A stretch of DNA of 64,000 bases from Sphingomonas edaphi (lineage in GTDB: Bacteria; Pseudomonadota; Alphaproteobacteria; Sphingomonadales; Sphingomonadaceae): positions 124,001-188,000 of the forward strand of contig NZ_QXTF01000003.1 in assembly GCF_003583725.1 (NCBI RefSeq). The letters are read 5' to 3'. The stretch's first letter is position 1. Each line of letters starts with the position of its first letter. Shown one piece after another: positions 1-64,000 of the stretch. The position numbers and the translations under genes were made by a program. A model generated the notes under the pieces. The model made no database searches and had not been told where the DNA came from. It saw only the letters and a program-made list of their open reading frames with translations.

Positions 1-39
1 CTTAATCACGACCCGAATTTCAATAGGAAAGTCAAACAT

Positions 40-873
40 ATGGCAGCTCCAACCCTGATCCTCGCGGCGGCCGCCGCTCCCGCCGGTGAGAACCCCTACG
101 GCCTGCTGCAGGCTCTGAACGAAGGCGGTCTTATCTCGTGGGCAACCTTCATCATCCTCGTCGGCATGTCGGTTTTCAGCTTTTACATCCTGTTCACGAA
201 GCTCCTGCAGCAGCAGAAGATCATGAGCCAAGCGAACAAGGTGCGCGCCAGCTTCTGGAACTCGCCGAACCTGCGCGAAGCTGCTTCGAAGCTCGAAACC
301 CGCAGCGCATATCGTGCGATCGTCGAAGACGCCCTGATCGCCCAGGACCAGCACAGCAAGCTGACCGACCCGGTCGACCAACACGACTGGATGGCTAACT
401 CGCTGGCCCGTTCGCAGGGTTCGATTGGCAACCGCCTCGGTGAAGGTCTGGCCTTCCTCGCGACCGTCGGTTCGACCGCGCCGTTCATCGGCCTGTTTGG
501 TACCGTCGTCGGCATCTATCGCGCGCTGATCAAGATCGGTGCGGCGGGCGATACGTCGATCTCGACCGTTGCCGGCCCCGTCGGTGAAGCGCTGATCATG
601 ACCGCGCTCGGCCTGGTCGTCGCCGTCCCGGCGGTGCTCGCCTACAACTGGCTGATCCGTCGCAACAAGTCGATTTCCGAAGACCTCGCGGCCTTCACCA
701 ACGACGTTCACGGCTACCTGATGTCGAACGGCGCGGTGAAGCCGGCCATGGCGACCGCCGGCAAGACCACGGCGACCAAGACGGCCGCTGCTCCGACGCA
801 GCGCGGTTCGGAACCGGTTCGTCCGGGCCTGACCCCGACGGGTGCTCAGGCGAACCCGACGACGACCCGCTAA
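40..873 (+). CDS. exbB: MotA/TolQ/ExbB proton channel protein
   Basis: Inner-membrane proton-channel subunit that, with ExbD, uses the proton motive force to energise TonB and outer-membrane receptors. The 277-residue product has a short Ala-rich N-terminus, a membrane segment near residues 35-57, a long cytoplasmic stretch, and two more hydrophobic segments near 140-165 and 183-205. The segment with GSTAPFIGLFGTVVGIYRAL is the typical MotA_TolQ_ExbB signature. The C-terminal ~40 residues are a low-complexity Ala/Thr/Pro tail. The start is supported by AGGAAAG about 9 nt upstream. Two exbD genes follow on the same strand. A tonB gene may lie to the left of the window. TolQ is an alternative, but the two ExbD partners favour the TonB system. 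Confidence 0.93.
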   Translation: MAAPTLILAAAAAPAGENPYGLLQALNEGGLISWATFIILVGMSVFSFYILFTKLLQQQKIMSQANKVRASFWNSPNLREAASKLETRSAYRAIVEDALIAQDQHSKLTDPVDQHDWMANSLARSQGSIGNRLGEGLAFLATVGSTAPFIGLFGTVVGIYRALIKIGAAGDTSISTVAGPVGEALIMTALGLVVAVPAVLAYNWLIRRNKSISEDLAAFTNDVHGYLMSNGAVKPAMATAGKTTATKTAAAPTQRGSEPVRPGLTPTGAQANPTTTR

Positions 874-943
874 GCGGAACCTGTCTCCCGGGCTGGCGCA
901 TACCGTCAGCCCGGGGACATGACCCAAGAAGGATAAACGCGGC

Positions 944-1438
944 ATGGCAATGAGCGTAGGCCCCTCCGACTCGGGCGATGAAGACGTCCCAATGTCGGAC
1001 ATCAACACCACGCCCCTCGTGGACGTGATGCTGGTGCTTCTCATCATCTTCCTGATCACGATTCCGGTGGTGGTGCAGTCGGTGCCGATTACCCTGCCCG
1101 AAGTTCAGAACGAGCCGACGATCACCAAGAAGGAAAACGTTTCGCTGACCGTTCGCGGTGGGCCTGGCGGGACCTGCGAGGTGTACTGGAACCTCACGCC
1201 GATGAATAACGAGCAGTTGCTCGATCGCGCGGTTAAGGCGCTTGAGGACCAGATCAAGGCCGTTGGCGGTGTCGAGAACATCACTGACGAGAATATGCCG
1301 GAAGTGCATATCCGCGGTGACGTCAACACTCCGTACAAGTGCATCGGCGGAACTGTCTTCACGATGCAGCGTGCGGGCTTTGCCCGGGTCGGCTTCATTT
1401 CGCAGCCGCCTCCCGGCAGCACCGTCAAGCGTCTCTAA
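944..1438 (+). CDS. exbD: ExbD/TolR-family biopolymer transport protein (first copy)
   Basis: Stator-like partner of ExbB: one N-terminal transmembrane helix and a periplasmic domain. The 164-residue protein has the conserved stretch DINTTPLVDVMLVLLIIFL near residues 17-40, including the aspartate (LVDVML) expected to carry protons in this family. The periplasmic part is longer than in the second copy and contains two cysteines (GTCEVYW and YKCIGG) that could form a disulfide. It lies 70 bp downstream of exbB with a GAAGGA ribosome site, so co-transcription is likely. Two non-identical ExbD proteins after one ExbB is a recurrent arrangement in alphaproteobacterial TonB systems. Confidence 0.92.
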   Translation: MAMSVGPSDSGDEDVPMSDINTTPLVDVMLVLLIIFLITIPVVVQSVPITLPEVQNEPTITKKENVSLTVRGGPGGTCEVYWNLTPMNNEQLLDRAVKALEDQIKAVGGVENITDENMPEVHIRGDVNTPYKCIGGTVFTMQRAGFARVGFISQPPPGSTVKRL

Positions 1439-1455
1439 GTTAGGAGCAAGCCACT

Positions 1456-1890
1456 ATGGCGATGCAAACCACTGGCTCAAACGCCGAAGGCGAGCCGATG
1501 ATGGACATCAACACGACGCCGCTCATCGACGTCATGTTGGTTCTTCTGATCATGTTCATCATCACCATCCCGCCGCAGACCCACGCGGTGAAGCTGGATC
1601 TTCCGCAGGACTCGTCCAACAATCCTCCGCCGCCGATCGACCCGGTCAAGAACAAGATCGTCGTCACCCAGGCCGGAGCGGTGCTCTGGAACGGCGCTCC
1701 GGTGAACCTGACGCAGCTGCGTCAGTATCTGGACGTTACGCAGCAGATGGATCCGGTTCCCGAGCTGCACCTGCAGCCTGAACCCGAAGCACGCTACGTC
1801 ATCGTCGACGAAGTTCTGGCGGTGACGAAGCAGGCGAAGGTTAGCAAGATGGGGTTCGTCGGCAACGAAGCCTATATGAAGGTCTTCTAA
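1456..1890 (+). CDS. exbD: ExbD/TolR-family biopolymer transport protein (second copy)
   Basis: Second ExbD-like subunit, 144 residues, 17 bp after the first. It repeats the signature MDINTTPLIDVMLVLLIMF in the N-terminal membrane helix, with the proton-carrying aspartate conserved. It is followed by a proline-rich linker (NNPPPPIDP) and a short periplasmic domain without cysteines. TAGGAGC just upstream gives a good ribosome site. It shares only the membrane segment closely with the first copy, so it is a diverged paralogue. A strong intrinsic terminator begins 28 nt after the stop and ends the operon. Confidence 0.92.
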   Translation: MAMQTTGSNAEGEPMMDINTTPLIDVMLVLLIMFIITIPPQTHAVKLDLPQDSSNNPPPPIDPVKNKIVVTQAGAVLWNGAPVNLTQLRQYLDVTQQMDPVPELHLQPEPEARYVIVDEVLAVTKQAKVSKMGFVGNEAYMKVF

Positions 1891-1917
1891 GCCTTCGATG
1901 CTTCCATCGAAGAATTT

Positions 1918-1946
1918 GGGCGGTCCCGAGAGGGGCCGCCCTTTTT
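1918..1946 (+). terminator. Rho-independent terminator of exbB-exbD-exbD
   Basis: Ten-base-pair GC-rich stem (1918-1927 with 1932-1941, one T-G wobble), GAGA tetraloop at 1928-1931 and a run of five T at 1942-1946. Confidence 0.9.
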
Positions 1947-2096
1947 CGTTGGCTGTGTGCTGGGCATTGCCGCGGAAAGCGGGGCAACCAGCTTCGGCTT
2001 TGCCGACAATGAGCGTTTCAAAGCTAGCTTCTGGAGCTGTAAAAAATTGATGGGCAGGTAACTGCTTTTCAACTGTAGCCGCGCTAGGCAGCGCAG

Positions 2097-2888
2097 ATGG
2101 ACATCATCGCCGCCCATCAGCAAGGCCTGTTTGAACAATTGGAAGCGGAGGTCGCCGAGCTGGCAGGCCGTCCGCGCGATCATGGGCAACGTGCGATCGT
2201 CCTCCATCATTTGTATGACCACAGCCTCGGAGCTCATGGATGGGCGCTTGCCGAGGCACGGCAGGCACTGCGGATCGCCGCGCGGCTGCAGAAGTTGGAC
2301 CGCTATGTCGAGCGATGGGGCTGGCGCATCCGCGATCGGGAGCTGGCGAAGGCTGCTTTGCAGTTGCTAGCAGATAGCCTTGGTAGCGAAGGACAAGATC
2401 GAACGGCGGTAACCTATCGGGCTTATCGCATGACAGCGACCGCCGCGCTTCTCCCCGTGGCCAAAGAGTGTCTTCCGGGTGATTTGTACGGATTGTTGCT
2501 CCTATGCCATCGATCGCGTCGCGATGCCGCGGCGTGGCCGGCTTGCGAGACCACGGCGCTGGCAGCAGCGAGCGAAAATTGGGCCGGCAGCTCGTCGGAT
2601 GCGGCTGCGATCGAGCATGCGTGGGACGCAATCCGGGCTACCGGCCTTCGCCGCGTTGCTGAACGGTTGCTTGGTAGCCAGGCGCTAGCCAAGGCGGCGA
2701 CGCGGGACGCGCGAAAGGGCGGGTTGAAGCTGGAAGCAGAGGTTCGCAACCACCGGCTGCTTCCTGCAGCTTTCGCCGCCAATCCTGCGCAGCATTTTTA
2801 TGCGTTGCAGTTGGCGCTAGCGAACCGGCGGCGGCAGCAGTGGCGCGAAGCCTGTGACGCAGATGAGGCGGTCGCGCTGGCCGCTTGA
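2097..2888 (+). CDS. Hypothetical protein, alpha-helical, 263 aa
   Basis: I do not recognise this protein. It has 263 residues, is rich in Ala, Arg and Leu, and has no signal peptide or clear membrane segment, so it should be a soluble cytoplasmic helical protein. It contains RYVERWGWRIRDRELAKAAL near residues 72-91 and Trp-rich patches. It follows the exbD terminator by 150 bp and ends 13 bp before the convergent ABC transporter gene, so it is probably its own transcription unit. Codon use looks like its neighbours and the frame is open over its full length, which supports a real gene. No function is proposed. Confidence 0.7.
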   Translation: MDIIAAHQQGLFEQLEAEVAELAGRPRDHGQRAIVLHHLYDHSLGAHGWALAEARQALRIAARLQKLDRYVERWGWRIRDRELAKAALQLLADSLGSEGQDRTAVTYRAYRMTATAALLPVAKECLPGDLYGLLLLCHRSRRDAAAWPACETTALAAASENWAGSSSDAAAIEHAWDAIRATGLRRVAERLLGSQALAKAATRDARKGGLKLEAEVRNHRLLPAAFAANPAQHFYALQLALANRRRQQWREACDADEAVALAA

Positions 2889-2901
2889 GCCTACTGCCCG
2901 G

Positions 2902-4674
2902 CTATGCCGCGAGGCCGTCGAACTGCAGGCGGGCCAAGCGGGCGTAGAGACCGCCCTGAGCCGTTAGGGCAGCGTGATCGCCTTCTTCGACAATTCGTCC
3001 GTGGTCCATCACGACAATCCTGTCGGCCGCTCGAACGGTGGCGAGGCGGTGCGCGATGACGATCGTCGTGCGGTTTTCCATCAAATGGTCGAGCGCATCT
3101 TGCACGAGCCGCTCGCTTTCAGCATCGAGCGCGGAAGTAGCTTCGTCGAGCAGTAGTAGCGGCGCGTCACGGCGAAGCAGGGCGCGGGCGATGGCAATCC
3201 GCTGGCGCTGGCCGCCGGACAGGCGCGCGCCGCCTTCGCCCATGAACGTGTCGAGACCCTCCGGCAGGGCGCGAAGGAAAGTTTCTGCATTCGCGTCCTT
3301 GGCCGCCTCCCAGATCTCGTCCTCTGATGCGTTCCAATTGCCGTAGCGAAGATTGTCGCGGGCGGACGCTGCAAAAATGACCACTTCCTGCGGCACCATC
3401 GCAATGCGTTGCCGAACGTCAGCGGGATCGGCGTTCTTCAGGTCGACGCCATCGAGCAGAACGCGACCGCCTTGCGGATCGTAAAAGCGTTGGGCAAGCT
3501 GGAACAGCGTCGTCTTGCCTGCCCCTGAGGGGCCGACGACGGCAAGCCGTTCCTTAGGACGCACTTCCATGCTGAAATCTTCGAGCGCGGAAGTGTCGGG
3601 GCGGGTTGGATAGCGGAAACTGACTTGGTCGAAGGTGAGTTGGCCTCGTGCCGGCACGGGCAGCGCGACAGGCTTCGCCGGCGCGCGGATTTCCGGCTCG
3701 GCTTTTAATAGCTCGTCGAGCCGTTCCGACGCACCGGCGGCGCGGAGAAGGTCGCCGTAGACTTCTGACAACGCGCCGAACGCACCTGCGAGCAAGCCGC
3801 CATACAGGACGAAGGCGGCGATGGTTCCGCCGGTCATCTCCCCTTTCGCGACATCGACGGCTCCCTGCCAAATGACGAAAGTGATCGCCGAGAACAGTAG
3901 AGAGATAACGATGAACGTCATCGCCGCGCGAAGGGCAATCCTCTTGCGCGCGGTGGCAAAGACAGCTTCCGTAGCCGAAGTAAAGCGCTCGGCCTCGCGA
4001 CCCTGTTGGCCAAAGGCCTGAACGATTTTCATAGCGCCGAGTACTTCGCTGGTGACTGTGCCGACATCGGCGATGCGGTCTTGGCTCTTGGACGATACGG
4101 CGCGAACCTTGCGGCCTAGGACAGTGATCGGAACGACGACCAGCGGGATGCCAAGCAGCATCATACCGGCGAGCTTCGGCGCCAGGATAAAGAGAATGAC
4201 CGCGCAGGCCGTGCCCATGACGATGTTGCGCAAAGCAACGGAAATGGTTGTCCCAACGACTTGTTCGATGATGGTGGTGTCGACCGTGATCCGACTGGTG
4301 ATCTCGGCAGGCCGGTTCTCCTCGAAGAAGCCGGGTGCGAGGCGGAGCAGGTTGCGGTGGACGGCGAGCCGGATGTCGGCGACCACGCGCTCCCCGATCC
4401 AACTGACGAAATAGAAGCGGACGGCAGTGGCAATGGCCATGATAATGACCAGCATGAGCAGGTACTGGAACCAGCGTGCGATATCGCCGCTGCCCGTAAA
4501 ACCGCGATCGATGATCAGTTTGAAGGCATAGGGCACCCCTGACGTCGCGCCCGCTGCGACAAGCAAGGCGACAGCGGCGGCGGCGAGGTGGCCAGGATAG
4601 TTGCGCGCGAACCCCCAGACCATGCCGAGGTTGGAGAGTGACTTGCCCTTGGGGCGGTCCGACGTCGTGGCCAT
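2902..4674 (-). CDS. ABC exporter, fused transmembrane and ATPase domains (MsbA/ABCB-like)
   Basis: Half-transporter of the ABC-B exporter type, 590 residues, expected to act as a homodimer in the inner membrane. The N-terminal ~310 residues carry about six membrane helices. The C-terminal ATPase has Walker A GPSGAGKTT (about residue 380), signature LSGGQRQR (about 484), Walker B LLLLDEATSALD (about 502) and a switch His in IVIAHRL. The ATG at 4674 is preferred to the TTG two codons upstream. It is transcribed divergently from phaZ across a 140-bp gap. The substrate cannot be read from the sequence; lipid or drug export is typical of the family. Confidence 0.92.
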   Translation of the reverse strand: MATTSDRPKGKSLSNLGMVWGFARNYPGHLAAAAVALLVAAGATSGVPYAFKLIIDRGFTGSGDIARWFQYLLMLVIIMAIATAVRFYFVSWIGERVVADIRLAVHRNLLRLAPGFFEENRPAEITSRITVDTTIIEQVVGTTISVALRNIVMGTACAVILFILAPKLAGMMLLGIPLVVVPITVLGRKVRAVSSKSQDRIADVGTVTSEVLGAMKIVQAFGQQGREAERFTSATEAVFATARKRIALRAAMTFIVISLLFSAITFVIWQGAVDVAKGEMTGGTIAAFVLYGGLLAGAFGALSEVYGDLLRAAGASERLDELLKAEPEIRAPAKPVALPVPARGQLTFDQVSFRYPTRPDTSALEDFSMEVRPKERLAVVGPSGAGKTTLFQLAQRFYDPQGGRVLLDGVDLKNADPADVRQRIAMVPQEVVIFAASARDNLRYGNWNASEDEIWEAAKDANAETFLRALPEGLDTFMGEGGARLSGGQRQRIAIARALLRRDAPLLLLDEATSALDAESERLVQDALDHLMENRTTIVIAHRLATVRAADRIVVMDHGRIVEEGDHAALTAQGGLYARLARLQFDGLAA

Positions 4675-4814
4675 GGGCAAGAGCCCTAGCAGTGTGTCTG
4701 CATTGCCTCAATTGCCGCGTTGCGGCGGGTGCAGTGCAGCAAAGAGGGTTGAACGGGGAGCAAAGCGGTTCCACAACCGTTGGCGACCGTGCCCTATCTT
4801 TCCAAGGAATTTTG

Positions 4815-6044
4815 ATGCTTTACGACGCCTATGAGGTGCAACGTTCGCTGCTGACCAGCGCGAGTAAGTTGGCGGGCCTCGGCGCAGGATGGCTGAACAA
4901 CCCGGCCAATCCGTTTGGATATTCATCGATGGGCCCGCTGGTTGCAGCGGGCCTCGATGTATTTGCCCATGCATCGGCGCCGCGCGGCAAGCCGGAGTTC
5001 GGGATCGAGCAGATTACAGTCGGCAAGAAACTTGTCTCCGTCGACGAGGATATCGTTCTGCGCAAGGCTTTCGGGCAGTTGAAGCGTTTCGAGAAGGAGG
5101 GGGTAGAAGGGCAGGAACCGCTGCTGATCGTCGCCCCGATGTCCGGCCACTTTGCTACGCTGCTCCGGGGCACGGTCGAGCGGATGCTTCCGAAGCATGA
5201 CGTGTACATCACGGATTGGCGCGACGCGAAGCTGGTGCCGCTGACGGAAGGTAGCTTCGACCTTGACGATTATGTCGATTATCTCATCGAATACTGCGAG
5301 CTGATCCTCGAGCGAACAGGACAGCGACCGCACATGCTGGCGGTCTGCCAGCCCTCCGTGCCGGCCTATGCCGCGACGGCGGTGATGAACGCAGACAAGA
5401 ACCCTGCGCGGCCGAAGACCCTGGCGATGATGGGCGGCCCGGTCGACACGCGCCGCGCGCCGACGGCGGTCAACACGCTCGCGACCGAGCGACCGCATGG
5501 CTGGTTCCAGCAAAACGTTATAGCCACCGTGCCAATGATCTATCCGGGCGCTGGACGGAAGGTTTACCCAGGCTTCCTGCAGCTAGCGGGGTTCATGACG
5601 ATGAACCTTGGAAACCACCTCATCAGTCATTGGGAAATGTTCAAGCACTTGGTCGTCGGCGACGACGAGAGCGCGGACGCTACGCGTAAATTCTATGATG
5701 AGTATCTCTCAGTGTGCGACATGACCGCTGAGTTCTATCTGCAGACGGTCGATGTCGTATTTCAGCGGCACCTGCTGCCCAAGGGGGAATATGAGCATCG
5801 CGGGAAGCTCGTCGAGCCGGCGGCGATCCGCGATACGGCGCTACTCGCTATCGAGGGCGAGCGCGACGATATCTCGGGCATTGGGCAGACGCGGGCGGCG
5901 CTCGACCTGGCGACGAAGCTGGCGGCGGGAAAGAAGCAGTATCATCTCGCCAAGGGCGTCGGCCATTACGGCATTTTCAACGGCCGAAAGTGGCGAGAGA
6001 AAATCGCGCCCGTCGTTGAAAAGTTCATCGCCGCCAACGCCTAG
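4815..6044 (+). CDS. phaZ: Intracellular polyhydroxyalkanoate depolymerase
   Basis: Intracellular PHA depolymerase that breaks down stored polyhydroxybutyrate granules. The protein has 409 residues, the usual length for this class, and starts MLYDAYEVQRS as in known homologues. Instead of a serine lipase box it has the cysteine motif VCQPSVPAYAA, with the nucleophile at Cys178. The C-terminal region (GEYEHRGKLVEP, then GERDDISGIGQT and VGHYGIFNG) holds the acid and His of the triad. ATG at 4815 has AAGGAA 6 nt upstream and is preferred over earlier in-frame codons. Its stop overlaps the convergent downstream gene's stop in the tetranucleotide CTAG. Confidence 0.93.
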   Translation: MLYDAYEVQRSLLTSASKLAGLGAGWLNNPANPFGYSSMGPLVAAGLDVFAHASAPRGKPEFGIEQITVGKKLVSVDEDIVLRKAFGQLKRFEKEGVEGQEPLLIVAPMSGHFATLLRGTVERMLPKHDVYITDWRDAKLVPLTEGSFDLDDYVDYLIEYCELILERTGQRPHMLAVCQPSVPAYAATAVMNADKNPARPKTLAMMGGPVDTRRAPTAVNTLATERPHGWFQQNVIATVPMIYPGAGRKVYPGFLQLAGFMTMNLGNHLISHWEMFKHLVVGDDESADATRKFYDEYLSVCDMTAEFYLQTVDVVFQRHLLPKGEYEHRGKLVEPAAIRDTALLAIEGERDDISGIGQTRAALDLATKLAAGKKQYHLAKGVGHYGIFNGRKWREKIAPVVEKFIAANA

Positions 6045-7807
6045 ATACGATCCATCCGCAGCCAGTTGGGATTGCCTGTCCATGACCGCTTCAGCGCGGC
6101 CTGGGCGGCAGCGGCGAACTGCCTCCGGCCCAATGCCCGTTCGGACGCTGCGAGGCCGTAGAGCGCCCAACCATTGTTTGGATAGCGACCCAGCGCGGCG
6201 GTGAAGGCCTCTTGCGCCTCCTGATAACGGCCTGCCCGGTAGAGCGCGGCGCCGAGCGACTGATGCACCGGATAATACCAGAAGGGCGGTTCCATGTAGG
6301 GAATGCGCGCTTCGATCTCGATCGCCTTCCGGTAAAGGTCGATCGCGTGAGGCAGGCGGCCGTTGCCGGCGGCGAAGCGGGCGCGGGCGACAGTTTCCGC
6401 CAGCTCCAGCAAGTCAGGCGCAGGCACGCCCTGGTCGATCATCGTCTGGAACTGGCCAGATTGGCGCAAGCGCGTCAGCGACGCGATTTCGCGATCGAAG
6501 GCAGCGCGGTTGCGCTGGCTCGCATAGGCAGTGGCACGCGCATAATGCCGCATGGCCGCGACATAGGGGAGTCGCGGATCCGGCGCTCGCATCGCCAGTA
6601 CCTGCGCCGGCGCGGCAAACTGGGCGGCGGCGAAATAGGGGGCGGCGTTGACTGCCTGGATCCAGGCGATCTTGGTGCTGGTCTCGGTGTCGAGAATTGA
6701 TTGAAGTTTGCGCGCCTCGCTGATCGCGGTGGCCATGTCGCCCGACATTTGAGCCGAGGTCACGATGAAGTGGACGTTGTGCGGATAATAGCCGTAGCGG
6801 ACCATGCCGCGGTCGTTGCTCGCCTTGATATAGGCTTCGTCGGCGCGGGCGGCGTCCACGTTGACCCGGATGGAGTCTTTCCAGCGGCCTAGCCGATAAT
6901 AGATGTGAGCCGGCATGTGGACGAGGTGGCCCGCGCCAGCAGCGAGGGGCTTCGCGAGCCGGTCGGCGGCGGCCTCGGCGCGTTTCGGGTCAGGGCCATT
7001 TTCCATCAGATGGATGTAAAGGTGAGCAGCCTGCGGATGCTCGGGACTGCGGGCAAGCACGGTCTCGACGAGGCTGACTGCCTCGCCAAGGCGCGGCTGC
7101 GGTGTCTTGTCGGGGGTCCAGTAATTCCAAGGAAGCGTGTCCATCGCAGCTTCGGCGGCGAGTAAGGCTACATCATCATTGCCGGGATGCGCTTTGGCGG
7201 CGGCGAGCATGGCGTCGGCGTATGCGGCGTCGAGCGCTGCGCGGTCGGCCTTTGGATCGGCAGAGTAGCGAAGCAGCATTGCAGCCGTCAGCGCCTTCTC
7301 CGACGGGCTTGCCTTGTTCGCCATCCAGTTGGCGTAGCGTGCCACGCCGATTGCGCGGTCGTTGGTCGCGGGGTCCATAGGCGCGTTGATATTGGGGCCG
7401 TGCGCCATCGCTTCGCCCCACCAGCACATGGCACAGCTCGGATCGATGGCCTGCGCAGCGCGGAACGACGCGATCGCGGCGGCATGGTTGAACCCGTAGG
7501 CGTAGCTGAGCCCCTGGTTGAAATAGCGCCGGGCCAGCGGATTGTTCGCAGTGATGGCAAAGTCGACCTTGCCCAGGTCGTCGCGGAGCGGGACGTTGGG
7601 GAGCGTCGCGCCCTGGACGGCGGCAGCGGCGATGGCGAGCCTGGCCCGCATCGACTGTGGCCCTGTCTTGCCGGTGCAGAGGCTGGCCATGCGGACGGTC
7701 GGGTCAAGCAATGCCAATTGTTCGGAAGAGTAGGTTGGGCTCGGCGCCACCCCGACCAATGCGGTGGCCGCCAAAGCAAGGGCTGTTACGCGCACGACAT
7801 CCGTCAT
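6041..7807 (-). CDS. Secreted tetratricopeptide-repeat protein with CxxC and His-rich motifs
   Basis: Protein of 588 residues with a putative N-terminal signal peptide (about 1-28). It is built of helical TPR-like repeats: an early repeat around residues 90-130 ending in a Cys-x-x-Cys pair (SCAMCWWGEAM, about 123-126), and a clear C-terminal set near 490-570. Between them lies the His-rich motif GHLVHMPAHIYYRLGRW and later YGYYPHNVHF, which could bind metal or haem. ATG at 7807 has GGGAGG about 5 nt upstream and is preferred to the ATG at 7822. The role is unknown. It sits between phaZ (convergent, sharing CTAG) and a drug exporter on the same strand. Confidence 0.85.
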   Translation of the reverse strand: MTDVVRVTALALAATALVGVAPSPTYSSEQLALLDPTVRMASLCTGKTGPQSMRARLAIAAAAVQGATLPNVPLRDDLGKVDFAITANNPLARRYFNQGLSYAYGFNHAAAIASFRAAQAIDPSCAMCWWGEAMAHGPNINAPMDPATNDRAIGVARYANWMANKASPSEKALTAAMLLRYSADPKADRAALDAAYADAMLAAAKAHPGNDDVALLAAEAAMDTLPWNYWTPDKTPQPRLGEAVSLVETVLARSPEHPQAAHLYIHLMENGPDPKRAEAAADRLAKPLAAGAGHLVHMPAHIYYRLGRWKDSIRVNVDAARADEAYIKASNDRGMVRYGYYPHNVHFIVTSAQMSGDMATAISEARKLQSILDTETSTKIAWIQAVNAAPYFAAAQFAAPAQVLAMRAPDPRLPYVAAMRHYARATAYASQRNRAAFDREIASLTRLRQSGQFQTMIDQGVPAPDLLELAETVARARFAAGNGRLPHAIDLYRKAIEIEARIPYMEPPFWYYPVHQSLGAALYRAGRYQEAQEAFTAALGRYPNNGWALYGLAASERALGRRQFAAAAQAALKRSWTGNPNWLRMDRI

Positions 7808-7848
7808 CGCCACCTCCCGCATTCATCGCCGGTAGATGGACAGGTCCT

Positions 7849-9267
7849 TTACACCGTTTCGGTCCCGGAGTCAGCGTGCCGCCAGTTACCGGACAAGCCG
7901 AAGAAGGCGGCTACGCCGCCCAAGGCTGCCACGACGCCCATCATCCTCAGCGCCATAGCGAACGGGCGGAGCAGCGCATCGCCTTGCGCGACAAGCACGG
8001 CCCCGAGCAGCGCAACGATAATCAAGCCTCCGAGCCTCGAGAGGGCGCTGTTCAAGCCGGAAGCCATGCCGGTCTGGTGGCGGCTAACTGAGGCGAGGAC
8101 GGTGCTGGTCAACGGGGCGACGGCCAACGCCATTCCGGTCGACATTACCAGGATCGCAGGGAAAGCGTGGGTCCAGTAGCTTTGACTTTCGGCGAGGCGC
8201 GACGCGAGGGCGAGACCAATGCCAACAATGATTGGGCCGATCGTGAGTGGCCAGCGCGGCCCGATCTTTTCCGCTAGCTTACCCATCATGCGGGAGGCCC
8301 CGCCGATCAGTATGGACAGCGGTAGAAGGGCCAATCCTGCCTCGACGGGCGAATAACCCCCCGCCTCGATCAGGGTGAAGGGGATAAGCAGCATGGCCCC
8401 GCCAAATGCGCCGTAGAGCAGGAAGGTCATCAGGTTTAGCGATGTGAAGCAGCGATTGCCGAATAGCGACAACGGCACCATCGCCTTGTCGCCGAGACGC
8501 CGCTCGTAGAGTCCGAAGGCAACCAGCAGCGCGAGTCCGGCGGCGATCGCTCCGCCCGCCAGCGTCGACAATGCAAAGGTCTGCGACCAGAGTGTCAGAC
8601 CGTAGGTCGCTGCGCCCAGCCCAAGCGTCGCTAGCGCCGCGCCGCCGAGGTCGAGTCGTGCGCTGCCCGGATCGCTGACTTCTTCGACGCGGGTCAGTGC
8701 GATGACAATGGCGACACCGACGAAGGGGATGTTGACGTAAAAAATACTGGGCCAGCCGAACTGCTGCACGAGCCAGCCGCCGGCGAGTGGAGCAATTGCC
8801 GCGCTTATCGCACCGGCCGCGGCCCAGGTGCCCACAGCCTGGCCGCGGGCCTCGCCGCTATAGGCGCCGTTGAGCAGGGCGAGACTGTTGGGCAGCAGCA
8901 ACGCCGCGCCGACGCCCTGCAATGCACGCCCTGCCAATAGGGTTTGGAGCGATCCCGCCAGCGCGCATACCAGCGAAGCGATACCGAACAGGACGGTACC
9001 GATGACCAGCCAGCGGCGCCGTCCTTGGTGATCGCCGAGCGCCCCACCGAGAAGAATCAGCGCGGCGAGGGGAAGGGTGTAGGCGTTGACGACCCACTGG
9101 ACCTCGGCTGCCCCGGCACCGGTATCGGCACGAATGGCGGGCAGAGCGACGTTGAGGATCGAACCATCGATGAAGCTGAGCGATGAGGCCGCGACGGACA
9201 TGACCAGCGTCCATGCCGGGTGGGCGACATCATGCTGGCCCGGCCTCTCCCGCGCGCGGGCGCTCAT
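7849..9267 (-). CDS. MFS transporter, DHA2-like drug:H+ antiporter family
   Basis: Major facilitator of 472 residues with roughly 13-14 hydrophobic segments, as in the DHA2 (EmrB/QacA) family. Diagnostic stretches include SSLSFIDGSILNVALPAI in helix 1 and LGDHQGRRRWLVIG in the helix 2-3 loop. It probably exports drugs or other small toxic molecules using the proton gradient. The start at 9267 overlaps the stop of the upstream small gene in ATGA, which argues for translational coupling and against the longer frame from 9303. No HlyD-type adaptor is next to it, unlike the emrAB pair at 45-48 kb. Confidence 0.88.
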   Translation of the reverse strand: MSARARERPGQHDVAHPAWTLVMSVAASSLSFIDGSILNVALPAIRADTGAGAAEVQWVVNAYTLPLAALILLGGALGDHQGRRRWLVIGTVLFGIASLVCALAGSLQTLLAGRALQGVGAALLLPNSLALLNGAYSGEARGQAVGTWAAAGAISAAIAPLAGGWLVQQFGWPSIFYVNIPFVGVAIVIALTRVEEVSDPGSARLDLGGAALATLGLGAATYGLTLWSQTFALSTLAGGAIAAGLALLVAFGLYERRLGDKAMVPLSLFGNRCFTSLNLMTFLLYGAFGGAMLLIPFTLIEAGGYSPVEAGLALLPLSILIGGASRMMGKLAEKIGPRWPLTIGPIIVGIGLALASRLAESQSYWTHAFPAILVMSTGMALAVAPLTSTVLASVSRHQTGMASGLNSALSRLGGLIIVALLGAVLVAQGDALLRPFAMALRMMGVVAALGGVAAFFGLSGNWRHADSGTETV

Positions 9268-9509
9268 CCGTTGGCGATCGCCGAGTCCACCAGCTTGCGC
9301 CAAGCGGCAGCTTCGCTCGGATCGGTCACACCAGGATCCGGCTCCCGCATGGTATGGAGAATTGCCATCGCCTGGTTGAGGTGGTCACGCCAGTGGTCGT
9401 CGACCGCGTCTGCAGCGTGGCGATTGGTGCCTTCAGCATTGGCGCTGAGTTCCGCGCCCGCCAACACTCTTGCGATCCGTTCCAGCAGCGGCATTGTCCG
9501 TTCGCTCAT
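9264..9509 (-). CDS. Small hypothetical protein, 81 aa, coupled to MFS transporter
   Basis: Soluble, mainly helical protein of about 81 residues starting MSERTMPLLERIARVLAG (an ATG two codons upstream is also possible). It has no signal peptide or membrane segment. It includes DDHWRDHLNQAMAILHTMRE and ends in KLVDSAIANG. The stop codon overlaps the start of the downstream MFS gene (ATGA at 9264-9267), so the two are very likely one transcript. The upstream DUF4126 gene on the same strand ends about 46 bp before it. Function is not known to me. Confidence 0.7.
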   Translation of the reverse strand: MSERTMPLLERIARVLAGAELSANAEGTNRHAADAVDDHWRDHLNQAMAILHTMREPDPGVTDPSEAAAWRKLVDSAIANG

Positions 9510-9555
9510 GGGCATGCTCCTTAGCGACGCATCGACACTTGGTCCTGAATACCGT

Positions 9556-10164
9556 TCAGGGCGTAGGTTGCGGCGGTGGGTTAATGCGGTTGATCCAACC
9601 GCGCAGCGCACGCCGGGCGGCGACGACCAGCCATAGCGACAGGACGACCAAGATCAGCGCGATCAAGGCCGCTGCGATCGGGTTGGCGATGGCCAGGGCG
9701 AGCAGGCCGCCGGTCGCGATATCCTCAGCGCTGGATACGATGACGTTGGAGAAGGGCTCGGGGCTGGCATTTACCAGTGTGCGCGCCCCAGCCTTGCCGG
9801 CATGCGCGACCAAAGCCGCGCCGCCTCCGAGCAGGAAGCTGCCGACTTGCCAAGCGGGATCGGAAGCGTCGATGATCGCCAGGCTGAGAAGGGCGCCGCC
9901 CAAGGGCCGGATGAAGCTATGTACCGCGTCCCAGGCACTGTCGACCCAGGCTACCTTGTCCGCGAAAAACTCCATGAAGGTGCCGACTGCCGCGATTGCC
10001 AACACCCAGTTGTTGGCGAGCACGTCGAGCATCTGGAGCTGGTCGGGCAACGCGACCCAGCCGAATTTCATGCCGAGGCCGGTTATCAGCGTGACGAGGT
10101 AAAGTCGCCAGCCGGCCAGCAGGCTAGTCGAGGCGGCAAGCGCGACGAGTTCAACCGGGGTCAT
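9556..10164 (-). CDS. DUF4126-family membrane protein
   Basis: Integral membrane protein of 202 residues that I associate with DUF4126. It opens MTPVELVALAASTSLLAGWR and has about five hydrophobic segments, with a conserved acidic motif GTFMEFFADKVAWVDSAWD in the second loop. The start at 10164 is chosen because the more upstream residues of the open frame are hydrophilic and unlike the family. It belongs to the minus-strand series with the 81-aa gene and the MFS gene. Biochemical role is unknown; the family name is from memory. Confidence 0.8.
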   Translation of the reverse strand: MTPVELVALAASTSLLAGWRLYLVTLITGLGMKFGWVALPDQLQMLDVLANNWVLAIAAVGTFMEFFADKVAWVDSAWDAVHSFIRPLGGALLSLAIIDASDPAWQVGSFLLGGGAALVAHAGKAGARTLVNASPEPFSNVIVSSAEDIATGGLLALAIANPIAAALIALILVVLSLWLVVAARRALRGWINRINPPPQPTP

Positions 10165-10221
10165 GCCATTCTCCCGCAGACGAGCGCGGAAGGTGGGCGG
10201 AAAGGCCGCCTGACGCAAGCG

Positions 10222-11160
10222 TCAGGGGCAACTAGCCATTCGACGCAATGACGCTTCGACCCTAGCGCGGAGCTCAGGGCCCTTCCACTCCGCCATTTCG
10301 GTGAGGCTCTTTCCCTTGCCGAGGTCGCTCGCAACCCATTGGCCGAGCAGATAGCCGAACCGGGACGGAAGATTGGGGCTGAGCGGCTTGCCGCCGCTGA
10401 AGATGGGTCCATAATTGGCCCAGCCCTCGGAATCGAGCCGGGCAATCATTGCACAAGCTGCTTCCGCCTTATTTGCCTCAACTTTCGCGCGGATCGGTTC
10501 GGGAAGCACCAGGCCCAGCTCCGCATCGGTCGCGCCGGGGTTGAGGACTGCCGAGGCGTGCACGGCCAGCCCTTCCTGCCAAAGCGAGCACCACAGCCCT
10601 TTGCAGTCGCCGAAGCGCGGCGAGTGATAAAGGTGAAACAGTTCGTGATGGAGGAAGGTGCGCGGGTTGTTTTGTCCCTGGTACTGGGCAATCCCGTCGG
10701 CCGCGAAGAACAGATATTCTCGACCCGCGATGGTCCGCGACCCGCCGTCAAATTCGCCGAGGCTCATAACGAGATAAATGGGCTCATCTGCCGGAAGCGG
10801 GCCGATTGCACGGTCAAAGTCCCGAACCGCTGGCGCGAACGTCGACGCGAAGCTGTCGGCGACCCGGACTGCTGCGGCTCGGTCAGCGGACCAGCTTTCG
10901 AGCTTCTTCATCATAATGCCACGCACGAAGTCGCGTTGATCGCCGAAGCGCTCGAAGTCGTAAAACCCAGGAAGCGCGGTCGCGAAATGCTTCTGGATGG
11001 CGGCCCATTGTCGATCGACCGGCTGTCCCGCGAGCGGCGTGAGCAATTCGTCAAATTCATGCGCACGGTCAACCAGCTGAAGTTGCGAGCGCGCCGGTTG
11101 TGGCGAGGCGGTGGCGCAGGCGCCGAGGAGCGTGGCCAGCAAGAGGGGAAGGATACGCAT
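10222..11160 (-). CDS. Putative lipoprotein with HExxH zinc-protease motif
   Basis: Protein of 312 residues with a lipoprotein signal (MRILPLLLATLLGACATAS, lipid on the Cys). It is probably anchored in the outer or inner membrane facing the periplasm. Near residue 170 it has LHHELFHLYHS, an HExxH zinc-binding motif. A downstream glutamate that could be the third ligand lies in WQEGLAVHAS. This layout suggests a gluzincin-type metallopeptidase, perhaps related to DUF2268-like proteases, but substrate and activity are inferred. ATG at 11160 is chosen because it begins the lipoprotein signal; the longer frame adds unlikely residues. Confidence 0.75.
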   Translation of the reverse strand: MRILPLLLATLLGACATASPQPARSQLQLVDRAHEFDELLTPLAGQPVDRQWAAIQKHFATALPGFYDFERFGDQRDFVRGIMMKKLESWSADRAAAVRVADSFASTFAPAVRDFDRAIGPLPADEPIYLVMSLGEFDGGSRTIAGREYLFFAADGIAQYQGQNNPRTFLHHELFHLYHSPRFGDCKGLWCSLWQEGLAVHASAVLNPGATDAELGLVLPEPIRAKVEANKAEAACAMIARLDSEGWANYGPIFSGGKPLSPNLPSRFGYLLGQWVASDLGKGKSLTEMAEWKGPELRARVEASLRRMASCP

Positions 11161-11184
11161 GAAAGCTACTCGCCTTGGGTTGGA

Positions 11185-11220
11185 GGCCGTCACGGATGAA
11201 CCCCGTGACGGCCAGTTTTT
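11185..11220 (+). terminator. Terminator-like hairpin oriented to the plus strand
   Basis: Perfect 11-bp stem (11185-11195 with 11203-11213), 7-nt loop, then TTTTT at 11216-11220. Both flanking genes are on the minus strand, so no annotated transcript needs this terminator; it lies in the 5' flank of the HExxH lipoprotein gene. Confidence 0.55.
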
Positions 11221-11302
11221 ATCTTAGTGAGGTTGGTCGGCCTGCGGCTTTATTTCGCGCCTTCGGGCGGCACCTGTCGCGCCGCCCTCGACCCGCTCGA
11301 TG

Positions 11303-12487
11303 CTAAAGTACCTCGAACAATCCGGCCGCACCCATGCCGCCGCCGATGCACATCGTAGTCACGACATAGCGAGCTCCGCGTCGCTTGCCTTCGAGTAGGG
11401 CGTGGCCCGAGAGGCGCGCACCGCTCATGCCATAGGGGTGACCGATCGAGATGGCGCCGCCGTTGACGTTAAGCAGGTCGTTCGGGATGCCGAGCTTGTC
11501 ACGGCAGTAGAGCACCTGCACCGCGAACGCTTCATTCAGCTCCCAAAGGCCGATGTCGTCCATCTTGAGGCCGAAGCGTTCCAGCAGCTTCGGTACCGCG
11601 AAGACTGGGCCGATACCCATTTCGTCTGGCTCGGTGCCGGCGACAGCCATGCCGACATAGCGGCCAAGCGGTTCCAAGCCGCGCTTCTCGGCGAGCGTGG
11701 CGTCCATTAGGACACACGCAGACGAGCCATCACTGAGCTGGCTCGCGTTGCCGGCGGTGATGCTGGTGCCGGGGCCGAGGACCGGTTGGAGCGATTGCAG
11801 ACCCTCGATCGTCGTGTCAGGACGATTGCCTTCGTCCTTGTCGATCGTGATCTCACGCTTGGAGACTTCGCCGCTTTCCTTGTCCTTGATCGTCATGGTG
11901 ACGTTCGCAGGGACAATCTCGGCGGATAGGCGGCCTTCGGCCTGCGCGGCGGCGGTACGCTGCTGCGACTGAAGTGCATATTCGTCCTGCGCCTCACGGC
12001 TGATGCCGTAGCGCTGGGCGACCGTTTCTGCGGTGCCTAGCATCGGCATGTAGACGTCCTTGTGCATGGCGATCAGCGACGGATCGCCGCCAATTCGCAT
12101 CTCCGGTGTCTGGACGAGGCTGATCGAGTCCTGGCCGCCGGCGGCTACAATATCCATTCGGTCGACGATAATCTGCTTGGCGGCGATGGCGATGGCCATG
12201 AGGCCCGACGCGCACTGGCGGTCGATGGTTTGGCCGCTGACGGTGACGGGGCAGCCGGCGCGGAGCGCGACTTGGCGACCGATGTTGCCGGCCTGCGTGC
12301 CCTGGGTGAGGACGGCACCCCAAACGACATCATCGATTTCGCCCGCCTCGATACCCGCACGTTCGATGGCAGGAGTGAGCGACAGGGCGCCGAGCGTTGC
12401 GCCAGGTGTAGCGTTGAACGCGCCCTTATAGGCTCGGCCGATCGGAGTGCGTGCTGTGGAGACGATGACGGCGTCGCGGACGGACAT
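11303..12487 (-). CDS. Acetyl-CoA C-acyltransferase (thiolase)
   Basis: Thiolase of 394 residues that cleaves 3-ketoacyl-CoA with CoA (beta-oxidation) or condenses acetyl-CoA units. The acylated nucleophile is Cys92 in [11 protein letters not shown]. The His of the active site is in [10 protein letters not shown] and the second Cys in [12 protein letters not shown] near the C-terminus. The length is typical. The MaoC-like hydratase gene starts upstream on the same strand and ends 10 bp before this start, so the pair probably works on enoyl/3-hydroxyacyl-CoA intermediates. A FadA-like versus PhaA-like role cannot be settled from the sequence. Confidence 0.93.
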
Positions 12488-12497
12488 TGGAATTCTC

Positions 12498-12953
12498 CTA
12501 GGTGAAAATCAGGCCGAGCCACTGGGCAGTGAGGGCGGGGCGTTCCTCGCCTTCGATTTCGACCGTAACAGTATGCTTAAGCAGAAGCTGGCCCGGCGCC
12601 TTGTAGTCAACGGCGTCGAGCGTGAAGTGGCCGCGGACGCGCTTTCCCGAGCGCACCGGAGCGATGAAGCGCACGCGGTCGAGGCCGTAGTTGACCGCCA
12701 TCTTTGCCGTGTCGGGAACCTGCATCACGTCGGCCGCCATGCGCGATAGCAGTGACAGCGAGAGGAAGCCGTGGGCGATCGTGCTGCCGAACGGGGTCTG
12801 CGCAGCAGCTGCGGGATCGATGTGGATGAACTGGTGATCGTCGGTCGCATCGGCAAAGGCGGTGATGCGATCTTGGCCGACCTCGATCCAACCGGACGCG
12901 CCGAGTGGGTGTCCCACTTTGGCGCGGATATCATCGAGGCTGGCGACGGGCAT
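12498..12953 (-). CDS. MaoC-family enoyl-CoA hydratase/dehydratase
   Basis: Hot-dog-fold hydratase of 151 residues. The MaoC/R-hydratase motif is visible as [18 protein letters not shown] (Asp and His catalytic dyad), followed by [16 protein letters not shown]. It begins [18 protein letters not shown]. It lies directly upstream of the thiolase with a 10-bp gap, which suggests a two-gene operon for acyl-CoA metabolism, possibly supplying or degrading PHA monomers (phaZ is 7 kb away). Substrate chain length is not determinable. Confidence 0.9.
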
Positions 12954-13020
12954 TTCGCGACGTTCCTAGGCCTGTCCCGAAGGCGCTGGCAAGTGCAGCC
13001 CGGGCGACGCTACGGCAAGC

Positions 13021-14187
13021 TTATTTGGATTTGCTCGGCGGCGCCCAAGGCATGACGAGCGTCCCGTCCGGCGCGGCGGTGAAGGTTGTTTGCGTCGGGT
13101 AGGCGAACTCGATTCCCTCGCGAGCGAAGATGCGCATGACGGAGGTGATGATCGCGGATTTATGCTTGGCGAGCACGTCGGCATCGCGGGTGCGATCATC
13201 ATAGACCAACTCGCAGTCAATCGAGCTGGCGCCGAAGTTGAGGGCGACGCAGCGGACCAAACGGCAGCTCTTAACTTCACTGATTGCTTCATCGACAATC
13301 TCAGGGAGTCTGTCGATCGTGTCGGGTGAGGTCTGGTAGACCAAACCGAACGGCAGGGTGATGCGCCTGACCCGGGCATCTGCGATGTTGGTGACTTCCT
13401 GTTCAAGCAGCTTCGTATTGGCCATGATGACCTGCTCACCGGTGACAGCGCGAAGGCGGGTGGTCTTGAGGCCGATGCGCTCGACCGTGCCGACCGTAGA
13501 AGGTGCGGCCCCGTAGCGGATAACATCGCCGCGCCGGAACGGGCGGTCGAAGACAATGGCGAGGGCCGCGAACAGGTCCGAAAAAATGCCCTGCGCAGCA
13601 AGGCCGATGGCGATGCCGCCGATGCCAAGGCCCGCGACGAGCGCCGTGACGTTAACGCCCAGATTGTCGAGGATGACGATGAAGGCGATGGCGAAGGCGG
13701 CGACGCTGACCAGCACTCGGATCAGCGACATGGCGTTGCCCAGCGTGGAAGCGCCTGGATCTTCACCGACCCGGCTTCGGATCACGCCGAGAATGATCTC
13801 CCGAGCCCAGATCGCCACCTGCAACGCAGCAGCGACGATGAAAAGGATATCTGCCAGCCGCGCCAGCTTTGGCGGGACGGCCGCATAGCTGACGACGATT
13901 TCGATCGCCGCGGCGACCATGAAAAAGATGGTCGTCTTCGTCAGGACACTGCCGATGATGCCCCGCCAGCGTCGGCATTCAGGATCCCCGGCGAGCAACC
14001 GACCGCCAAGCGCCCGGACGATCAGCATCAGACCGACGATCCCGGCAGCGACTAGGCTGCCGATCATCAGGCCTTGGAGGTTGTCGCCGACCCAATCGAT
14101 CAAGCCGACGACCGGAGCCGCGCTTTTCTGCGCAATGTCTCCGGTTCGTTCGGCAGCGGCATCGAGTGCGGAAGCGGGGCTGTTCAT
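13021..14187 (-). CDS. Mechanosensitive ion channel, MscS family
   Basis: Protein of 388 residues with about five predicted membrane helices, then the MscS core. The pore-lining helix is GLGIGGIAIGLAAQGIFSDL and is followed by the beta domain motif VFDRPFRRGDVIRYGA. It should release solutes during hypo-osmotic shock. The ATG at 14187 gives a normal N-terminus; a TTG at 14223 overlapping the upstream topoisomerase stop is possible but less likely. It lies downstream of the topoisomerase IB gene on the same strand, probably co-transcribed. Confidence 0.9.
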   Translation of the reverse strand: MNSPASALDAAAERTGDIAQKSAAPVVGLIDWVGDNLQGLMIGSLVAAGIVGLMLIVRALGGRLLAGDPECRRWRGIIGSVLTKTTIFFMVAAAIEIVVSYAAVPPKLARLADILFIVAAALQVAIWAREIILGVIRSRVGEDPGASTLGNAMSLIRVLVSVAAFAIAFIVILDNLGVNVTALVAGLGIGGIAIGLAAQGIFSDLFAALAIVFDRPFRRGDVIRYGAAPSTVGTVERIGLKTTRLRAVTGEQVIMANTKLLEQEVTNIADARVRRITLPFGLVYQTSPDTIDRLPEIVDEAISEVKSCRLVRCVALNFGASSIDCELVYDDRTRDADVLAKHKSAIITSVMRIFAREGIEFAYPTQTTFTAAPDGTLVMPWAPPSKSK

Positions 14188-14219
14188 TTGGCGGTCAATG
14201 GCCAACGCGGGCCGACTGT

Positions 14220-15248
14220 TCAAGCCGCGGCCTTGCGGGCGGTGGCTTTGGCGCGGCGCCGCGAACGGCGCGGCTTGCGTTTCAAAAACTTGAGAAACCC
14301 GGTTTCGGCGCTGGTCAGACGGCGGCGCGCGCGGGGCCGCTTCATGCCTCGCAACGGGTCTTCAGGATCCTCTTGCAGCGCCTCAATCAGGCAGGGATGG
14401 ACATAGCTCTTCCGGCTCATGGTCGGAGTGTTGCCGAGGGCCTCGGCCACAGGCTCGAGCACCGTTTTCAGGCTGATGCGCTTGCTTTCCGCTTTTTCGA
14501 GCAATTGTTCGAAAAAGATCACGCTGGCACCCCACGTACGGAAATGCTTGGCCGTAAAGTCGCTGCCGGTCGCTTCGCGGATATAGTCGTTAACGTCCGA
14601 CGAGGTGACCGCTTTCGGCTCGCCATTGCCATTGAGATACTGGAAGAGGTGCTGACCGGGCAGGTCCTCGCACTTGCGGACAATGCGCTTCAGGTTGGCG
14701 TCGGTTACGGTGACCTCGTGGACGATGCCGTGCTTGCCGGTGAAGCGCATCTTCAGCTTGCCGCCGACCTTTTTAAGATGGCGGCTGCGCAGCGTGGTCG
14801 CGCCGAAGCTCTTGTTGGCCTTGGCATATTGTTCGTTCCCAACGCGGATATGTTCCTGGTCCAGCAGGCGAATGACCGCCGCGAGGACCGTATCCCGCTC
14901 GAGCTTGCGCTTTTTCAGGTCCTTTTCGACGCGTTTGCGAAGTTTGGGGAGAGCTTCGCCAAATTCTCTGCAATTGTCGTACTTCGAGGCATCCCGCTTC
15001 GATCGGTAGTCGGCATGGTATCGATATTGCTTGCGGCCGCGCGCGTCCTTGCCTGTCGCCTGGATGTGGCCATTCGCGTCCTTGCAATACCAGGCATCGG
15101 TATATGCGGGGGGGAGGGCGATTGAGTTGAGGCGGTCGATTTCGTCGCGGTCGGTGACGCGGTCACCCTTCTCGTCGAAATATTGCCAGTAGCGGCCATG
15201 CCGCTTGCGCGTATAGCCCGGCTCGCCGTCGGAGCTGTGCCGAAGCAT
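14220..15248 (-). CDS. DNA topoisomerase IB (poxvirus/bacterial type)
   Basis: Type IB topoisomerase of 342 residues that relaxes supercoils through a 3'-phosphotyrosine link. The N-terminal part has KYDNCREFGEALPKLR. The catalytic region has VGNEQYAKANKSFGATTLR, then DFTAKHFRTWGAS and the nucleophile Tyr in MSRKSYVHPCLIEAL. The C-terminus is a Lys/Arg-rich tail typical of small bacterial forms. ATG at 15248 has GGAGGG about 9 nt upstream; the longer frame to 15320 lacks this. Immediately upstream, and divergent, is a PfpI-like gene. Confidence 0.93.
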   Translation of the reverse strand: MLRHSSDGEPGYTRKRHGRYWQYFDEKGDRVTDRDEIDRLNSIALPPAYTDAWYCKDANGHIQATGKDARGRKQYRYHADYRSKRDASKYDNCREFGEALPKLRKRVEKDLKKRKLERDTVLAAVIRLLDQEHIRVGNEQYAKANKSFGATTLRSRHLKKVGGKLKMRFTGKHGIVHEVTVTDANLKRIVRKCEDLPGQHLFQYLNGNGEPKAVTSSDVNDYIREATGSDFTAKHFRTWGASVIFFEQLLEKAESKRISLKTVLEPVAEALGNTPTMSRKSYVHPCLIEALQEDPEDPLRGMKRPRARRRLTSAETGFLKFLKRKPRRSRRRAKATARKAAA

Positions 15249-15331
15249 CTTTTCTGACCCTCCATCGTTGGTCGAGCGATAAAGGATGGGGCGCCAAGCG
15301 GTTCCGTCCACGTCCAGCACAGGAGCAAAAC

Positions 15332-15874
15332 ATGCCGGCGATTGCCGAAACGAAGATCTTGATCGTAGCCACCAACCGCTTTGAGGAAAGCGAACTCTTT
15401 GGGCCGCGTGAAATCCTGATGGAACGTGGAGCGTCCGTGACCCTGGCCTCGCCTGACCTCGATGAAATCATGGGTACCGTGCATGATGAGCCTGGCAAGA
15501 GGATCAAGCCGGACATGGCGCTTGATGACGTCAGAGCCGCGGATTTCGATGCCCTCCTGCTCCCGGGCGGGGTGAGCAATCCGGACCAGCTTCGCATGAA
15601 CGAAGATGCTGTGGGTCTCGTTCGCGAATTCGCAAATAGCGGTAAGCCCGTCGCCGCAATCTGCCATGGGCCTTGGCTGCTCGTTGAAGCCGACGTGCTT
15701 AGAGGCCGCAAGGCAACTAGCTGGCCATCGATTCGGACCGACCTTAAGAATGCCGGTGCCGATGTCGTTGACGAGGAAGCCGTCACGGACGGTAATATCG
15801 TGACGAGCCGCAAACCAGAGGATGTGCCCGCTTTCACGGAGGCGCTGATCAAGCTCGTCGAGGCGCGCGCTTAA
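15332..15874 (+). CDS. DJ-1/PfpI-family protein (class I glutamine amidotransferase-like)
   Basis: DJ-1/PfpI superfamily protein of 180 residues. The nucleophile elbow is AAICHGPWLL with Cys111, and the upstream strand ends in LLLPGGVSNPD. The first strand carries FEESELFGP with the conserved Glu. Members act as peptidases, chaperones or glyoxalase/deglycase-like enzymes, often in stress. AGGAGC 8 nt upstream supports the start. It is divergent from topoisomerase IB across 83 bp. Confidence 0.88.
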   Translation: MPAIAETKILIVATNRFEESELFGPREILMERGASVTLASPDLDEIMGTVHDEPGKRIKPDMALDDVRAADFDALLLPGGVSNPDQLRMNEDAVGLVREFANSGKPVAAICHGPWLLVEADVLRGRKATSWPSIRTDLKNAGADVVDEEAVTDGNIVTSRKPEDVPAFTEALIKLVEARA

Positions 15875-15910
15875 ACTCGCTGCTAACTTATTGCCGATAG
15901 TGCGGTCCCC

Positions 15911-16381
15911 ATGACGACGGGACAAAAGCCGCATCCGATCGAAACTTCAGTAGAATGGTTGGCCGCAGCCGCACTGGCGTCGGCTACCTGTTGGTCTGTT
16001 TGGGCTCTAACAGCGCTGCCGGTCGCGGCCGTTGCCGGGGCAATCGTGACTGCGATCGTGAGCAAGCTGATACTTGCAGCTATTGGACGGTCGTCGACCC
16101 AAGCAATCGCGGCCGCTTTTGTGCCGGTCGCCTTTGAGGAAGCGACCTTCGCCGATGAGCTGCTGCTCGACGATCCCTTGATCAGCATCGATCCGGATTC
16201 GCGCGTGGTTCGGTTGTTCGAACGCCCGGACGCGACGCCCGGCGAGCTCGTAACGAGAATTTCAGATTTCCTTGGGGAACGCGCGGCACCGGTATCTGCC
16301 CAGGTTCCAGAATACAGCCCAGTGGATGCGAGCGCAGCCCTGCACGCTGCGTTGGCAAATATCCGTGCTTCGCTGCGCTAA
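15911..16381 (+). CDS. Hypothetical membrane protein, 156 aa
   Basis: Unrecognised protein of 156 residues. One or two hydrophobic segments span about residues 16-60 (Ala/Val/Leu-rich), followed by a soluble acidic C-terminal half with FADELLLDDPLISIDPDSR and a helix near the end. It is probably anchored by its N-terminus with the tail in the cytoplasm. It starts 36 bp after the PfpI-like gene on the same strand and may be co-transcribed. No function is proposed. Confidence 0.65.
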   Translation: MTTGQKPHPIETSVEWLAAAALASATCWSVWALTALPVAAVAGAIVTAIVSKLILAAIGRSSTQAIAAAFVPVAFEEATFADELLLDDPLISIDPDSRVVRLFERPDATPGELVTRISDFLGERAAPVSAQVPEYSPVDASAALHAALANIRASLR

Positions 16382-16413
16382 GCGACACCCGTAATTGCAA
16401 TACGACCAAGCCT

Positions 16414-16587
16414 TCAGCCTTTACGCCGGTCGATCGCCCAAACAGCCAGGCTGAAAAAAGCACCAATTCCAAAGCCTACAAGCATCCATAAGATCGGCTC
16501 ACCCCGGTAGGCGCCATAGATCGCGCCGAGAACCGGGCCAAGAAAGAGGAAAATGCCGCCTGAGGCAGGCGTACGGCTTTTTGTCAT
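16414..16587 (-). CDS. Small membrane protein, 57 aa
   Basis: Short gene reading MTKSRTPASGGIFLFLGPVL at its start and ending AVWAIDRRKG. It has two hydrophobic stretches (about residues 11-27 and 33-50) and a short glycine/charged turn (YRGEP), so it is probably a two-helix inner-membrane protein. An ATG two codons upstream (16593) is equally possible. The composition is strongly protein-like and matches the strand bias of small sphingomonad membrane proteins I recall, but no function is known. It is convergent to the 156-aa gene. Confidence 0.65.
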   Translation of the reverse strand: MTKSRTPASGGIFLFLGPVLGAIYGAYRGEPILWMLVGFGIGAFFSLAVWAIDRRKG

Positions 16588-16703
16588 GGCCATCCCATGC
16601 CCGCCGCTGGCACTGACGGCAAGAAGATCGACAAGATGGTTACCGACTTGTTGACCGCGTCTATGCCCCGAAACGCAAGGAGCGTCAGTTTAATCGTGAC
16701 GGC

Positions 16704-16913
16704 ATGGACATGCCTTTCATTACTGGACGTAAAGCGCTGGCTGACGCCGCGCTATTGATCGAAACCTACGGCGATAATGCCGGGTTCGAAGCGGCCGCTC
16801 GCGCTGAAAGCAGCCGCGATAACGGTAATGTCATTCGCTTTTGCCATTGGCGGCAGATCGAACGGGTCATCGTAACGCTGACCGAACAGGAAGTCCGCGG
16901 CACCATCCACTAG
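16704..16913 (+). CDS. Small conserved-looking hypothetical protein, 69 aa
   Basis: Soluble helical protein of 69 residues. It has ALADAALLIETYGDNAGFEA in the first half, a Ser/Arg turn (AESSRDNGN) and CHWRQIERVIVTLTEQEV in the second. This pattern looks like a small conserved alphaproteobacterial family, but I cannot name it. An internal ATG at residue 3 is an alternative start. It precedes tamA by 80 bp on the same strand. Confidence 0.6.
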   Translation: MDMPFITGRKALADAALLIETYGDNAGFEAAARAESSRDNGNVIRFCHWRQIERVIVTLTEQEVRGTIH

Positions 16914-16993
16914 GCCGAACCGGCCGGAAAAAGCGCCGTCCCGCACGCGCGCGGGAGGTGGCGTCTCCGAATGCGCATGCTAGGCTGAGCGCG

Positions 16994-19018
16994 ATGGGTA
17001 AGCGTCGCACCGGGCGGGGAGCCGCGACAAAATGGCTTGCAGGCTGTGCCGGGCTGGCGCTCGGCGCTGCGCCCTTGTGTGCGCAGCAGCCACCTCAGCC
17101 CATTGACCCGGCCGAACTGGACCCATCTGCCCCGCTTGATCCCATGCCCGACCTCGGGGTGGAGTGGCCGGACCTGAATGCGCCCGATCCAGCGCCGCCG
17201 CCGGAAGTCGAAGGCGTCGCGCCAGAAACGGCTGAGCAAGCAACAGCCGAGGCAGCCGAGGGCGTCGAAGATGCGTCGGCGTCCCGGCGCTACAGCTGGA
17301 CCCTGTCCGGTATCGACAACCTTGAGCGGGCGGAGGCCATCCGCGAGAATTTTGAAAAACGGTCGGCGCTGGAAGCGGACAAGGATGACGAAGCCAATGC
17401 TGCCCAGGTCGACCGCCGGGCGCGAGCGGACGCCGAATTGTTGGCCGAATTGCTGCGCAGCGAAGGCTATTACGACGCAGAGGTCGAACCGCGCATCGAT
17501 GTCGGGGCCGCAGGACTTCAAGTCGAACTGGCTGCTCAGGCAGGCCCGATTTACCGGTTCGAGAGCGTTGAACTCCCGGGCCTCGATGCGGCCGCAGGCA
17601 ATGAGGCAGCGAAACTGCGGGCTGCGTTTGCGGTGAAGGCGGGTGACCCGGTCGTCGCGCAGAATGTCATCGATGCCGGTGTCGCGCTACAGGTTGCGCT
17701 CGGCGAACGCGGCTTTGCGACGGCGAAGGTTGGTGAGCAGGACATCGTCGTCGATCATGAACAGCAGGTGGCGCGGCTGGTCTTGCCAGTGACGCCGGGA
17801 CCCGTGGCGCGATTTGGCCAGGTCAGCGTGAGCGGACGGCCGCCTTTTTCGTCTCGTCATGTACAGCGCATCGCAAGGTTCCGGCCCGGCGACCGCTATG
17901 AGCGGAGTGAAGTCGACGATTTGCGCCGGGCGCTGGTCGCCACTGGGCTGGTCGCTGCGGTGGACGTGCAACAGGTGCCCCGTGAGGAGGGGCAGGTCAT
18001 TGATCTTGCGATCAAGCTGGATCCCGCGCCGATGCGGACGATCGCCGGCGAACTTGGTTACGGGACCGGCGAGGGCCTTCGCGCTGAAGCGAGCTGGCAG
18101 CACCGCAATTTCTTCAATCCTGAAGGTGCTCTCACGCTTCGGGCAGTGGCGGGAACGCAGGAGCAGTTGGCTGCGGTGTCGCTGCGCCGGAACAATTGGC
18201 TTCGGCGCGATCAGGTACTGAATGCACAGGCGCTGACGAGCCATGTGGACCGCGATGCCTACGAGGCGAAAACTGCTTCGCTTTCCGTGGGCTTCGAGCG
18301 GCAAAGCAATTTCATCTGGCAAAAGAAATGGACGTGGAGCCTTGGCGCCGAGCTGGTCGCGACCGACGAACGCGACACGATCGAGGCGACGGGCGAACCG
18401 AGACGCCGGACCTTCTTCATCGGCGCGATCCCGGCGAGCCTTGGCTACGATGGCAGCGACGACCTGCTAAACCCGGCCAAAGGCTTCCGGCTGCTGGGCC
18501 GCCTGAGCCCGGAAGTCAGCTTCCAGGGCGGAACATTCACTTATGCGCGAACTCAGATTGATGCGAGCGCGTATCACCCCGTATCCGACACCGTGGTCGC
18601 GGCTGGTCGGGTCCGGCTCGGTTCCATTCTGGGCGCAGGACTGGACGATATCGCGCCATCACGGCGCTTCTATGCGGGCGGCGGCGGGTCGGTTCGCGGC
18701 TATGGCTATCAACGGCTAGGGCCGCGCGACATCGACGGCGATCCGATCGGCGGGCGCAGCCTTGCCGAGTTCAGCCTTGAAGCCCGCGTGCGCCTGAAGG
18801 CGCTGGGCGGCAATTTCGGGATCGTGCCGTTTATCGACGGTGGCACCCTGTCCACCGAGACGCTGCCGGACTTCAAGGACTGGCAGATCGGTGTCGGCCT
18901 CGGCGCGCGCTATTATTCCAGCTTCGGTCCGATCCGCCTGGATGTCGGGACGCCGCTCAACCCGCAGAAGGGTGACGGGCGGATCGCCGTTGTCGTCAGC
19001 CTGGGCCAAGCCTTCTAA
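16994..19018 (+). CDS. tamA: TamA: outer-membrane Omp85-family assembly protein
   Basis: Omp85 protein of 674 residues that partners TamB in outer-membrane protein and lipid traffic. A signal peptide (about 1-32, ending APLCAQ) is followed by a Pro/Glu-rich linker, POTRA-like repeats (about 130-360) and a C-terminal 16-strand barrel region. The barrel includes the typical RRFYAGGGGSVRGYGYQRLG motif of Omp85 L6 and ends in the terminal Phe of SLGQAF. ATG at 16994 is preferred because it begins the signal peptide. The stop and the next start overlap as TAATG, so tamA and tamB are translationally coupled. Confidence 0.92.
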   Translation: MGKRRTGRGAATKWLAGCAGLALGAAPLCAQQPPQPIDPAELDPSAPLDPMPDLGVEWPDLNAPDPAPPPEVEGVAPETAEQATAEAAEGVEDASASRRYSWTLSGIDNLERAEAIRENFEKRSALEADKDDEANAAQVDRRARADAELLAELLRSEGYYDAEVEPRIDVGAAGLQVELAAQAGPIYRFESVELPGLDAAAGNEAAKLRAAFAVKAGDPVVAQNVIDAGVALQVALGERGFATAKVGEQDIVVDHEQQVARLVLPVTPGPVARFGQVSVSGRPPFSSRHVQRIARFRPGDRYERSEVDDLRRALVATGLVAAVDVQQVPREEGQVIDLAIKLDPAPMRTIAGELGYGTGEGLRAEASWQHRNFFNPEGALTLRAVAGTQEQLAAVSLRRNNWLRRDQVLNAQALTSHVDRDAYEAKTASLSVGFERQSNFIWQKKWTWSLGAELVATDERDTIEATGEPRRRTFFIGAIPASLGYDGSDDLLNPAKGFRLLGRLSPEVSFQGGTFTYARTQIDASAYHPVSDTVVAAGRVRLGSILGAGLDDIAPSRRFYAGGGGSVRGYGYQRLGPRDIDGDPIGGRSLAEFSLEARVRLKALGGNFGIVPFIDGGTLSTETLPDFKDWQIGVGLGARYYSSFGPIRLDVGTPLNPQKGDGRIAVVVSLGQAF

Positions 19019-22000
19019 TGGCCGAAGCGGTCGTCGAAACCGGGGCGGGCGGCGAACCCATCATCGTCAGACGTCCCCGTCGTTGGGGCAGGCGGCTAAT
19101 CAACGAATTCCTAGTTCTTCTGGTCGTGCTCGCGGCCTTGCTGGCTGGGGCGCTGGTGTTGCTCGACACGGCGCCGGGTCATCGCTTCATCGTGGACCGG
19201 ATATCCCAGTTGGAGACCGCGACAGGCCTCCGAATAAAGATCGCGCGGATCGAAGGGTCAATTTACGGCGAAGCGCGACTGAGGGGCGTCGCTGTCAGTG
19301 ATCCACAGGGCGTGTTCTTGACCAGTCCCGAGATCACCGTCGACTGGGCGCCCGGCGCCTGGCTCTATAACAGTCTCCACATCGACCGGCTGGAATCGCG
19401 ATTGGTCCGATTGCAACGGTTGCCGAAGCTTCGTCCGACCGGACGTGACCGACCGCTACTGCCGGATTTCGACATTCACATTGGTCGGCTGAAGATCGAC
19501 CGGCTGGAATTGGCCAAAGCCGTGACTGGTACCGCAAGGGTCGGCAGCCTTGCCGGTGAAGCGGATATCAGGGCTGGCCGAGCGATGGTCGGCTTACAGC
19601 TGGCAATGCTGGACGGCGATCGAATGGCGGCCAAGATCGACGCGGAGCCGGATCGTAACCGCTTCGACATTGATGTGCGTGCGATCGCACCCGCCGACGG
19701 TCTCATCCCGGCGATTACCGGAATCAAGCGGCCGATTGACCTTACCATCGGAGGTGACGGCAGCTGGACCCGGTGGCGGGGTAGCGCAAAGCTCCTGGTT
19801 GCTCGGCGATCTGCAGCGGATCTCGTGCTGGCAGCGGACAGTGGCCGTTATCGCCTGTCGGGCCTGGTTGCGCCGTCGCCGTTTCTCAAGGGCAGGCTGC
19901 AGCGGCTGACTGCGCCATTGGTGAAGGTGAACGGCAACGCGACCTTTGTTGAGCGTGTGCTGGATGGCGAACTATCAATGGCGTCGCCCGCGCTTCGTGC
20001 CGTGGCACGCGGCAAAGTCGACTTCGCGCAAGGGCGTTACGAGGCCCTTCGGCTGGGCGCCGACCTGCTTCGCCCGCCAGCGCTGTTCCCCAACATGACA
20101 GGCCGCAACGTTCGCTTGGTCTGGACCCTCGACGGGCCGATGGATCGGGCGGATTATGCCTATCGCCTCGCAAGTCCCCAGGTCGCATTCGACAATACCG
20201 GGTTCGTCGATGTCCGGGCGGAGGGCCGCGGCAAGCTGTCTCCTTGGCCGATGCGGGTCCCATTGTTGCTTCGAGCTCGGGCGATCACCGGGGTCGGCGA
20301 CGTGGCAGGCGGAATCCTCGCCAACATAAGCCTGAAGGGCATGCTGTCGATCACGCCTCAACTGGTACGCGGTGAGAAACTGGAACTGCGCAGCGCCAGG
20401 CTGAACGGCATCATGTCGTTGCTGATCGACCTCAGGACCGGCCGGTTTGATGTCGCAATCTCTGGTGGGATGAAGCGATATCTGATTCCCGGACTTGGGG
20501 TCGTCGATATTGAAACCCAGCTGCAGGTCGTGCCCGGTCCTGGCGGGAAAGGCTCGCGGGTCATCGGCAAGGCGCAGGCGTGGGTCCGGCGGCTGGATAA
20601 CACGTTCTTCGCGGGCCTGACGGGTGGCTTACCGCGCCTCACGACCGACCTCGAACGCGGAACGGATGGCATTCTGCGACTGACGAACCTCCAGCTCTAT
20701 TCGCCCAAGCTGCGGCTATCGGGGCAGGGGATTCGGCGGCGCGACGGCACGTTCCTGATCGAGGCGCGCGGTAACCAGGCTCAATATGGACCGTTGCGCC
20801 TTCGCCTCGATGGGCGGATCGAACGGCCCAAAGTCGAGCTTTTCCTCGAGCGGCCAAACGAGGCGCTTGGCATTCGCGACATGCGGCTGTTCCTCGATCC
20901 GACGGCACAGGGATTCGCTTATCGAGCAAATGGTCAGTCGAGGTTTGGCCCGTTCACATCCAATGGAGCGATCCTGCTGCCTCGCGGCGGACGAGCGACG
21001 ATCAACATAGCAGCGCTGGATGTCGCCGGGACGACCGCTCGCGGCGCGCTTCGTGCCGATCCGGGCGGATTCAGCGGGCAGTTGCGTCTGGCAGGCGGAT
21101 CACTTGCAGGGACATTGGACTTTGCGCCAGCCAGCGGGGCGCAAAAGATCGAGGCGCACTTGACCGCGACCAATGCCACTCTCCCTGACCTGACGGTGCG
21201 ATCAGGTCGGCTCGACGGCACGATCATTTTGGCTGACGGCCGGACCACGCTCGACGGCGTGCTGAACGCGCGCGGACTGACCATGAGCGGCATTACGCTG
21301 TCACGCGTCACGGCCAACGCGAAGCTGGTGAATGGCAGCGGACAAGTTCGCGCGGCCCTCGCTGGCACGCGGCGAACGGCGTTTGAGATGATAGCACTGG
21401 CCAATGTCACGCCGGACCGCATCAGTGTAACCGGCCGAGGACTGCTCGACCGCAGGCCGCTGACACTTGAGAGTCCAGCGGTGCTGACCAAGGTTTCCGG
21501 CGGTTGGGAAATTGCGCCGACGCGCATAAGGTTTGCGGGAGGGCGAGGGACGTTGGCTGGACGCACCGGCAACCGCCCGGAGCTTCGCGCCGACATCGAG
21601 GCAATGCCCCTTCAGCTGCTGGATATAGTCTGGCCGAAGGCGGGGCTCGGTGGGATTGCGAGCGGTCATATGGAGTATCGCTGGGACGGGCAGCCTTCGG
21701 GCCGCGCCAACTTGCGGGTGCGCGGCTTGACGCGGGCGGGGCTGGTGCTTGCTTCAAAGCCGATCGACATTGGACTGAATGCCGTCCTTGATGGCGGAAA
21801 GGCGGCCATGCGCGCGGTGGCCGTAAGCGACGGCAAGACCATCGGCAGAGCCCAGGCGCGGTTCTCCCCGCTGGGCCGCGGACCAATCGTGGCTGAGCTG
21901 ATGAACGCGCCCATGCTGCTGCAGCTGCGTTACGCTGGTCCGGCGGATACGCTTTGGCGGCTATCGGGAGTCGAAATTTTCGACCTGTCTGGACCGGTGT

Positions 22001-23187
22001 CGATCGGCGCTGACATCAGCGGCCGGCTGGTCGATCCGCAAATCAGGGGATCACTGCGATCCAACGGCGCTCGCATCGAGAGCGCGGTGACCGGCACCGT
22101 GGTCGAACAGATCAACGCTGCCGGCGTCTTTAACGGATCTCGCCTGGTCTTTCGCCAGATTGGAGGCACGACGCCGGGCGGCGGTTCGGTCAGTGGCAGT
22201 GGCGTCATCGATTTTTCTGGCGGTAAGGCAGGTCTGGATCTCAATTTTCAGACAGACCGGGCGCGTATCTTGGCGCGCGACGACATAGCAGCGACGGTCA
22301 CCGGCCCGCTGGCGATCAAGTCGAGCGGGGAGGGTGGTACAATCAGCGGCCAACTCCGCCTCAACAGCGGCCGCTTCACGCTGGGTCGGGCGAGCGCTGC
22401 GGCGTCCGTTCCGCAACTCCAGGTCCGCAATGTCGGCGTTGATCCGGCTGAGGAAATTGAGATTCGGCAGCTCGCGCCATGGCGATTGAATCTGGATGTC
22501 GCAGGCGGTGAGTTGACGGTCCGGGGATTGGGGATCGATAGCCGCTGGACTACTGACCTGAAAATCGGAGGGACGGCAGACGCCCCCCGATTCACCGGCC
22601 GGGCCGATCTAATCCGTGGCGATTATGATTTTGCCGGCCGAAACTTCCGGCTTCAGCATGGGGTGATCCGCTTCCGCGGCGAAAGCCCGCCTGACCCGCA
22701 ACTGGATATCCGGGCAGAAGCGCAGGTCCAAGGGTTGGATGCCAGCGTGATCGTCGGTGGAACGGGTCTTCGCCCCGAAATCCGCTTCGCCAGCGTTCCG
22801 CAATTGCCACAGGACGAGTTGCTGTCGCGCATCCTGTTCGGAACGTCGATTACCAACCTGTCGGCGCCAGAAGCACTGCAGCTTGCCTCGGCAGTCGCTG
22901 CGCTACAGTCGGGATCGGGTAACCTCGATCCGATCAACGCGGTTCGCCGCGCGGTTGGCTTGGATCGCTTGCGTATCCTGCCAGCGGATGTTGCAACTGG
23001 CCAGAAAACTGCGCTTTCTGCTGGCAAATATATTGGCCGGAAGCTGTTCGTGGAGGTGATTACCGACGGGCAGGGCTATTCCGCGACACGCATCGAATAT
23101 CAGGTGACGCGCTGGCTCTCGCTGCTATCTTCCATCTCGACCATCGGCCGTACGAGCGCGAACGTGCGCGTATCCAAGGATTATTGA
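19018..23187 (+). CDS. tamB: TamB: translocation and assembly module inner-membrane protein
   Basis: Large protein of 1389 residues. An N-terminal membrane helix (about 26-50, LVVLAALLAGALVLL) anchors it in the inner membrane. The long periplasmic part is rich in beta strands of the AsmA/YhdP/TamB hydrophobic-groove type, and the DUF490/TamB domain occupies about the last 350 residues, with PQLPQDELLSRILFG near residue 1260. TamB forms a bridge to TamA and is implicated in outer-membrane biogenesis and phospholipid transport. The length is in the usual 1300-1500 range. It overlaps tamA by one base. Confidence 0.93.
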   Translation: MAEAVVETGAGGEPIIVRRPRRWGRRLINEFLVLLVVLAALLAGALVLLDTAPGHRFIVDRISQLETATGLRIKIARIEGSIYGEARLRGVAVSDPQGVFLTSPEITVDWAPGAWLYNSLHIDRLESRLVRLQRLPKLRPTGRDRPLLPDFDIHIGRLKIDRLELAKAVTGTARVGSLAGEADIRAGRAMVGLQLAMLDGDRMAAKIDAEPDRNRFDIDVRAIAPADGLIPAITGIKRPIDLTIGGDGSWTRWRGSAKLLVARRSAADLVLAADSGRYRLSGLVAPSPFLKGRLQRLTAPLVKVNGNATFVERVLDGELSMASPALRAVARGKVDFAQGRYEALRLGADLLRPPALFPNMTGRNVRLVWTLDGPMDRADYAYRLASPQVAFDNTGFVDVRAEGRGKLSPWPMRVPLLLRARAITGVGDVAGGILANISLKGMLSITPQLVRGEKLELRSARLNGIMSLLIDLRTGRFDVAISGGMKRYLIPGLGVVDIETQLQVVPGPGGKGSRVIGKAQAWVRRLDNTFFAGLTGGLPRLTTDLERGTDGILRLTNLQLYSPKLRLSGQGIRRRDGTFLIEARGNQAQYGPLRLRLDGRIERPKVELFLERPNEALGIRDMRLFLDPTAQGFAYRANGQSRFGPFTSNGAILLPRGGRATINIAALDVAGTTARGALRADPGGFSGQLRLAGGSLAGTLDFAPASGAQKIEAHLTATNATLPDLTVRSGRLDGTIILADGRTTLDGVLNARGLTMSGITLSRVTANAKLVNGSGQVRAALAGTRRTAFEMIALANVTPDRISVTGRGLLDRRPLTLESPAVLTKVSGGWEIAPTRIRFAGGRGTLAGRTGNRPELRADIEAMPLQLLDIVWPKAGLGGIASGHMEYRWDGQPSGRANLRVRGLTRAGLVLASKPIDIGLNAVLDGGKAAMRAVAVSDGKTIGRAQARFSPLGRGPIVAELMNAPMLLQLRYAGPADTLWRLSGVEIFDLSGPVSIGADISGRLVDPQIRGSLRSNGARIESAVTGTVVEQINAAGVFNGSRLVFRQIGGTTPGGGSVSGSGVIDFSGGKAGLDLNFQTDRARILARDDIAATVTGPLAIKSSGEGGTISGQLRLNSGRFTLGRASAAASVPQLQVRNVGVDPAEEIEIRQLAPWRLNLDVAGGELTVRGLGIDSRWTTDLKIGGTADAPRFTGRADLIRGDYDFAGRNFRLQHGVIRFRGESPPDPQLDIRAEAQVQGLDASVIVGGTGLRPEIRFASVPQLPQDELLSRILFGTSITNLSAPEALQLASAVAALQSGSGNLDPINAVRRAVGLDRLRILPADVATGQKTALSAGKYIGRKLFVEVITDGQGYSATRIEYQVTRWLSLLSSISTIGRTSANVRVSKDY

Positions 23188-23202
23188 ATCGATCAAATTT
23201 GC

Positions 23203-23222
23203 GCCCCATTGGGCGATGGGGC
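23203..23222. terminator. GC-rich hairpin after tamB
   Basis: Perfect 7-bp stem (23203-23209 with 23216-23222) and 6-nt loop beginning 16 nt after the tamB stop. No T-tract follows, so it is either a weak terminator or an mRNA 3'-end stabiliser. Confidence 0.35.
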
Positions 23223-23275
23223 CAGATAATCGAACGTGGCAACTTGCTCGATTGAGACTGTGAAGGGGGAGCGTC

Positions 23276-24781
23276 TTGGAAACAGGCGTAGTTATTTCGC
23301 TGGCGGCGTACTTCATCGCGATGCTGGGTATTGGGCTGTGGGCATGGAAAAAATCGACCGACAGCATTGACGGCTACCTGCTCGGCGGACGCCAGCTGTC
23401 CGCGCCGGTTGCCGCTCTTTCCGCGGGCGCCTCGGATATGTCGGGCTGGTTGCTACTTGGGCTTCCGGGGGCTGCGTTTGTAGCGGGCTTGAGTGCAAGT
23501 TGGATTGCGATTGGCCTAGTTGCAGGCGCCTTCCTCAATTACATCATCGTCGCGCCGAGACTGCGCGTGCAGACGGAACTCACTGGCGACGCGATTACCA
23601 TTCCTGACTTCTTCGAGAAGCGGTTCGAGGATCGAAGCCATCTCCTGCGCATCATCGCATCCGTCGTAATCGTTGTCTTCTTCACTCTGTACACCTCCGC
23701 GGGGATGGTCGCGGGAGGAAAGCTCTTCGAAAGCGCATTTGGCTCCGACTATTCGCTCGGCCTCTGGCTGACTGCCGGCGTCGTCGTGGTGTACACATTG
23801 TTTGGTGGCTTTCTCGCGGTGAGCCTCACTGATTTCGTGCAGGGCTGCATCATGTTTGTCGCGCTGGTCCTGCTACCTGTCGTCGCCTTCTCGCAGCTTG
23901 GCTGGGAGTTCACCGGCGAACTAGCAGCGGCAAAACCGGGCGCGTTCGACATGATGGCGGGCCTCACGACGCTAGGGGTGATTTCCTCGCTAGCCTGGGG
24001 ACTGGGTTACTTTGGCCAGCCTCATATCATCGTTCGCTTCATGGCAGTCCGGTCGGTCCGCGATATCCCGGCAATGCGCAATATTGGTATGAGCTGGATG
24101 ATTGTCGCTTTGATCGGCGCGGTCGCTACCGGCGTAGTGGGCGCAGCATACGTGATCCGCACTGGCACTCCGCTGGAAGACCCCGAGACGATTTTCATCC
24201 TGTTGGCCGAAGCACTCTTTGATCCCTTGATTACCGGCTTTCTGTTGGCTGCACTTCTCGCTGCGATCATGAGCACGATTTCATCGCAGTTGCTGGTATC
24301 GTCGAGTTCGCTGACGGAGGATTTTTACCGAATCTACCTGAATCGTACTGCCTCTCAGAAGCAATTGGTGATGGTCGGGCGCGTTTGTGTCCTCGCGGTA
24401 GCATTGGTGGCTATCCTGCTGGCTTATAATCCCGAGAACACCATCCTCGGCCTGGTCGCAAATGCCTGGGCGGGATTTGGAGCTGCGTTTGGACCGGTCG
24501 TAATTTTGTCGCTCACATGGAAGCGTCTCACCCGTAATGGCGCGCTCGCGGGCATTCTGGTTGGCGCTGCGACAGTCCTGTTCTGGATCTACGCACCTGT
24601 CCTTGCCGACGGCGCGGTCTTGAGCACCGTTGTTTACGAGATTGTGCCCGGGTTCCTCCTCGGAGGACTCGCAGCGATCCTCGTTAGCGTGGCAGGAAGT
24701 CCCCCTCCGGCAAAGGTCGTGGAAACCTTTGAGCGCAACGAGAGTGAGCGTCTGACACAGCGCGCGCCCCCTAATGTCTAG
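23276..24781 (+). CDS. putP: Sodium/solute symporter, PutP-like (sodium/proline)
   Basis: SSS-family symporter of 501 residues with about 13 membrane helices, typical of PutP. Signature stretches include GASDMSGWLLLGLPGA near the N-terminus, and SLAWGLGYFGQPHIIVRFMA, which is characteristic of proline transporters. The start is a TTG at 23276 with AAGGGGGAG 4-5 nt upstream; no better ATG exists near. The 3' end overlaps the following MHS-family gene by 8 bp, so both are probably one transcript and may import related osmolytes or amino acids. Proline specificity is inferred from family resemblance. Confidence 0.88.
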   Translation: METGVVISLAAYFIAMLGIGLWAWKKSTDSIDGYLLGGRQLSAPVAALSAGASDMSGWLLLGLPGAAFVAGLSASWIAIGLVAGAFLNYIIVAPRLRVQTELTGDAITIPDFFEKRFEDRSHLLRIIASVVIVVFFTLYTSAGMVAGGKLFESAFGSDYSLGLWLTAGVVVVYTLFGGFLAVSLTDFVQGCIMFVALVLLPVVAFSQLGWEFTGELAAAKPGAFDMMAGLTTLGVISSLAWGLGYFGQPHIIVRFMAVRSVRDIPAMRNIGMSWMIVALIGAVATGVVGAAYVIRTGTPLEDPETIFILLAEALFDPLITGFLLAALLAAIMSTISSQLLVSSSSLTEDFYRIYLNRTASQKQLVMVGRVCVLAVALVAILLAYNPENTILGLVANAWAGFGAAFGPVVILSLTWKRLTRNGALAGILVGAATVLFWIYAPVLADGAVLSTVVYEIVPGFLLGGLAAILVSVAGSPPPAKVVETFERNESERLTQRAPPNV

Positions 24782-26051
24782 TCGGCAGCGACTTACAAAC
24801 ATTGTCGGGGGATCCGCGGGCAATCTCGTCGAGTGGTTCGACTGGTATGTCTACGCGGCCTTTGCGCTGTACTTCGCGCCCAGCTTCTTTCCGGAGGGCG
24901 ACCAGACAGCGCAGTTGATGTCGACGGCAGCGGTGTTCGCCGTCGGCTTCATCATGCGGCCGATCGGAGCCTGGGTGATGGGCATTTATGCCGATCACAA
25001 GGGGCGCAAGGCAGGCCTGTCGCTATCGGTCAGTCTGATGTGCCTTGGGTCGCTCGCGATTGCCGCTGCGCCGACCTATGCGCAGGCCGGTCTTCTGTCC
25101 CCCGCTATCCTGGTCGCCGCGCGCATGGTGCAAGGCCTTAGCCTCGGCGGCGAATATGGGTCGAGTGCGACCTATTTAAGCGAGATGGCAGGCCGGGAAC
25201 GGCGCGGCTTCTGGTCCAGCTTCCAATATGTGACCCTGATCGCCGGGCAGCTGTTCGCGCTGGCGCTTCTTCTACTCTTGCAGGCGACGATGAGCGAGGC
25301 CGCGCTCGAGGGCTGGGGATGGCGCATCGCCTTCGTGATCGGCGCGGTGCTGGCCGTCGTCGTCTTTATCATCCGCCGTCGGCTGACCGAAACTGAAAGC
25401 TTCGCCAATGTTCAGGCGCTAGGCGCGGACCGGCCAAAGTCGAGCGGGACGAACCTGTTTCGCGATCATCCGCGGGAGGCGTTTCTTGTCATGGCGTTGA
25501 CCGCAGGCGGCACACTCGCCTTCTACGCCTACACGACCTACATGCAGAAATACCTGGCCAATACAGTCGGCTTTGACCGGGAAACGGCATCGCGGATCAT
25601 GACGGCGGCCTTGGCGCTGTTCATGCTCCTTCAGCCGCTGGCCGGGCTGCTTAGCGACCGCGTCGGACGCAAGCCCGTGATGATCTTCTTCGGGGCGGCG
25701 GGCATGGTGCTGACCTGGCCAATCTTCACGACGCTAGAGACGACACGCGATCCGCTCGCTGCATTCGGTCTCGTAATGCTGAGCCTGGTAATCGTCACCG
25801 GCTACACATCAATCAATGCTGTAGTGAAGGCGGAGCTGTTTCCTGGTCATATCCGCGCGCTTGGAGTGGCGCTTCCTTATGCGATCGCCAACACTCTATT
25901 TGGCGGAACGGCCGAATATGTTGCCTTGGCCCTGAAAGACGCAGGGCATGAGCGCTGGTTCTATATCTATGTGTCCGTCGTGATCGGACTGAGCCTCATT
26001 ACGTACGCGACAATGCGCGACACTAAGAAAACCAGCCTGATTGCGGAATAG
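24774..26051 (+). CDS. MFS transporter, metabolite:H+ symporter (MHS) family
   Basis: MHS-family symporter of 425 residues, related to KgtP, ProP and ShiA. It starts with the family motif NLVEWFDWYVYAAFALYF and has IMRPIGAWVMGIYADHKGRK (helix 2-3 motif), then LSLGGEYGSSATYLSE. About 12 membrane helices are visible. It imports a carboxylate, betaine or proline-type solute; 2-oxoglutarate is the commonest annotation. The overlap with putP suggests coupled expression. The stop is only 2 bp from the convergent PilZ gene. Confidence 0.88.
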   Translation: MSSRQRLTNIVGGSAGNLVEWFDWYVYAAFALYFAPSFFPEGDQTAQLMSTAAVFAVGFIMRPIGAWVMGIYADHKGRKAGLSLSVSLMCLGSLAIAAAPTYAQAGLLSPAILVAARMVQGLSLGGEYGSSATYLSEMAGRERRGFWSSFQYVTLIAGQLFALALLLLLQATMSEAALEGWGWRIAFVIGAVLAVVVFIIRRRLTETESFANVQALGADRPKSSGTNLFRDHPREAFLVMALTAGGTLAFYAYTTYMQKYLANTVGFDRETASRIMTAALALFMLLQPLAGLLSDRVGRKPVMIFFGAAGMVLTWPIFTTLETTRDPLAAFGLVMLSLVIVTGYTSINAVVKAELFPGHIRALGVALPYAIANTLFGGTAEYVALALKDAGHERWFYIYVSVVIGLSLITYATMRDTKKTSLIAE

Positions 26052-26053
26052 GC

Positions 26054-26980
26054 CTAGCGCTTGAGAAAGCCTTCAAGGTCTTCGCGGAGATCTTCGAGCG
26101 AACTGCGCTGCCAGCCCTCGGCCCAAGGATTGTCGTGGTCTGCGCTGATCTGTCCGGGACCGGGGCGGGTCCATTGATCGTGAGCAACTTCGGGTTTGGC
26201 AGAAACCAGCGCTCTCAGGTCGAATGGCTTGTCGAAGGCGAGACCAGCCTTGTCCCCGCACGACCAGCCGACCCGCGCGAAATGCTGTCCGCCCTCGCCA
26301 AGATCGAGGAGAACCTTCGCCCCCTCGGGGTACGACACAGGGCATTCGATCAGCGCGCCATTTTCGGAGATGTTGCGTAAGCGAACCCGCTCGCTGCAAT
26401 GATTGTAGAGGATATGCGCCATCCAGATCAGCGGGTGGCGGCGTTCGGTACGGCGGGAATTGACGACGCTGTCGTCGCTGTCCTTCTTCGCCTCGGTTGG
26501 CAGCTGAGCTGGCGTAGAAGTCACCACCACATCGGGAAAGCTGCGGCGAATGACATCGAGCAGCAATGCGTCGCGCACTTCCGGATCGCAGTCGATGCGG
26601 GTCTCGTGAGCGAATTCGAGGCCGACGCGATCCTCCCGGATCCAGCGGACGGCGCATTCGATGGCGGCGCCTTCTCCAAGCATCAGGTCAATGCGGTCCC
26701 ACAGGCGCGGACCGAAGTCGGCGCGGATCATGGCTCCGCCGCCAGACAGGTTGATCAGATCGACCGGACGCGTCTTTCCCTTGTAGAGGGCCGAAGCGGT
26801 TTCGTGATCGAGGCGGTGGCGATCATCGTCGCGCTGGTTGTGGCTGCGGTGTTCGTTGCGCGGCACTTCGACCGAGGAAAGACTATCGGTCTCGGCTCCG
26901 CGCCCGTTCTTTGCGCGAACCAACGGATCCGTCGAATGAAGGCCTTTCCCCGAAAGGATGGCCGACCGGAAGCTGTTCAT
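26054..26980 (-). CDS. Protein with two PilZ domains
   Basis: Soluble protein of 308 residues carrying two PilZ-like domains, at about residues 45-135 and 165-245. The second has RRTERRHPLIWMAHILY followed by LRNISENGALIECPV, matching the RxxxR plus (D/N)xSxxG c-di-GMP-binding signature. The first has VDLINLSGGGAMIRA, with a less clear arginine motif (RHRLDHETA). It is probably a c-di-GMP effector or a diverged relative. ATG at 26980 has GAGG about 8 nt upstream and replaces a longer frame to 27001. The gene is convergent with the MHS transporter. Confidence 0.8.
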   Translation of the reverse strand: MNSFRSAILSGKGLHSTDPLVRAKNGRGAETDSLSSVEVPRNEHRSHNQRDDDRHRLDHETASALYKGKTRPVDLINLSGGGAMIRADFGPRLWDRIDLMLGEGAAIECAVRWIREDRVGLEFAHETRIDCDPEVRDALLLDVIRRSFPDVVVTSTPAQLPTEAKKDSDDSVVNSRRTERRHPLIWMAHILYNHCSERVRLRNISENGALIECPVSYPEGAKVLLDLGEGGQHFARVGWSCGDKAGLAFDKPFDLRALVSAKPEVAHDQWTRPGPGQISADHDNPWAEGWQRSSLEDLREDLEGFLKR

Positions 26981-27020
26981 CGATGTGACCTCGCACGCCA
27001 TGGCCCGAAGACCATGACGT

Positions 27021-27044
27021 GCAAAGGGTTACGATCCGGTAACC
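27021..27044 (-). terminator. Possible weak terminator of glnA
   Basis: Downstream of glnA on its strand: 6-bp perfect stem (27027-27032 with 27039-27044), 6-nt loop, followed on the minus strand by CCCTTTGC. The short T-run makes it a weak candidate. Confidence 0.4.
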
Positions 27045-27068
27045 AGCGGCGTTATTTGGCGTTGTCGC

Positions 27069-28481
27069 TTACGACGAATAATACATGTCGAATTCGACCG
27101 GCGACGGCGTGGTTTCCCAGCGCATCACTTCCTCCCACTTCAGGTCGATGTAAGCGTCTATCTGGTCGTCGGTGAAAACATCGCCCTTGGTCAGGAATGC
27201 GCGGTCGTTACCGAGAGCGACCAGCGCTTCGCGAAGAGAACCGCAAACCGTCGGTACATTGACGAGCTCCGCCGGCGGCAGGTCATAGAGGTTCTTGTCC
27301 ATGGCATCGCCGGGATGGATGCGGTTCTGAATGCCGTCGAGGCCTGCCATCAGCAGGGCAGCGTAGGCGAGGTAGGGGTTGGCCATCGCGTCAGGGAAGC
27401 GGAACTCGACGCGCTTCGCCTTCTCGCCTGCGCCGTAAGGGATACGGCACGAGGCCGAACGGTTGCGGCTGGAATATGCAAGAAGAACCGGCGCCTCAAA
27501 GCCCGGAACTAGGCGCTTGTAGCTGTTGGTGGTTGGGTTGGTGAAGGCGTTCAAGGCGCGGGCGTGCTTGATGACGCCGCCGATGAAATAGAGCGCCATC
27601 TCGCTGAGCCCGGCGTAGCCATTGCCAGCGAACAAGGGCTTGCCGTCCTTCCAGATCGACATGTGGGTGTGCATGCCGCTTCCGTTGTCCTGCGCGATGG
27701 GCTTCGGCATGAACGTTGCGGTCTTGCCGTACGCATGGGCGACCATGTGGACGACATATTTGTAGACCTGCATGCGGTCTGCGGTCTCGACGAGCTTTCC
27801 ATAGGTCAAACCAAGCTCATGCTGGGCCGCTGCGACTTCATGGTGATGCTTGTCGCAGGGCAGCCCCATTTCGAGCATGGTCGAGACCATTTCGCCGCGA
27901 ATGTCGACGGCGCTGTCGACAGGGGCGACTGGGAAATAGCCGCCCTTGGCGCGCGGGCGGTGAGCAAGGTTTCCGCCCTCATACTCGCGGCCCGAATTGC
28001 CCGGCAATTCGACGTCGTCCAGTTTGAAATACGACGTCGCGTAGCTGTCTTCGAAGCGAACGTCGTCGAACATGAAAAATTCGGCTTCGGGTCCGACGAA
28101 GACGGTGTCGCCGATGCCGGTTGCCTTCAAGTAGGCCTCTGCGCGCGTCGCGGTCGAGCGCGGGTCGCGGCCGTAAAGCTCACCTGTCGACGGTTCGACG
28201 ATGTTGCAGACCAGGATGAGCATCGGGGTAGAGGCGAAAGGATCGACGAAGGTCGCGCTGAGATCCGGCATCAGGATCATGTCGCTCTCGTTGATCGCCT
28301 TCCAGCCAGCGATCGACGACCCGTCAAACATAAACCCGTCGGTTAGCATGTCCTCGTCGATGATCGAGGCGACCATGGTGAGGTGCTGCCACTTGCCCTT
28401 GGGATCGGTGAACCGCAGATCGACATATTCGATCTCGTTTTCCTCGATCATTTTCAGAACTTCAGCAGCTGCATTCGCCAT
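27069..28481 (-). CDS. glnA: Glutamine synthetase type I
   Basis: Makes glutamine from glutamate, ammonia and ATP. The 470-residue length matches GSI-beta. Signatures include [19 protein letters not shown], the ATP-binding [16 protein letters not shown] and the Glu flap region [13 protein letters not shown]. The adenylylation Tyr lies in NLYDLPPAE, so GlnE-type covalent control is expected. It is the last gene of a minus-strand series glnB-xre-glnA; a terminator-like hairpin lies in the 117-bp gap before it, suggesting separate or attenuated control. Confidence 0.97.
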
Positions 28482-28503
28482 GGTTTCGACTTTCGCTCGA
28501 CGG

Positions 28504-28547
28504 AAAAAAGAATCGCCTCTGGCGCAACGGCCTCAGAGATTGGCGAT
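28504..28547 (-). terminator. Terminator/attenuator-like hairpin between xre and glnA
   Basis: On the minus strand: stem 28543-28547 with 28512-28516, then 28534-28538 with 28517-28521 (4-nt bulge), 12-nt loop, followed by a T-rich tract (28504-28511, six consecutive T). It ends the glnB-xre message or acts as an attenuator in the glnA leader; it lies 23 nt before the glnA start. Confidence 0.6.
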
Positions 28548-28598
28548 ACGGATTCCAGCGGCGAGCGGCGAAGTCACGACGCTTGTGAACTTTTCACC

Positions 28599-28808
28599 TC
28601 AAAAGGCGCGGCGTTGGGCGGCGACGAGCATCCTTAGCAACATTGCCACCGGGCGAGGCACGCCAACCTTACCTTCAAGCCACAGGCTCACGGCCGATCG
28701 GCTGACTCCAATTGCATTGGCGAGGTCATTTTGCGTCCGATAGCCGAGCTTGCGCATATGGGCGCGCAATTCGTCCGGCGACATGGAGGCAAGGCGGGGG
28801 TCACTCAT
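28599..28808 (-). CDS. Small XRE-type helix-turn-helix protein
   Basis: 69-residue protein made almost entirely of an XRE/Cro-type HTH. The recognition region NDLANAIGVSRSAVSLWLEG lies at about residues 27-46, followed by a Leu-rich helix that could dimerise (RPVAMLLRMLVAAQ). It starts 8 bp after the glnB stop and precedes glnA, so it is probably co-transcribed with glnB. A nitrogen-linked or autoregulatory role is inferred only from position; no target site is proposed. Confidence 0.85.
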   Translation of the reverse strand: MSDPRLASMSPDELRAHMRKLGYRTQNDLANAIGVSRSAVSLWLEGKVGVPRPVAMLLRMLVAAQRRAF

Positions 28809-28816
28809 GGCAGGTA

Positions 28817-30041
<1,225 letters not shown>

Positions 30042-30045
<4 letters not shown>

Positions 30046-30872
30046 GCGTAAGGCGGACTGTCGAACCCTTTGGGGCTTTTCGTGAAGACTTCGTGGCCGT
30101 CCTCCGTGATCCCGATCGAATGTTCGAACTGGGCGGACAAAGAGCGGTCCCGGGTTACGGCCGTCCAGCCATCATCCAGTAATTTGACGTCCGCTCGGCC
30201 GATGTTGATCATCGGCTCAACGGTAAAGAACATGCCCGGGCGAAGCTCTGGCCCAGTGCCGGGACGCCCGGCATGGATGACTTCAGGGCTGTCGTGGAAC
30301 AGGCGGCCGAGCCCGTGGCCGCAGAAGTCGCGAACCACTCCGTAACGATGCTTTTCCGCATGGCTTTGGATTGCATGGGAAATGTCGCCCAGCCGGTTTC
30401 CGGGCTTGGCCTGCTCCAGCCCCAGCATCAGGCATTCATAGGTCACGTCGACTAGTTTGCGCGCTTTTAGCGGTACGTCTCCGACTAGGTACATCCGGCT
30501 CGTATCGCCGTGCCAGCCATCGAGGATTGGTGTCACGTCGATGTTGACGATATCGCCATCCTTCAGTGCCTTGTCGCCAGGAATGCCGTGGCACACCACG
30601 TGGTTGATCGAGGTGCAGCAGCTTTTCGTGTAGCCGCGATAACCTAGCGTCGCCGGAACGCCGCCCGCCTCTACCGTCATTCGATGGACGATCGCGTCGA
30701 TTTCCCCGGTCGTGACGCCGGGAACCACATGCGGCACCAGCGCGTCGAGAATCTCAGCCGCAAGACGGCCGGCTCGGCGCATCCCTTCAAAACCTTCTGG
30801 ACCGTGAAGCTTGATTACTTGGCTGCGGGGCTCGGCTCGGTCTTCAGGCCCGACGTGAATATATTCGGTCAT
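30042..30872 (-). CDS. map: Methionine aminopeptidase type I
   Basis: Removes the N-terminal Met from new proteins. The 276-residue protein has metal ligands in IVNIDVTPILDGWHGDTSRM, FCGHGLGRLFHDSPEVIH and FTVEPMIN, with the last Glu in the final strand. An N-terminal extension of about 25 residues precedes the catalytic core (EGMRRAGRLAAEILD). ATG at 30872 is preferred to the upstream in-frame ATG at 30893, since homologues begin MTEYI-like. It shares a CTAG stop overlap with the upstream convergent gene. Confidence 0.95.
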
Positions 30873-30898
30873 GGCCCGGATATAGTGACCCAAGCGAC

Positions 30899-31954
30899 TT
30901 AGCGCAAAGCACTGGCCGCATCGATCACTTCAACATCGGACATCATGCCCATGAGGGCGTCATACCAAGGCTTGTGACTGGAGCCGACGATATTGAGCAC
31001 GCGTACGCCTGGCTGAGTGACAAAGCTTTGCCGCACGTTCGCGGCCATCCGGAGGTTTCGCACCTCCCACCAGCCGACATAATGGCGGCCGAACAGCTCC
31101 CGGCCAGGTGCGGAAAGCGCGCCGCCAAAATCGCCTCGAATTTGTGCCTCTTGTGCGCCTGCAGCATTCAACTTGCGGTAGTAGGCAAGGGTCGATTTGG
31201 CATCGGTCATTGAAGCAATGTCACCTTGATATGCTTGGAACAGCGGCGTTTCGCGAAATCCCTCGAACCTTGCCGCCTGAGCCTTGCCGAAGGCTTCGGG
31301 TTCATTCGCCAGTGCAGCGTCGGAAGAATGATCGTCTACAAGATAGACGCGTTCTAACCCGAGCCGGGCAGCGAGGGCAGACGCTACATCGTAATTCTCG
31401 TTCTTCTTCCCGTTGTCGCGCCGCAGGATACCGAGCATTTTCTCGTCAATGCCGTCCCCAACGCGGCGCTCGGAGGGCGGCAGCCTCAACCACTGCACCT
31501 GCGCCGACGGGCGGTCGCCGGCGGCAAGAAACAGCATGGCTAGACGACGTCGCTGGGTCGCCAATGGAGCGGCAGGCCAGGAGTCCAACGTTTTGCGGAT
31601 CTCAGCATTTGCGGCGGCGGTGGAGAAACCCGTGACTTTCTCGATATCCGCAAGGTCCCAGCAATAGGTTTCAAACGCGTCCGAATAGACATCGGGATTT
31701 GCCTTCATCATCGCGCATTGTTCGCCGGCGACAGCCTCGATCGTTATGATCTGGGGTCGGTATGCCGCCAGCTTGTCTAGTAGGGGCGTAAGCCAATCTG
31801 AGCTGAAGTTTTTCACCTCACTCAGATGAAATGTCCCAAGTGTCAGGACCTTCGTGCGCTGCCCGGTAACCGGCGGACTGTCCCCCAGCGGGCCGCCCGC
31901 ATTGGCTGCAGCCGGTAGAAATAGGGCGGTAATCGCGAGAATAAGTTGGCGCAT
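30899..31954 (-). CDS. DUF5694-like secreted protein
   Basis: 351-residue protein with a signal peptide (MRQLILAITALFLPAAANAG). The body starts VLTLGTFHLSEVKNFSSDWL and contains PQIITIEAVAGEQC; this matches proteins I know as DUF5694, distantly like TraB/GumN (Tiki) folds. The C-terminal part ends GVRVLNIVGSSHKPWYDALM, where a His follows a strand as in the Tiki-like group. It should act in the periplasm or outside. Activity is unknown. It is upstream of map on the same strand with a 26-bp gap. Confidence 0.78.
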   Translation of the reverse strand: MRQLILAITALFLPAAANAGGPLGDSPPVTGQRTKVLTLGTFHLSEVKNFSSDWLTPLLDKLAAYRPQIITIEAVAGEQCAMMKANPDVYSDAFETYCWDLADIEKVTGFSTAAANAEIRKTLDSWPAAPLATQRRRLAMLFLAAGDRPSAQVQWLRLPPSERRVGDGIDEKMLGILRRDNGKKNENYDVASALAARLGLERVYLVDDHSSDAALANEPEAFGKAQAARFEGFRETPLFQAYQGDIASMTDAKSTLAYYRKLNAAGAQEAQIRGDFGGALSAPGRELFGRHYVGWWEVRNLRMAANVRQSFVTQPGVRVLNIVGSSHKPWYDALMGMMSDVEVIDAASALR

Positions 31955-32008
31955 TTTACGAATCTCTCCGTGTTATGCAGATAATACAGTAGATAGGAAG
32001 AATTTCGA

Positions 32009-32137
32009 GTGGCGAATGTTGCGGTTAGGCGATGCGGCGCTACCGTTGGTCGAGGCGACGTTACCAAAGCTGAAATTGGGCGTTTCCTCGGGGAGAGCGT
32101 TGCCCTGATGGCCTTCCAGCACTGGGAAAAGTACTGA
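32009..32137 (+). CDS. Possible 42-aa leader-type ORF coupled to CinA-like gene
   Basis: GTG-started frame of 42 codons with AGGAAG 8 nt upstream. It ends MAFQHWEKY, and its TGA overlaps the ATG of the next gene by one base (TGATG). The peptide is basic in the first half and has a helical second half. The overlap suggests translational coupling, but the frame is short and could be chance. It may be a leader or a very small protein. Confidence 0.4.
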   Translation: MANVAVRRCGATVGRGDVTKAEIGRFLGESVALMAFQHWEKY

Positions 32138-32892
32138 TGACCAAGAAGGTTTGGACCGCTGGCCTGGCAATCATCGGCGACGAAATCCTGTCCGGGCGCA
32201 CCCAAGACAAGAACATCGCGCAAATCGCGTCCTGGCTGAACGTCCAGGGCATCCGCTTGGCTGAGGTGAGAATTGTTGCCGATGTGGAGGAGCGCATCGT
32301 CGAGGCGGTCAATGCACTTCGCGAGCGCTACGACTATTGTTTCACGACTGGTGGCATAGGGCCCACCCATGACGATATCACGGTTGATGCTATTGCCAGC
32401 GCGCTCGGCGTGCCCGTTATCGTGCACCCCGAGGCTCGGGCAATTTTGGAACGCTACTACGCCGACAAGGGCGGGCTGAACGAGGGCAGGTTGCGGATGG
32501 CGCGCGTGCCGGAAGGCGCCAAGCTCATTCCCAATCGCATGTCAGGAGCGCCGGGGATCAGAATCGGCAATCTCTTCCTGATGGCCGGGGTTCCTCACAT
32601 CACCGCCGGAATGCTGGATGCGCTGACTGGCCAACTGGAAGGCGGACGTCCGCTGGTTTCCGCAACCGTCGGCGCCTTTGCTCCGGAAAGCGAAGTTGCT
32701 GAGCTCTTACGAGAAAGCGAGCGTGCGGAGGACGGCATCTCGATCGGCAGCTATCCCTTTTTCAAGGATGGCCGGGTGGGCGCCAATTTTGTTGTGCGGT
32801 CCGAAGACGAGGATCAGGCGAACAGGGTCGCCGCTAGTCTGGCCGGGAAGCTCAGCGAGGCCGGCTACGAACCGGTTGAGGGCGGCATCTAG
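32137..32892 (+). CDS. CinA-like competence/damage-inducible protein A (MoaB/Mog domain)
   Basis: 251-residue molybdopterin-binding-domain protein. The N-terminal 170 residues carry the MoaB/Mog/CinA fold: AIIGDEILSGRTQDKN and FTTGGIGPTHDDITVDAIA are the standard motifs. There is no C-terminal CinA amidase domain, so this is the short form often annotated competence/damage-inducible protein A. The short CinA family includes FAD/ADP-ribose pyrophosphatase-like activities, but the function here is not certain. The ATG overlaps the stop of a possible 42-aa frame. Confidence 0.85.
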   Translation: MTKKVWTAGLAIIGDEILSGRTQDKNIAQIASWLNVQGIRLAEVRIVADVEERIVEAVNALRERYDYCFTTGGIGPTHDDITVDAIASALGVPVIVHPEARAILERYYADKGGLNEGRLRMARVPEGAKLIPNRMSGAPGIRIGNLFLMAGVPHITAGMLDALTGQLEGGRPLVSATVGAFAPESEVAELLRESERAEDGISIGSYPFFKDGRVGANFVVRSEDEDQANRVAASLAGKLSEAGYEPVEGGI

Positions 32893-32927
32893 TTCAGGGC
32901 TGTCGCCAGTCTAGGGAGTGGATCGGC

Positions 32928-33001
32928 TGGAGCGGGTAGCGGGAATCGAACCCGCGCGTTCAGCTTGGGAAGCTGACAGGCTACCATTACATCATACCCG
33001 C
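32928..33001 (-). tRNA. tRNA-Gly (anticodon CCC)
   Basis: Cloverleaf read on the minus strand: acceptor GCGGGTA with TACCCGC, anticodon stem TCAGC/GCTGA around loop TTCCCAA (anticodon CCC), T arm GCGGG-TTCGATT-CCCGC, discriminator T, and CCA encoded (32928-32930). The mature 5' end is at 33001. Confidence 0.95.
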
Positions 33002-33054
33002 CCGTAGCGGACCGCCGATTGCCACAGGGTATTGGAGGGGTCAACGCACTCATG

Positions 33055-33085
33055 AAAAAGGGCGCCGCTCCGAAGAGCGACGCCC
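33055..33085 (-). terminator. Terminator of the TonB-dependent receptor gene
   Basis: On the minus strand: 11-bp stem (33075-33085 with 33060-33070, one wobble pair) closed by a TTCG tetraloop, followed by TTTTT (33055-33059). It starts 24 nt after the receptor stop. Confidence 0.92.
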
Positions 33086-33108
33086 CAATTCATTTCCGTC
33101 GAACGACT

Positions 33109-35745
33109 TTAGAAGCCGACGTTGAACGTCACGCTAACGGTGCGAGGCGCACCCATCTGGACGAACGGAATGCCGCTGGAGCTCGACTCGCTGTAGAAGC
33201 CTGACGAGCTAACCGGCTGGTTGGAGAACCCGCCGAAGCCACCAGCATAAAGCTTGTCGAACAGGTTGTAGACGTTCAGCTGGATGTACGTCTTGTCGAG
33301 ATCGGCAGCGAACGCACCCATGTTCAGGCGCGCGTCCATGTTAACCAGCCAATAGGCCGGAACCTTGGCAGGGAAGATCTCGCGAACTTCGTTACCAACC
33401 GACGGGCTGGTCGTGTCGCCGAAGAACACCGGCTGGTTGTTGTCGTAGACGTAGCGGGGACCGGTCCGCTTTGCAGTCAGGCCAAAGGAGAACCCCTGAA
33501 CCGGCTCAACGCTGAACGAGGTGCCGTAGGTGTACTTCGGCGAACCAGCTTCCCGGTTACCCTTGGTGAAGGCGCAGCTCCGGGCGATATCCAGGTCGGT
33601 CGCCGTTCCCGGGATGTTGTCGCAATCGGTGATGCCACCGAATTCGCCGACGATCAGGTTATTCTTGATCTTCGACTTGTTCCACGAACCGAACACGTAA
33701 GCAGTCAGCTGCGGAATCGGCTGGTAAGCGATCGAGCCGTCGATGCCGTACTTCTCGACTGAACCCAGGTTACGGAAGATGCGCTGATCGAGCTCGGCGT
33801 CATAAGCCTCGGCGATGCGGTTCTTGAAGCTCGTGTGCCAAGCCGACAACTGGGCCTGGATCTTTGAGCTACGGTAACGAACGCCACCGTCGATCGTATC
33901 GGTCGTTTCCGGCTTGGGCTTTGCGGCCGCTTCGTCCCGGTCAAAATAGAAGCTGTTGTAGAGGTTGTCCGTGCTCGGCACCGACAGGCCCTTGGCATAG
34001 CTCACAAAGCCCGAGATCTGCGGAGTGAAGTCATAGACCACGCCTACGTTCGGCAGGAACTTGGAATACTTGAATACGCGGCGCTGGGGCGGCGACCAGG
34101 ACGAATTGAGGTCAACCGCATCTTCGTCGATCGAAGCAACCTGGCCCGAGCATTCCACGAAGCCCGAAGCCGAAGAGGTCGCGCAGAAGTTCTCAAGGTC
34201 GCGCTTGAAGAAAGGCAAGCGCGCGCCGACGTTCAGCGTGAGCCTGTTATCCAGGAACTCGCCGCGATATTCCGCCGCAATCTGGTTAAGGATCGCGTAG
34301 GATTGACGGTCTCGCTTCTGAACGACCGCGCCATCGGCAGTCAGGATCGGATCATCGACGGGGAAGACATCGACCGGTTCGCCGTTGTCGCGAACATATC
34401 CGATCTGGCCCGTCTGCCGGTGGTTGGCGTGGTCACGGGTGAAGGTCGCACGGACCGTGTGATCGTCATTGATCTCATAGCGCAGGCCGCTGATCACCGT
34501 GTAGCGGCGGGTGCGGGTCTGGCTCGGCGTTAGAACAGTGACGGTGTCCAGGAGATCGCCGTCGCCATTCAGATCGATACCGACATACGGATCGCCCCCG
34601 AAGTAGCCGTACTCGCACTGAACAGTAGCGCTCTCCGGAGTTGTCGAGCAGTTCGACCGTCCGCCTGTCGGATTAAGGTCGTAGCCGTATTCGCGAGCGG
34701 TGTCGGTGCCGCCGCCATTGGCCTTGGTGTACTGGAAACTCGGATCGACCGTGAGCGTCAGGCCCTCGGCGAGGGTGAAGCGGGAGTTGCCACGGAAGTT
34801 CCAGCTGTTCGACGGATTGTAGCGACGGTCAAATTCCGTACCGCAGCTGTTGGCAGCATCGGCTGCACCTGCTTGGGGTGCGTCCACCGTGCACGGATAG
34901 TTGATGTCATACTCGCGCTCATCGCGGCTCGTCGGGAAGCCTTGGTTCGGTTCACGGTCAAGACGAAGCGGAACAGAGCCGAAGAAGTTGTTGCGGTCCC
35001 GATTGTAGCGGCCAGCGACCGAAACGAAGTCGCCGTTTGCGCCGATCGGCTGATAGACCTTCGCATTGAGCTGCGTGCGGTCCATCTTCCCGTAGTTGTT
35101 GAACGGGTTGTCGTACTTGGACGTGCTGCCGGCGATGAATGCGCGGGTGCCTACCGAAGTAAGCTCGCCCGTGTCGATCATGCCGAAGAAGCGGCGATAA
35201 TCATACTGGCCGAGCGATGCGCTGAAGCGGCCGCCCAGTTCCTTGCCCGGGTTCCGGGTGCGCTGGTTAATCGTGCCGCCGACTGCCGAAGCGGTCGGGG
35301 AGTCGACGTCGGTCGAGCCGAGGTTGACGTTGACCTGCTCGATCAGTTCCGGATCGATCGAGAAGTTCGAATAGATGTTGTAGTTACCACTGTCGTTCAG
35401 CTGGATGCCATCGAGCGTGTAGCTGATCCGCGTGGAATCAAATCCGCGGATGGTAAGCGTGCCGCCGGCATTGCCGTAAGCGTCATTGTTCTGGAAGCTG
35501 ACGCCCGGAACGATATTGATCGTGTCGAGCACAGTCTGGCCGGGGCCGCTGCGCGAAATCATTTCCTGCGTCACGACGGCCTTGGCCTTCGGAGCATCCG
35601 GAGTCTGAACGCCGCCCACATCCTGGGTGCGCGTGCCGGTGACGACAATGACTTCCTTTTCGAAGTCGACCGAGCCGGTGGACTGGGCGAAGGCGGCGGT
35701 CGGCATCACGACGGCCGTCGAGCAGAGCAGAATCAGTTTTTTCAC
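33109..35745 (-). CDS. TonB-dependent outer-membrane receptor
   Basis: Protein of 878 residues. Signal peptide of about 20 residues (KKLILLCSTAVVMPTAAFAQ) from a GTG start at 35745. Then a TonB box-like EVIVVTGTR, a plug domain (QEMISRSGPGQTVLDTINIV to about residue 170) and a 22-strand barrel ending SVTFNVGF with the terminal Phe. GGGGTG about 6 nt upstream supports the GTG. It takes up a ligand that cannot be named; the exbB-exbD genes at the left end could energise it. It is downstream of a queuosine-precursor transporter on the same strand but behind a terminator. Confidence 0.92.
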   Translation of the reverse strand: MKKLILLCSTAVVMPTAAFAQSTGSVDFEKEVIVVTGTRTQDVGGVQTPDAPKAKAVVTQEMISRSGPGQTVLDTINIVPGVSFQNNDAYGNAGGTLTIRGFDSTRISYTLDGIQLNDSGNYNIYSNFSIDPELIEQVNVNLGSTDVDSPTASAVGGTINQRTRNPGKELGGRFSASLGQYDYRRFFGMIDTGELTSVGTRAFIAGSTSKYDNPFNNYGKMDRTQLNAKVYQPIGANGDFVSVAGRYNRDRNNFFGSVPLRLDREPNQGFPTSRDEREYDINYPCTVDAPQAGAADAANSCGTEFDRRYNPSNSWNFRGNSRFTLAEGLTLTVDPSFQYTKANGGGTDTAREYGYDLNPTGGRSNCSTTPESATVQCEYGYFGGDPYVGIDLNGDGDLLDTVTVLTPSQTRTRRYTVISGLRYEINDDHTVRATFTRDHANHRQTGQIGYVRDNGEPVDVFPVDDPILTADGAVVQKRDRQSYAILNQIAAEYRGEFLDNRLTLNVGARLPFFKRDLENFCATSSASGFVECSGQVASIDEDAVDLNSSWSPPQRRVFKYSKFLPNVGVVYDFTPQISGFVSYAKGLSVPSTDNLYNSFYFDRDEAAAKPKPETTDTIDGGVRYRSSKIQAQLSAWHTSFKNRIAEAYDAELDQRIFRNLGSVEKYGIDGSIAYQPIPQLTAYVFGSWNKSKIKNNLIVGEFGGITDCDNIPGTATDLDIARSCAFTKGNREAGSPKYTYGTSFSVEPVQGFSFGLTAKRTGPRYVYDNNQPVFFGDTTSPSVGNEVREIFPAKVPAYWLVNMDARLNMGAFAADLDKTYIQLNVYNLFDKLYAGGFGGFSNQPVSSSGFYSESSSSGIPFVQMGAPRTVSVTFNVGF

Positions 35746-35819
35746 GGAACACCCCAAAAATGAACAGTGCGAACGTCGAATCAGACGGGCAGGGCGGCGT
35801 TTGGGGGGCGAATAAGACA

Positions 35820-35853
35820 AAAAGGTGACCACCCGCGAAGGGCATCACCTTTT
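35820..35853 (-). terminator. Terminator-like hairpin between yhhQ and the TonB receptor
   Basis: Perfect 9-bp stem (35820-35828 with 35845-35853), with an inner CCC/GGG pairing in the loop, followed on the minus strand by a T-run (TCACCTTTTTG). It lies 100 nt after the yhhQ stop and 75 nt before the receptor start, so it may end the yhhQ transcript or act in the receptor leader. Confidence 0.65.
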
Positions 35854-35952
35854 CCCTGATCACCGTTGTGAGAAATCCCCACCCCATCGCGCCTCCCCGC
35901 GCGACTCGGGATGCCCTAGAGCAAAATTGGCCTGAATTAACAAGCCAGTCAG

Positions 35953-36618
35953 TTAGGCCGGCCGGGCATCCAGTCGGCGACCGATGCCAACGAGCAACAT
36001 AATCACTAGGGGAACGAAGACGATTGACAGTACGACCTTGGCCAAAGCCTGGCCAAGGATGAGATCGCCGATTGGGCGAACGCCGAAGAAGGCGACGGTG
36101 ATGAAGATCAGCGTATCGACGATCTGGCTCAGCACGCTCGCGATCGCGGCGCGAACCGCCACCAGCTTGGTCGCGCCTGTCGAAAGCTTGGAAAACAGGA
36201 AAACGTTGAGACTCATCGACACGCCGTAAGCGATGATGCCGGCTGCCATCAGGCGCCAGCTTTGACCGAGGATAATCGGGAAGGCCTCCTTGGCGGGCTC
36301 ATACATGCCTTCATCGGTCGGCAGTTGGATGACGATGTAGGACAAGACAATTGCGGTCACGAGCGGCACGAAACCGAAGCGCACCAGGCTGTTCGCCGTG
36401 GTCCGCCCGTAAAGCTCGGCAACCGCGCTGGAGATGGATACGAGCAGCAGGAAGGCAAAGATGCCCGCTTCCACAGCGAGCGGCCCAAGTGCGACCTGCT
36501 TGGCTCCCAACACCCCGGCCAGCACGGTCATGCCGCCATACAGCAAGCACAGCGCAAAAAGGCCGGTGGGAATCTTCGGAGCGGCAGTCGCGGCGGCGAC
36601 GGTGTCGGTATCGGTCAT
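35953..36618 (-). CDS. yhhQ: Queuosine-precursor transporter, YhhQ/VUT family
   Basis: Integral membrane protein of 221 residues with about six helices. The family signature is visible as AELYGRTTANSLVRFGFVPL and the C-terminal RAAIASVLSQIVDTLIFITV. YhhQ proteins import preQ0/preQ1 for tRNA queuosine salvage. The start is ATG at 36618. It is divergent from adenosine kinase and upstream of the TonB receptor on the same strand, which makes an uptake link possible but unproven. Confidence 0.87.
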   Translation of the reverse strand: MTDTDTVAAATAAPKIPTGLFALCLLYGGMTVLAGVLGAKQVALGPLAVEAGIFAFLLLVSISSAVAELYGRTTANSLVRFGFVPLVTAIVLSYIVIQLPTDEGMYEPAKEAFPIILGQSWRLMAAGIIAYGVSMSLNVFLFSKLSTGATKLVAVRAAIASVLSQIVDTLIFITVAFFGVRPIGDLILGQALAKVVLSIVFVPLVIMLLVGIGRRLDARPA

Positions 36619-36742
36619 GGGCGCGAAGGCCTAACGGCTTTGCGATTGCCCGCAAGTGATTTCATGTTTGACCCGCTTATCCTGCAACGCTAGGCGGGCG
36701 CGCTTTTTCCGAAAAACGCCAAGGACTTCGCGACCAACGCTC

Positions 36743-37729
36743 ATGGCCGACGCACAGCTTGATATTGTTGCCATGGGCGATGCAATCGTCGACGTCATCG
36801 CTAGTTGCGACGACCAGTTCCTGGTGACTCACGACCTTCCCAAGGGGTCGATGCAGCTTTTGACGCCGGATCATGCCAACCGGCTCTACGCGGCGATGGG
36901 CGTCGCTAGAGAAATGTCGGGCGGCTCGGCCGCGAATTCCATGGCCGGCATCGCCGCGATGGGCGGCAAATCGGGTTTCATTGGCCAAGTCGCTGAAGAC
37001 CAGCTGGGCCTCATCTTCGAACATGACATGCATGCGCTGGGCGTTCATTTCGACACGCCGCCTATCGCCAATGGACCGCCGACTGGCCGTTGCCTGATCC
37101 TTGTCACGCCGGACGGCCAGCGGACGATGAACACCAGCCCGGGCGCCAGTCACGAACTGTCGTCGGACGTACTGGACCGCGACCTGATCGCGTCGGCATC
37201 CATCCTGTTTCTCGAAGGCTATCTGTTCGGCCCCGACAAGCCGCGTGCCGCCATGATGGAAGCGATCAAGGTGGCCCACGGGGCGGGCCGTAAGGTCGCC
37301 TTTACGCTGAGCGAGAGCGTATGCATCGCTGGCCGCAAGGAAACCTTCGGCCAGATGATCGATAGTGGCGGCGTCGACCTGCTTTTTGCGAACCAGGACG
37401 AAGCGCTCCAGTTGACGGGACGGAGCGACGTCCAGTCCGCGATCGACGAGTTGAAGGCCAAGGTTCCAACGCTGGTCATCACTAATGGCCCGGATGGCGC
37501 GATCGGCGTTGAAAATGGCGAGACGATCTCGATCCCGGCAGCGCCGGTTGATCAGGTGGTCGACACGACCGGGGCCGGTGATCTTTTCGCTGCAGGCTTC
37601 CTGACGGCACGCTGCAAGGGCGCTTCACTGGAACGTTGCCTTTGGACCGGCGCCATCGCGGCGGGCGAAGTCATCAAGCATTACGGCGCTCGTCCGATCG
37701 TCGATCTGAAAGCATTGGTACGTCTATGA
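36743..37729 (+). CDS. Adenosine kinase, PfkB family
   Basis: Phosphorylates adenosine to AMP. The 328-residue protein has the substrate lid MSGGSAANSMAGIAAMGG near residues 57-74 and the catalytic VVDTTGAGDLFAAGFL, where Asp of GAGD is the base. The usual start in the family is MADAQLDIVAMGDAIVD, so ATG at 36743 is chosen over longer frames. Its TGA overlaps the next gene's ATG (ATGA at 37726-37729), so the two are coupled. It heads a plus-strand set of nucleoside-salvage genes. Confidence 0.9.
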   Translation: MADAQLDIVAMGDAIVDVIASCDDQFLVTHDLPKGSMQLLTPDHANRLYAAMGVAREMSGGSAANSMAGIAAMGGKSGFIGQVAEDQLGLIFEHDMHALGVHFDTPPIANGPPTGRCLILVTPDGQRTMNTSPGASHELSSDVLDRDLIASASILFLEGYLFGPDKPRAAMMEAIKVAHGAGRKVAFTLSESVCIAGRKETFGQMIDSGGVDLLFANQDEALQLTGRSDVQSAIDELKAKVPTLVITNGPDGAIGVENGETISIPAAPVDQVVDTTGAGDLFAAGFLTARCKGASLERCLWTGAIAAGEVIKHYGARPIVDLKALVRL

Positions 37730-38301
37730 CCATCAAGCGGCTTGCCGTTTATTGCGGATCAGCTCCCGGCGCCGATCCCGCTTTTGCCGGAGCGGCGCGT
37801 GAGTTGGCGTGCCTGATGGCCGAGCGGGACATCGACCTGGTCTATGGCGGCGGCCGTCTCGGCCTCATGGGCATCGTTGCTGACGAAGTGCTGGCAGCCG
37901 GGGGACGTGTTTATGGTGTCATTCCGCAGTCGCTCGTCGATCATGAGGTCGCGCACCGGGGCTGCACGGAGCTTCATACCGTCGGCAATATGCACGAGCG
38001 CAAGGCAAAGATGACTGAGCTTTGCGATGCGTTTGTTTGCTTGCCCGGTGGCATTGGCACGCTGGACGAAATGTTCGAGGCGTGGACCTGGAATGCGCTG
38101 GGCTATCATGCGAAGCCGTTCTGCTTGCTCAATGTCAACGGTTTCTGGGAGGGGCTGGCGGGGTTCATGGACCACGTCCGCGACACTGGATTTCTCAGTG
38201 ATGCGCGCCGCCTGCAATTGTTAAAAGCCGATACGCCGGCCGCCGCGCTGGACCTACTGGACGAAGCCACGAAAAGCGCGGCACAAGGCGTCACCTGGTA
38301 A
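37726..38301 (+). CDS. LOG-family phosphoribohydrolase (TIGR00730)
   Basis: 191-residue Rossmann-like protein that hydrolyses nucleoside 5'-monophosphates (AMP or cytokinin monophosphates) to base and ribose-5-phosphate. It begins KRLAVYCGSAPGADPAF and has the diagnostic LPGGIGTLDEMFEAWTW plus YGGGRLGLMG. It is coupled to adenosine kinase by a 4-bp overlap and precedes nupC by 28 bp. In this context AMP is the likely substrate. Homologues are also called lysine decarboxylase-like, an older misnomer. Confidence 0.9.
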   Translation: MTIKRLAVYCGSAPGADPAFAGAARELACLMAERDIDLVYGGGRLGLMGIVADEVLAAGGRVYGVIPQSLVDHEVAHRGCTELHTVGNMHERKAKMTELCDAFVCLPGGIGTLDEMFEAWTWNALGYHAKPFCLLNVNGFWEGLAGFMDHVRDTGFLSDARRLQLLKADTPAAALDLLDEATKSAAQGVTW

Positions 38302-38329
38302 GAACGCCCGGGGGAGGGGCGGCACACCC

Positions 38330-39607
38330 ATGAATCAGTATCTTCTGGGCATCGTCGGCATTGCCGTCATCGTTCTCATTGCCGTGATCTTCTCGTCGAA
38401 CCGCCGGGCAATCCGCCTGCGCGTCGTCGGCGCGGCCTTCGCGCTGCAGGCCCTTATTGCCTTCCTGGTTCTCAAGACCAGCGGAGGACGCGCTACGATC
38501 CAAGCCATGTCGGACGGGGTAGCCAACCTGCTCGGCTATGCAACCAAGGGTACGGAATTCCTGTTCGGACCTACTGCGTCGAACCCCCTGGCTAACACCT
38601 TCGCCATTGCCGCCCTGCCGGTCATTGTGTTCTTCGCCAGCCTCGTCGCCATCCTTTATCACCTCGGCATCATGCAGCGGGTTGTGAAATGGGTCGGCGG
38701 CGCGATTGGCTGGGTAACGGGTGTCAGCCGCGTCGAATCGCTCGGTGCTGCCGCCAACATCTTCGTCGGCCAGTCGGAAAGCCCGCTGGTTGTTCGGCCG
38801 TATCTCTCGGCTTTGCCGCCAAGCCATTTGTTCACGCTCATGAGCGTCGGCATGGCCGGTGTCGCCGGAACCATCCTTGCGGCCTATGCCGGTCTGCTCG
38901 GTCCGGAATATTTGCCGTTCCTTCTGGCGGCCGCCTTCATGTCGGCACCCGGCGGCATCCTGATGGCAAAGCTCATCATGCCTGACGAACCGGCCGGCAA
39001 GGGTGAGCTTGCCCTGGAAGGCGGCGCCGTGGTCGCTCCAGAGGACGAGATCGAAGTCGACACGTTCGAGGAGGGCGAACGGCCTGCAAACATCATCATG
39101 GCCGCGGCGCAAGGCGCCCAGACGGGCGTCAAGCTCGCCGTCGCAGTCGGCGCGATGGTACTGGCGTTTGTGGCGCTCGTCGCCTTGGCCAATGGCATTC
39201 TCGGCGGGATCGGAAGTTGGTTCGGCTATCCCGACCTGTCGTTTCAGGCAGTGGTCGGCACGCTGTTCGCGCCGGTCATGTACTTGATCGGCATTCCGTG
39301 GAACGAGGCCGGCGTCGCTGGCGGATTGTTCGGCACGAAGATTGTTCTCAACGAGTTCGTTGCCTTCATCGACCTTGGCAATGCTACCGGGCCGGCCGCT
39401 GCGCTGACCGAGCGCAGCCGGGCGATCGTAACCTTTGCGCTGTGCGGTTTCGCCAACTTCAGTTCCATCGCCATCCAGATGGCCGTGACCGGTAATCTGG
39501 CCCCCAACCAGCGTCCGATGATCGCCCGCCTTGGACTTCGCGCTCTGCTCGCTGGCTCGCTCGCCAACCTGATGAGTGCGGCGCTGGCCGGGCTGATGAT
39601 TGCCTGA
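38330..39607 (+). CDS. nupC: Concentrative nucleoside transporter, NupC family
   Basis: CNT-family importer of 425 residues with about ten hydrophobic segments. Key motifs are ANIFVGQSESPLVVRPYL, the nucleoside- and ion-binding region, and GGLFGTKIVLNEFVAF with FALCGFANFSSIAIQ near the C-terminus. It imports nucleosides with H+ or Na+. GGGAGG lies about 12 nt upstream. It is the transport step of the salvage block and is followed by a 2OG-Fe(II) oxygenase 20 bp downstream. Confidence 0.93.
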   Translation: MNQYLLGIVGIAVIVLIAVIFSSNRRAIRLRVVGAAFALQALIAFLVLKTSGGRATIQAMSDGVANLLGYATKGTEFLFGPTASNPLANTFAIAALPVIVFFASLVAILYHLGIMQRVVKWVGGAIGWVTGVSRVESLGAAANIFVGQSESPLVVRPYLSALPPSHLFTLMSVGMAGVAGTILAAYAGLLGPEYLPFLLAAAFMSAPGGILMAKLIMPDEPAGKGELALEGGAVVAPEDEIEVDTFEEGERPANIIMAAAQGAQTGVKLAVAVGAMVLAFVALVALANGILGGIGSWFGYPDLSFQAVVGTLFAPVMYLIGIPWNEAGVAGGLFGTKIVLNEFVAFIDLGNATGPAAALTERSRAIVTFALCGFANFSSIAIQMAVTGNLAPNQRPMIARLGLRALLAGSLANLMSAALAGLMIA

Positions 39608-39627
39608 TTTTTTGCTAAGAGATTGAA

Positions 39628-40578
39628 ATGACCGACGTGATTACCAGCGACACTGTCGCTTCCGTTTCGCTGAACGACGCCGACAAGGATCCGGCCGCTT
39701 TTTCGAACGAACTGGGCCACAGCTTTGTCGAGTATGGCTTTGCGATCATCCGCGATCACGGAATTCCGCAGCATCTGATCGACCGCGCGGAAGAGATGTC
39801 GAAGCAGTTTTTCGCGCTGCCAGACGAGGTGAAGAAGAAATATCTCATTCCAGGTACGGGTGGAGCCAGGGGCTATACGGCCTTCGGTGTGGAAACGGCC
39901 AAGGGTGCGGACGCCTTTGACCTCAAGGAATTCTGGCACGTTGGCCGCGAGCTTCCTGCCGGCCACAAGTTTCGCGATGTCATGGCGGACAATGTCTGGC
40001 CCGACGAGATACCTGGGTTCAAGGACACGTTCCTCGCACTCTACAGCGCCTTCGACGAGGCAGGTCTGAAGATCCTGCGAGCCATTGCGCGCTTTCTGAA
40101 GGTCGACGAGGAGTATTTCACCGACACCGTTCGTGACGGTAATTCGGTGATGCGCTTGCTGCATTATCCGGCTCAGAAGGAGCCGACTGGCAGCCATATC
40201 CGCGCTGGCGCTCACGAAGACATCAATACGATTACCCTGCTGCTAGGCGCCGAGGAAGCTGGGTTGGAGCTTAAGACCAAGGACGGCCGCTGGATCCCGG
40301 TGTCGCCCAAGGCGGGCGAGCTGGTCATCAACATCGGCGACATGCTGCAGCGGTTGACCAACGGCTATCTGCGCTCGACCAGTCACCGAGTGGTCAACCC
40401 TGCGCCAGATCGGGCAAGCCACGCGCGCTACTCAATGCCCTTCTTCCTGCACTTCCGCCCCGATTTCGTAATCGAGGCATTGCCGGGCACCGTGCCGGCA
40501 GGGGAGCAGGCGAAGTGGCCGCCGATCAGCAGCCATGAGTATCTGCAGGAACGGCTTCGCGAAATTAAGCTGAAGTAG
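39628..40578 (+). CDS. 2-oxoglutarate/Fe(II) oxygenase, isopenicillin-N-synthase-like
   Basis: 316-residue double-stranded beta-helix oxygenase. The N-terminal DIOX_N part (SFVEYGFAIIRDHGIPQHLI) precedes the 2OG-FeII_Oxy core. The iron triad is His196-x-Asp198 (GAHEDINTITLL) and His253 (STSHRVVN), and Arg in HARYSMPF near residue 268 should bind the cosubstrate carboxylate. It lies 20 bp after nupC, in the nucleoside block. Substrate unknown: thymine 7-hydroxylase-type enzymes belong to the same superfamily, so a nucleobase or nucleoside is a reasonable guess. Confidence 0.85.
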   Translation: MTDVITSDTVASVSLNDADKDPAAFSNELGHSFVEYGFAIIRDHGIPQHLIDRAEEMSKQFFALPDEVKKKYLIPGTGGARGYTAFGVETAKGADAFDLKEFWHVGRELPAGHKFRDVMADNVWPDEIPGFKDTFLALYSAFDEAGLKILRAIARFLKVDEEYFTDTVRDGNSVMRLLHYPAQKEPTGSHIRAGAHEDINTITLLLGAEEAGLELKTKDGRWIPVSPKAGELVINIGDMLQRLTNGYLRSTSHRVVNPAPDRASHARYSMPFFLHFRPDFVIEALPGTVPAGEQAKWPPISSHEYLQERLREIKLK

Positions 40579-40587
40579 AGGCGGGGA

Positions 40588-41031
40588 CTAGCCGGCGTCC
40601 GCAAGGTTCGCCGGCCCGAAGCCGTGCGGAATGAGCATCGAGATGCGGTGGCGTTCTTGCACCGAACCCTCGCCATTCGAGCAGATGATCTCCACGTCGC
40701 GTTCGCTTAGTTGGGCTGCTTCGAGGATGGCCTGACGGCACCCCCCGCACGGCGTGACCGTTTGCGCGCCGGTCAGTTCGTCGCCGCTTCCGTCGCCGCC
40801 AGCAACGAATATCCGCGCTACCTTGTCGAGGCCGAAGGCATGCTGGGCGGCAGTCAGCGCACTTTGCTCCGCGCAAATGCCAAGGCGGTAGCAGGCGTTC
40901 TCCATGTTAGCGCCGGTCACGACGTCGCCGTCGACACTCTCGATCGCACAGCCTACCGAAAATCCTGAGTAAGGTGCGTAAGCTTTCAAGGCGGCCGAGC
41001 GGGCGGCGGCGATCAGTTCTTGGTCGGTCAT
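40588..41031 (-). CDS. cdd: Cytidine deaminase
   Basis: Deaminates cytidine/deoxycytidine to uridine forms. The 147-residue protein has the zinc site in MENACYRLGICAEQSAL and PCGGCRQAILE; the Glu of CAEQ is the proton shuttle. The family fold is the short tetrameric type. It is convergent with the oxygenase gene (9-bp gap) and divergent from the 5'-nucleotidase gene. Its place supports a pyrimidine salvage role next to nupC. Confidence 0.93.
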   Translation of the reverse strand: MTDQELIAAARSAALKAYAPYSGFSVGCAIESVDGDVVTGANMENACYRLGICAEQSALTAAQHAFGLDKVARIFVAGGDGSGDELTGAQTVTPCGGCRQAILEAAQLSERDVEIICSNGEGSVQERHRISMLIPHGFGPANLADAG

Positions 41032-41087
41032 GGTTTTGCCTTGTGGCGCGGGCTAAGCGTCCCGGCAATCGCTGTTTGGAGTCGTCA

Positions 41088-42824
41088 ATGCGCCGCTTGT
41101 TCGCTTTCTATCCTCTCGCGCTTCTCGCTGCCTGTGCCACTACGCCGCGGCAAGTCGAGGTCCCGGCTGGTCCGAGGGAAGTGCAGATCCTGGCGATCAA
41201 CGATTTCCACGGAAACCTGGAGCCACCGTCGCTGACCTACGAAGGGTCCAAAGGCATCGTTCCGACAGGCGGTGCCGCATACCTCGCGACAGCCTTGAAG
41301 GAGGTGCGCACCGCCTCGAGCATTACGGTCGCTGCTGGCGACCTTATCAGCGCAAGTCCGCTGGTGTCGTCGCTGTTCTATGACGAACCGACGATCAAGG
41401 CGTTGAGCGACAGCGGTCTTGGACTGGCATCGGTCGGAAATCATGAATTCGATCGCGGTCCGGACGAGTTGAAGCGGATGCAGGCCGGTGGGTGCCGGGA
41501 GCACAAGGCCGGCGACACGCGCCAATCCTGCAAGCTCGAACCATTCGCCGGGGCGAAATTTCAGTATCTGGCTGCCAACGTCATTGACCGTGCCGGCCAG
41601 ACATTCTTCCCGTCCACCGCCCTTCGTGACCTCGGCGGGGTGCGCATCGGGTTCATCGGCATGACCCTCAAGGAAACGGGCACGCTGGTGTCACCCGACG
41701 GCGTCAAGGGCTTGGCGTTCACCGACGAAGCTGCGACGGCCAATGCGCTGGTGCCTTACCTGCGTAGCGCGGGAGCCCGAGCTATCGTCCTGCTGATCCA
41801 CCAGGGGGGCTCGACAACTGGCAAGTTCGACGACCCAACCTGCCCCGGTCTCGGCGGTGATATTCTACCGATTATCGAGAAGCTTGACCCTGCGATCCAG
41901 CTGGTCGTGTCGGGGCATACGCATAACGCCTACATCTGCAGCCTGCCGACGGCTGGCGGACAGCGATTGCTGACCAGTGCGGGCAAATATGGGGCGCTGG
42001 TAACCGACATCCGTCTCTTGTTCGGCGCAGACGGGTCGCTCACCGCGCAACGTGCTGAGTTCTTGCCGGTGCAAGGAGAGGCGATCGACAATGCGCGAAC
42101 GAAGGCACCACTGAACCCCAACTACCGGGTCTTCCCGGCCGATCCCCAAGTCGCGGCAATGGTGCAGCGCTACAAGGCGGAGGCGGCAATTGTAGCCAAT
42201 CGCCCCGTCGGCACGCTGTTAGCGCCGCTCGCCAAAGGTGACGTATCTTCAGAATCTCAGGCTTCTTCGCTTATCGCCGACGCCCAGCTTTACGTTGCTC
42301 GCGATCGGGCGAAGGGAGCTGCGGAATTGTCTTTCATGAACAATGGCGGTGCGCGAACGGACTTAATCCCGGGGCAGGGTGGCGTCGTGACCTACGGCCA
42401 GATTTTCGCGATGCAACCTTTTGCCAATAATCTCGTGACGATCACCCTGACCGGTGCCGACATCAAGGCATTGCTTGAGCAGCAATTCGACAGTGGGCTC
42501 AACAGCGTAACGCGGCCAAACCTCCTCATGCCGTCTGCAAACGTTCGATTCTCATTCGACCGATCCCGCGCGGCGGGGCAGCGCATTGTCGAGGTCCAGG
42601 TCGACGGGAAGCTCCTCGATCCGGCGCGCAGCTACCGCGTAACGGTCAATAACTTCCTGGCTTCGGGCGGCGACAATTTCACCGTACTCAAGCGCGGGTC
42701 CAACCCGGTTGACGGTGGGCTCGATCTCGATGCGACCGAAGCTTATCTCAAGACAAATCCGCCCGTTCCCCAGCCGGGGCGAGTAGTCGATCTTACCCCG
42801 AAGACTTGGGCACCCGGAAAGTAA
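41088..42824 (+). CDS. 5'-nucleotidase/metallophosphatase lipoprotein
   Basis: 578-residue protein with a lipoprotein signal (MRRLFAFYPLALLAACATT). The N-terminal calcineurin-like domain has QILAINDFHGNLEPP, SVGNHEFDRGPDEL and VVSGHTHNAYIC. The C-terminal 5_nucleotid_C domain has MNNGGARTDLIPG. It should dephosphorylate nucleotides in the periplasm, producing nucleosides for NupC. ATG at 41088 begins the signal, so earlier in-frame codons are rejected. Confidence 0.92.
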   Translation: MRRLFAFYPLALLAACATTPRQVEVPAGPREVQILAINDFHGNLEPPSLTYEGSKGIVPTGGAAYLATALKEVRTASSITVAAGDLISASPLVSSLFYDEPTIKALSDSGLGLASVGNHEFDRGPDELKRMQAGGCREHKAGDTRQSCKLEPFAGAKFQYLAANVIDRAGQTFFPSTALRDLGGVRIGFIGMTLKETGTLVSPDGVKGLAFTDEAATANALVPYLRSAGARAIVLLIHQGGSTTGKFDDPTCPGLGGDILPIIEKLDPAIQLVVSGHTHNAYICSLPTAGGQRLLTSAGKYGALVTDIRLLFGADGSLTAQRAEFLPVQGEAIDNARTKAPLNPNYRVFPADPQVAAMVQRYKAEAAIVANRPVGTLLAPLAKGDVSSESQASSLIADAQLYVARDRAKGAAELSFMNNGGARTDLIPGQGGVVTYGQIFAMQPFANNLVTITLTGADIKALLEQQFDSGLNSVTRPNLLMPSANVRFSFDRSRAAGQRIVEVQVDGKLLDPARSYRVTVNNFLASGGDNFTVLKRGSNPVDGGLDLDATEAYLKTNPPVPQPGRVVDLTPKTWAPGK

Positions 42825-42885
42825 GTTGCAGTCTACCAATGCCTGGCTATCGTTCGATGGCTCGGTTGGTGTTGGGAGTTGCTTG

Positions 42886-43329
42886 ATGCGCATTCTGTTC
42901 TGCGCCGGCCTGTTCACGCTGGCTGCCTGCCAAACCGTTGCCGTCCCTCCCGACACTCGCCAGGTCATCGCACCGGCGCTTGCGGTAATGGCCGCCGCAG
43001 ACGCCGCTCCCGCTGGCTTTCCAGGCACATTCGGGTTCGAGGTGATGCGAGCCGACTTCGCCGGACCGCGTCTCTTCCTCAGCAGCTATCCTGACTATCG
43101 TGACCAGCGGAACTTGTCGGTCGCGATCGATGCGCGCGCCGTGCCCAAGTTCCGCAGCATCTACGGCGAGGATCTGAAGGCCGCGTTCATTGGCAGAAAG
43201 ATCGAGGTCACCGGCTTGGCGCGCAGGCAGCGAATCGACTTCACCGTCAACGGGCGTCCGTCAGGAAAATATTATTTCCAGACACACGTCCGTGTATCGG
43301 ACCCGGCCCAGATCCGGATTGTCGACTAG
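42886..43329 (+). CDS. Small lipoprotein of unknown function, 147 aa
   Basis: 147-residue lipoprotein; lipobox in MRILFCAGLFTLAACQTVAV. The mature part is mostly beta (ADFAGPRLFLSSYPDYRDQR, then FIGRKIEVTGLARRQRIDF, ending VSDPAQIRIVD), which resembles an OB-like fold but is not assigned. It begins 61 bp after the 5'-nucleotidase stop, on the same strand, so it may be co-transcribed. Its stop overlaps the convergent amn stop in CTAG. Function unknown. Confidence 0.72.
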   Translation: MRILFCAGLFTLAACQTVAVPPDTRQVIAPALAVMAAADAAPAGFPGTFGFEVMRADFAGPRLFLSSYPDYRDQRNLSVAIDARAVPKFRSIYGEDLKAAFIGRKIEVTGLARRQRIDFTVNGRPSGKYYFQTHVRVSDPAQIRIVD

Positions 43330-44777
43330 CGCAGCGGGGGCTCGTCGAAGCTGCGCAGCTTCCGGCTATGCAGCCCGTCACCTTCTTGCCGGAGAATGTC
43401 GAGCGCTTCGATTCCGATACGGAGATGCTGGCTAATAGCTCGCTCGTAAAAGGCATTAGCTTGGCCGGGCAGCTTCAGTTCGCCGTGAAGGGGTTTGTCG
43501 GACACGCACAGGAGCGTTCCATAGGGTACCCGAAAGCGATAGCCCTGCGCCGCCACGGTTGCGCTTTCCATGTCGATCGCGACCGCCCGGCTCTGGTTGA
43601 AGCGGAGCGCCGACAATGTGTAGCGAAGCTCCCAGTTGCGGTCGTCGGTCGTGACGACAGTACCGGTGCGGAAGCGGCTCTTCAGCCCTTCTTCGTTCTC
43701 GCCGGTGACGGTGACCGTCGCATTGTAAAGGGCGGTCTGTACCTCGGCGATTGCCGGAATGGGGATTTCCACCGGGAGAACGTCGTCAAGGACATGATCG
43801 TCGCGCAGGTAAGCATGTGCGAGAACATAGTCGCCGATCGTCTGGCTCGGGCGAAGGCCGCCGCAATGCCCGATCATCAGCCACGCTTCGGGACGGATCA
43901 CCGCAATATGGTCGCAGATGGTCTTGGCGTTGCTTGGGCCGACCCCGATGTTGACCAGCGTGATCCCGTCGCCGTCAGCCGTCATCAGGTGATAGGCCGG
44001 CATTTGGTGCCGCCGCCAAACACCAGCGGCAATCTGTGCCTCCGCGTCTGCCAGGTCGCCATGCTCGTAGACGCCGCCAGGGACGGACAGCCCGGTAAAA
44101 CGGCTTTCGGGATCGCGTAGCGCACCGATGGCGAAGCGTACGAATTCGTCCACGTAGCGGACGTAATTGGTGAACAGTACGAAGCGCTGGAAATGCTCTG
44201 AGGGAGTGCCGGTGTAGTGCTTCAGACGAGCTAGGCTGAAATCCGTGCGAAGCGCATCGAATAGCGCGAGCGGGCGGGTCGGATCGAGTGCGAGGTCCCA
44301 GGCACCATCCGCAACTTCGTCGCCGATGTGGACGAGGTCGGTTGAAGGAAACCAGCGGCTGAGCTCACCGGTCATGATGCCCTGCAAGTCGAGGTCTCCG
44401 CCGTCGAGCACATAGGGGTAAGGGATCTCGCTCGCGGACGTGCCAACGCTGACCTCTACCGGATAATCGCGCACCAGGTGGTCGAGCTGTTCGCGCAGAT
44501 ACTCGCGGAACAGGGCAGGGCGGGCGATGGAGGTCGTATAGATACCGGGCTGGTTCAGGCGTGCGAATGCGCGCGCCGGAGTCGGCGGCGGCGTTTCGGG
44601 ATCATATTCGATCCGCAGTTCAGGGTAAGCGAAGGCGCCTTCGTCGCGGGCCTTGGGATCGGGCCGGGTGCCGTTCTCGGCATAGGCAGCAAGGGCTTTT
44701 CGGAGGCGGGCGACTGAGGCTTCGTAGCGGGTTTCAAGCTCGTCGAGGATTGATTCAATATCGTTCTGGTTCGTCAT
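43326..44777 (-). CDS. amn: AMP nucleosidase
   Basis: Hydrolyses AMP to adenine and ribose-5-phosphate. The 483-residue length is normal for bacterial Amn, with an N-terminal regulatory domain (about 1-170) and a C-terminal phosphorylase-like domain. Visible motifs are TLVNIGVGPSNAKTICDHIA, LMIGHCGGLRPSQTIGDYVL and AIDMESATVAAQGY; the last has the Asp/Glu-Met-Glu purine-binding segment. It faces the 5'-nucleotidase/lipoprotein pair and completes the AMP branch of the salvage block. Confidence 0.94.
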   Translation of the reverse strand: MTNQNDIESILDELETRYEASVARLRKALAAYAENGTRPDPKARDEGAFAYPELRIEYDPETPPPTPARAFARLNQPGIYTTSIARPALFREYLREQLDHLVRDYPVEVSVGTSASEIPYPYVLDGGDLDLQGIMTGELSRWFPSTDLVHIGDEVADGAWDLALDPTRPLALFDALRTDFSLARLKHYTGTPSEHFQRFVLFTNYVRYVDEFVRFAIGALRDPESRFTGLSVPGGVYEHGDLADAEAQIAAGVWRRHQMPAYHLMTADGDGITLVNIGVGPSNAKTICDHIAVIRPEAWLMIGHCGGLRPSQTIGDYVLAHAYLRDDHVLDDVLPVEIPIPAIAEVQTALYNATVTVTGENEEGLKSRFRTGTVVTTDDRNWELRYTLSALRFNQSRAVAIDMESATVAAQGYRFRVPYGTLLCVSDKPLHGELKLPGQANAFYERAISQHLRIGIEALDILRQEGDGLHSRKLRSFDEPPLR

Positions 44778-44820
44778 GAGTTGCCCGCTTGGCCTGACAT
44801 TGTGGCACTGGCAAGACCGC

Positions 44821-44848
44821 TTGAAATACTAAGCAAGCTTATTATATG
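44821..44848 (+). promoter_or_regulatory. Promoter and MarR operator before the marR-emrAB operon
   Basis: TTGAAA at 44821-44826 and TATATG at 44843-44848 with a 16-bp spacer. Between them is the palindrome TAAGCAAGCTTA (44830-44841), a plausible MarR-dimer site. The start codon at 44857 lies only 8 nt after the -10 box and has no ribosome site, so the message may be leaderless. Confidence 0.6.
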
Positions 44849-44856
44849 CACGCCAC

Positions 44857-45297
44857 ATGAAAGAACTTGCGTGGGAAATGGCCGAAACGAGTCGGATGAT
44901 GCGGCGCTTTTATGATCGGCGCGCGTCAACCGTGGGTGTGACAACTGCCCAATGGCGGGTGCTGCTGCGCCTGGCGCGGGAACCTGGGCTCAAGCAGGTT
45001 GAACTGGCAGACCGGATGGATGTGGAGCCGATTACGGCGTGCCGTATTGTTGACCGTCTGGAAGAGGCCGGTCTTGTGGAAAGGCAGCGGGACCCTGATG
45101 ATCGCCGCGCTTGGCGACTGGAGCTTACAGCCAAAGCCGAGCCAATCCTGAAGAGACTGGGAGATTTTGCCGAGGACATGGCAGCGGAGGCCTTTGCCGG
45201 GCTCACCGCAAGCGAAATCAAAGCGATGCGCGCCACCCTGGGCCGCGTCCGTGAAAATGTCGGCCGGATCGAAACGGCGGAACGGGTGTCAGCATGA
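44857..45297 (+). CDS. MarR-family transcriptional regulator
   Basis: 146-residue winged-helix repressor. HTH and wing read LKQVELADRMDVEPITACRI and VERQRDPDDRRAWRLELTAK; the DPDDRR wing motif is typical of MarR. The start lacks a ribosome site, but a promoter-like sequence with an internal palindrome ends 8 nt before it. The stop overlaps the emrA start (ATGA at 45294-45297). It likely represses the emrAB efflux genes and responds to their substrates. Confidence 0.92.
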   Translation: MKELAWEMAETSRMMRRFYDRRASTVGVTTAQWRVLLRLAREPGLKQVELADRMDVEPITACRIVDRLEEAGLVERQRDPDDRRAWRLELTAKAEPILKRLGDFAEDMAAEAFAGLTASEIKAMRATLGRVRENVGRIETAERVSA

Positions 45298-46370
45298 ACG
45301 AGATAAGTAAATTTGAAGGCGAAGCGGCGACGGAAGCGCCCGTGGATGCGCCCGTGATGCAGAAGCGTAAGTTGGTCGTTAAGAAGCCAGACCGTCGCTC
45401 CGTGCTGATGGTCTCGGTACCGCTCATCATTGCGATTGTCGGCCTGTTCTTCTGGTTAACCGGCGGCCGGACAGTCGAGACCGACAATGCCTATGTGAAG
45501 CAGGACGTCACGGCGATTTCGACCCAGGTCAACGGGCCGGTGGTCGCGGTTTATGTCGATGAAAACCAACATGTGAAAAAGGGCGACATCCTTTATCGGG
45601 TCGATCCTGCGCCGTTTGAGGCAGCCGTCCACGCCGCCGAAGCGCAGCTTGCGGCTGCGCGCCTCCAGACCAACCAGCTTGTTGTCCAGGCGTCCGGGAC
45701 CGGCGCAGACATCGAGGGCGCGCAGGCTAATCTCGCGATTGCCCGGCGGGCCCTTGACCGGCAGGTTGCCCTGTTGAAGCGCGGCTTCACCACGCGCGCC
45801 GACTATGACGATGCGCTCAACGAAGTCACAAAGGCCGAAACGCAGCTCGCCGACGCCCGTGCACGGTCAAATAATGCCTCAGCTGCTATCGCGCCTGGTG
45901 GCAACCAGCCGGCCATTGCCGCGGCGCAGGCTGCGCTGGAGAAAGCACGACTGGATCTTGCGCATACGATCATCCGGGCTCCAACCAGCGGTATCGTAGC
46001 AAAATCGGACCGGCTCCTTATTGGCCAGAGTGCCATTACCGGGGTCGCCATGCTGTCGATCGTTGGCGACAAGCCGGCGTGGGTTGAGGCCAATTTCAAG
46101 GAAGGCGATCTCGCGAAGATGGCGGTCGGCCAGCCTGCCGAAGTCACCTTCGATGCCTATCCCGATCTGAAGATGAAGGGCCGCGTTGCCTCCCTTGGCG
46201 CGGGCACGGGGAGTGAATTTTCCGTACTCCCCGCCCAGAATGCCAACGGCAACTGGGTCAAGGTGACGCAGCGCGTGCCGGTCCGCATCGCCTTTGACGC
46301 CAAGCCGCCGCGCGAGATGATCGCAGGCCTTAGCTCAAACGTCGAAGTCCGCATCGACGGCCAGCGCTAG
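45294..46370 (+). CDS. emrA: HlyD/EmrA-family membrane-fusion protein
   Basis: Periplasmic adaptor of 358 residues. One N-terminal membrane helix (about 39-58) follows a charged cytoplasmic tail. Then the biotinyl-lipoyl-like half motif VNGPVVAVYVDENQHVKKGD, a coiled-coil hairpin near 115-210 and a beta-barrel domain. It starts within the marR stop and is followed by emrB 12 bp later. With EmrB and a TolC-type channel it should export drugs across both membranes. Confidence 0.93.
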   Translation: MNEISKFEGEAATEAPVDAPVMQKRKLVVKKPDRRSVLMVSVPLIIAIVGLFFWLTGGRTVETDNAYVKQDVTAISTQVNGPVVAVYVDENQHVKKGDILYRVDPAPFEAAVHAAEAQLAAARLQTNQLVVQASGTGADIEGAQANLAIARRALDRQVALLKRGFTTRADYDDALNEVTKAETQLADARARSNNASAAIAPGGNQPAIAAAQAALEKARLDLAHTIIRAPTSGIVAKSDRLLIGQSAITGVAMLSIVGDKPAWVEANFKEGDLAKMAVGQPAEVTFDAYPDLKMKGRVASLGAGTGSEFSVLPAQNANGNWVKVTQRVPVRIAFDAKPPREMIAGLSSNVEVRIDGQR

Positions 46371-46382
46371 GGTCCGGTTCAA

Positions 46383-47918
46383 ATGACGATCGAGCATCAG
46401 CTCGAGCCGGGTAAGCGGCTGCTGGTCACCGTCGCGGTGATGCTGGCCGTGCTAATCCAGGTGCTGGATACGACGATCGCCAACGTCGCGTTGCCGCACA
46501 TGCAGGCAAGCCTTGGCGCGACGCAGGAAAGCATCAACTGGGTGCTGACGAGCTACATCGTCGCATCGGCAATCGCCTTACCGATCTCGGGCTGGCTGGC
46601 AGATCGCGTCGGCCGCAAGCGGCTGCTCATGTGGTCTGTCATCGGCTTCACTATAGCCTCGTTCCTCTGCGCGATTGCGCAGAGCCTTCCCGAGATGGTC
46701 GCCTTCCGGATTATCCAGGGCCTGACCGGGGCCTTCCTTGTCCCGCTAGCCCAGGCAACCCTGTTCGACATCAACCCGCCCGAACGCCATGCCCGAGCGA
46801 TGGCGCTATTCGGCGGCGGCGTCATGATTGGGCCGATCATGGGCCCAGTGCTGGGCGGCTGGCTGACCGACAGCTTCGATTGGCGCTGGGTGTTCCTAGT
46901 CAATGTGCCTGTCGGCGCGGCCGCGACACTGATGTTGCTGCGCTTTATGCCTAAGAGCCCGCTCGAAAACCGGCGGTTCGATATCTTCGGATTTGCCATG
47001 CTGGGCTTGGCGCTCGGCAGTTTGCAGCTGATGCTGGAGCGCGGTCACCAGCTGGACTGGTTCGACAGCGTCGAGATCTGGATCGAGGCTGGACTGGTTG
47101 CATCGGCCGGCTGGTTGTTCATCGTCCATACGCTGACGGGTAAGCACCCGCTGTTCGAACGCTCCATCTTCGCCGACCGCAACTTCGCTCTCGGCTTATT
47201 GTTCATGCTCGTAACCGGCGTGCTTCTGCTCGCCGGGCTCGCATTGTTGCCGCCGCTGCTACAGAATCTCTACGGCTATTCGGTGCTTCAGTCGGGCATC
47301 CTGACGATGCCGCGTGGAGTAGGAACGCTGATATCGATGCTGCTGGCAGGGCGACTGGTCGGTAAAGTCGATCTGCGAATCCTAGTTGCCCTTGGAATGG
47401 GGCTCATGGGCTGGTCCCTGCACATGATGACCGGATTTGCGATCGAGCAGGGTAGTGGCCCGGTTATCTGGTCCGGCCTAGTCCAAGGTCTTGGCCTTGG
47501 TCTCGTGTTCGTGACCATGCAGAGCCTTGCATTTGCAACGCTCGCGCCCCGGATGCGCACGAGCGCAGCGAGCCTGCTGAACCTGTCGCGAAATATTGGC
47601 GGATCGATCGGCATTAGCCTCGTCGCGACCCTGCTCGCCCAGAATATGCAAAAATCGCATGCCGACCTCGCGAGCCACATCACGGAACAGGTCTTGCCGA
47701 CGATCAGCGAAGGCGTGGTGTCCCAACTGGGATTGCCGGCTTCGAGCGCGCTAGCAATGGTGAACGCGGAAATCACGCGGCAGGCGGCGTTTATTGCATA
47801 TCTCGACGACTTCTGGATCATGATGTGGCTGACATTCGCGTCAATTCCGTTGGTGCTACTTCTACGCCCGGCAAAACCGCCTAAGCCGGGGGAGCCTCAA
47901 ATGGCGATGGCAGATTAA
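46383..47918 (+). CDS. emrB: EmrB/QacA-family (DHA2) drug exporter
   Basis: 511-residue MFS exporter with 14 membrane helices. Motifs include VLDTTIANVALPHMQASLG in helix 1, LADRVGRKRLLMWSVIGF, and GPIMGPVLGGWLTDSFDWRW, the helix-5 motif C of antiporters. Its TAA overlaps the ATG of the DUF167 gene in TAATG. It is the proton-driven pump of the MarR-controlled emrAB operon. Confidence 0.94.
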   Translation: MTIEHQLEPGKRLLVTVAVMLAVLIQVLDTTIANVALPHMQASLGATQESINWVLTSYIVASAIALPISGWLADRVGRKRLLMWSVIGFTIASFLCAIAQSLPEMVAFRIIQGLTGAFLVPLAQATLFDINPPERHARAMALFGGGVMIGPIMGPVLGGWLTDSFDWRWVFLVNVPVGAAATLMLLRFMPKSPLENRRFDIFGFAMLGLALGSLQLMLERGHQLDWFDSVEIWIEAGLVASAGWLFIVHTLTGKHPLFERSIFADRNFALGLLFMLVTGVLLLAGLALLPPLLQNLYGYSVLQSGILTMPRGVGTLISMLLAGRLVGKVDLRILVALGMGLMGWSLHMMTGFAIEQGSGPVIWSGLVQGLGLGLVFVTMQSLAFATLAPRMRTSAASLLNLSRNIGGSIGISLVATLLAQNMQKSHADLASHITEQVLPTISEGVVSQLGLPASSALAMVNAEITRQAAFIAYLDDFWIMMWLTFASIPLVLLLRPAKPPKPGEPQMAMAD

Positions 47919-48190
47919 TGTCGTGTGTGCTGGCGCTCCGTGTTTCGCCGCGCGCTGCAAGGGCTGGAATTGGCCCGTGGCGGGCAGGGGCTGACGGTCG
48001 CGAGGAACTCGAAGTCCGGGTCACTGCACCGCCGACCGATGGCAAGGCGAATGCGGAAGTGATCGAACTGCTCGCAAAGCGGCTCCGATTGACCAAATCA
48101 TCAGTCCGGATCGTCGCTGGCGAGACTTCACGGCACAAGAGAGTGGCGCTGCCGCTCGACGAAGAGGCGGTGCGCTCTCTGCTCGGTTAG
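47918..48190 (+). CDS. DUF167/YggU-family protein
   Basis: 90-residue DUF167 protein. The family signature VTAPPTDGKANAEVIELLAK is present at about residues 34-53, followed by VRIVAGETSRHKRVAL. The family has a small alpha/beta fold and no firm function. It is translationally coupled to emrB by TAATG, perhaps only by gene order. Its TAG overlaps the convergent gene's TAA in TTAG at 48187-48190. Confidence 0.93.
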   Translation: MSCVLALRVSPRAARAGIGPWRAGADGREELEVRVTAPPTDGKANAEVIELLAKRLRLTKSSVRIVAGETSRHKRVALPLDEEAVRSLLG

Positions 48191-49365
48191 AGGCGGAGCG
48201 AGGGCACGTCGGACCTGAACGCAGCAAGCGCTGCAGCCTGCTCAGCTTTGCGCACCGCGAACTCGTTTTGCCCGACGTGATAGTTTCCTTCCGGCTCGGG
48301 CCCCGGGAAGGGGGCGGAGCCATCAGGCCTGAAAAAGCGATCGTGAACAAATGAGACATTCGCGATGCTGGGCCAAACTCGATCGCGCAGAAACCACTGG
48401 TCCCAGTTGGGCGTCTCCACCTGCTTTGAACGATAGCTTTCAATCATCGGCTTTAGTGGCGGCAAGACACCGCCAAGCCCGCCCCACATTCCGGCCAGCA
48501 TGGGATCGGTGTGCGTCCACCAGTCTCTCATGACGTGAAAGGGCTTTCCGCTGTCCAGCCATTGGTGGACGGCGGCAGCTTCTCGAGAGTTGACCAGGCT
48601 ATCGCAGTCGCGAACGAGGAAGCGGCGGACGGCGAGGTCATCGGCAACGAGAAACCGTCGGGTCAATCGATGGCGGGTTGAAGGTTCGCCGTCTTCGAAC
48701 GAGACCTCGGCCCCTTCGGATTCTAGCGCTGAGCGTAGGTCGCGCGGCACGGATGCGTCGATGTAGAAGCGGCAAGTGAAAGTCGGATAGAGTTGGCGAC
48801 TTTCCAGCAGATTGTGCAATGCACCTCTTAGGTATCGCGGGTTTTCACCCCAGAGGCTGAAGGAAATAATGTCAGTTCCGCCGGGGCGCGGGCTACCAAA
48901 CTCGATGTGCGGAGTAGATGTGCTCGCCTGCTCATATTTTCGAGAAATGGCGCGCTCGCCCCATTTTCTCGCGGCGTCATCGTCGCCTAGCTGGTGGGAG
49001 ACTGTTGCCAATCCATCGAAGGCAGCAACTTCTGCACCACCCAGCGCTACATAGCGCTCCAGTGTTTGGCGTGCTTGCGCAAACGCCCGGGTTCGCTCCT
49101 GGAGCACTGCGAGATTGAGCAACAATGGCAGGTTGTCAGGATAATCCGTGATCACTCGCTCCAGCAGGTCGCGGGCCGGCTGAAACGCCCCGTCGAGGAA
49201 CAGATAGTAGGCTGCCTGAAGCGGTAAGTCTGGAGTAGGGGCCTTGGGGTCGAAAAGCTCAAACAGCAGCTTGAGAGCGGGTCCCTTGCGACCTGCGCTC
49301 CACTCTGCATGAGCTTGCTGGCTCCAGCTTTTTGGTACGCCCACCCGCGAGCTCCTGCCGTTCAT
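48187..49365 (-). CDS. TPR protein with glycosyltransferase-like C-terminal domain
   Basis: 392-residue protein without signal peptide. Residues about 45-145 form TPR-like repeats (GAFQPARDLLERVITDYPDN, AFAQARQTLERYVALGG). The C-terminal 230 residues look like a GT-A glycosyltransferase: ISFSLWGENPRYLRGALHNL, a DxD-like motif in RDCDSLVNSREAAAVHQW near residue 250, and HVMRDWWTHTDPMLAGMWGG. It could glycosylate a protein or cell-surface glycan. Recognition rests on the DxD-like motif; the substrate is unknown. Confidence 0.72.
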   Translation of the reverse strand: MNGRSSRVGVPKSWSQQAHAEWSAGRKGPALKLLFELFDPKAPTPDLPLQAAYYLFLDGAFQPARDLLERVITDYPDNLPLLLNLAVLQERTRAFAQARQTLERYVALGGAEVAAFDGLATVSHQLGDDDAARKWGERAISRKYEQASTSTPHIEFGSPRPGGTDIISFSLWGENPRYLRGALHNLLESRQLYPTFTCRFYIDASVPRDLRSALESEGAEVSFEDGEPSTRHRLTRRFLVADDLAVRRFLVRDCDSLVNSREAAAVHQWLDSGKPFHVMRDWWTHTDPMLAGMWGGLGGVLPPLKPMIESYRSKQVETPNWDQWFLRDRVWPSIANVSFVHDRFFRPDGSAPFPGPEPEGNYHVGQNEFAVRKAEQAAALAAFRSDVPSLRL

Positions 49366-49544
49366 CCGCTCCGCACACTATGACGGGCGCATTAGTCGCT
49401 GCGAAGCGCCTATTTCGGAGCCAGCCATGATGAGAATGACCGCTGCTGGAAGAGTCGCCGTTCCGCCTTTCTCACACGCATGCATGGCTAATTTCCATTC
49501 TCGGGCTTTGTGCTCTTGCCGTAATGGCCATCAGGAGAAGGAGA

Positions 49545-50174
49545 ATGGAACGCTCTGAATTAGACCCTACCGACAACCACGATATGTGGACTTCGGGTCG
49601 TAAGCTTGGGGCAAAGCGACCGCTGAAACTTCAGCAGATTTGGGCGATCAGGTTTTGGCTGGATCGCGAGAAGAGGGTGAGGGACCGCGCGCTGTTTGAC
49701 TTGGCGATCGACAGTAAGCTTCGGGGCTGCGATCTCGTGAAAGTACGTATTTGTGATCTAGTGTCCGGCGGAAAGGTGCGCAGTCGCGCCATCGTCATTC
49801 AGCAAAAAACCAAGCGGCCTGTACAGTTTGAGTTGATGGAGCCTGCGCGTTCCAGCCTGCTAGCATGGTTTGAAAAGCGCAAAGGTGGGTTCCAAGATTA
49901 TACGTTTCCGAGCCGGATTGATCACAAGGCACACTTGAGCACCCGGCAATATGCGCGCCTTGTCGATGAGTGGGTAACCGGAATTGGCCTGAGGAAAGAG
50001 GATTACGGAACGCATTCCCTCCGAAGGACCAAGGCTTCGATTATCTATAAGCAGACCGGCAACTTGCGAGCCGTGCAGATACTTCTCGGTCACACCAAGA
50101 TTGAAAGCACTGTTCGCTATCTTGGGGTCGACGTCGAGGATGCTCTGACCATAGCCGAAAGCACTGAAATTTAA
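49545..50174 (+). CDS. Minimal tyrosine recombinase (catalytic domain only)
   Basis: 209-residue integrase-type recombinase. Catalytic residues are visible: Arg in DSKLRGCDLVKV, Lys in QQKTKRPVQFE, His-x-x-Arg in GTHSLRRTKA, His in LLGHTKIESTV and the nucleophile Tyr in VRYLGVDVED. It lacks most of the usual N-terminal SAM-like/core-binding domain. AGGAGAAGGAGA directly before 49545 makes this ATG the likely start instead of 49524. It sits at the left border of an orphan-rich region and has a hairpin after its stop. Confidence 0.88.
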   Translation: MERSELDPTDNHDMWTSGRKLGAKRPLKLQQIWAIRFWLDREKRVRDRALFDLAIDSKLRGCDLVKVRICDLVSGGKVRSRAIVIQQKTKRPVQFELMEPARSSLLAWFEKRKGGFQDYTFPSRIDHKAHLSTRQYARLVDEWVTGIGLRKEDYGTHSLRRTKASIIYKQTGNLRAVQILLGHTKIESTVRYLGVDVEDALTIAESTEI

Positions 50175-50183
50175 GCAAAAGGG

Positions 50184-50208
50184 GCGGCGCCCTTAGTGGC
50201 GCCGCTTT
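50184..50208 (+). terminator. Terminator-like hairpin after the recombinase
   Basis: Perfect 8-bp GC stem (50184-50191 with 50198-50205), 6-nt loop, then TTT. It begins 9 nt after the recombinase stop. The short T-run makes it moderate. Confidence 0.6.
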
Positions 50209-50240
50209 GCTCGCCGCCTTCGCTTGAGCACTGGTCATCG

Positions 50241-50462
50241 TCAACAGGGCGGGTCTTCATCCTTCCCGAAAACGCCCGCCCGCATCTGACAGCCAAATCC
50301 GACTGGATCGGCTTGAACGACCATCGTGCTCTCAGTGTCGATCGCCTCGCAGATTGCGTCGATTACCTGTCGCTGCAGAGCGCCTGCGACGGGGGGTTTT
50401 ACTCGAACGCTGATCTTGGCGCCGATGCGCGCGCGCAATGCAATTCCAGTGATTCTTCTCAT
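50241..50462 (-). CDS. Possible small ORF of 73 codons
   Basis: Frame reading MRRITGIALRARIGAKISVR at the start and ending FGKDEDPPC. It is more protein-like than the overlapping plus-strand frames, but there is no ribosome site and no recognised motif. I keep it as a weak candidate in an otherwise gene-free gap between the recombinase (ends 50174) and the secreted protein at 50729. Confidence 0.3.
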   Translation of the reverse strand: MRRITGIALRARIGAKISVRVKPPVAGALQRQVIDAICEAIDTESTMVVQADPVGFGCQMRAGVFGKDEDPPC

Positions 50463-50728
50463 TTTCGTCGAAATGGAACAAAAGAAGAACAAATGCAAGC
50501 TGAGCGGTGCCGGGCTCAATCAGCGCATAACAGACTCGAAACGCTGACGTGCGCCTGACAGTCGGGCAATATCCTCGTGTTAAATTTTCGTTAGACTCGA
50601 CTCGGCTCACATGCTTATTCCGCGCGCGGAACGACGGGTGTCGTCGTGCCGTTCCCTGTCACTGATTGCAGAGCGCCGATCCCCTTGATCGGCAGCCGCC
50701 AACGCAGCGGTCATTGAAGGGAGGCATC

Positions 50729-51169
50729 ATGCGCCAATCGATCCTGACTATCTTGGGGACAGCCACGCTCTTTATTGCGGCTCCGGCCACGGCTCAGGAG
50801 GTTCCGCTCATCCCAGGCGATTATTGGGAAGTCGCCGAGATCGACGTTAATGATGGAAGTGGACCGGCCTATGCCGATTATCTCGCCTCGCGGTGGCGGC
50901 AGAACCAGGAATTTGCGAAATCAAAGGGGTGGATCAAGGATTACATGGTCTTTTCCGTCGTGAATCGGCGCGCAGACGAACCTGATCTTTATCTCGTCAC
51001 CATCTTTGAACGCGCGCCCACAGCTTCAGAGCAAATGGCGCGTGAAAAAGAGTTCGACGCCTTCTTGAAGACTAACGCTCGCCAGGAAGGTGCTGCGTTC
51101 GCTGCTCGTGGCGCGATGCGGAAAGTTGGAGGAGAAATGCTGCTGCAGCGGCAGTTGTTCAGAAAGTAA
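50729..51169 (+). CDS. Small secreted protein, 146 aa
   Basis: 146 residues with a signal peptide (MRQSILTILGTATLFIAAPA then TAQ). The mature part has DYWEVAEIDVNDGSGPAYAD and LASRWRQNQEFAKSKGWIKD, giving an alpha/beta fold like dimeric ferredoxin-type (ABM/EthD-like) proteins, but this is only a resemblance. GGGAGG 6 nt before the ATG confirms the start. The gene stands alone; no operon partner is evident. Confidence 0.75.
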   Translation: MRQSILTILGTATLFIAAPATAQEVPLIPGDYWEVAEIDVNDGSGPAYADYLASRWRQNQEFAKSKGWIKDYMVFSVVNRRADEPDLYLVTIFERAPTASEQMAREKEFDAFLKTNARQEGAAFAARGAMRKVGGEMLLQRQLFRK

Positions 51170-51543
51170 GCTGTAGGCTGCCAACGCGACGCCGCCGAAC
51201 GGACTAGGCTTTGGATCCCAACGGTGGAGGGTTCCCGGCTGACCACAACAGCCGGGAGCCGGCTGTTCGCTTGCAACCGCCTTCCAAGCATTGCGCCAGC
51301 CCACGATGCCCGTTTCATGTTTCGGCCAAGTTGTTCAGCGAAGCATTGCGAAGCGAGCAGCGACTCAAGGCGGTCATCAGCGGAGAGTCGAACGTCGTCA
51401 CTGTAGTGGCGACCGCGCACCAAGATCTGGTCCGAGACCACAATATATCTAAAGTTCGCTTGTTCCAGAGGCACTCCAGTTTTGGATTGCATTCAACTGC
51501 GAACGGGTGCAGTCTGCGGCGCTAAAGCCTGAGGAGAAGTGCG
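51170..51543. other. Gene-free gap of 374 bp
   Basis: No convincing gene on either strand. It holds a 9-bp hairpin (51233-51241 with 51249-51257, 7-nt loop, no T-run) and, at 51305-51380, a fragment resembling the dispersed intergenic repeat, ending in GCGGTCATCAG. Confidence 0.5.
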
Positions 51544-52071
51544 ATGAACGCAGTCATTCTCTTGGCGACCGCGGCGTTCACGATCGCAAGCGGAGTATCC
51601 CCTGAACCCACAATTCCGCGACCGGAAGCTGCATCTCACTTTACAATTTTGGGTGTAGGGACCGCTGCCGGATCGCCAGCACGCTATTACCAAGTTGCCT
51701 CCTCTGCGGATGTCGACGGGGACGGCCGTGTTGACACCGGAGTGCTGAAGGTCAGATGCGTGAACGGTCAGGTTGCCGCTGCCAGTTACCGCTATCATGA
51801 GTGGAGATGGAACAATGCCGCCGGGCGAACGGCCGGCGACCCTTCACCACGATTAGAGGGTGACGTAGCGCTTGTGAAGAACTGGGATGCCAGTACGCCC
51901 GAGCTGCGCAGCATGAAGGTACACTATGATGTCAAAAAGAACACCAAGGCTCGGCTTGCAGCGCAGAGCTCGGCTCAAAACGAGTGGCTTGAGTTGACGC
52001 TGAGCGGAACGGCTGACCTTTGCACCGATGGCGCGCGCACCAAGAATCTGAACAGCTCTAAGTCGAATTAA
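51544..52071 (+). CDS. Hypothetical secreted protein, 175 aa
   Basis: 175-residue protein. The start MNAVILLATAAFTIASGVSP looks like a short signal peptide. The body contains SADVDGDGRVDTGVLKVRC, an EF-hand/dockerin-like Asp-rich loop (DVDGDGRVD) that may bind calcium. It ends in a Ser/Asn-rich tail. GAGGAG 9 nt upstream supports the start. I do not recognise the family. A repeat element begins about 90 bp downstream. Confidence 0.65.
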   Translation: MNAVILLATAAFTIASGVSPEPTIPRPEAASHFTILGVGTAAGSPARYYQVASSADVDGDGRVDTGVLKVRCVNGQVAAASYRYHEWRWNNAAGRTAGDPSPRLEGDVALVKNWDASTPELRSMKVHYDVKKNTKARLAAQSSAQNEWLELTLSGTADLCTDGARTKNLNSSKSN

Positions 52072-52163
52072 TCAAGAATGTCGCGCAGCGACGCATGCAG
52101 TGACCGGATCCCTGTTCGAACATCTCTTTCTTGATCGCTGTGCAGAGGTGGACAAACGAGCAC

Positions 52164-52304
52164 ACAATGTTCGTCTTCCAACCCGCGCAGAGTCGTGACG
52201 TTCCAGGTAATCGCAATCGCGTATCCGGTCGTTCGCTCAGCAATTCGCGGCGCGGCTGACGGTGACACATTCCGGCTATGACCGCGACCCATTGCGGACA
52301 TTAG
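52164..52304. repeat. Dispersed intergenic repeat, copy 1
   Basis: Left end like AATGTTCGTCTTCCAACCC (52166-52184), middle box CCGGTCGTTCGCTCAGCAA (52225-52243), right end GCGACCCATTGCGGACATTA (52284-52303). Ends are inverted relative to each other. About 141 bp, in the spacer after the 175-aa gene. Confidence 0.6.
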
Positions 52305-52325
52305 GGTGGTGCTTCAGAAAGCGGT

Positions 52326-52736
52326 ATGGTTCGCTTTCTTGTGCTTGCGTTCGCACTCTTCATCCTTGCTTCGTGCAGCCCTCAAAGCAGCCGCATCGAT
52401 GGCCCGTATCTGCTCGACATCACGGACATCCCAGAAGATGCGATGGTTTGTTACGAGCTACCAAAGGGCGATTGCATTGGCCGTATCGAGCAGACCGTGT
52501 TCACCGTCGGCTCCAACGAAGACTACATCGTTGCAGCAAGGCATCCGCACAAGTTTGAAGACACGACGCTCGACCGGTCGCGCACCGAATATTTCTACCT
52601 CATTCGAGCGCTTGACGGCCCTTTGGTTGACCCCGACGTCACTGTGCGGGGCCCGTTCAGCCGAGCGGATTTTGAGCGGGAGCGGCAACGCCTGGACTTG
52701 CCTGCCTTCTCCCACGAGATTGCGAGCCTGAACTGA
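52326..52736 (+). CDS. Small lipoprotein, 136 aa
   Basis: 136-residue putative lipoprotein: MVRFLVLAFALFILASCSPQ carries the lipobox LASC. The mature part contains IGRIEQTVFTVGSNEDYIVA and a C-terminal charged helix FSRADFERERQRLDL. No family recognised. It lies between two repeat-like stretches (copy 1 on its left; a degenerate copy, 52748-52865, on its right). Confidence 0.68.
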   Translation: MVRFLVLAFALFILASCSPQSSRIDGPYLLDITDIPEDAMVCYELPKGDCIGRIEQTVFTVGSNEDYIVAARHPHKFEDTTLDRSRTEYFYLIRALDGPLVDPDVTVRGPFSRADFERERQRLDLPAFSHEIASLN

Positions 52737-52747
52737 CACGCGGCTGC

Positions 52748-52865
52748 GGCAGCGCTCCACCCTGCAACGACCTCACGCCGGCCCAGGTAGCTTTGATCCG
52801 TTTCCGACCGTTCGTTCAGCGTAGCGTTGAAGTCGGGCTGCGACCCAAAGCTGACTCTGCGGACC
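52748..52865. repeat. Dispersed intergenic repeat, degenerate copy
   Basis: Box A is clear (CCGACCGTTCGTTCAGCG, 52804-52821). The left end (CGCTCCACCC) and right end (GCGACCCAAAG then CTGCGGAC) are diverged. It begins 11 bp after the lipoprotein stop. Confidence 0.4.
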
Positions 52866-52931
52866 TCCGTAAAGCAGGGGCACCAGCACCCCTGCGTTGA
52901 GTAAGGTTCATGCGCCCGTTACATGCTACCT

Positions 52932-53900
52932 ATGACCGTCGTTGCCGCTTACCTTTATCGGAATGGACACCGAGTCCGTGAGGTGTCGATCGATGAGAAA
53001 ATCGAGAGCGCCGAGCAGAAGAGCGAGTTTGCCTGGATTGGGATAGCCGACCCTTCCGAAGAAGAGATGTCGAAACTCGCAGCGAACTATGATCTTCATC
53101 CGCTCGCGGTCGAAGATGCGATCAAGGCAAACCAACTTCCAAAAATCGACGTTTACGACGATCAGCTATTCGTGGTGGCACGCACCGCCCATCTGGTGGA
53201 TGACCATATTGACTATGGCGAGACGGCAATCTTTGTCGGGCACAGCCACATCATCAGCGTGCGGCATGGATCGACCAGAGCTCACACGACGCTTCGCGAG
53301 CAGTTGGAGAAGACGCCGCGTTTCCTGATGCACGGCGTCGACTATGTGCTTCACGCCATCTTGGATTTCGTGGTTGATGGCTACCTCCCTCTCATCACTG
53401 ACCTCGAAGAAGAGGTCCTCGAGATGGAGACCAAAGCGCTCAATGGCATGCTTGGGCGCGAGGAAGTCAACCGCATCTTCACTGTGAGACGTGAACTGAT
53501 CCGCTTCCAGCGCATCCTTGGACCGATGGGAGAAGTAGCGCAAAAGTTGGCGCGGCTGGAGTTGCCGTCCATTGACGCTGAGGTCCGCATCTACTTCCGA
53601 GACGTTCAGGACCACGTTCGCCGAACCCAGGCACGCGTGGACAGCTTACGCGAGGTCCTCACGAGCGTCTTCGAACTGAGCACTTTGCTGGAACAGCAAC
53701 AGCAGGGCCGCATCACCCGTCAGCTGGCGGCCTGGGCCGCCATTCTGGCGGTGCCAACGGCAATTGCCGGCATCTATGGCATGAACTTCGAGAACATGCC
53801 TGAACTAACCACGCGCTACGGGTATTTCGTCATCGTCGTGACTATCGGGGTGATCTGCCTGATACTGTATCGCCGTTTCCGTAAGCTCGGCTGGCTTTAA
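52932..53900 (+). CDS. corA: CorA-family magnesium/cobalt transporter
   Basis: 322-residue CorA. The N-terminal cytoplasmic domain is followed by a long stalk helix and two C-terminal membrane helices. The selectivity motif GMN is in GIYGMNFENMPEL, and the last residues are charged. It forms a pentameric channel for Mg2+ and possibly Co2+/Ni2+. The start at 52932 (MTVVAAYLYRNG) matches homologues better than 52923. No Mg-responsive leader is visible upstream. Confidence 0.92.
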   Translation: MTVVAAYLYRNGHRVREVSIDEKIESAEQKSEFAWIGIADPSEEEMSKLAANYDLHPLAVEDAIKANQLPKIDVYDDQLFVVARTAHLVDDHIDYGETAIFVGHSHIISVRHGSTRAHTTLREQLEKTPRFLMHGVDYVLHAILDFVVDGYLPLITDLEEEVLEMETKALNGMLGREEVNRIFTVRRELIRFQRILGPMGEVAQKLARLELPSIDAEVRIYFRDVQDHVRRTQARVDSLREVLTSVFELSTLLEQQQQGRITRQLAAWAAILAVPTAIAGIYGMNFENMPELTTRYGYFVIVVTIGVICLILYRRFRKLGWL

Positions 53901-54034
53901 GTGGAGTCAGACTTCCGATTCGCGATGAGCCGCAAATGGGCGAGCATCCACAAGAGTCCAACGACGAGATAGTCGACCGCGGATATAAGTGCTGCGACAT
54001 AGGTCTCTAGTCCATTGGTGGCGCGTCGCTCCAT
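53897..54034 (-). CDS. Possible 45-aa membrane peptide
   Basis: Short frame starting MERRATNGLETYVAALISAV and ending LIANRKSDST, with one hydrophobic helix (about residues 12-32) between charged ends. Its stop overlaps the corA stop. It has no strong ribosome site. The amphiphilic layout looks real, but the length leaves doubt. Confidence 0.4.
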   Translation of the reverse strand: MERRATNGLETYVAALISAVDYLVVGLLWMLAHLRLIANRKSDST

Positions 54035-54066
54035 GTCTATCGGTTATCGTTCCTAATGCCAGCTTT

Positions 54067-54513
54067 CTACCCAAAGTTGCGCGTCAACTTTCGACCCACA
54101 ACGGACCACTGATTGCTATCGGTAGCCGCCACCTCTTCGATTGCCTCGACTAGCTCGCAATCCGGTTCGGGGCCTGTGTTCAGCGCGATGTGCGCCACTC
54201 GATTTGTGACCCAACTGCGCAACTCGTCCTTTGTCAGAGGAAGCTCGAAAATGACGCCTGCGTGATAAGTATCCGTCCACCGCAATCGGCATTTCAGCGG
54301 CGGTAGATCCGGCAGGCGCAGAATAACGACGCCCAGCCTGCGGATGGAGGTAACCGTCCGTAGTTTAGCCCCGCCTTCGGAGATGTCCTGAATGTAACCG
54401 GCGTAGTGTCGCTGTCCGATCTGAATGCGGGCACGACACTGGATGCCGAAACGTGGATGCTTGCGCCGTCGTTGGGTTGGGGTGGACAAATCTGACGTAC
54501 GACAAAGATACAT
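54067..54513 (-). CDS. PilZ-domain protein, 148 aa
   Basis: 148 residues with one PilZ domain. The arginine motif QRRRKHPRFGIQCRARI lies at about 15-31, followed by GYIQDISEGGAKLRT with the DxSxxG motif, so c-di-GMP binding is likely. The C-terminal ~45 residues are acidic and unassigned (EPDCELVEAIEEVAAT). It is divergent from the AT-rich membrane gene across a gap that contains a repeat copy. Confidence 0.85.
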   Translation of the reverse strand: MYLCRTSDLSTPTQRRRKHPRFGIQCRARIQIGQRHYAGYIQDISEGGAKLRTVTSIRRLGVVILRLPDLPPLKCRLRWTDTYHAGVIFELPLTKDELRSWVTNRVAHIALNTGPEPDCELVEAIEEVAATDSNQWSVVGRKLTRNFG

Positions 54514-54577
54514 CTCAGGCAGGCCTCGTATCCATTGGACGACGGATTTAGAGCGCTACCTCAAAGCTACCGTTAAC

Positions 54578-54693
54578 GAAGCGACCGCTTCGGGATAAAA
54601 TCCCAAGGTTACTGGCGGCCCGAGGTGCCGTTTTTGATTCATTCGTTCAGCAAACGACATGATGGGCGGGCTGCGACCCATTGCGGTCGTTAA
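54578..54693. repeat. Dispersed intergenic repeat, copy 2
   Basis: Left end GACCGCTTCGGG (degenerate), box A ATTCGTTCAGCAAA (54641-54654), right end GCGACCCATTGCGGTCGTTA (54673-54692). Same order and orientation as copy 1. Confidence 0.55.
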
Positions 54694-54790
54694 TCGTGAG
54701 TGTCACTGTCCCGCAACGAGTCCGTTTGCGCACATGCCTGCTTGGAAGCGGACTTTGACTGTTGCATTCCTATCCAATTGGTAGGCCATA

Positions 54791-55099
54791 ATGATATTAT
54801 TATTATTAGTTCTTGCGTTAATTTCACTGCAAGTATTCATGGCAAGCAAATCTGCGGCTGTAATTGAGATCAAAAAGCCTAGCCTGAACTACAAGCAATG
54901 TTTTGACGCATTTTTTACCCACGGCCGGATTTTTGCTCGGATTTCCATAGTTAGTATTTTTATATTATTGCATATTGCTGCGAATATTTTGTTGGATGGA
55001 GGCGCTCTGAAATATGCGCAGTTTGCGTCGTTCCTTGGGGCGTTAATGGCGGTGGCGGCGATCCACCTTCATTATGAAAGTAAAATACTGGGCGATTAA
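54791..55099 (+). CDS. AT-rich small membrane protein, 102 aa
   Basis: 102 residues with about three hydrophobic helices: MILLLLVLALISLQVFM, then ISIVSIFILLHIAANILL, and a C-terminal one ending AAIHLHYESK. The coding bases are visibly AT-rich (runs such as TATTATTATTATTAG near the start), unlike the neighbours. This suggests recent acquisition. Family not recognised; gene boundaries rest on the ATG at 54791 with AGG 6 nt upstream. Confidence 0.65.
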   Translation: MILLLLVLALISLQVFMASKSAAVIEIKKPSLNYKQCFDAFFTHGRIFARISIVSIFILLHIAANILLDGGALKYAQFASFLGALMAVAAIHLHYESKILGD

Positions 55100-55334
55100 G
55101 CAACTTGGCGTCGGCATGCCAACCCATTGCGACGCGCATCTGTACCGCTGGCCGTGATCCAGTTTCCGGCCGTTCCTTCACCTTAGTCTAGGAAGTCGGA
55201 CGTCGACCAAAAGTCGCCATTCAACCCCCGCTACGACCGACAATGAAGCCCAGGAAAAGGCGTTTCGTAGCTGCAAAGCGGAATTTCATCGCCCGTGTAT
55301 CGACGGCTAAGCAGGAGACTGATAGCGACAGACG

Positions 55335-56819
55335 ATGCCGTTGCATTCGTCCCTTAAGGCCCTGCTCGATAACGTTCTCGACGCTGTCGTGGTGGTTGAT
55401 CGCGACGGTATCATTCGCGGATGGAATCAGGTCGCCGAACGATCATTCGGGTGGACAGAGAAAGAAGCGATTGGGCAGTCACTAGGCGAAATGATTGTCC
55501 CGCCAGAACACCGCGATGGCCACCGACGGGGCATGGAACGCTTCAACCGAACCGGCGAAGCGCATGTACTCAACAAAAGGCTGACGCTCAGTGGACTTAC
55601 CAAAAGCGGACTAACAATTCCGGTTGAGCTGACGATCACTGAGGTCCGGACGCCGACCGGAGCAGCATTTGTCGGATTCCTGCGCGATGTCAGCGACCAA
55701 GAGCGGGCTGCTCTGCAGACCAAGCAGCTCGCGCTTGAAAGCCGCCTGATGTTTGAATTGACCGCCCTCGCATCCGAACGCCCAACCCTTGATGAGGCAT
55801 TTGAAGCGGCGCTCGATGCAATCTGTGAACTGACTGGTTGGCCCTTAGGTCATGCCTATGACGTGTCCGAGGACGGAGAACGGATGGTATCGCGCGGCTG
55901 GAGCCGAGATGCTCGCGAAATTGCGCCTGCATTCGTGGATCGGACAGAGAAAACAACGTTCTCGAGGGGAGTCGGCCTGCCCGGGCGAATCCTCGACACG
56001 GGCAAGTCGGCGTGGATTGAGCGTACTAGCAAGGATGCCAACTTTCCTCGTGCGGGCCTAGGATTTGAAAGCGCGTTCGGGTTTCCCGTTTTGAGCCGAG
56101 GACGATGCATCGCGATCTTCGAATTTTTTTCTCGCGATTCCATGCCTCCCGACGAGCATATTCTGAAATTGGTGCAATCGCTGGGCGCTCAAGTCGGGCG
56201 GGTGTTCGAGCACCGACGGACTGAAGAGCGGCGTCAGATTCTCATGAACGAACTCGCGCATCGGACGAAAAACCTGTTGTCCGTAATCCAAGGCATCGCA
56301 CAGCAAACTTTCGGCAAGAAGGACCAAGTCGACTCTAATGAAGCCTTGCAGCTGTTTTGCGCGCGACTGAGCGCGCTTGGACGGGCCCAGACGGTATTGT
56401 TCGGCGATAAACCTGGTGAGCTTGCGCTAGGAGAAATAATTAGACGTTCGGTCGAGGGCTGCGGAGTCGATTTCCAGCGCGTTGGCTATAATGGACCGCT
56501 CATTGAACTGGGAAGTTCAGCAAGCGTCATGATGTCGCTTGCAATACATGAATTGTGCACCAATTCGTTCAAGTACGGTGCGTTGTCGGTCGGCGAAGGG
56601 AGGGTTGCAATCACTTGGGAAGAGTCATCCAGCGGACCCAAGGGCTTCAATCTGCGCTGGGAAGAGTTGGGCGGCCCACCAGTCGTTCCACCTCTGAAAA
56701 CTGGTTTCGGGCATCAAATTCTGCAACGTGCAGTTGAACGCGAAACAGGCGGACGAGCACAGATCAGTTTCGAAGTAAGCGGGCTCGTTTATGAGCTTAA
56801 CGATGCTTCATTCTTCTGA
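55335..56819 (+). CDS. PAS-GAF sensor histidine kinase, HWE family
   Basis: 494-residue soluble kinase. PAS domain at about 5-125 (VVVDRDGIIRGWNQVAERSF), GAF at about 150-295, then HWE-type transmitter. The phosphoacceptor His is in MNELAHRTKNLLSVIQG near residue 308, the N box in IHELCTNSFKYGAL and the Trp-x-Glu motif in LRWEELGGPPV. No cognate response regulator lies next to it, so it is an orphan kinase. Similar kinases serve light, redox or general stress responses; the ligand is unknown. Confidence 0.9.
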   Translation: MPLHSSLKALLDNVLDAVVVVDRDGIIRGWNQVAERSFGWTEKEAIGQSLGEMIVPPEHRDGHRRGMERFNRTGEAHVLNKRLTLSGLTKSGLTIPVELTITEVRTPTGAAFVGFLRDVSDQERAALQTKQLALESRLMFELTALASERPTLDEAFEAALDAICELTGWPLGHAYDVSEDGERMVSRGWSRDAREIAPAFVDRTEKTTFSRGVGLPGRILDTGKSAWIERTSKDANFPRAGLGFESAFGFPVLSRGRCIAIFEFFSRDSMPPDEHILKLVQSLGAQVGRVFEHRRTEERRQILMNELAHRTKNLLSVIQGIAQQTFGKKDQVDSNEALQLFCARLSALGRAQTVLFGDKPGELALGEIIRRSVEGCGVDFQRVGYNGPLIELGSSASVMMSLAIHELCTNSFKYGALSVGEGRVAITWEESSSGPKGFNLRWEELGGPPVVPPLKTGFGHQILQRAVERETGGRAQISFEVSGLVYELNDASFF

Positions 56820-56868
56820 GATTCATTGAGCGCGGGGGCGGTCGGCTGATCGTGCGGAAATAGCCTGT

Positions 56869-56959
56869 GCAATGTCCGCTTTCCACCCATTTCAGCCGTT
56901 CGCGAGGTGCGCGCGGGTTGGTCCATCTACGGCCGATAAGGGTGGAAAGCGGTCATTAG
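56869..56959. repeat. Dispersed intergenic repeat, short hairpin copy
   Basis: Near-perfect 18-bp inverted repeat: AATGTCCGCTTTCCACCC (56871-56888) and GGGTGGAAAGCGGTCATT (56940-56957), 17 of 18 pairs, 51-nt loop. The right end supplies the TAA stop of the adjacent 147-aa gene. Confidence 0.75.
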
Positions 56960-57399
56960 CCGGACACCGTCGTTCGGTTCCGCATGGTCCAATAAAGCGC
57001 GCCGCTGATTGCCGTACTTCCGATCAACCAAACGAGGTCGCGCCAACCCCAAATCCCGCCTGACCAATATGGATTTGATCGGATCAGCGCGATCCAAATC
57101 CCTGGCGTAAACGCCGTGACAACCGCGAAATCCAAGCCAGCCAATAGAAGGATGAATCTCAAAACCGGAGCGCCGGTCCGCTTCGTCAATTTAGGCGCCA
57201 GCGAAATCACGTAGCCTAGCAATGCGGTCCAAACGATGGCGAGCAGCGCATAGGCCTTAATGACCGCGCTTCGCGCTATGTCGGTGAACAATCCATCATC
57301 GAGCTGCAAAAGATACATCACGATTGCCGCGAAAGAGATGAAGTTGATCCCACCGGTCAGAAGCCACGGCATTAGATTTTTCGTTCGGGTCGCTTCCAT
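56956..57399 (-). CDS. Small integral membrane protein, 147 aa
   Basis: 147 residues with about four hydrophobic segments (GINFISFAAIVMYLLQL, AYALLAIVWTALLGYVISL, then a third and fourth near the C-terminus). No signature recognised. The stop codon lies inside the end of a repeat element (TAA in GGCTAATGACCGC on the minus strand), so the present C-terminus may have been set by the repeat insertion. ATG at 57399 is the only good start. Confidence 0.65.
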   Translation of the reverse strand: MEATRTKNLMPWLLTGGINFISFAAIVMYLLQLDDGLFTDIARSAVIKAYALLAIVWTALLGYVISLAPKLTKRTGAPVLRFILLLAGLDFAVVTAFTPGIWIALIRSNPYWSGGIWGWRDLVWLIGSTAISGALYWTMRNRTTVSG

Positions 57400-57422
57400 C
57401 GCAGCCAGTTTGGCGCTTCATC

Positions 57423-57542
57423 CTAATGACCGCAATGGGTCGGCGTTAGTCGCTACGCCATTTGCTGAACGAAGGGCTGGGAACGAGGCAACATCTGCCT
57501 GGCTATTCGTGACTTCTGACCGGGGTGGAAAGCGGTCATTAG
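57423..57542. repeat. Dispersed intergenic repeat, copy 3 (perfect terminal inverted repeats)
   Basis: 120 bp between CTAATGACCGC (57423-57433) and its exact inverse GCGGTCATTAG (57532-57542). Inside are TGGGTCGG, then TTTGCTGAACGAAGGGCTGG (57461-57480) and GGGTGGAAAGC. Confidence 0.8.
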
Positions 57543-57557
57543 CAATTGATGGATGGC

Positions 57558-57935
57558 TCAGCCCTCAGTCCAGAACGAAATTGAGGTGTGTCCCTTCGTC
57601 GCCACCGGGACGCCATTGATATCCTTAGCGGGACCGAACCGCGCCCTCCGCAGCAAAAGCCTGCAAGGTATGGCGTCTAGCCGCTTGTACGCACTGGAAC
57701 GGATCACTTTGCAGCTGCTCACTCGACCATCGGCACCGATGTCAAACGCTATGGTGACGTAGCCCTGCTCGTCAGCCCTGGCGGATGCGTCAGGATAGTC
57801 GGTGGGCTTGATCCAATCACGACGATTCAGAGGCGTTGCGCCACCAAAATCGCTCTCCGGCAGGGACCATGGAGCTTGGGCGAGCGCCGGCGAACAAATC
57901 AGAAGTACACCAAGTGCCGATGACAAAAATTTCAT
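57558..57935 (-). CDS. Secreted TonB-C-domain protein, 125 aa
   Basis: 125 residues. A cleavable signal peptide (MKFLSSALGVLLICSPALAQ) is followed directly by a TonB C-terminal-like domain: DEQGYVTIAFDIGADGRVSS, then CRLLLRRARFGPAKDINGVP. There is no Pro-rich spacer and no retained anchor, so it cannot work as a normal TonB; it is a stand-alone periplasmic version, often annotated energy transducer TonB. ATG at 57935 is chosen since it begins the signal. Confidence 0.72.
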   Translation of the reverse strand: MKFLSSALGVLLICSPALAQAPWSLPESDFGGATPLNRRDWIKPTDYPDASARADEQGYVTIAFDIGADGRVSSCKVIRSSAYKRLDAIPCRLLLRRARFGPAKDINGVPVATKGHTSISFWTEG

Positions 57936-57976
57936 CCAGTCACAATACGTCCGACTTACCCACGTGCAAGGCATTC

Positions 57977-57997
57977 CTAATGTCCGCAATGGGTCGG
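57977..57997. repeat. Isolated end of the dispersed repeat
   Basis: CTAATGTCCGCAATGGGTCG, matching the left end of copy 3; no partner end is seen in the next 150 bp, which lie in coding sequence. Confidence 0.6.
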
Positions 57998-58031
57998 AAG
58001 CTGACGCTAGCGCTATGGCGTCGCCCGCCCG

Positions 58032-58772
58032 TCATCGCTGCGTTCGATCCTTCAGTAGCGGAACGCACAAGGCGAGTTGCATCATCCCGGATTCCGGGTC
58101 GAGCAGCGGAGCGGCCGCGGTAGCTGCCGCCTCGTCGTCGAGCGCCTTCTTTGCCGCCACGAGGGCGGTCCCGCTTTTGCCATCAAGGGCGAGCGCTGCG
58201 GCGCGGTCGGCCTGGCGTGAAAGCGCAGCGCTTTCGTCACCCTTCGACCGCGCCGCCGCTGCCCGATAGGAAGCATGGCAGCCGTTGAGCCGCGGGTCGA
58301 TCACCGAAGCAGGAACCAGAGAGCGAAGCGCAAGCGAGCCGTTGCCGGCTGCTTTGAAAAAGGCTCCGCAGCGCGTATCTTCCGAAGTGCGCCAGTCGGC
58401 GAACTCATCGGCCGAGAGACTCCTTTTCTTTTCCTCGGCCTCTTCCGCATACAAAGCTACGAAGGCGAGCCCCACGTCGTAGTTCATTTCGCCGAAATTC
58501 GCTGCGTCTTCGCCCAGTCGGCCGTGGATCGCATTCAGCCGCTCGTTGGGAAGCGTCGGCTTGCCGGTTCTCTGCAGCCACAGCGCATAGCCGGTGCACT
58601 GCATCTGACTCAGCCGAGCACTCGGCATAGCCGTCAACTTCAGCAGTTGCCCCATGGTTAGCTCATCAAGGGCCGTTCCCGTCTGCTCTTTGCCCTGTCT
58701 AACCTTCTGATCGAGAAATTCTTGGGGCAGCCCCTGCAAGGCAAGTACGGCAAACAGAAGCTGCAGCAACAT
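58032..58772 (-). CDS. Hypothetical secreted protein, 246 aa
   Basis: 246 residues. The N-terminus (MLLQLLFAVLALQGLPQEFL) may be a signal sequence. The rest is helical and Ala-rich (e.g. DESAALSRQADRAAALALDG) with several cysteines (TGYAL preceded by Cys, DTRCGAFF, LNGCHASY, LALCVPLL). No family recognised. A repeat copy lies 53 bp upstream of the start. Confidence 0.65.
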   Translation of the reverse strand: MLLQLLFAVLALQGLPQEFLDQKVRQGKEQTGTALDELTMGQLLKLTAMPSARLSQMQCTGYALWLQRTGKPTLPNERLNAIHGRLGEDAANFGEMNYDVGLAFVALYAEEAEEKKRSLSADEFADWRTSEDTRCGAFFKAAGNGSLALRSLVPASVIDPRLNGCHASYRAAAARSKGDESAALSRQADRAAALALDGKSGTALVAAKKALDDEAAATAAAPLLDPESGMMQLALCVPLLKDRTQR

Positions 58773-58824
58773 CGTCTTTTCCCCCTCTAAAGAGACATTG
58801 CCGCCAGCCTTGATCCGGTCAAGC

Positions 58825-58945
58825 GCAATGCCCGCTTCGGGTCACGGTAAGCCCTGACGCAATTAGCTGTACGAACGACCGGGAACGGTATCGAGGCCGC
58901 CTAGATGAGCGCGACGTCCTAGCGGGGTAGAAAGAGGACATTCAG
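58825..58945. repeat. Dispersed intergenic repeat, copy 4
   Basis: Left end GCAATGCCCGCTTCGGGTC, middle TAGCTGTACGAACGACCGGG (58864-58883), right end GGGGTAGAAAGAGGACATTC. Same order as copy 3 with degenerate ends. It fills the spacer between two divergent small genes. Confidence 0.5.
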
Positions 58946-58968
58946 CTGCGCTGGCGCAGGGTGAAACG

Positions 58969-59322
58969 ATGAAGAAGTCTATCGTCGGAGCGTTGTTCTC
59001 GATCATGATCGCCGCGCCTGCTGGTGCGACGGGCGGGCTAATATGCCGGACTCCCGACCCTCGCCAGATAGAGCTGAGCCTTGTGATCAGCCATACGATA
59101 GTGTCGTCGGTAGTCTCGGCGTCTCTTCGCGAAGGACGGTCAGATGTGCCGGTTCGCGTTGCGCAATCGTGGCTGGATCCCAGTGAATTGCGTCTCGACT
59201 TGGTCGATCCCAATGCCCTTAGGCATGAATTGCGATTACGCGTAAAACGCTACGGCGAAACGTTCGACGGGACGCTGTGGCGGGGCGGCAAGAAGCGCTG
59301 GGTGCGGTGTCGCGAGAGTTAG
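58969..59322 (+). CDS. Small secreted protein, 117 aa
   Basis: 117 residues with a signal peptide (MKKSIVGALFSIMIAAPAGA). The mature chain begins with Cys in GLICRTPDPRQIELSLVISH, continues PVRVAQSWLDPSELRLDLVD and ends basic (GGKKRWVRCRES). The pattern is mostly beta. Two cysteines may form a disulfide. Family unknown. A repeat copy begins 14 bp after the stop. Confidence 0.65.
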   Translation: MKKSIVGALFSIMIAAPAGATGGLICRTPDPRQIELSLVISHTIVSSVVSASLREGRSDVPVRVAQSWLDPSELRLDLVDPNALRHELRLRVKRYGETFDGTLWRGGKKRWVRCRES

Positions 59323-59335
59323 CAGCCGCGCGCTC

Positions 59336-59473
59336 CGCTTGTCCGCAATGGCTCGGCTGGGACCGGTATGGGTTGCCGTGTGCCGTGACATGAAATGCTA
59401 AACGAACAGCCGGAAACGAGATGCGGGCGGCGAAGCGGCACTGAGGCTGGGCGTGGTGAAAGGCGGACATTTT
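59336..59473. repeat. Dispersed intergenic repeat, copy 5
   Basis: Left end CTTGTCCGCAATGGCTCGG (59338-59356), middle ATGCTAAACGAACAGCCGGA (59395-59414), right end AAAGGCGGACATTTT. Same internal order as copy 3. Confidence 0.55.
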
Positions 59474-59533
59474 GCATCCCCGCTGATATGCTTGCGCTGA
59501 AATGGGGGGCTTATCCGCAAATGGCTCATAGGA

Positions 59534-60487
59534 TTGGCGGCCGTCTTAGCCTTAGTTTCAATTTCGTTCTTGGTGAGTCCTTGGCCCAGCATACTTCTGG
59601 TCCGCGCCGTATTTGACCATGGCGCCGCGGAAGCTTCACGGAAGCTGGAGCCGTACTTGCCCTCCGCAGTGGCTACCACCACTCACCGCTACGATCCGGC
59701 CAACCCGAGCGCCGTGCTTGACATCCATCGTGCAGTTGAAGGGGCAACTGGGCCGACGGTTGTTTGGGTGCACGGTGGCGGTTTCGTGTCGGGTCAGCGA
59801 CGCGATATCACCAACTATGCGAAGGTTTTGGCCGGACATGGCTTCACGGTAGTCAACGTCGATTACACAATTGCGCCGGAAGCCCATTATCCGGAACCCG
59901 TCCGTCAGGTGAGCCAAGCCTTGGCCTATCTGAGCCGGGAGGGTGCGAAGCTGAGAGTGAATGCCGACCACATGGTTTTGGCTGGCGACAGCGCGGGTGC
60001 TCAAATTGCTGCTCAAAGCGCGGCGATCATCACTAATCCCGCATATGCCAAGCTTGTAGGTATTGAGCCGGGCATCCGGCCAGAGCAGTTGGCCGGCGCT
60101 CTGCTGTACTGCGGGGTCTACGACATCTCCGGCATGGGGCGCGATGGCGGAATCTTAGGGTGGTTCGTCCAATCAGCAGGATGGGCATACAGCGGCAAAC
60201 GTGAATGGCGGGACGATGCGCGGTTTCGCACCATGTCAGTGGCACCGCACCTCAATAGCAGCTTTCCGCCGGCTTTCGTTAGCGCTGGGAACGCTGATCC
60301 ACTCGGGCCTCAATCCGTGGCCATGGCCAAGGCCCTTAAACAGGCGGGAATTGCGGTCGAGACGTTGTTTTACCCGAGCGATTATAAGCCGCCGCTCGGT
60401 CACGAATATCAATTCGACCTTACTGGTGAGGCCGGTAGGATGGCGCTGAGAAAGTCCGTGACATGGTTGCGACAACTGCCACGCTGA
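59534..60487 (+). CDS. Alpha/beta hydrolase (HSL/carboxylesterase-like)
   Basis: About 317 residues. An N-terminal hydrophobic segment (ALVSISFLVSPWPSILLVRA) precedes a hydrolase of the hormone-sensitive-lipase type. The oxyanion motif is VVWVHGGGFVSGQRR, the nucleophile elbow LAGDSAGAQIA, the acid in SAGNADPLGPQ and the His in LGHEYQF. It probably acts on short-chain esters. The start is uncertain: no ATG is in frame after the stop at 59498, so the TTG at 59534 (or another near codon) is used. The TGA lies in a repeat-like end (CTGATGTCCGC at 60484). Confidence 0.82.
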   Translation: MAAVLALVSISFLVSPWPSILLVRAVFDHGAAEASRKLEPYLPSAVATTTHRYDPANPSAVLDIHRAVEGATGPTVVWVHGGGFVSGQRRDITNYAKVLAGHGFTVVNVDYTIAPEAHYPEPVRQVSQALAYLSREGAKLRVNADHMVLAGDSAGAQIAAQSAAIITNPAYAKLVGIEPGIRPEQLAGALLYCGVYDISGMGRDGGILGWFVQSAGWAYSGKREWRDDARFRTMSVAPHLNSSFPPAFVSAGNADPLGPQSVAMAKALKQAGIAVETLFYPSDYKPPLGHEYQFDLTGEAGRMALRKSVTWLRQLPR

Positions 60488-60500
60488 TGTCCGCTTCGGG
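60484..60500. repeat. Isolated end of the dispersed repeat
   Basis: CTGATGTCCGCTTCGGG; 10 of 11 positions match CTAATGTCCGC. It overlaps the hydrolase stop codon. A full partner end is not clear. Confidence 0.4.
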
Positions 60501-60605
60501 GCGCAGCCAGAACGCCCGTTTCGGACCCAACGACCGGAAACTGAAAAGGAGCGACCTGGATCAGCTCAAGATCTTAGCGAGTGGCAAGTGGGCATTGTCG
60601 CCAAC

Positions 60606-60914
60606 TTATTCCGCTACTGCTGCCGCCTGCGCGCTTGCGACCAGCTCCTGAAGCGCAGCCATGTGCGCGGCGAATGCCTTGCGCCCGGCGCGTGTAAGCG
60701 ACGCCCAGGTACGCTGCCGCCCATCTTGCGCCGCCTTGCGGAGGCGAACGTAGCCCTCCTCGCCCAGCGCGGCGAGATGCTTGGACAGCACGGAGTCGCT
60801 CACCTCCACAATGTCACGAATGGTAGCGAATTCTGCTTCTTCTACGCGGGCGAGGAGTGCTGCGATCTGCAGCCGCGCTGGGGCGTGAAGTGTGGTGTCC
60901 AGCCCGCCGCTCAT
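60606..60914 (-). CDS. Winged-helix transcriptional regulator, 102 aa
   Basis: 102-residue wHTH protein. The recognition helix region is IRDIVEVSDSVLSKHLAALG (about 32-51), followed by the wing KAAQDGRQRTWASLTRAGR. This resembles the ArsR/MarR-like 'HTH_27' group that often regulates itself and a membrane partner. The start overlaps the stop of the upstream membrane gene (ATGA at 60911-60914), so both are coupled. Two palindromes at 61403-61448, ahead of the operon, are candidate operators. Confidence 0.85.
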   Translation of the reverse strand: MSGGLDTTLHAPARLQIAALLARVEEAEFATIRDIVEVSDSVLSKHLAALGEEGYVRLRKAAQDGRQRTWASLTRAGRKAFAAHMAALQELVASAQAAAVAE

Positions 60915-61360
60915 GGCCTAGCCTTCTTATTTAGATCAGAGCGGTAGATTTTCTCCCAGCGCAGGCTTGCGGCCGTGCAGATCACGAAGGTGATGGCGCC
61001 GAAAAGATAGCCGACCGGCTCAGCGCCGCCCCCATCCCGGGCCATCGCTGAAGCCGCCGCCATGGCGAGCACGAATAGCGTGATAAAGATCGTCAGCGGC
61101 CGCGTGGCTCCGGGTTGCCAACCGGAAACGAACATACCGTCACGGCGCCGGTCCTCGCTAACGCAGACAATTAGCAGCGCCATTGCGACAACGATCATCG
61201 CGCCGGCCTGCACGGTTGGCTGTGCGAGCCCCGCAACTAATATGCCTTCAGCTAGACCGAACATTGCATGGCGATGAAAAGGCCAGCGCGCGCGCTGGGC
61301 AAGTTTCATTTCGGTCCGGTCTACTTCGGCCAGCGTCGCAGCGGCTTCGTTCGGGTTCAT
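60911..61360 (-). CDS. Membrane partner of the winged-helix regulator, 149 aa
   Basis: 149 residues with about four hydrophobic helices (MFGLAEGILVAGLAQP, AGAMIVVAMALLIVCV, LTIFITLFVLAMAAASAM, and GYLFGAITFVICTAAS) and a basic C-terminal tail. The cytoplasmic N-terminal ~30 residues are charged. ATG at 61360 is used since the longer frame adds no typical residues. It is translated ahead of, and coupled to, the regulator gene. Role unknown. Confidence 0.78.
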   Translation of the reverse strand: MNPNEAAATLAEVDRTEMKLAQRARWPFHRHAMFGLAEGILVAGLAQPTVQAGAMIVVAMALLIVCVSEDRRRDGMFVSGWQPGATRPLTIFITLFVLAMAAASAMARDGGGAEPVGYLFGAITFVICTAASLRWEKIYRSDLNKKARP

Positions 61361-61402
61361 GGCGTGGGCCTCTCTTTCCATCTTGGAAACTGACTAACGC
61401 CA

Positions 61403-61448
61403 ACTTTCCAATATGGCAAGTAACTTCTTTCCTAGCTGGAAAGAAAGT
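61403..61448. promoter_or_regulatory. Two adjacent palindromes, candidate operator
   Basis: ACTTTCCA-ATA-TGGCAAGT (61403-61421; 7 of 8 arm positions pair) and ACTTCTTTCC-TAGCT-GGAAAGAAAGT (61423-61448; one bulge). They lie 43-88 bp upstream of the membrane/regulator operon start and share the ACTT..TCC core, as expected for autoregulation by a dimeric wHTH protein. Confidence 0.5.
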
Positions 61449-61705
61449 GAATGACCTCATCATCGAGTCCGCATCCGAATGTCGTAACTCAATCCCTACT
61501 CGCTCGAGATGAGGCGGGGTCTTTAGTAACTTGATATGCTAAATGAACGGGCGAAAACGGAATCGGAGCTACTTGGATCACCGCGACGTCGTGGCGGGCC
61601 AGCAAGGCTTAGCGGAGGGCAGGGGGCGTGCAGTCCGGCGCGTTTCGAGTGGTTCAAGCTCCCGGAAATTGTGGTAAAAGCCTCGTCTTGGCAAAGGCGT
61701 GACCG
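61449..61705. other. Gap without a supported gene
   Basis: No gene supported on either strand. At 61536-61563 there is a copy of the repeat's middle box (ATGCTAAATGAACGGGCGAA), 22 of 28 bases matching 59395-59422, without recognisable ends. Confidence 0.45.
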
Positions 61706-61882
61706 ATGGACGACTTTGTTGTCCGCGAGAACATCAAGCGCTTTGAGGCACAACTCCAGTGCGTGGCTGACCGCAGGCAGCGCGCGGTCATTGAGAAATT
61801 GCTCAAGGCTGAGCGTGAGCGGCTCCTAGAGCTCGCGGAGTCGAAATCTTCTGCGGCGTTGGCTCAAACTGGTGGCGCATGA
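61706..61882 (+). CDS. Small helical protein, 58 aa
   Basis: 58-residue protein starting MDDFVVRENIKRFEAQLQCV and containing RAVIEKLLKAERERLLELAE, a charged amphipathic helix that could form a coiled coil. This N-terminal pattern is widespread among small alphaproteobacterial proteins I recall, which supports it as a real gene, though function is unknown. No close partner gene is on the same strand. Confidence 0.7.
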   Translation: MDDFVVRENIKRFEAQLQCVADRRQRAVIEKLLKAERERLLELAESKSSAALAQTGGA

Positions 61883-61978
61883 CAGGCTTTGCTTTTGCGT
61901 TCGTCGGTAGCCGATCACTCGACGCCTTGCTTATGCGGCAAGACTAGTCTGGAGAGCCGCCCCATCGGGTTTTGCCTG

Positions 61979-62161
61979 CTAAATCGCGAGCTTGCTTGCG
62001 TCCTCTTCAGGCGGGCATTCTGGTGGACAAGGCGCCGGCGGCGGGTCAGCCGAGGCCGGCGGTTGCTCGAGTGGGGAGGGTTCGATGAAAGGATTAACTT
62101 CGGGCGGTGGCTCGCCGCTCGGCTCCTCAAATGGTAGTTCCTCTGGGTTAGTCGCGTCCAT
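61979..62161 (-). CDS. Proline-rich 60-aa peptide
   Basis: 60 residues, about one third Pro, also Glu-rich: MDATNPEELPFEEPSGEPPP at the start and PECPPEEDASKLAI at the end. It is disordered, acidic and has no signal peptide. AGGTGAG 5 nt before the ATG supports translation. It begins 13 bp downstream of the dienelactone-hydrolase-like gene on the same strand, so it is probably co-transcribed. Function unknown. Confidence 0.6.
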   Translation of the reverse strand: MDATNPEELPFEEPSGEPPPEVNPFIEPSPLEQPPASADPPPAPCPPECPPEEDASKLAI

Positions 62162-62174
62162 TTTTCTCACCTGT

Positions 62175-62825
62175 TCAAGCTGCCGGGTCCTTCTCCAGAT
62201 AGGCGGCAAACCAGCGAACAGCATCATCTAGCACCATATCGAGGGCGCCTTCCTCCTCGAACAGATGACCGGCGTTCGGAATGATGACCAATGCCTTCGA
62301 GCAATTGAGGCGATCGGCTGCGTCGCGGTTTAGATCGATTACCGGGCCGTCGTTGCCGCCCACCAGCAGCAGGGTCGGCGCTGCTACCTCGACCAACGCG
62401 TGGCCAGCAAGATCGGGTCGACCGCCGCGTGATACGACCGCTTTGATTGCCTCCGGCATCTGTGCAGCCGCAAGTAATGCGGCCCCAGCGCCAGTGCTGG
62501 CACCGAATAATCCGACGGGCAGTGCACGCAATTCAGCTTGGTTGGCCGCCCATTCAACAGCAATCTTAAGTCGGCTCGCGAGCAGTTCGATATCGAACAC
62601 GTTAGAGCGATCCGCTTCCTCCGCCAGCGTCAACAGGTCGATGAGGAGTGTTGCGAAACCAGCGTGGTTGAGTCCGGCAGCTACATGCGAGTTGCGCGGG
62701 CTATGGCGACCACTTCCGCTGCCGTGCGCGAAGATGATTAAACCGCGTGGCTGATCCGGAACGGCGAGAAATGCTTCTAGTGAGACATCGAGGTGCTCAA
62801 TGGTGACTGGAACTGTGTCAATCAT
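62175..62825 (-). CDS. Dienelactone-hydrolase-like alpha/beta hydrolase
   Basis: 216-residue alpha/beta hydrolase. It starts MIDTVPVTIEHLDVSLEAFL, has the strand IIFAHGSGSGRHSPRNSHVA, the nucleophile elbow GLFGASTGAGAALLAAAQ, an acid near LLVGGNDGPVIDL and the His in PNAGHLFEEEGAL. Such proteins are often encoded beside erythromycin-esterase-like and phosphoribosyltransferase genes, as here with the former 3 bp upstream. Substrate unknown. Confidence 0.85.
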   Translation of the reverse strand: MIDTVPVTIEHLDVSLEAFLAVPDQPRGLIIFAHGSGSGRHSPRNSHVAAGLNHAGFATLLIDLLTLAEEADRSNVFDIELLASRLKIAVEWAANQAELRALPVGLFGASTGAGAALLAAAQMPEAIKAVVSRGGRPDLAGHALVEVAAPTLLLVGGNDGPVIDLNRDAADRLNCSKALVIIPNAGHLFEEEGALDMVLDDAVRWFAAYLEKDPAA

Positions 62826-62828
62826 CGC

Positions 62829-64000
62829 TCACAATCCAAAAGGATAAGTTTCTGGGGCGCCATGTGGCCGCTCGTGCCCCAGCGGCGTGACGGCGCGGCT
62901 TTCGTCAAACCAAACGAAGGCGTCATATTGGTCTCGCGGGACGCTCTGGAAATAGTGACTCTGCAGCTCGGTCTCGGGGCGATAGATGACGCCGATTGCG
63001 CGTTGCAGAATAGGCTTGGCCAGTGCTTCGCGCAGATCGTGTTTGCGGCAGTCATTCCAGACGGTCAACGAACGTGCGTGGCCGCTATGGTGGAAAGCCT
63101 GTTCAAGACTTTCGGGTCGTGATGGCCTAACCATCTTGACTTCCATCTCCGCGCCCCAGTCGCTGGCGGCCGCAACCGTGCCGCGATGTGTGCCGAAGCC
63201 GATGGCGACCATGCGATTGCTGAATGCGGCCCTGCTGAGTTCGCCGATGTTGGTCTCGCCGTACCACCCCATCGCGGTCGCAGCAGCGTCGCCAATATGA
63301 CTGTTGTGCGCCCACACGACGGCTTTGGTTCCTGGCCCGCGCGCGCTAAGTACAGCTTGCAGAGTGGCAAACATGTGGCGGTCACGCAGATTCCAGCTTT
63401 CCTTGGAATTGCGGACCATCGCCCGGTAATAACCCTCTGCCGCACGAACAATACGGGCGTTCTGGTAGGCGTCGAACCATTGCTCCCCGTCCTTGCTGAC
63501 ATAATGGAGTCTGCGATCGAGCAACGCTTGGAGCTGTGCGACTGCTTGATCTTCGCAGCGCTCAAGACCAGCATTAACCGCCAGGCCATAGTGTGATGGC
63601 TCGTCCTGCCAAGGAGTCAGACAACCGTAGCGCCATCTTGCGCGTGCGGCTTCCGCCGGGTCGACATCGTCGAGATAAGTGAGAACTGCCTCGATTGACG
63701 AACCGAGACTATAGACATCCAGCCCGTAGAAGCCGGCTTCAGCCTCTGAGGAGCGGCCCTCATTGAAGTTACGTAGCCAGTCAGCAAACGCGAGCACTTC
63801 GTGGTTGCGCCACATCCAAGTGGGAAAGCGAACGAACGGTTCGCCGGCGCGAGGACGGGATCGATGATGTCGGACGTAGCCATCGATTCGTGCGGCGTCA
63901 GGCCAGTCGGCCTCGACTGCCACAACGGTAAATCCATGGTGTTCGATTAACCACTTGGTGATCGCCGCTCGCGCCGCATAGAATTCGGACGTGCCATGCG
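62829..64000 (-). CDS. Erythromycin-esterase-like protein (5' end outside window)
   Basis: At least 390 residues, cut by the right edge. The open frame continues past 63923 to 64000: the translated edge reads HGTSEFYAARAAITKWLIEH, a core motif of the EreA/ChaN-like fold (active-site His of SHGT). Further matches are VVAVEADWPDAARIDGYVR, VVWAHNSHIGDAAATAMG and the C-terminal QYDAFVWFDESRAVTPL. The family is mostly of unknown substrate and is not necessarily a resistance gene. It is probably the first gene of an operon with the hydrolase and Pro-rich peptide. Confidence 0.85.
   Translation of the reverse strand, partial: HGTSEFYAARAAITKWLIEHHGFTVVAVEADWPDAARIDGYVRHHRSRPRAGEPFVRFPTWMWRNHEVLAFADWLRNFNEGRSSEAEAGFYGLDVYSLGSSIEAVLTYLDDVDPAEAARARWRYGCLTPWQDEPSHYGLAVNAGLERCEDQAVAQLQALLDRRLHYVSKDGEQWFDAYQNARIVRAAEGYYRAMVRNSKESWNLRDRHMFATLQAVLSARGPGTKAVVWAHNSHIGDAAATAMGWYGETNIGELSRAAFSNRMVAIGFGTHRGTVAAASDWGAEMEVKMVRPSRPESLEQAFHHSGHARSLTVWNDCRKHDLREALAKPILQRAIGVIYRPETELQSHYFQSVPRDQYDAFVWFDESRAVTPLGHERPHGAPETYPFGL

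Follow-up and report, generated by a model that had tools for sequence, protein, structure and literature searches.

The repeated spacers in the accessory region of the window, that is, the whole 64,000-nucleotide stretch of Sphingomonas edaphi DNA analysed here, are, with good confidence, worn recombination sites between the single-gene cassettes of a two-sided array, with a small tyrosine recombinase as the enzyme most likely acting on them. Read from sequence, the moving unit would be the gene between two elements rather than the element, and the window array appears to be an eroded, old example in which most sites are degenerate.

An earlier note had described these spacers as a non-coding repeated family that marks the accessory region, and this description was confirmed by the distribution of matches. 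With up to three mismatches, the left half of the element gave nine matches in the 9.3 kb from 51300 to 60600 versus none in the remaining 54.7 kb, with one match when the whole window was searched in reversed form as a control. The right half gave six matches in that region and none either in the rest of the window or in the reversed control, and the inner box, at up to five mismatches, gave eight, one and none, respectively; the 11-bp end alone was a weaker signal (46 matches at up to two mismatches versus 29.3 expected). The window genome holds at least two further inner-box copies outside the window (C3:214503 and C1:290059). At up to three mismatches the box matched five times in this genome and in none of the 50 other genomes searched, and it was rejected as the core of the family because at this threshold it is confined to the window genome; at up to five mismatches, five box-like matches were found in loci fetched from relatives (three in L096, one each in L101 and L103).

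The ends, both orientations and most of the coordinates in the note stood, and some copies were reclassified or added. On the minus strand lie a weak left half-site with three mismatches (51361-51378), a long-form site at 52164-52304 (left half 52285-52302, inner box 52219-52241, right half 52166-52183), a degenerate long-form site at 52748-52865 (left half 52841-52858, box 52798-52820), a long-form site at 54578-54693 whose left half is at 54674-54691 and whose right half is unrecognised at up to four mismatches, and a degenerate site at 55160-55221 (box 55160-55182, left half 55204-55221). The first and last of these, as well as a weak right half at 54055-54072, are additions to the copies listed before. 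The segment 56869-56959, formerly taken as a full copy, consists of two outward-facing right halves placed back to back, one on the minus strand (56871-56888) and one on the plus strand (56940-56957), and it is here that site sense flips. On the plus strand follow the long-form site at 57423-57542, whose 11-bp inverted ends are perfect as claimed, a compact 30-bp site at 57979-58008 with overlapping halves, which had been read as a single end at 57977, and long-form sites at 58825-58945 and 59336-59473. The interior and right half of the last appear to travel with the next gene, an alpha/beta hydrolase gene (59534-60487, PF07859) within a cassette at 59368-60504 (+), which is closed by a left half-site plus spacer at 60484-60503 (+). 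Thus recognised sites are minus to the left of the centre and plus to its right, and most carry an extra interior of 60-100 bp. Copies appear, from the ORF list, to sit near gene 3' ends.

In relatives of the same genus the site is found in a compact 30-bp form, AATGWCCGC(AAT/TTT)-GGGT(C/G)G-AAAGCGGWCATT, in which 12-bp inverted arms flank an asymmetric 6-bp spacer. Compact sites numbered 239 in 40 fetched loci versus none in the reversed control, and the end-bearing site occurred in 31 of all 61 genomes, 30 of them among the 37 of the same genus. One search pattern was centred on the TTT form and does not separate it from the AAT form, since the latter also matches at two mismatches. Fourteen loci from other genera gave 26 arm matches versus 11 in the control, and the three loci of the window genome gave three versus two, counts that speak against the model. 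Paired sites with two different spacers were observed in the combinations GGGTCG/GGGTGG, gggcgca/cgggat and tagcca/gggtca. A literature search with the letters of the site showed no link by title or abstract among the matches listed.

Site polarity is ordered around the small recombinase. Neighbouring sites up to 3 kb apart with no recombinase between them share the same sense in 207 of 217 pairs, the other ten counting against the model, and all nine pairs that span a recombinase within this distance are in opposite sense. Reversal at the recombinase accounts for the sense of 97 of 101 sites in 12 loci, and for 19 of 19 sites in two later loci (G325, 11/11; G387, 8/8), which were chosen for fetching since sites were already listed nearby. 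Of the other small recombinase frames (two in G196, one each in G026, G220 and G387, and that at 1776006 in G145), two were checked: that at 193622 in G220 lies more than 50 kb from any listed site, and that at 2690610 in G387 has a single listed site in this range, in the right sense. The layout is repeated with other spacers in L144 and on the left side of L155. Against the model, one of the two right-hand sites of L155 is in the wrong sense, and the two gggtcg-class sites of the distant locus L216 are placed opposite to the expected layout. In the window, sense flips about 7 kb away from the recombinase, and the array centre at 56.9 kb holds none.

The window recombinase (49524-50174, plus strand, 216 aa) was assigned from PF00589 (E 1.7e-19), alignments and a structure model, and its catalytic residues are present. 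R67, K95, H164, R167, H190 and Y199 are invariant across 31 aligned sequences. In the model, residues 1-28 have pLDDT below 50 and the remainder is the catalytic domain; Foldseek matches to XerA, XerH and Cre (E≤1e-6) indicate a tyrosine recombinase fold. The array recombinases are likewise tyrosine recombinases of around 200 aa with a catalytic domain only, and the window enzyme is, judged by identity, closer to a sister group of them. Against the model, of the loci of ten recombinases that either resemble the window's more closely or for another reason do not belong to the main array group, six have no recognisable site within the 15 kb fetched; the G339 recombinase, also closer to the window's (68%), does centre an array. 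Relatives of around 58-77% identity occur in alpha-, beta- and gammaproteobacteria and in 445 plasmid records, and annotated records name them merely 'tyrosine-type recombinase/integrase'. Because the recombinase is widespread, an IS91-type accessory recombinase was considered; it was not supported by two annotated regions, one with no transposase among nine features and the other with an adjacent IS1182, not IS91, transposase. By eye, ORF maps around the recombinases showed no constant partner.

The same cassette system might instead be run by another enzyme, host XerCD or an unknown tyrosine recombinase, with the small recombinase gene as a frequent passenger. The site-rich genomes G014 and G174 (47 and 52 sites, respectively) point in this direction, with no recombinase of the small family at E≤1e-30 and every PF00589 match in a frame of at least 306 aa, as do the 3 to 10 PF00589 matches per genome in ten genomes searched. 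We regard this alternative as unlikely, given that polarity switches at the small recombinase, that the module carrying it ends in sites in three genera (the ends in other taxa being readable only in part), and that the arms are unlike the pdif arms given in PMC13141974. Such module ends were found in G022 (2313558-2315911/1388466-1390821, 91%) and G010 (1016574/886713, 85%). The small recombinase is thus retained as the candidate enzyme.

Sites separate single genes, with a median spacing of 558 bp; 170 of 174 site-to-site intervals contain an ORF of at least 60 aa, and the largest ORF covers 75% of the interval on average. Near-identical copies (97-99%) with both ends in sites are found at different places in G022 (2085940/2320001, 2086583/2087954 and 2091964/1464805), in G014 (C2 151402/715180) and in G339 (L128 7089/8675). 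In the four best-read pairs, three from G022 and one from G014, all eight ends fall inside the 30-bp site, and four of the eight within the spacer or on its border. Among the 32 ends of eight in-array duplicates of at least 85% identity, 21 lie no more than 20 bp from the centre of a site, versus 6% for shifted positions; five duplicates have all four ends so placed and, against the model, three from G010 have zero, zero and one of four ends at recognised sites. The window cassette has a second copy in its own genome (G000 C3:214474-215613, 88% identical), with boundaries running from a spacer-like hexamer within one site to just past the spacer of the next.

These breakpoints also bear on the proposal of the earlier note that the family is a REP/MITE-like mobile one, and on a rival reading in which such a repeat spread as a unit and genes were later rearranged by homologous recombination between copies. 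Like REP sequences, the sites are short, palindromic, intergenic repeats with many copies per genome, and the non-coding repeat itself is real. Mobility of the element as a unit is unsupported, since duplicated segments break within the site, the Y1 transposase (PF01797), the usual REP mobiliser, matched in only one of 23 same-genus genomes although the search detected it in five of 14 controls, and across the 239 sites pairing at the variable arm positions does not exceed that of shuffles made within each genome, apart from a slight excess (0.958 versus 0.954) at the nearly invariant pair 6-25. A REP family with its own transposase was rejected on these grounds, and, with neighbouring sites keeping a constant sense as well, we consider the REP/MITE alternative very improbable. 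The least credible reading is that the repeats act at the RNA level, for instance as terminators or as hairpins for processing, which would suit inverted arms in intergenic positions but is opposed by the absence of compensatory change between the arms, by an Rfam search of 51900-60800 with no family above the gathering score (four sub-threshold matches), and by largest-ORF sense that is not strictly tied to site sense (51 same, 119 opposite).

In the cassette mechanism we propose, the element would be a simple dif/lox-type recombination site, with strands exchanged in the asymmetric 6-bp spacer and the 12-bp inverted arms as the probable recombinase-binding sequences. DNA between neighbouring direct sites, usually one gene, may leave or enter an array as a cassette, probably as a circle, each insertion adding one more site of unchanged sense, and spacers would need to match. 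The recombinase would sit on a module with an outward-pointing site at either end; its action at the sites would therefore lead to growth on both sides with opposite site sense. The extra interior of the window sites would travel with the following cassette.

FimB/FimE-type small DNA invertases are tyrosine recombinases of about 200 aa, and the recombinases here resemble them in size and in weak NCBIfam matches (PRK09870/PRK09871, 16-25 bits versus cut-offs of 221-222); they differ in that one switch is inverted, whereas many cassettes are found here. Integrons are the standard example of how genes are captured by site-specific recombination, and clusters lacking the enzyme are found among them (CALINs) as well as here. 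The likeness lies in a tyrosine recombinase beside mostly single-gene cassettes, with candidate recombination sites of around 30-140 bp between them. Nonetheless, a classical integron was rejected: IntI (TIGR02249) is above its cut-off in none of 61 genomes, all of which have weaker matches, with no positive control as the 14 control genomes gave none. The window recombinase scores 23.1 bits versus a cut-off of 265, and the core-binding domain is absent from its model. The arrays extend both ways from the enzyme in opposite sense, unlike the one-sided growth from a single attI, and a folded, single-strand attC-like hairpin was rejected because the arms of the 239 sites lack covariation.

The pdif modules of Acinetobacter plasmids share the arm-6-bp spacer-arm site and shuffled modules, with, according to PMC13141974, spacer identity important and crossover within the site, in apparent agreement with duplicate ends inside the site here (8/8 in the four best-read pairs, four in or at the spacer). 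In the same source, pdif arms are XerC and XerD sites (of the kind ATTTCGTATAA/TTATGTTAATT), and sense alternates from site to site on the plasmid, whereas here the arms consist of AATGWCCGCTTT and its inverse, sense does not change within a side, and the centre is occupied by a small recombinase. If the cassette reading is true, arrays of this kind evolved on more than one occasion, here with a different enzyme, sites of the double-strand type and growth in two directions, and a recombinase family so far annotated only in general terms would gain a function; since a gene of 600 bp and two sites of 30 bp would suffice, a direct test is easy. The system thus appears to work in an integron- or pdif-module-like manner, yet to be neither. 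There is perhaps an even chance that it is a second, independent cassette-capture system of Proteobacteria, with a catalytic-domain-only recombinase, one conserved arm, many exchangeable spacers, a mobile module with sites facing outward, and single-gene arrays on both sides, in which the two-spacer site pairs would serve as separate addresses that order the array.

The repeats that the earlier note had reported at 52164..60500 of the window, with CTAATG(A/T)CCGC inverted ends, were confirmed in place, and their clustering was borne out. Scored as two separate half-sites, the left half (≤3 mismatches) gave 9 matches in 51300-60600 and 0 elsewhere in the window, with 1 match in the reversed-sequence control at this threshold, and the right half gave 6 matches in 51300-60600, 0 in the remaining window and 0 in the reversed control. 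The inner box of these long-form sites (≤3 mismatches) is confined to the window's genome (0 of 50 other genomes), where at least two copies lie beyond the window; at ≤5 mismatches, 5 box-like matches appear in the relatives' fetched loci. The common form in same-genus relatives is a shorter, 30-bp site, AATGWCCGC(AAT or TTT)-GGGT(C/G)G-AAAGCGGWCATT, in which two arms enclose a 6-bp spacer. The family suggested by the earlier note was also recovered in related genomes, the left-half pattern matching in 31 of 61, with none for the pattern read backwards; 30 of these 31 belong to the 37 same-genus genomes searched. The genome sample covers one genome per species, same-genus G008 being a MAG of an uncultured Sphingomonas sp. 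A sample of the order contained the site in 65 of its 396 genomes (same-genus: 18 of 27), against two single matches in the backwards control, and positive genomes outside the genus carry 1-4 copies, except G339 with 17. Among 298 genomes of the family, 25 matched a looser pattern built around the TTT form.

The two arms do not covary: across 239 sites from 40 fetched loci, pairing at variable positions is at or below within-genome shuffles, and the nearly invariant pair 6-25 is the sole one to exceed them slightly. The two arms of one site thus seem to derive from separate neighbours, as exchange in the middle of the site predicts. A hairpin reading of the site is at odds with these non-covarying arms. 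The REP/MITE-like unit proposed by the earlier note does not fit either, given that a repeat copied whole would not be expected to have arms that fail to covary. Sites often occur as doublets, approximately 35-57 bp apart and with two different spacers (locus L144:8676-8712 and 11930-11965; L155:6599-6656 and 7100-7157; L125:7208-7244 and 8338-8374; the long-form sites of the window), with a 26-bp version present in genome G010.

Fetched loci were blasted against one another, and the ends of near-identical, distant segments of the same genome were read base by base. In genome G022, the copies 2085940-2086297 and 2320001-2320358, on opposite strands (99%), match from the first base of the spacer at the left end to a point within the spacer at the right end, and agreement between 2091964-2092253 and 1464805-1465094 (97%) starts inside the spacer on the left. 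In genome G014, C2:151402-151781 and 715180-715559 (98%) diverge directly after the right-side spacer. At the remaining four ends in the four best pairs, the match continues into the outer arm, in which the copies resemble each other, and breaks off inside the site. Among in-array duplicates (8 of 17 segments at ≥85% identity, with segments at the edges of fetched stretches excluded), 21 of the 32 segment ends fall no more than 20 bp from the centre of a site, versus 6% at shifted positions. Five of the 8 segments have all four ends at sites; three G010 segments, associated with composite sites or a truncated recombinase, have 0, 0 and 1. Window 59368-60504 has a second copy in its own genome at C3:214474-215613 (88% over 1140 bp), and the homology starts at a spacer-like hexamer within a long-form site and stops immediately past the spacer of the following site. 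From these limits, the mobile unit is spacer, interior, right half, gene and left half.

Intervals between like-sense sites have the size of such cassettes: among 174 of 200-2500 bp, 170 contain an ORF of at least 60 aa, and the largest ORF covers 75% of the interval on average. In 119 intervals this ORF points opposite to the site sense, mostly towards the recombinase side (119/170), and in 51 it points the same way, a bias that is provisional as the ORFs were called mechanically. Thirteen of 20 hand-picked cassette proteins have a Pfam match, including hydrolases, an rRNA methylase family, HD and GGDEF signalling, a dicarboxylate symporter, a creatininase and a serine recombinase. In the window, matches were obtained for 5 of 9 scanned proteins besides the recombinase: a CorA-type transporter, a PilZ protein, an HWE histidine kinase, a TonB C-terminal protein and an alpha/beta hydrolase. 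Self-comparison also revealed long tandem repeats, of roughly 200 bp at G004 C1:1035708-1041164 (L103) and of 276 bp at G022 C1:1356546-1359052 (L089).

Site sense is shared between neighbours and flips at a small tyrosine recombinase, with minus sites to its left and plus sites to its right. At 12 loci, some of which had suggested the rule, it is kept by 97 of the 101 sites lying up to 15 kb from the recombinase, and by 11/11 and 8/8 sites at two further loci, found by Pfam search of other genomes and chosen for having listed sites nearby. Two more of the small frames from that search were checked for listed sites: around that of G220 (193622) there is none within 50 kb, and near that of G387 (2690610) there is a single one, of the expected sense; additional small frames occur in G196 (two), G026 and G145 (1776006). 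Within fetched loci, 207 of 217 neighbour pairs up to 3 kb apart agree, and all 9 recombinase-spanning pairs are opposite. The layout recurs in another genus (G427, 8 minus and 9 plus) and in a third (G339, 7 minus and 4 plus, a count that leaves aside two near-palindromic sites flanking the enzyme and scoring on both strands). A looser arm-based scan was run on five hand-picked loci. In L144 (G343; 16 matches, control 0, one ambiguous by spacer) two recombinases are each flanked by outward-pointing sites that share the arms but have other spacers. The Sphingomonas MAG loci L148 (7/7, control 2) and L146 (4/4, control 0) keep the rule. L155, an unclassified proteobacterial contig (11 matches, control 1), has eight same-sense sites and one ambiguous on the left, and of its two right-hand sites one breaks the rule. 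In L216, a gammaproteobacterial contig (3 matches, control 0), gggtcg-class sites at 7378 and 10590 flank the recombinase opposite to the rule. Clusters in whose stretch the family and PF00589 searches gave no recombinase of this size run one way (G339, two; G220; G196; G145; G174 at 295 kb), the exception being the 1142-kb cluster of G174, whose sense changes over 274 bp. A 64-aa recombinase fragment (G325 C2:536045-536188) also has minus sites (532226, 533079) on one side and a plus site (536238) on the other. The main polarity pattern would result if the recombinase module carried an outward-pointing site at either end and every inserted cassette added one site in direct repeat.

The window recombinase (49524-50174, plus strand; 216 aa, PF00589) has relatives at 59-61% identity within the site clusters of other genomes, and the catalytic residues are invariant among 31 aligned family members. 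Four scanned family members score far under the cut-offs of the XerC, XerD and IntI models. Its AlphaFold2 model (mean pLDDT 82.2) comprises the catalytic domain only, with XerA, XerH and Cre as nearest structures. Relatives occur in 98 of 298 family genomes (E≤1e-30, fragments included) and in at least 579 stretches of genome_contigs, of which the 80 retained come from alpha-, beta- and gammaproteobacteria. Plasmid records with relatives number 445 (E≤1e-15); in 361 of them the match spans most of the query, and 164 show 60-80% identity; 177 of the 445 are predicted conjugative, enteric hosts included. A further 29 phage records have relatives, 28 of them under 60%. At L072-L075, L102 and L103, same-genus loci with recombinases near the window's, a TGA stands just 5' of an MGHAIYDP-like start; as it precedes the likely start, these genes may be intact. 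The G007 and G009 copies are split into two frames.

Recognised sites of the window are minus to the left of 56.9 kb and plus to the right, and 56871-56957 holds two right halves back to back; the array is the same two-sided layout with its centre emptied, and we interpret it as one that the system built and that has since eroded. The window recombinase lies around 7 kb left of this centre, and we do not claim it as the builder of the array. With groups defined by identity to the window's protein, 6 of 10 same-genus loci of its group and a further one are without recognisable sites within 15 kb, recognition covering the compact site's spacer class only; the G339 recombinase, nearer to the window's at 68%, centres an array.

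Position and polarity point to the small recombinase as the putative enzyme at the sites. In G014 and G174, the two genomes with the highest site counts in the sample of the order, no small recombinase was found by family search (E≤1e-30) or PF00589, and these may be enzyme-free clusters or have a second enzyme. Outside the family, the arm scan was moderately above control (126 vs 42 over 80 loci); this and the L216 polarity lowered our expectation for the wider reading, a second, independent cassette-capture system in Proteobacteria, from slightly better than even to evenly balanced. Among the matches listed from the open PMC literature, subscription papers being outside the scope, none describes such sites or arrays. 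PMC8138268 and PMC3414803 treat recombinase classification, the former describing simple recombinases as a core-binding plus a catalytic domain, and PMC13141974 covers pdif modules.
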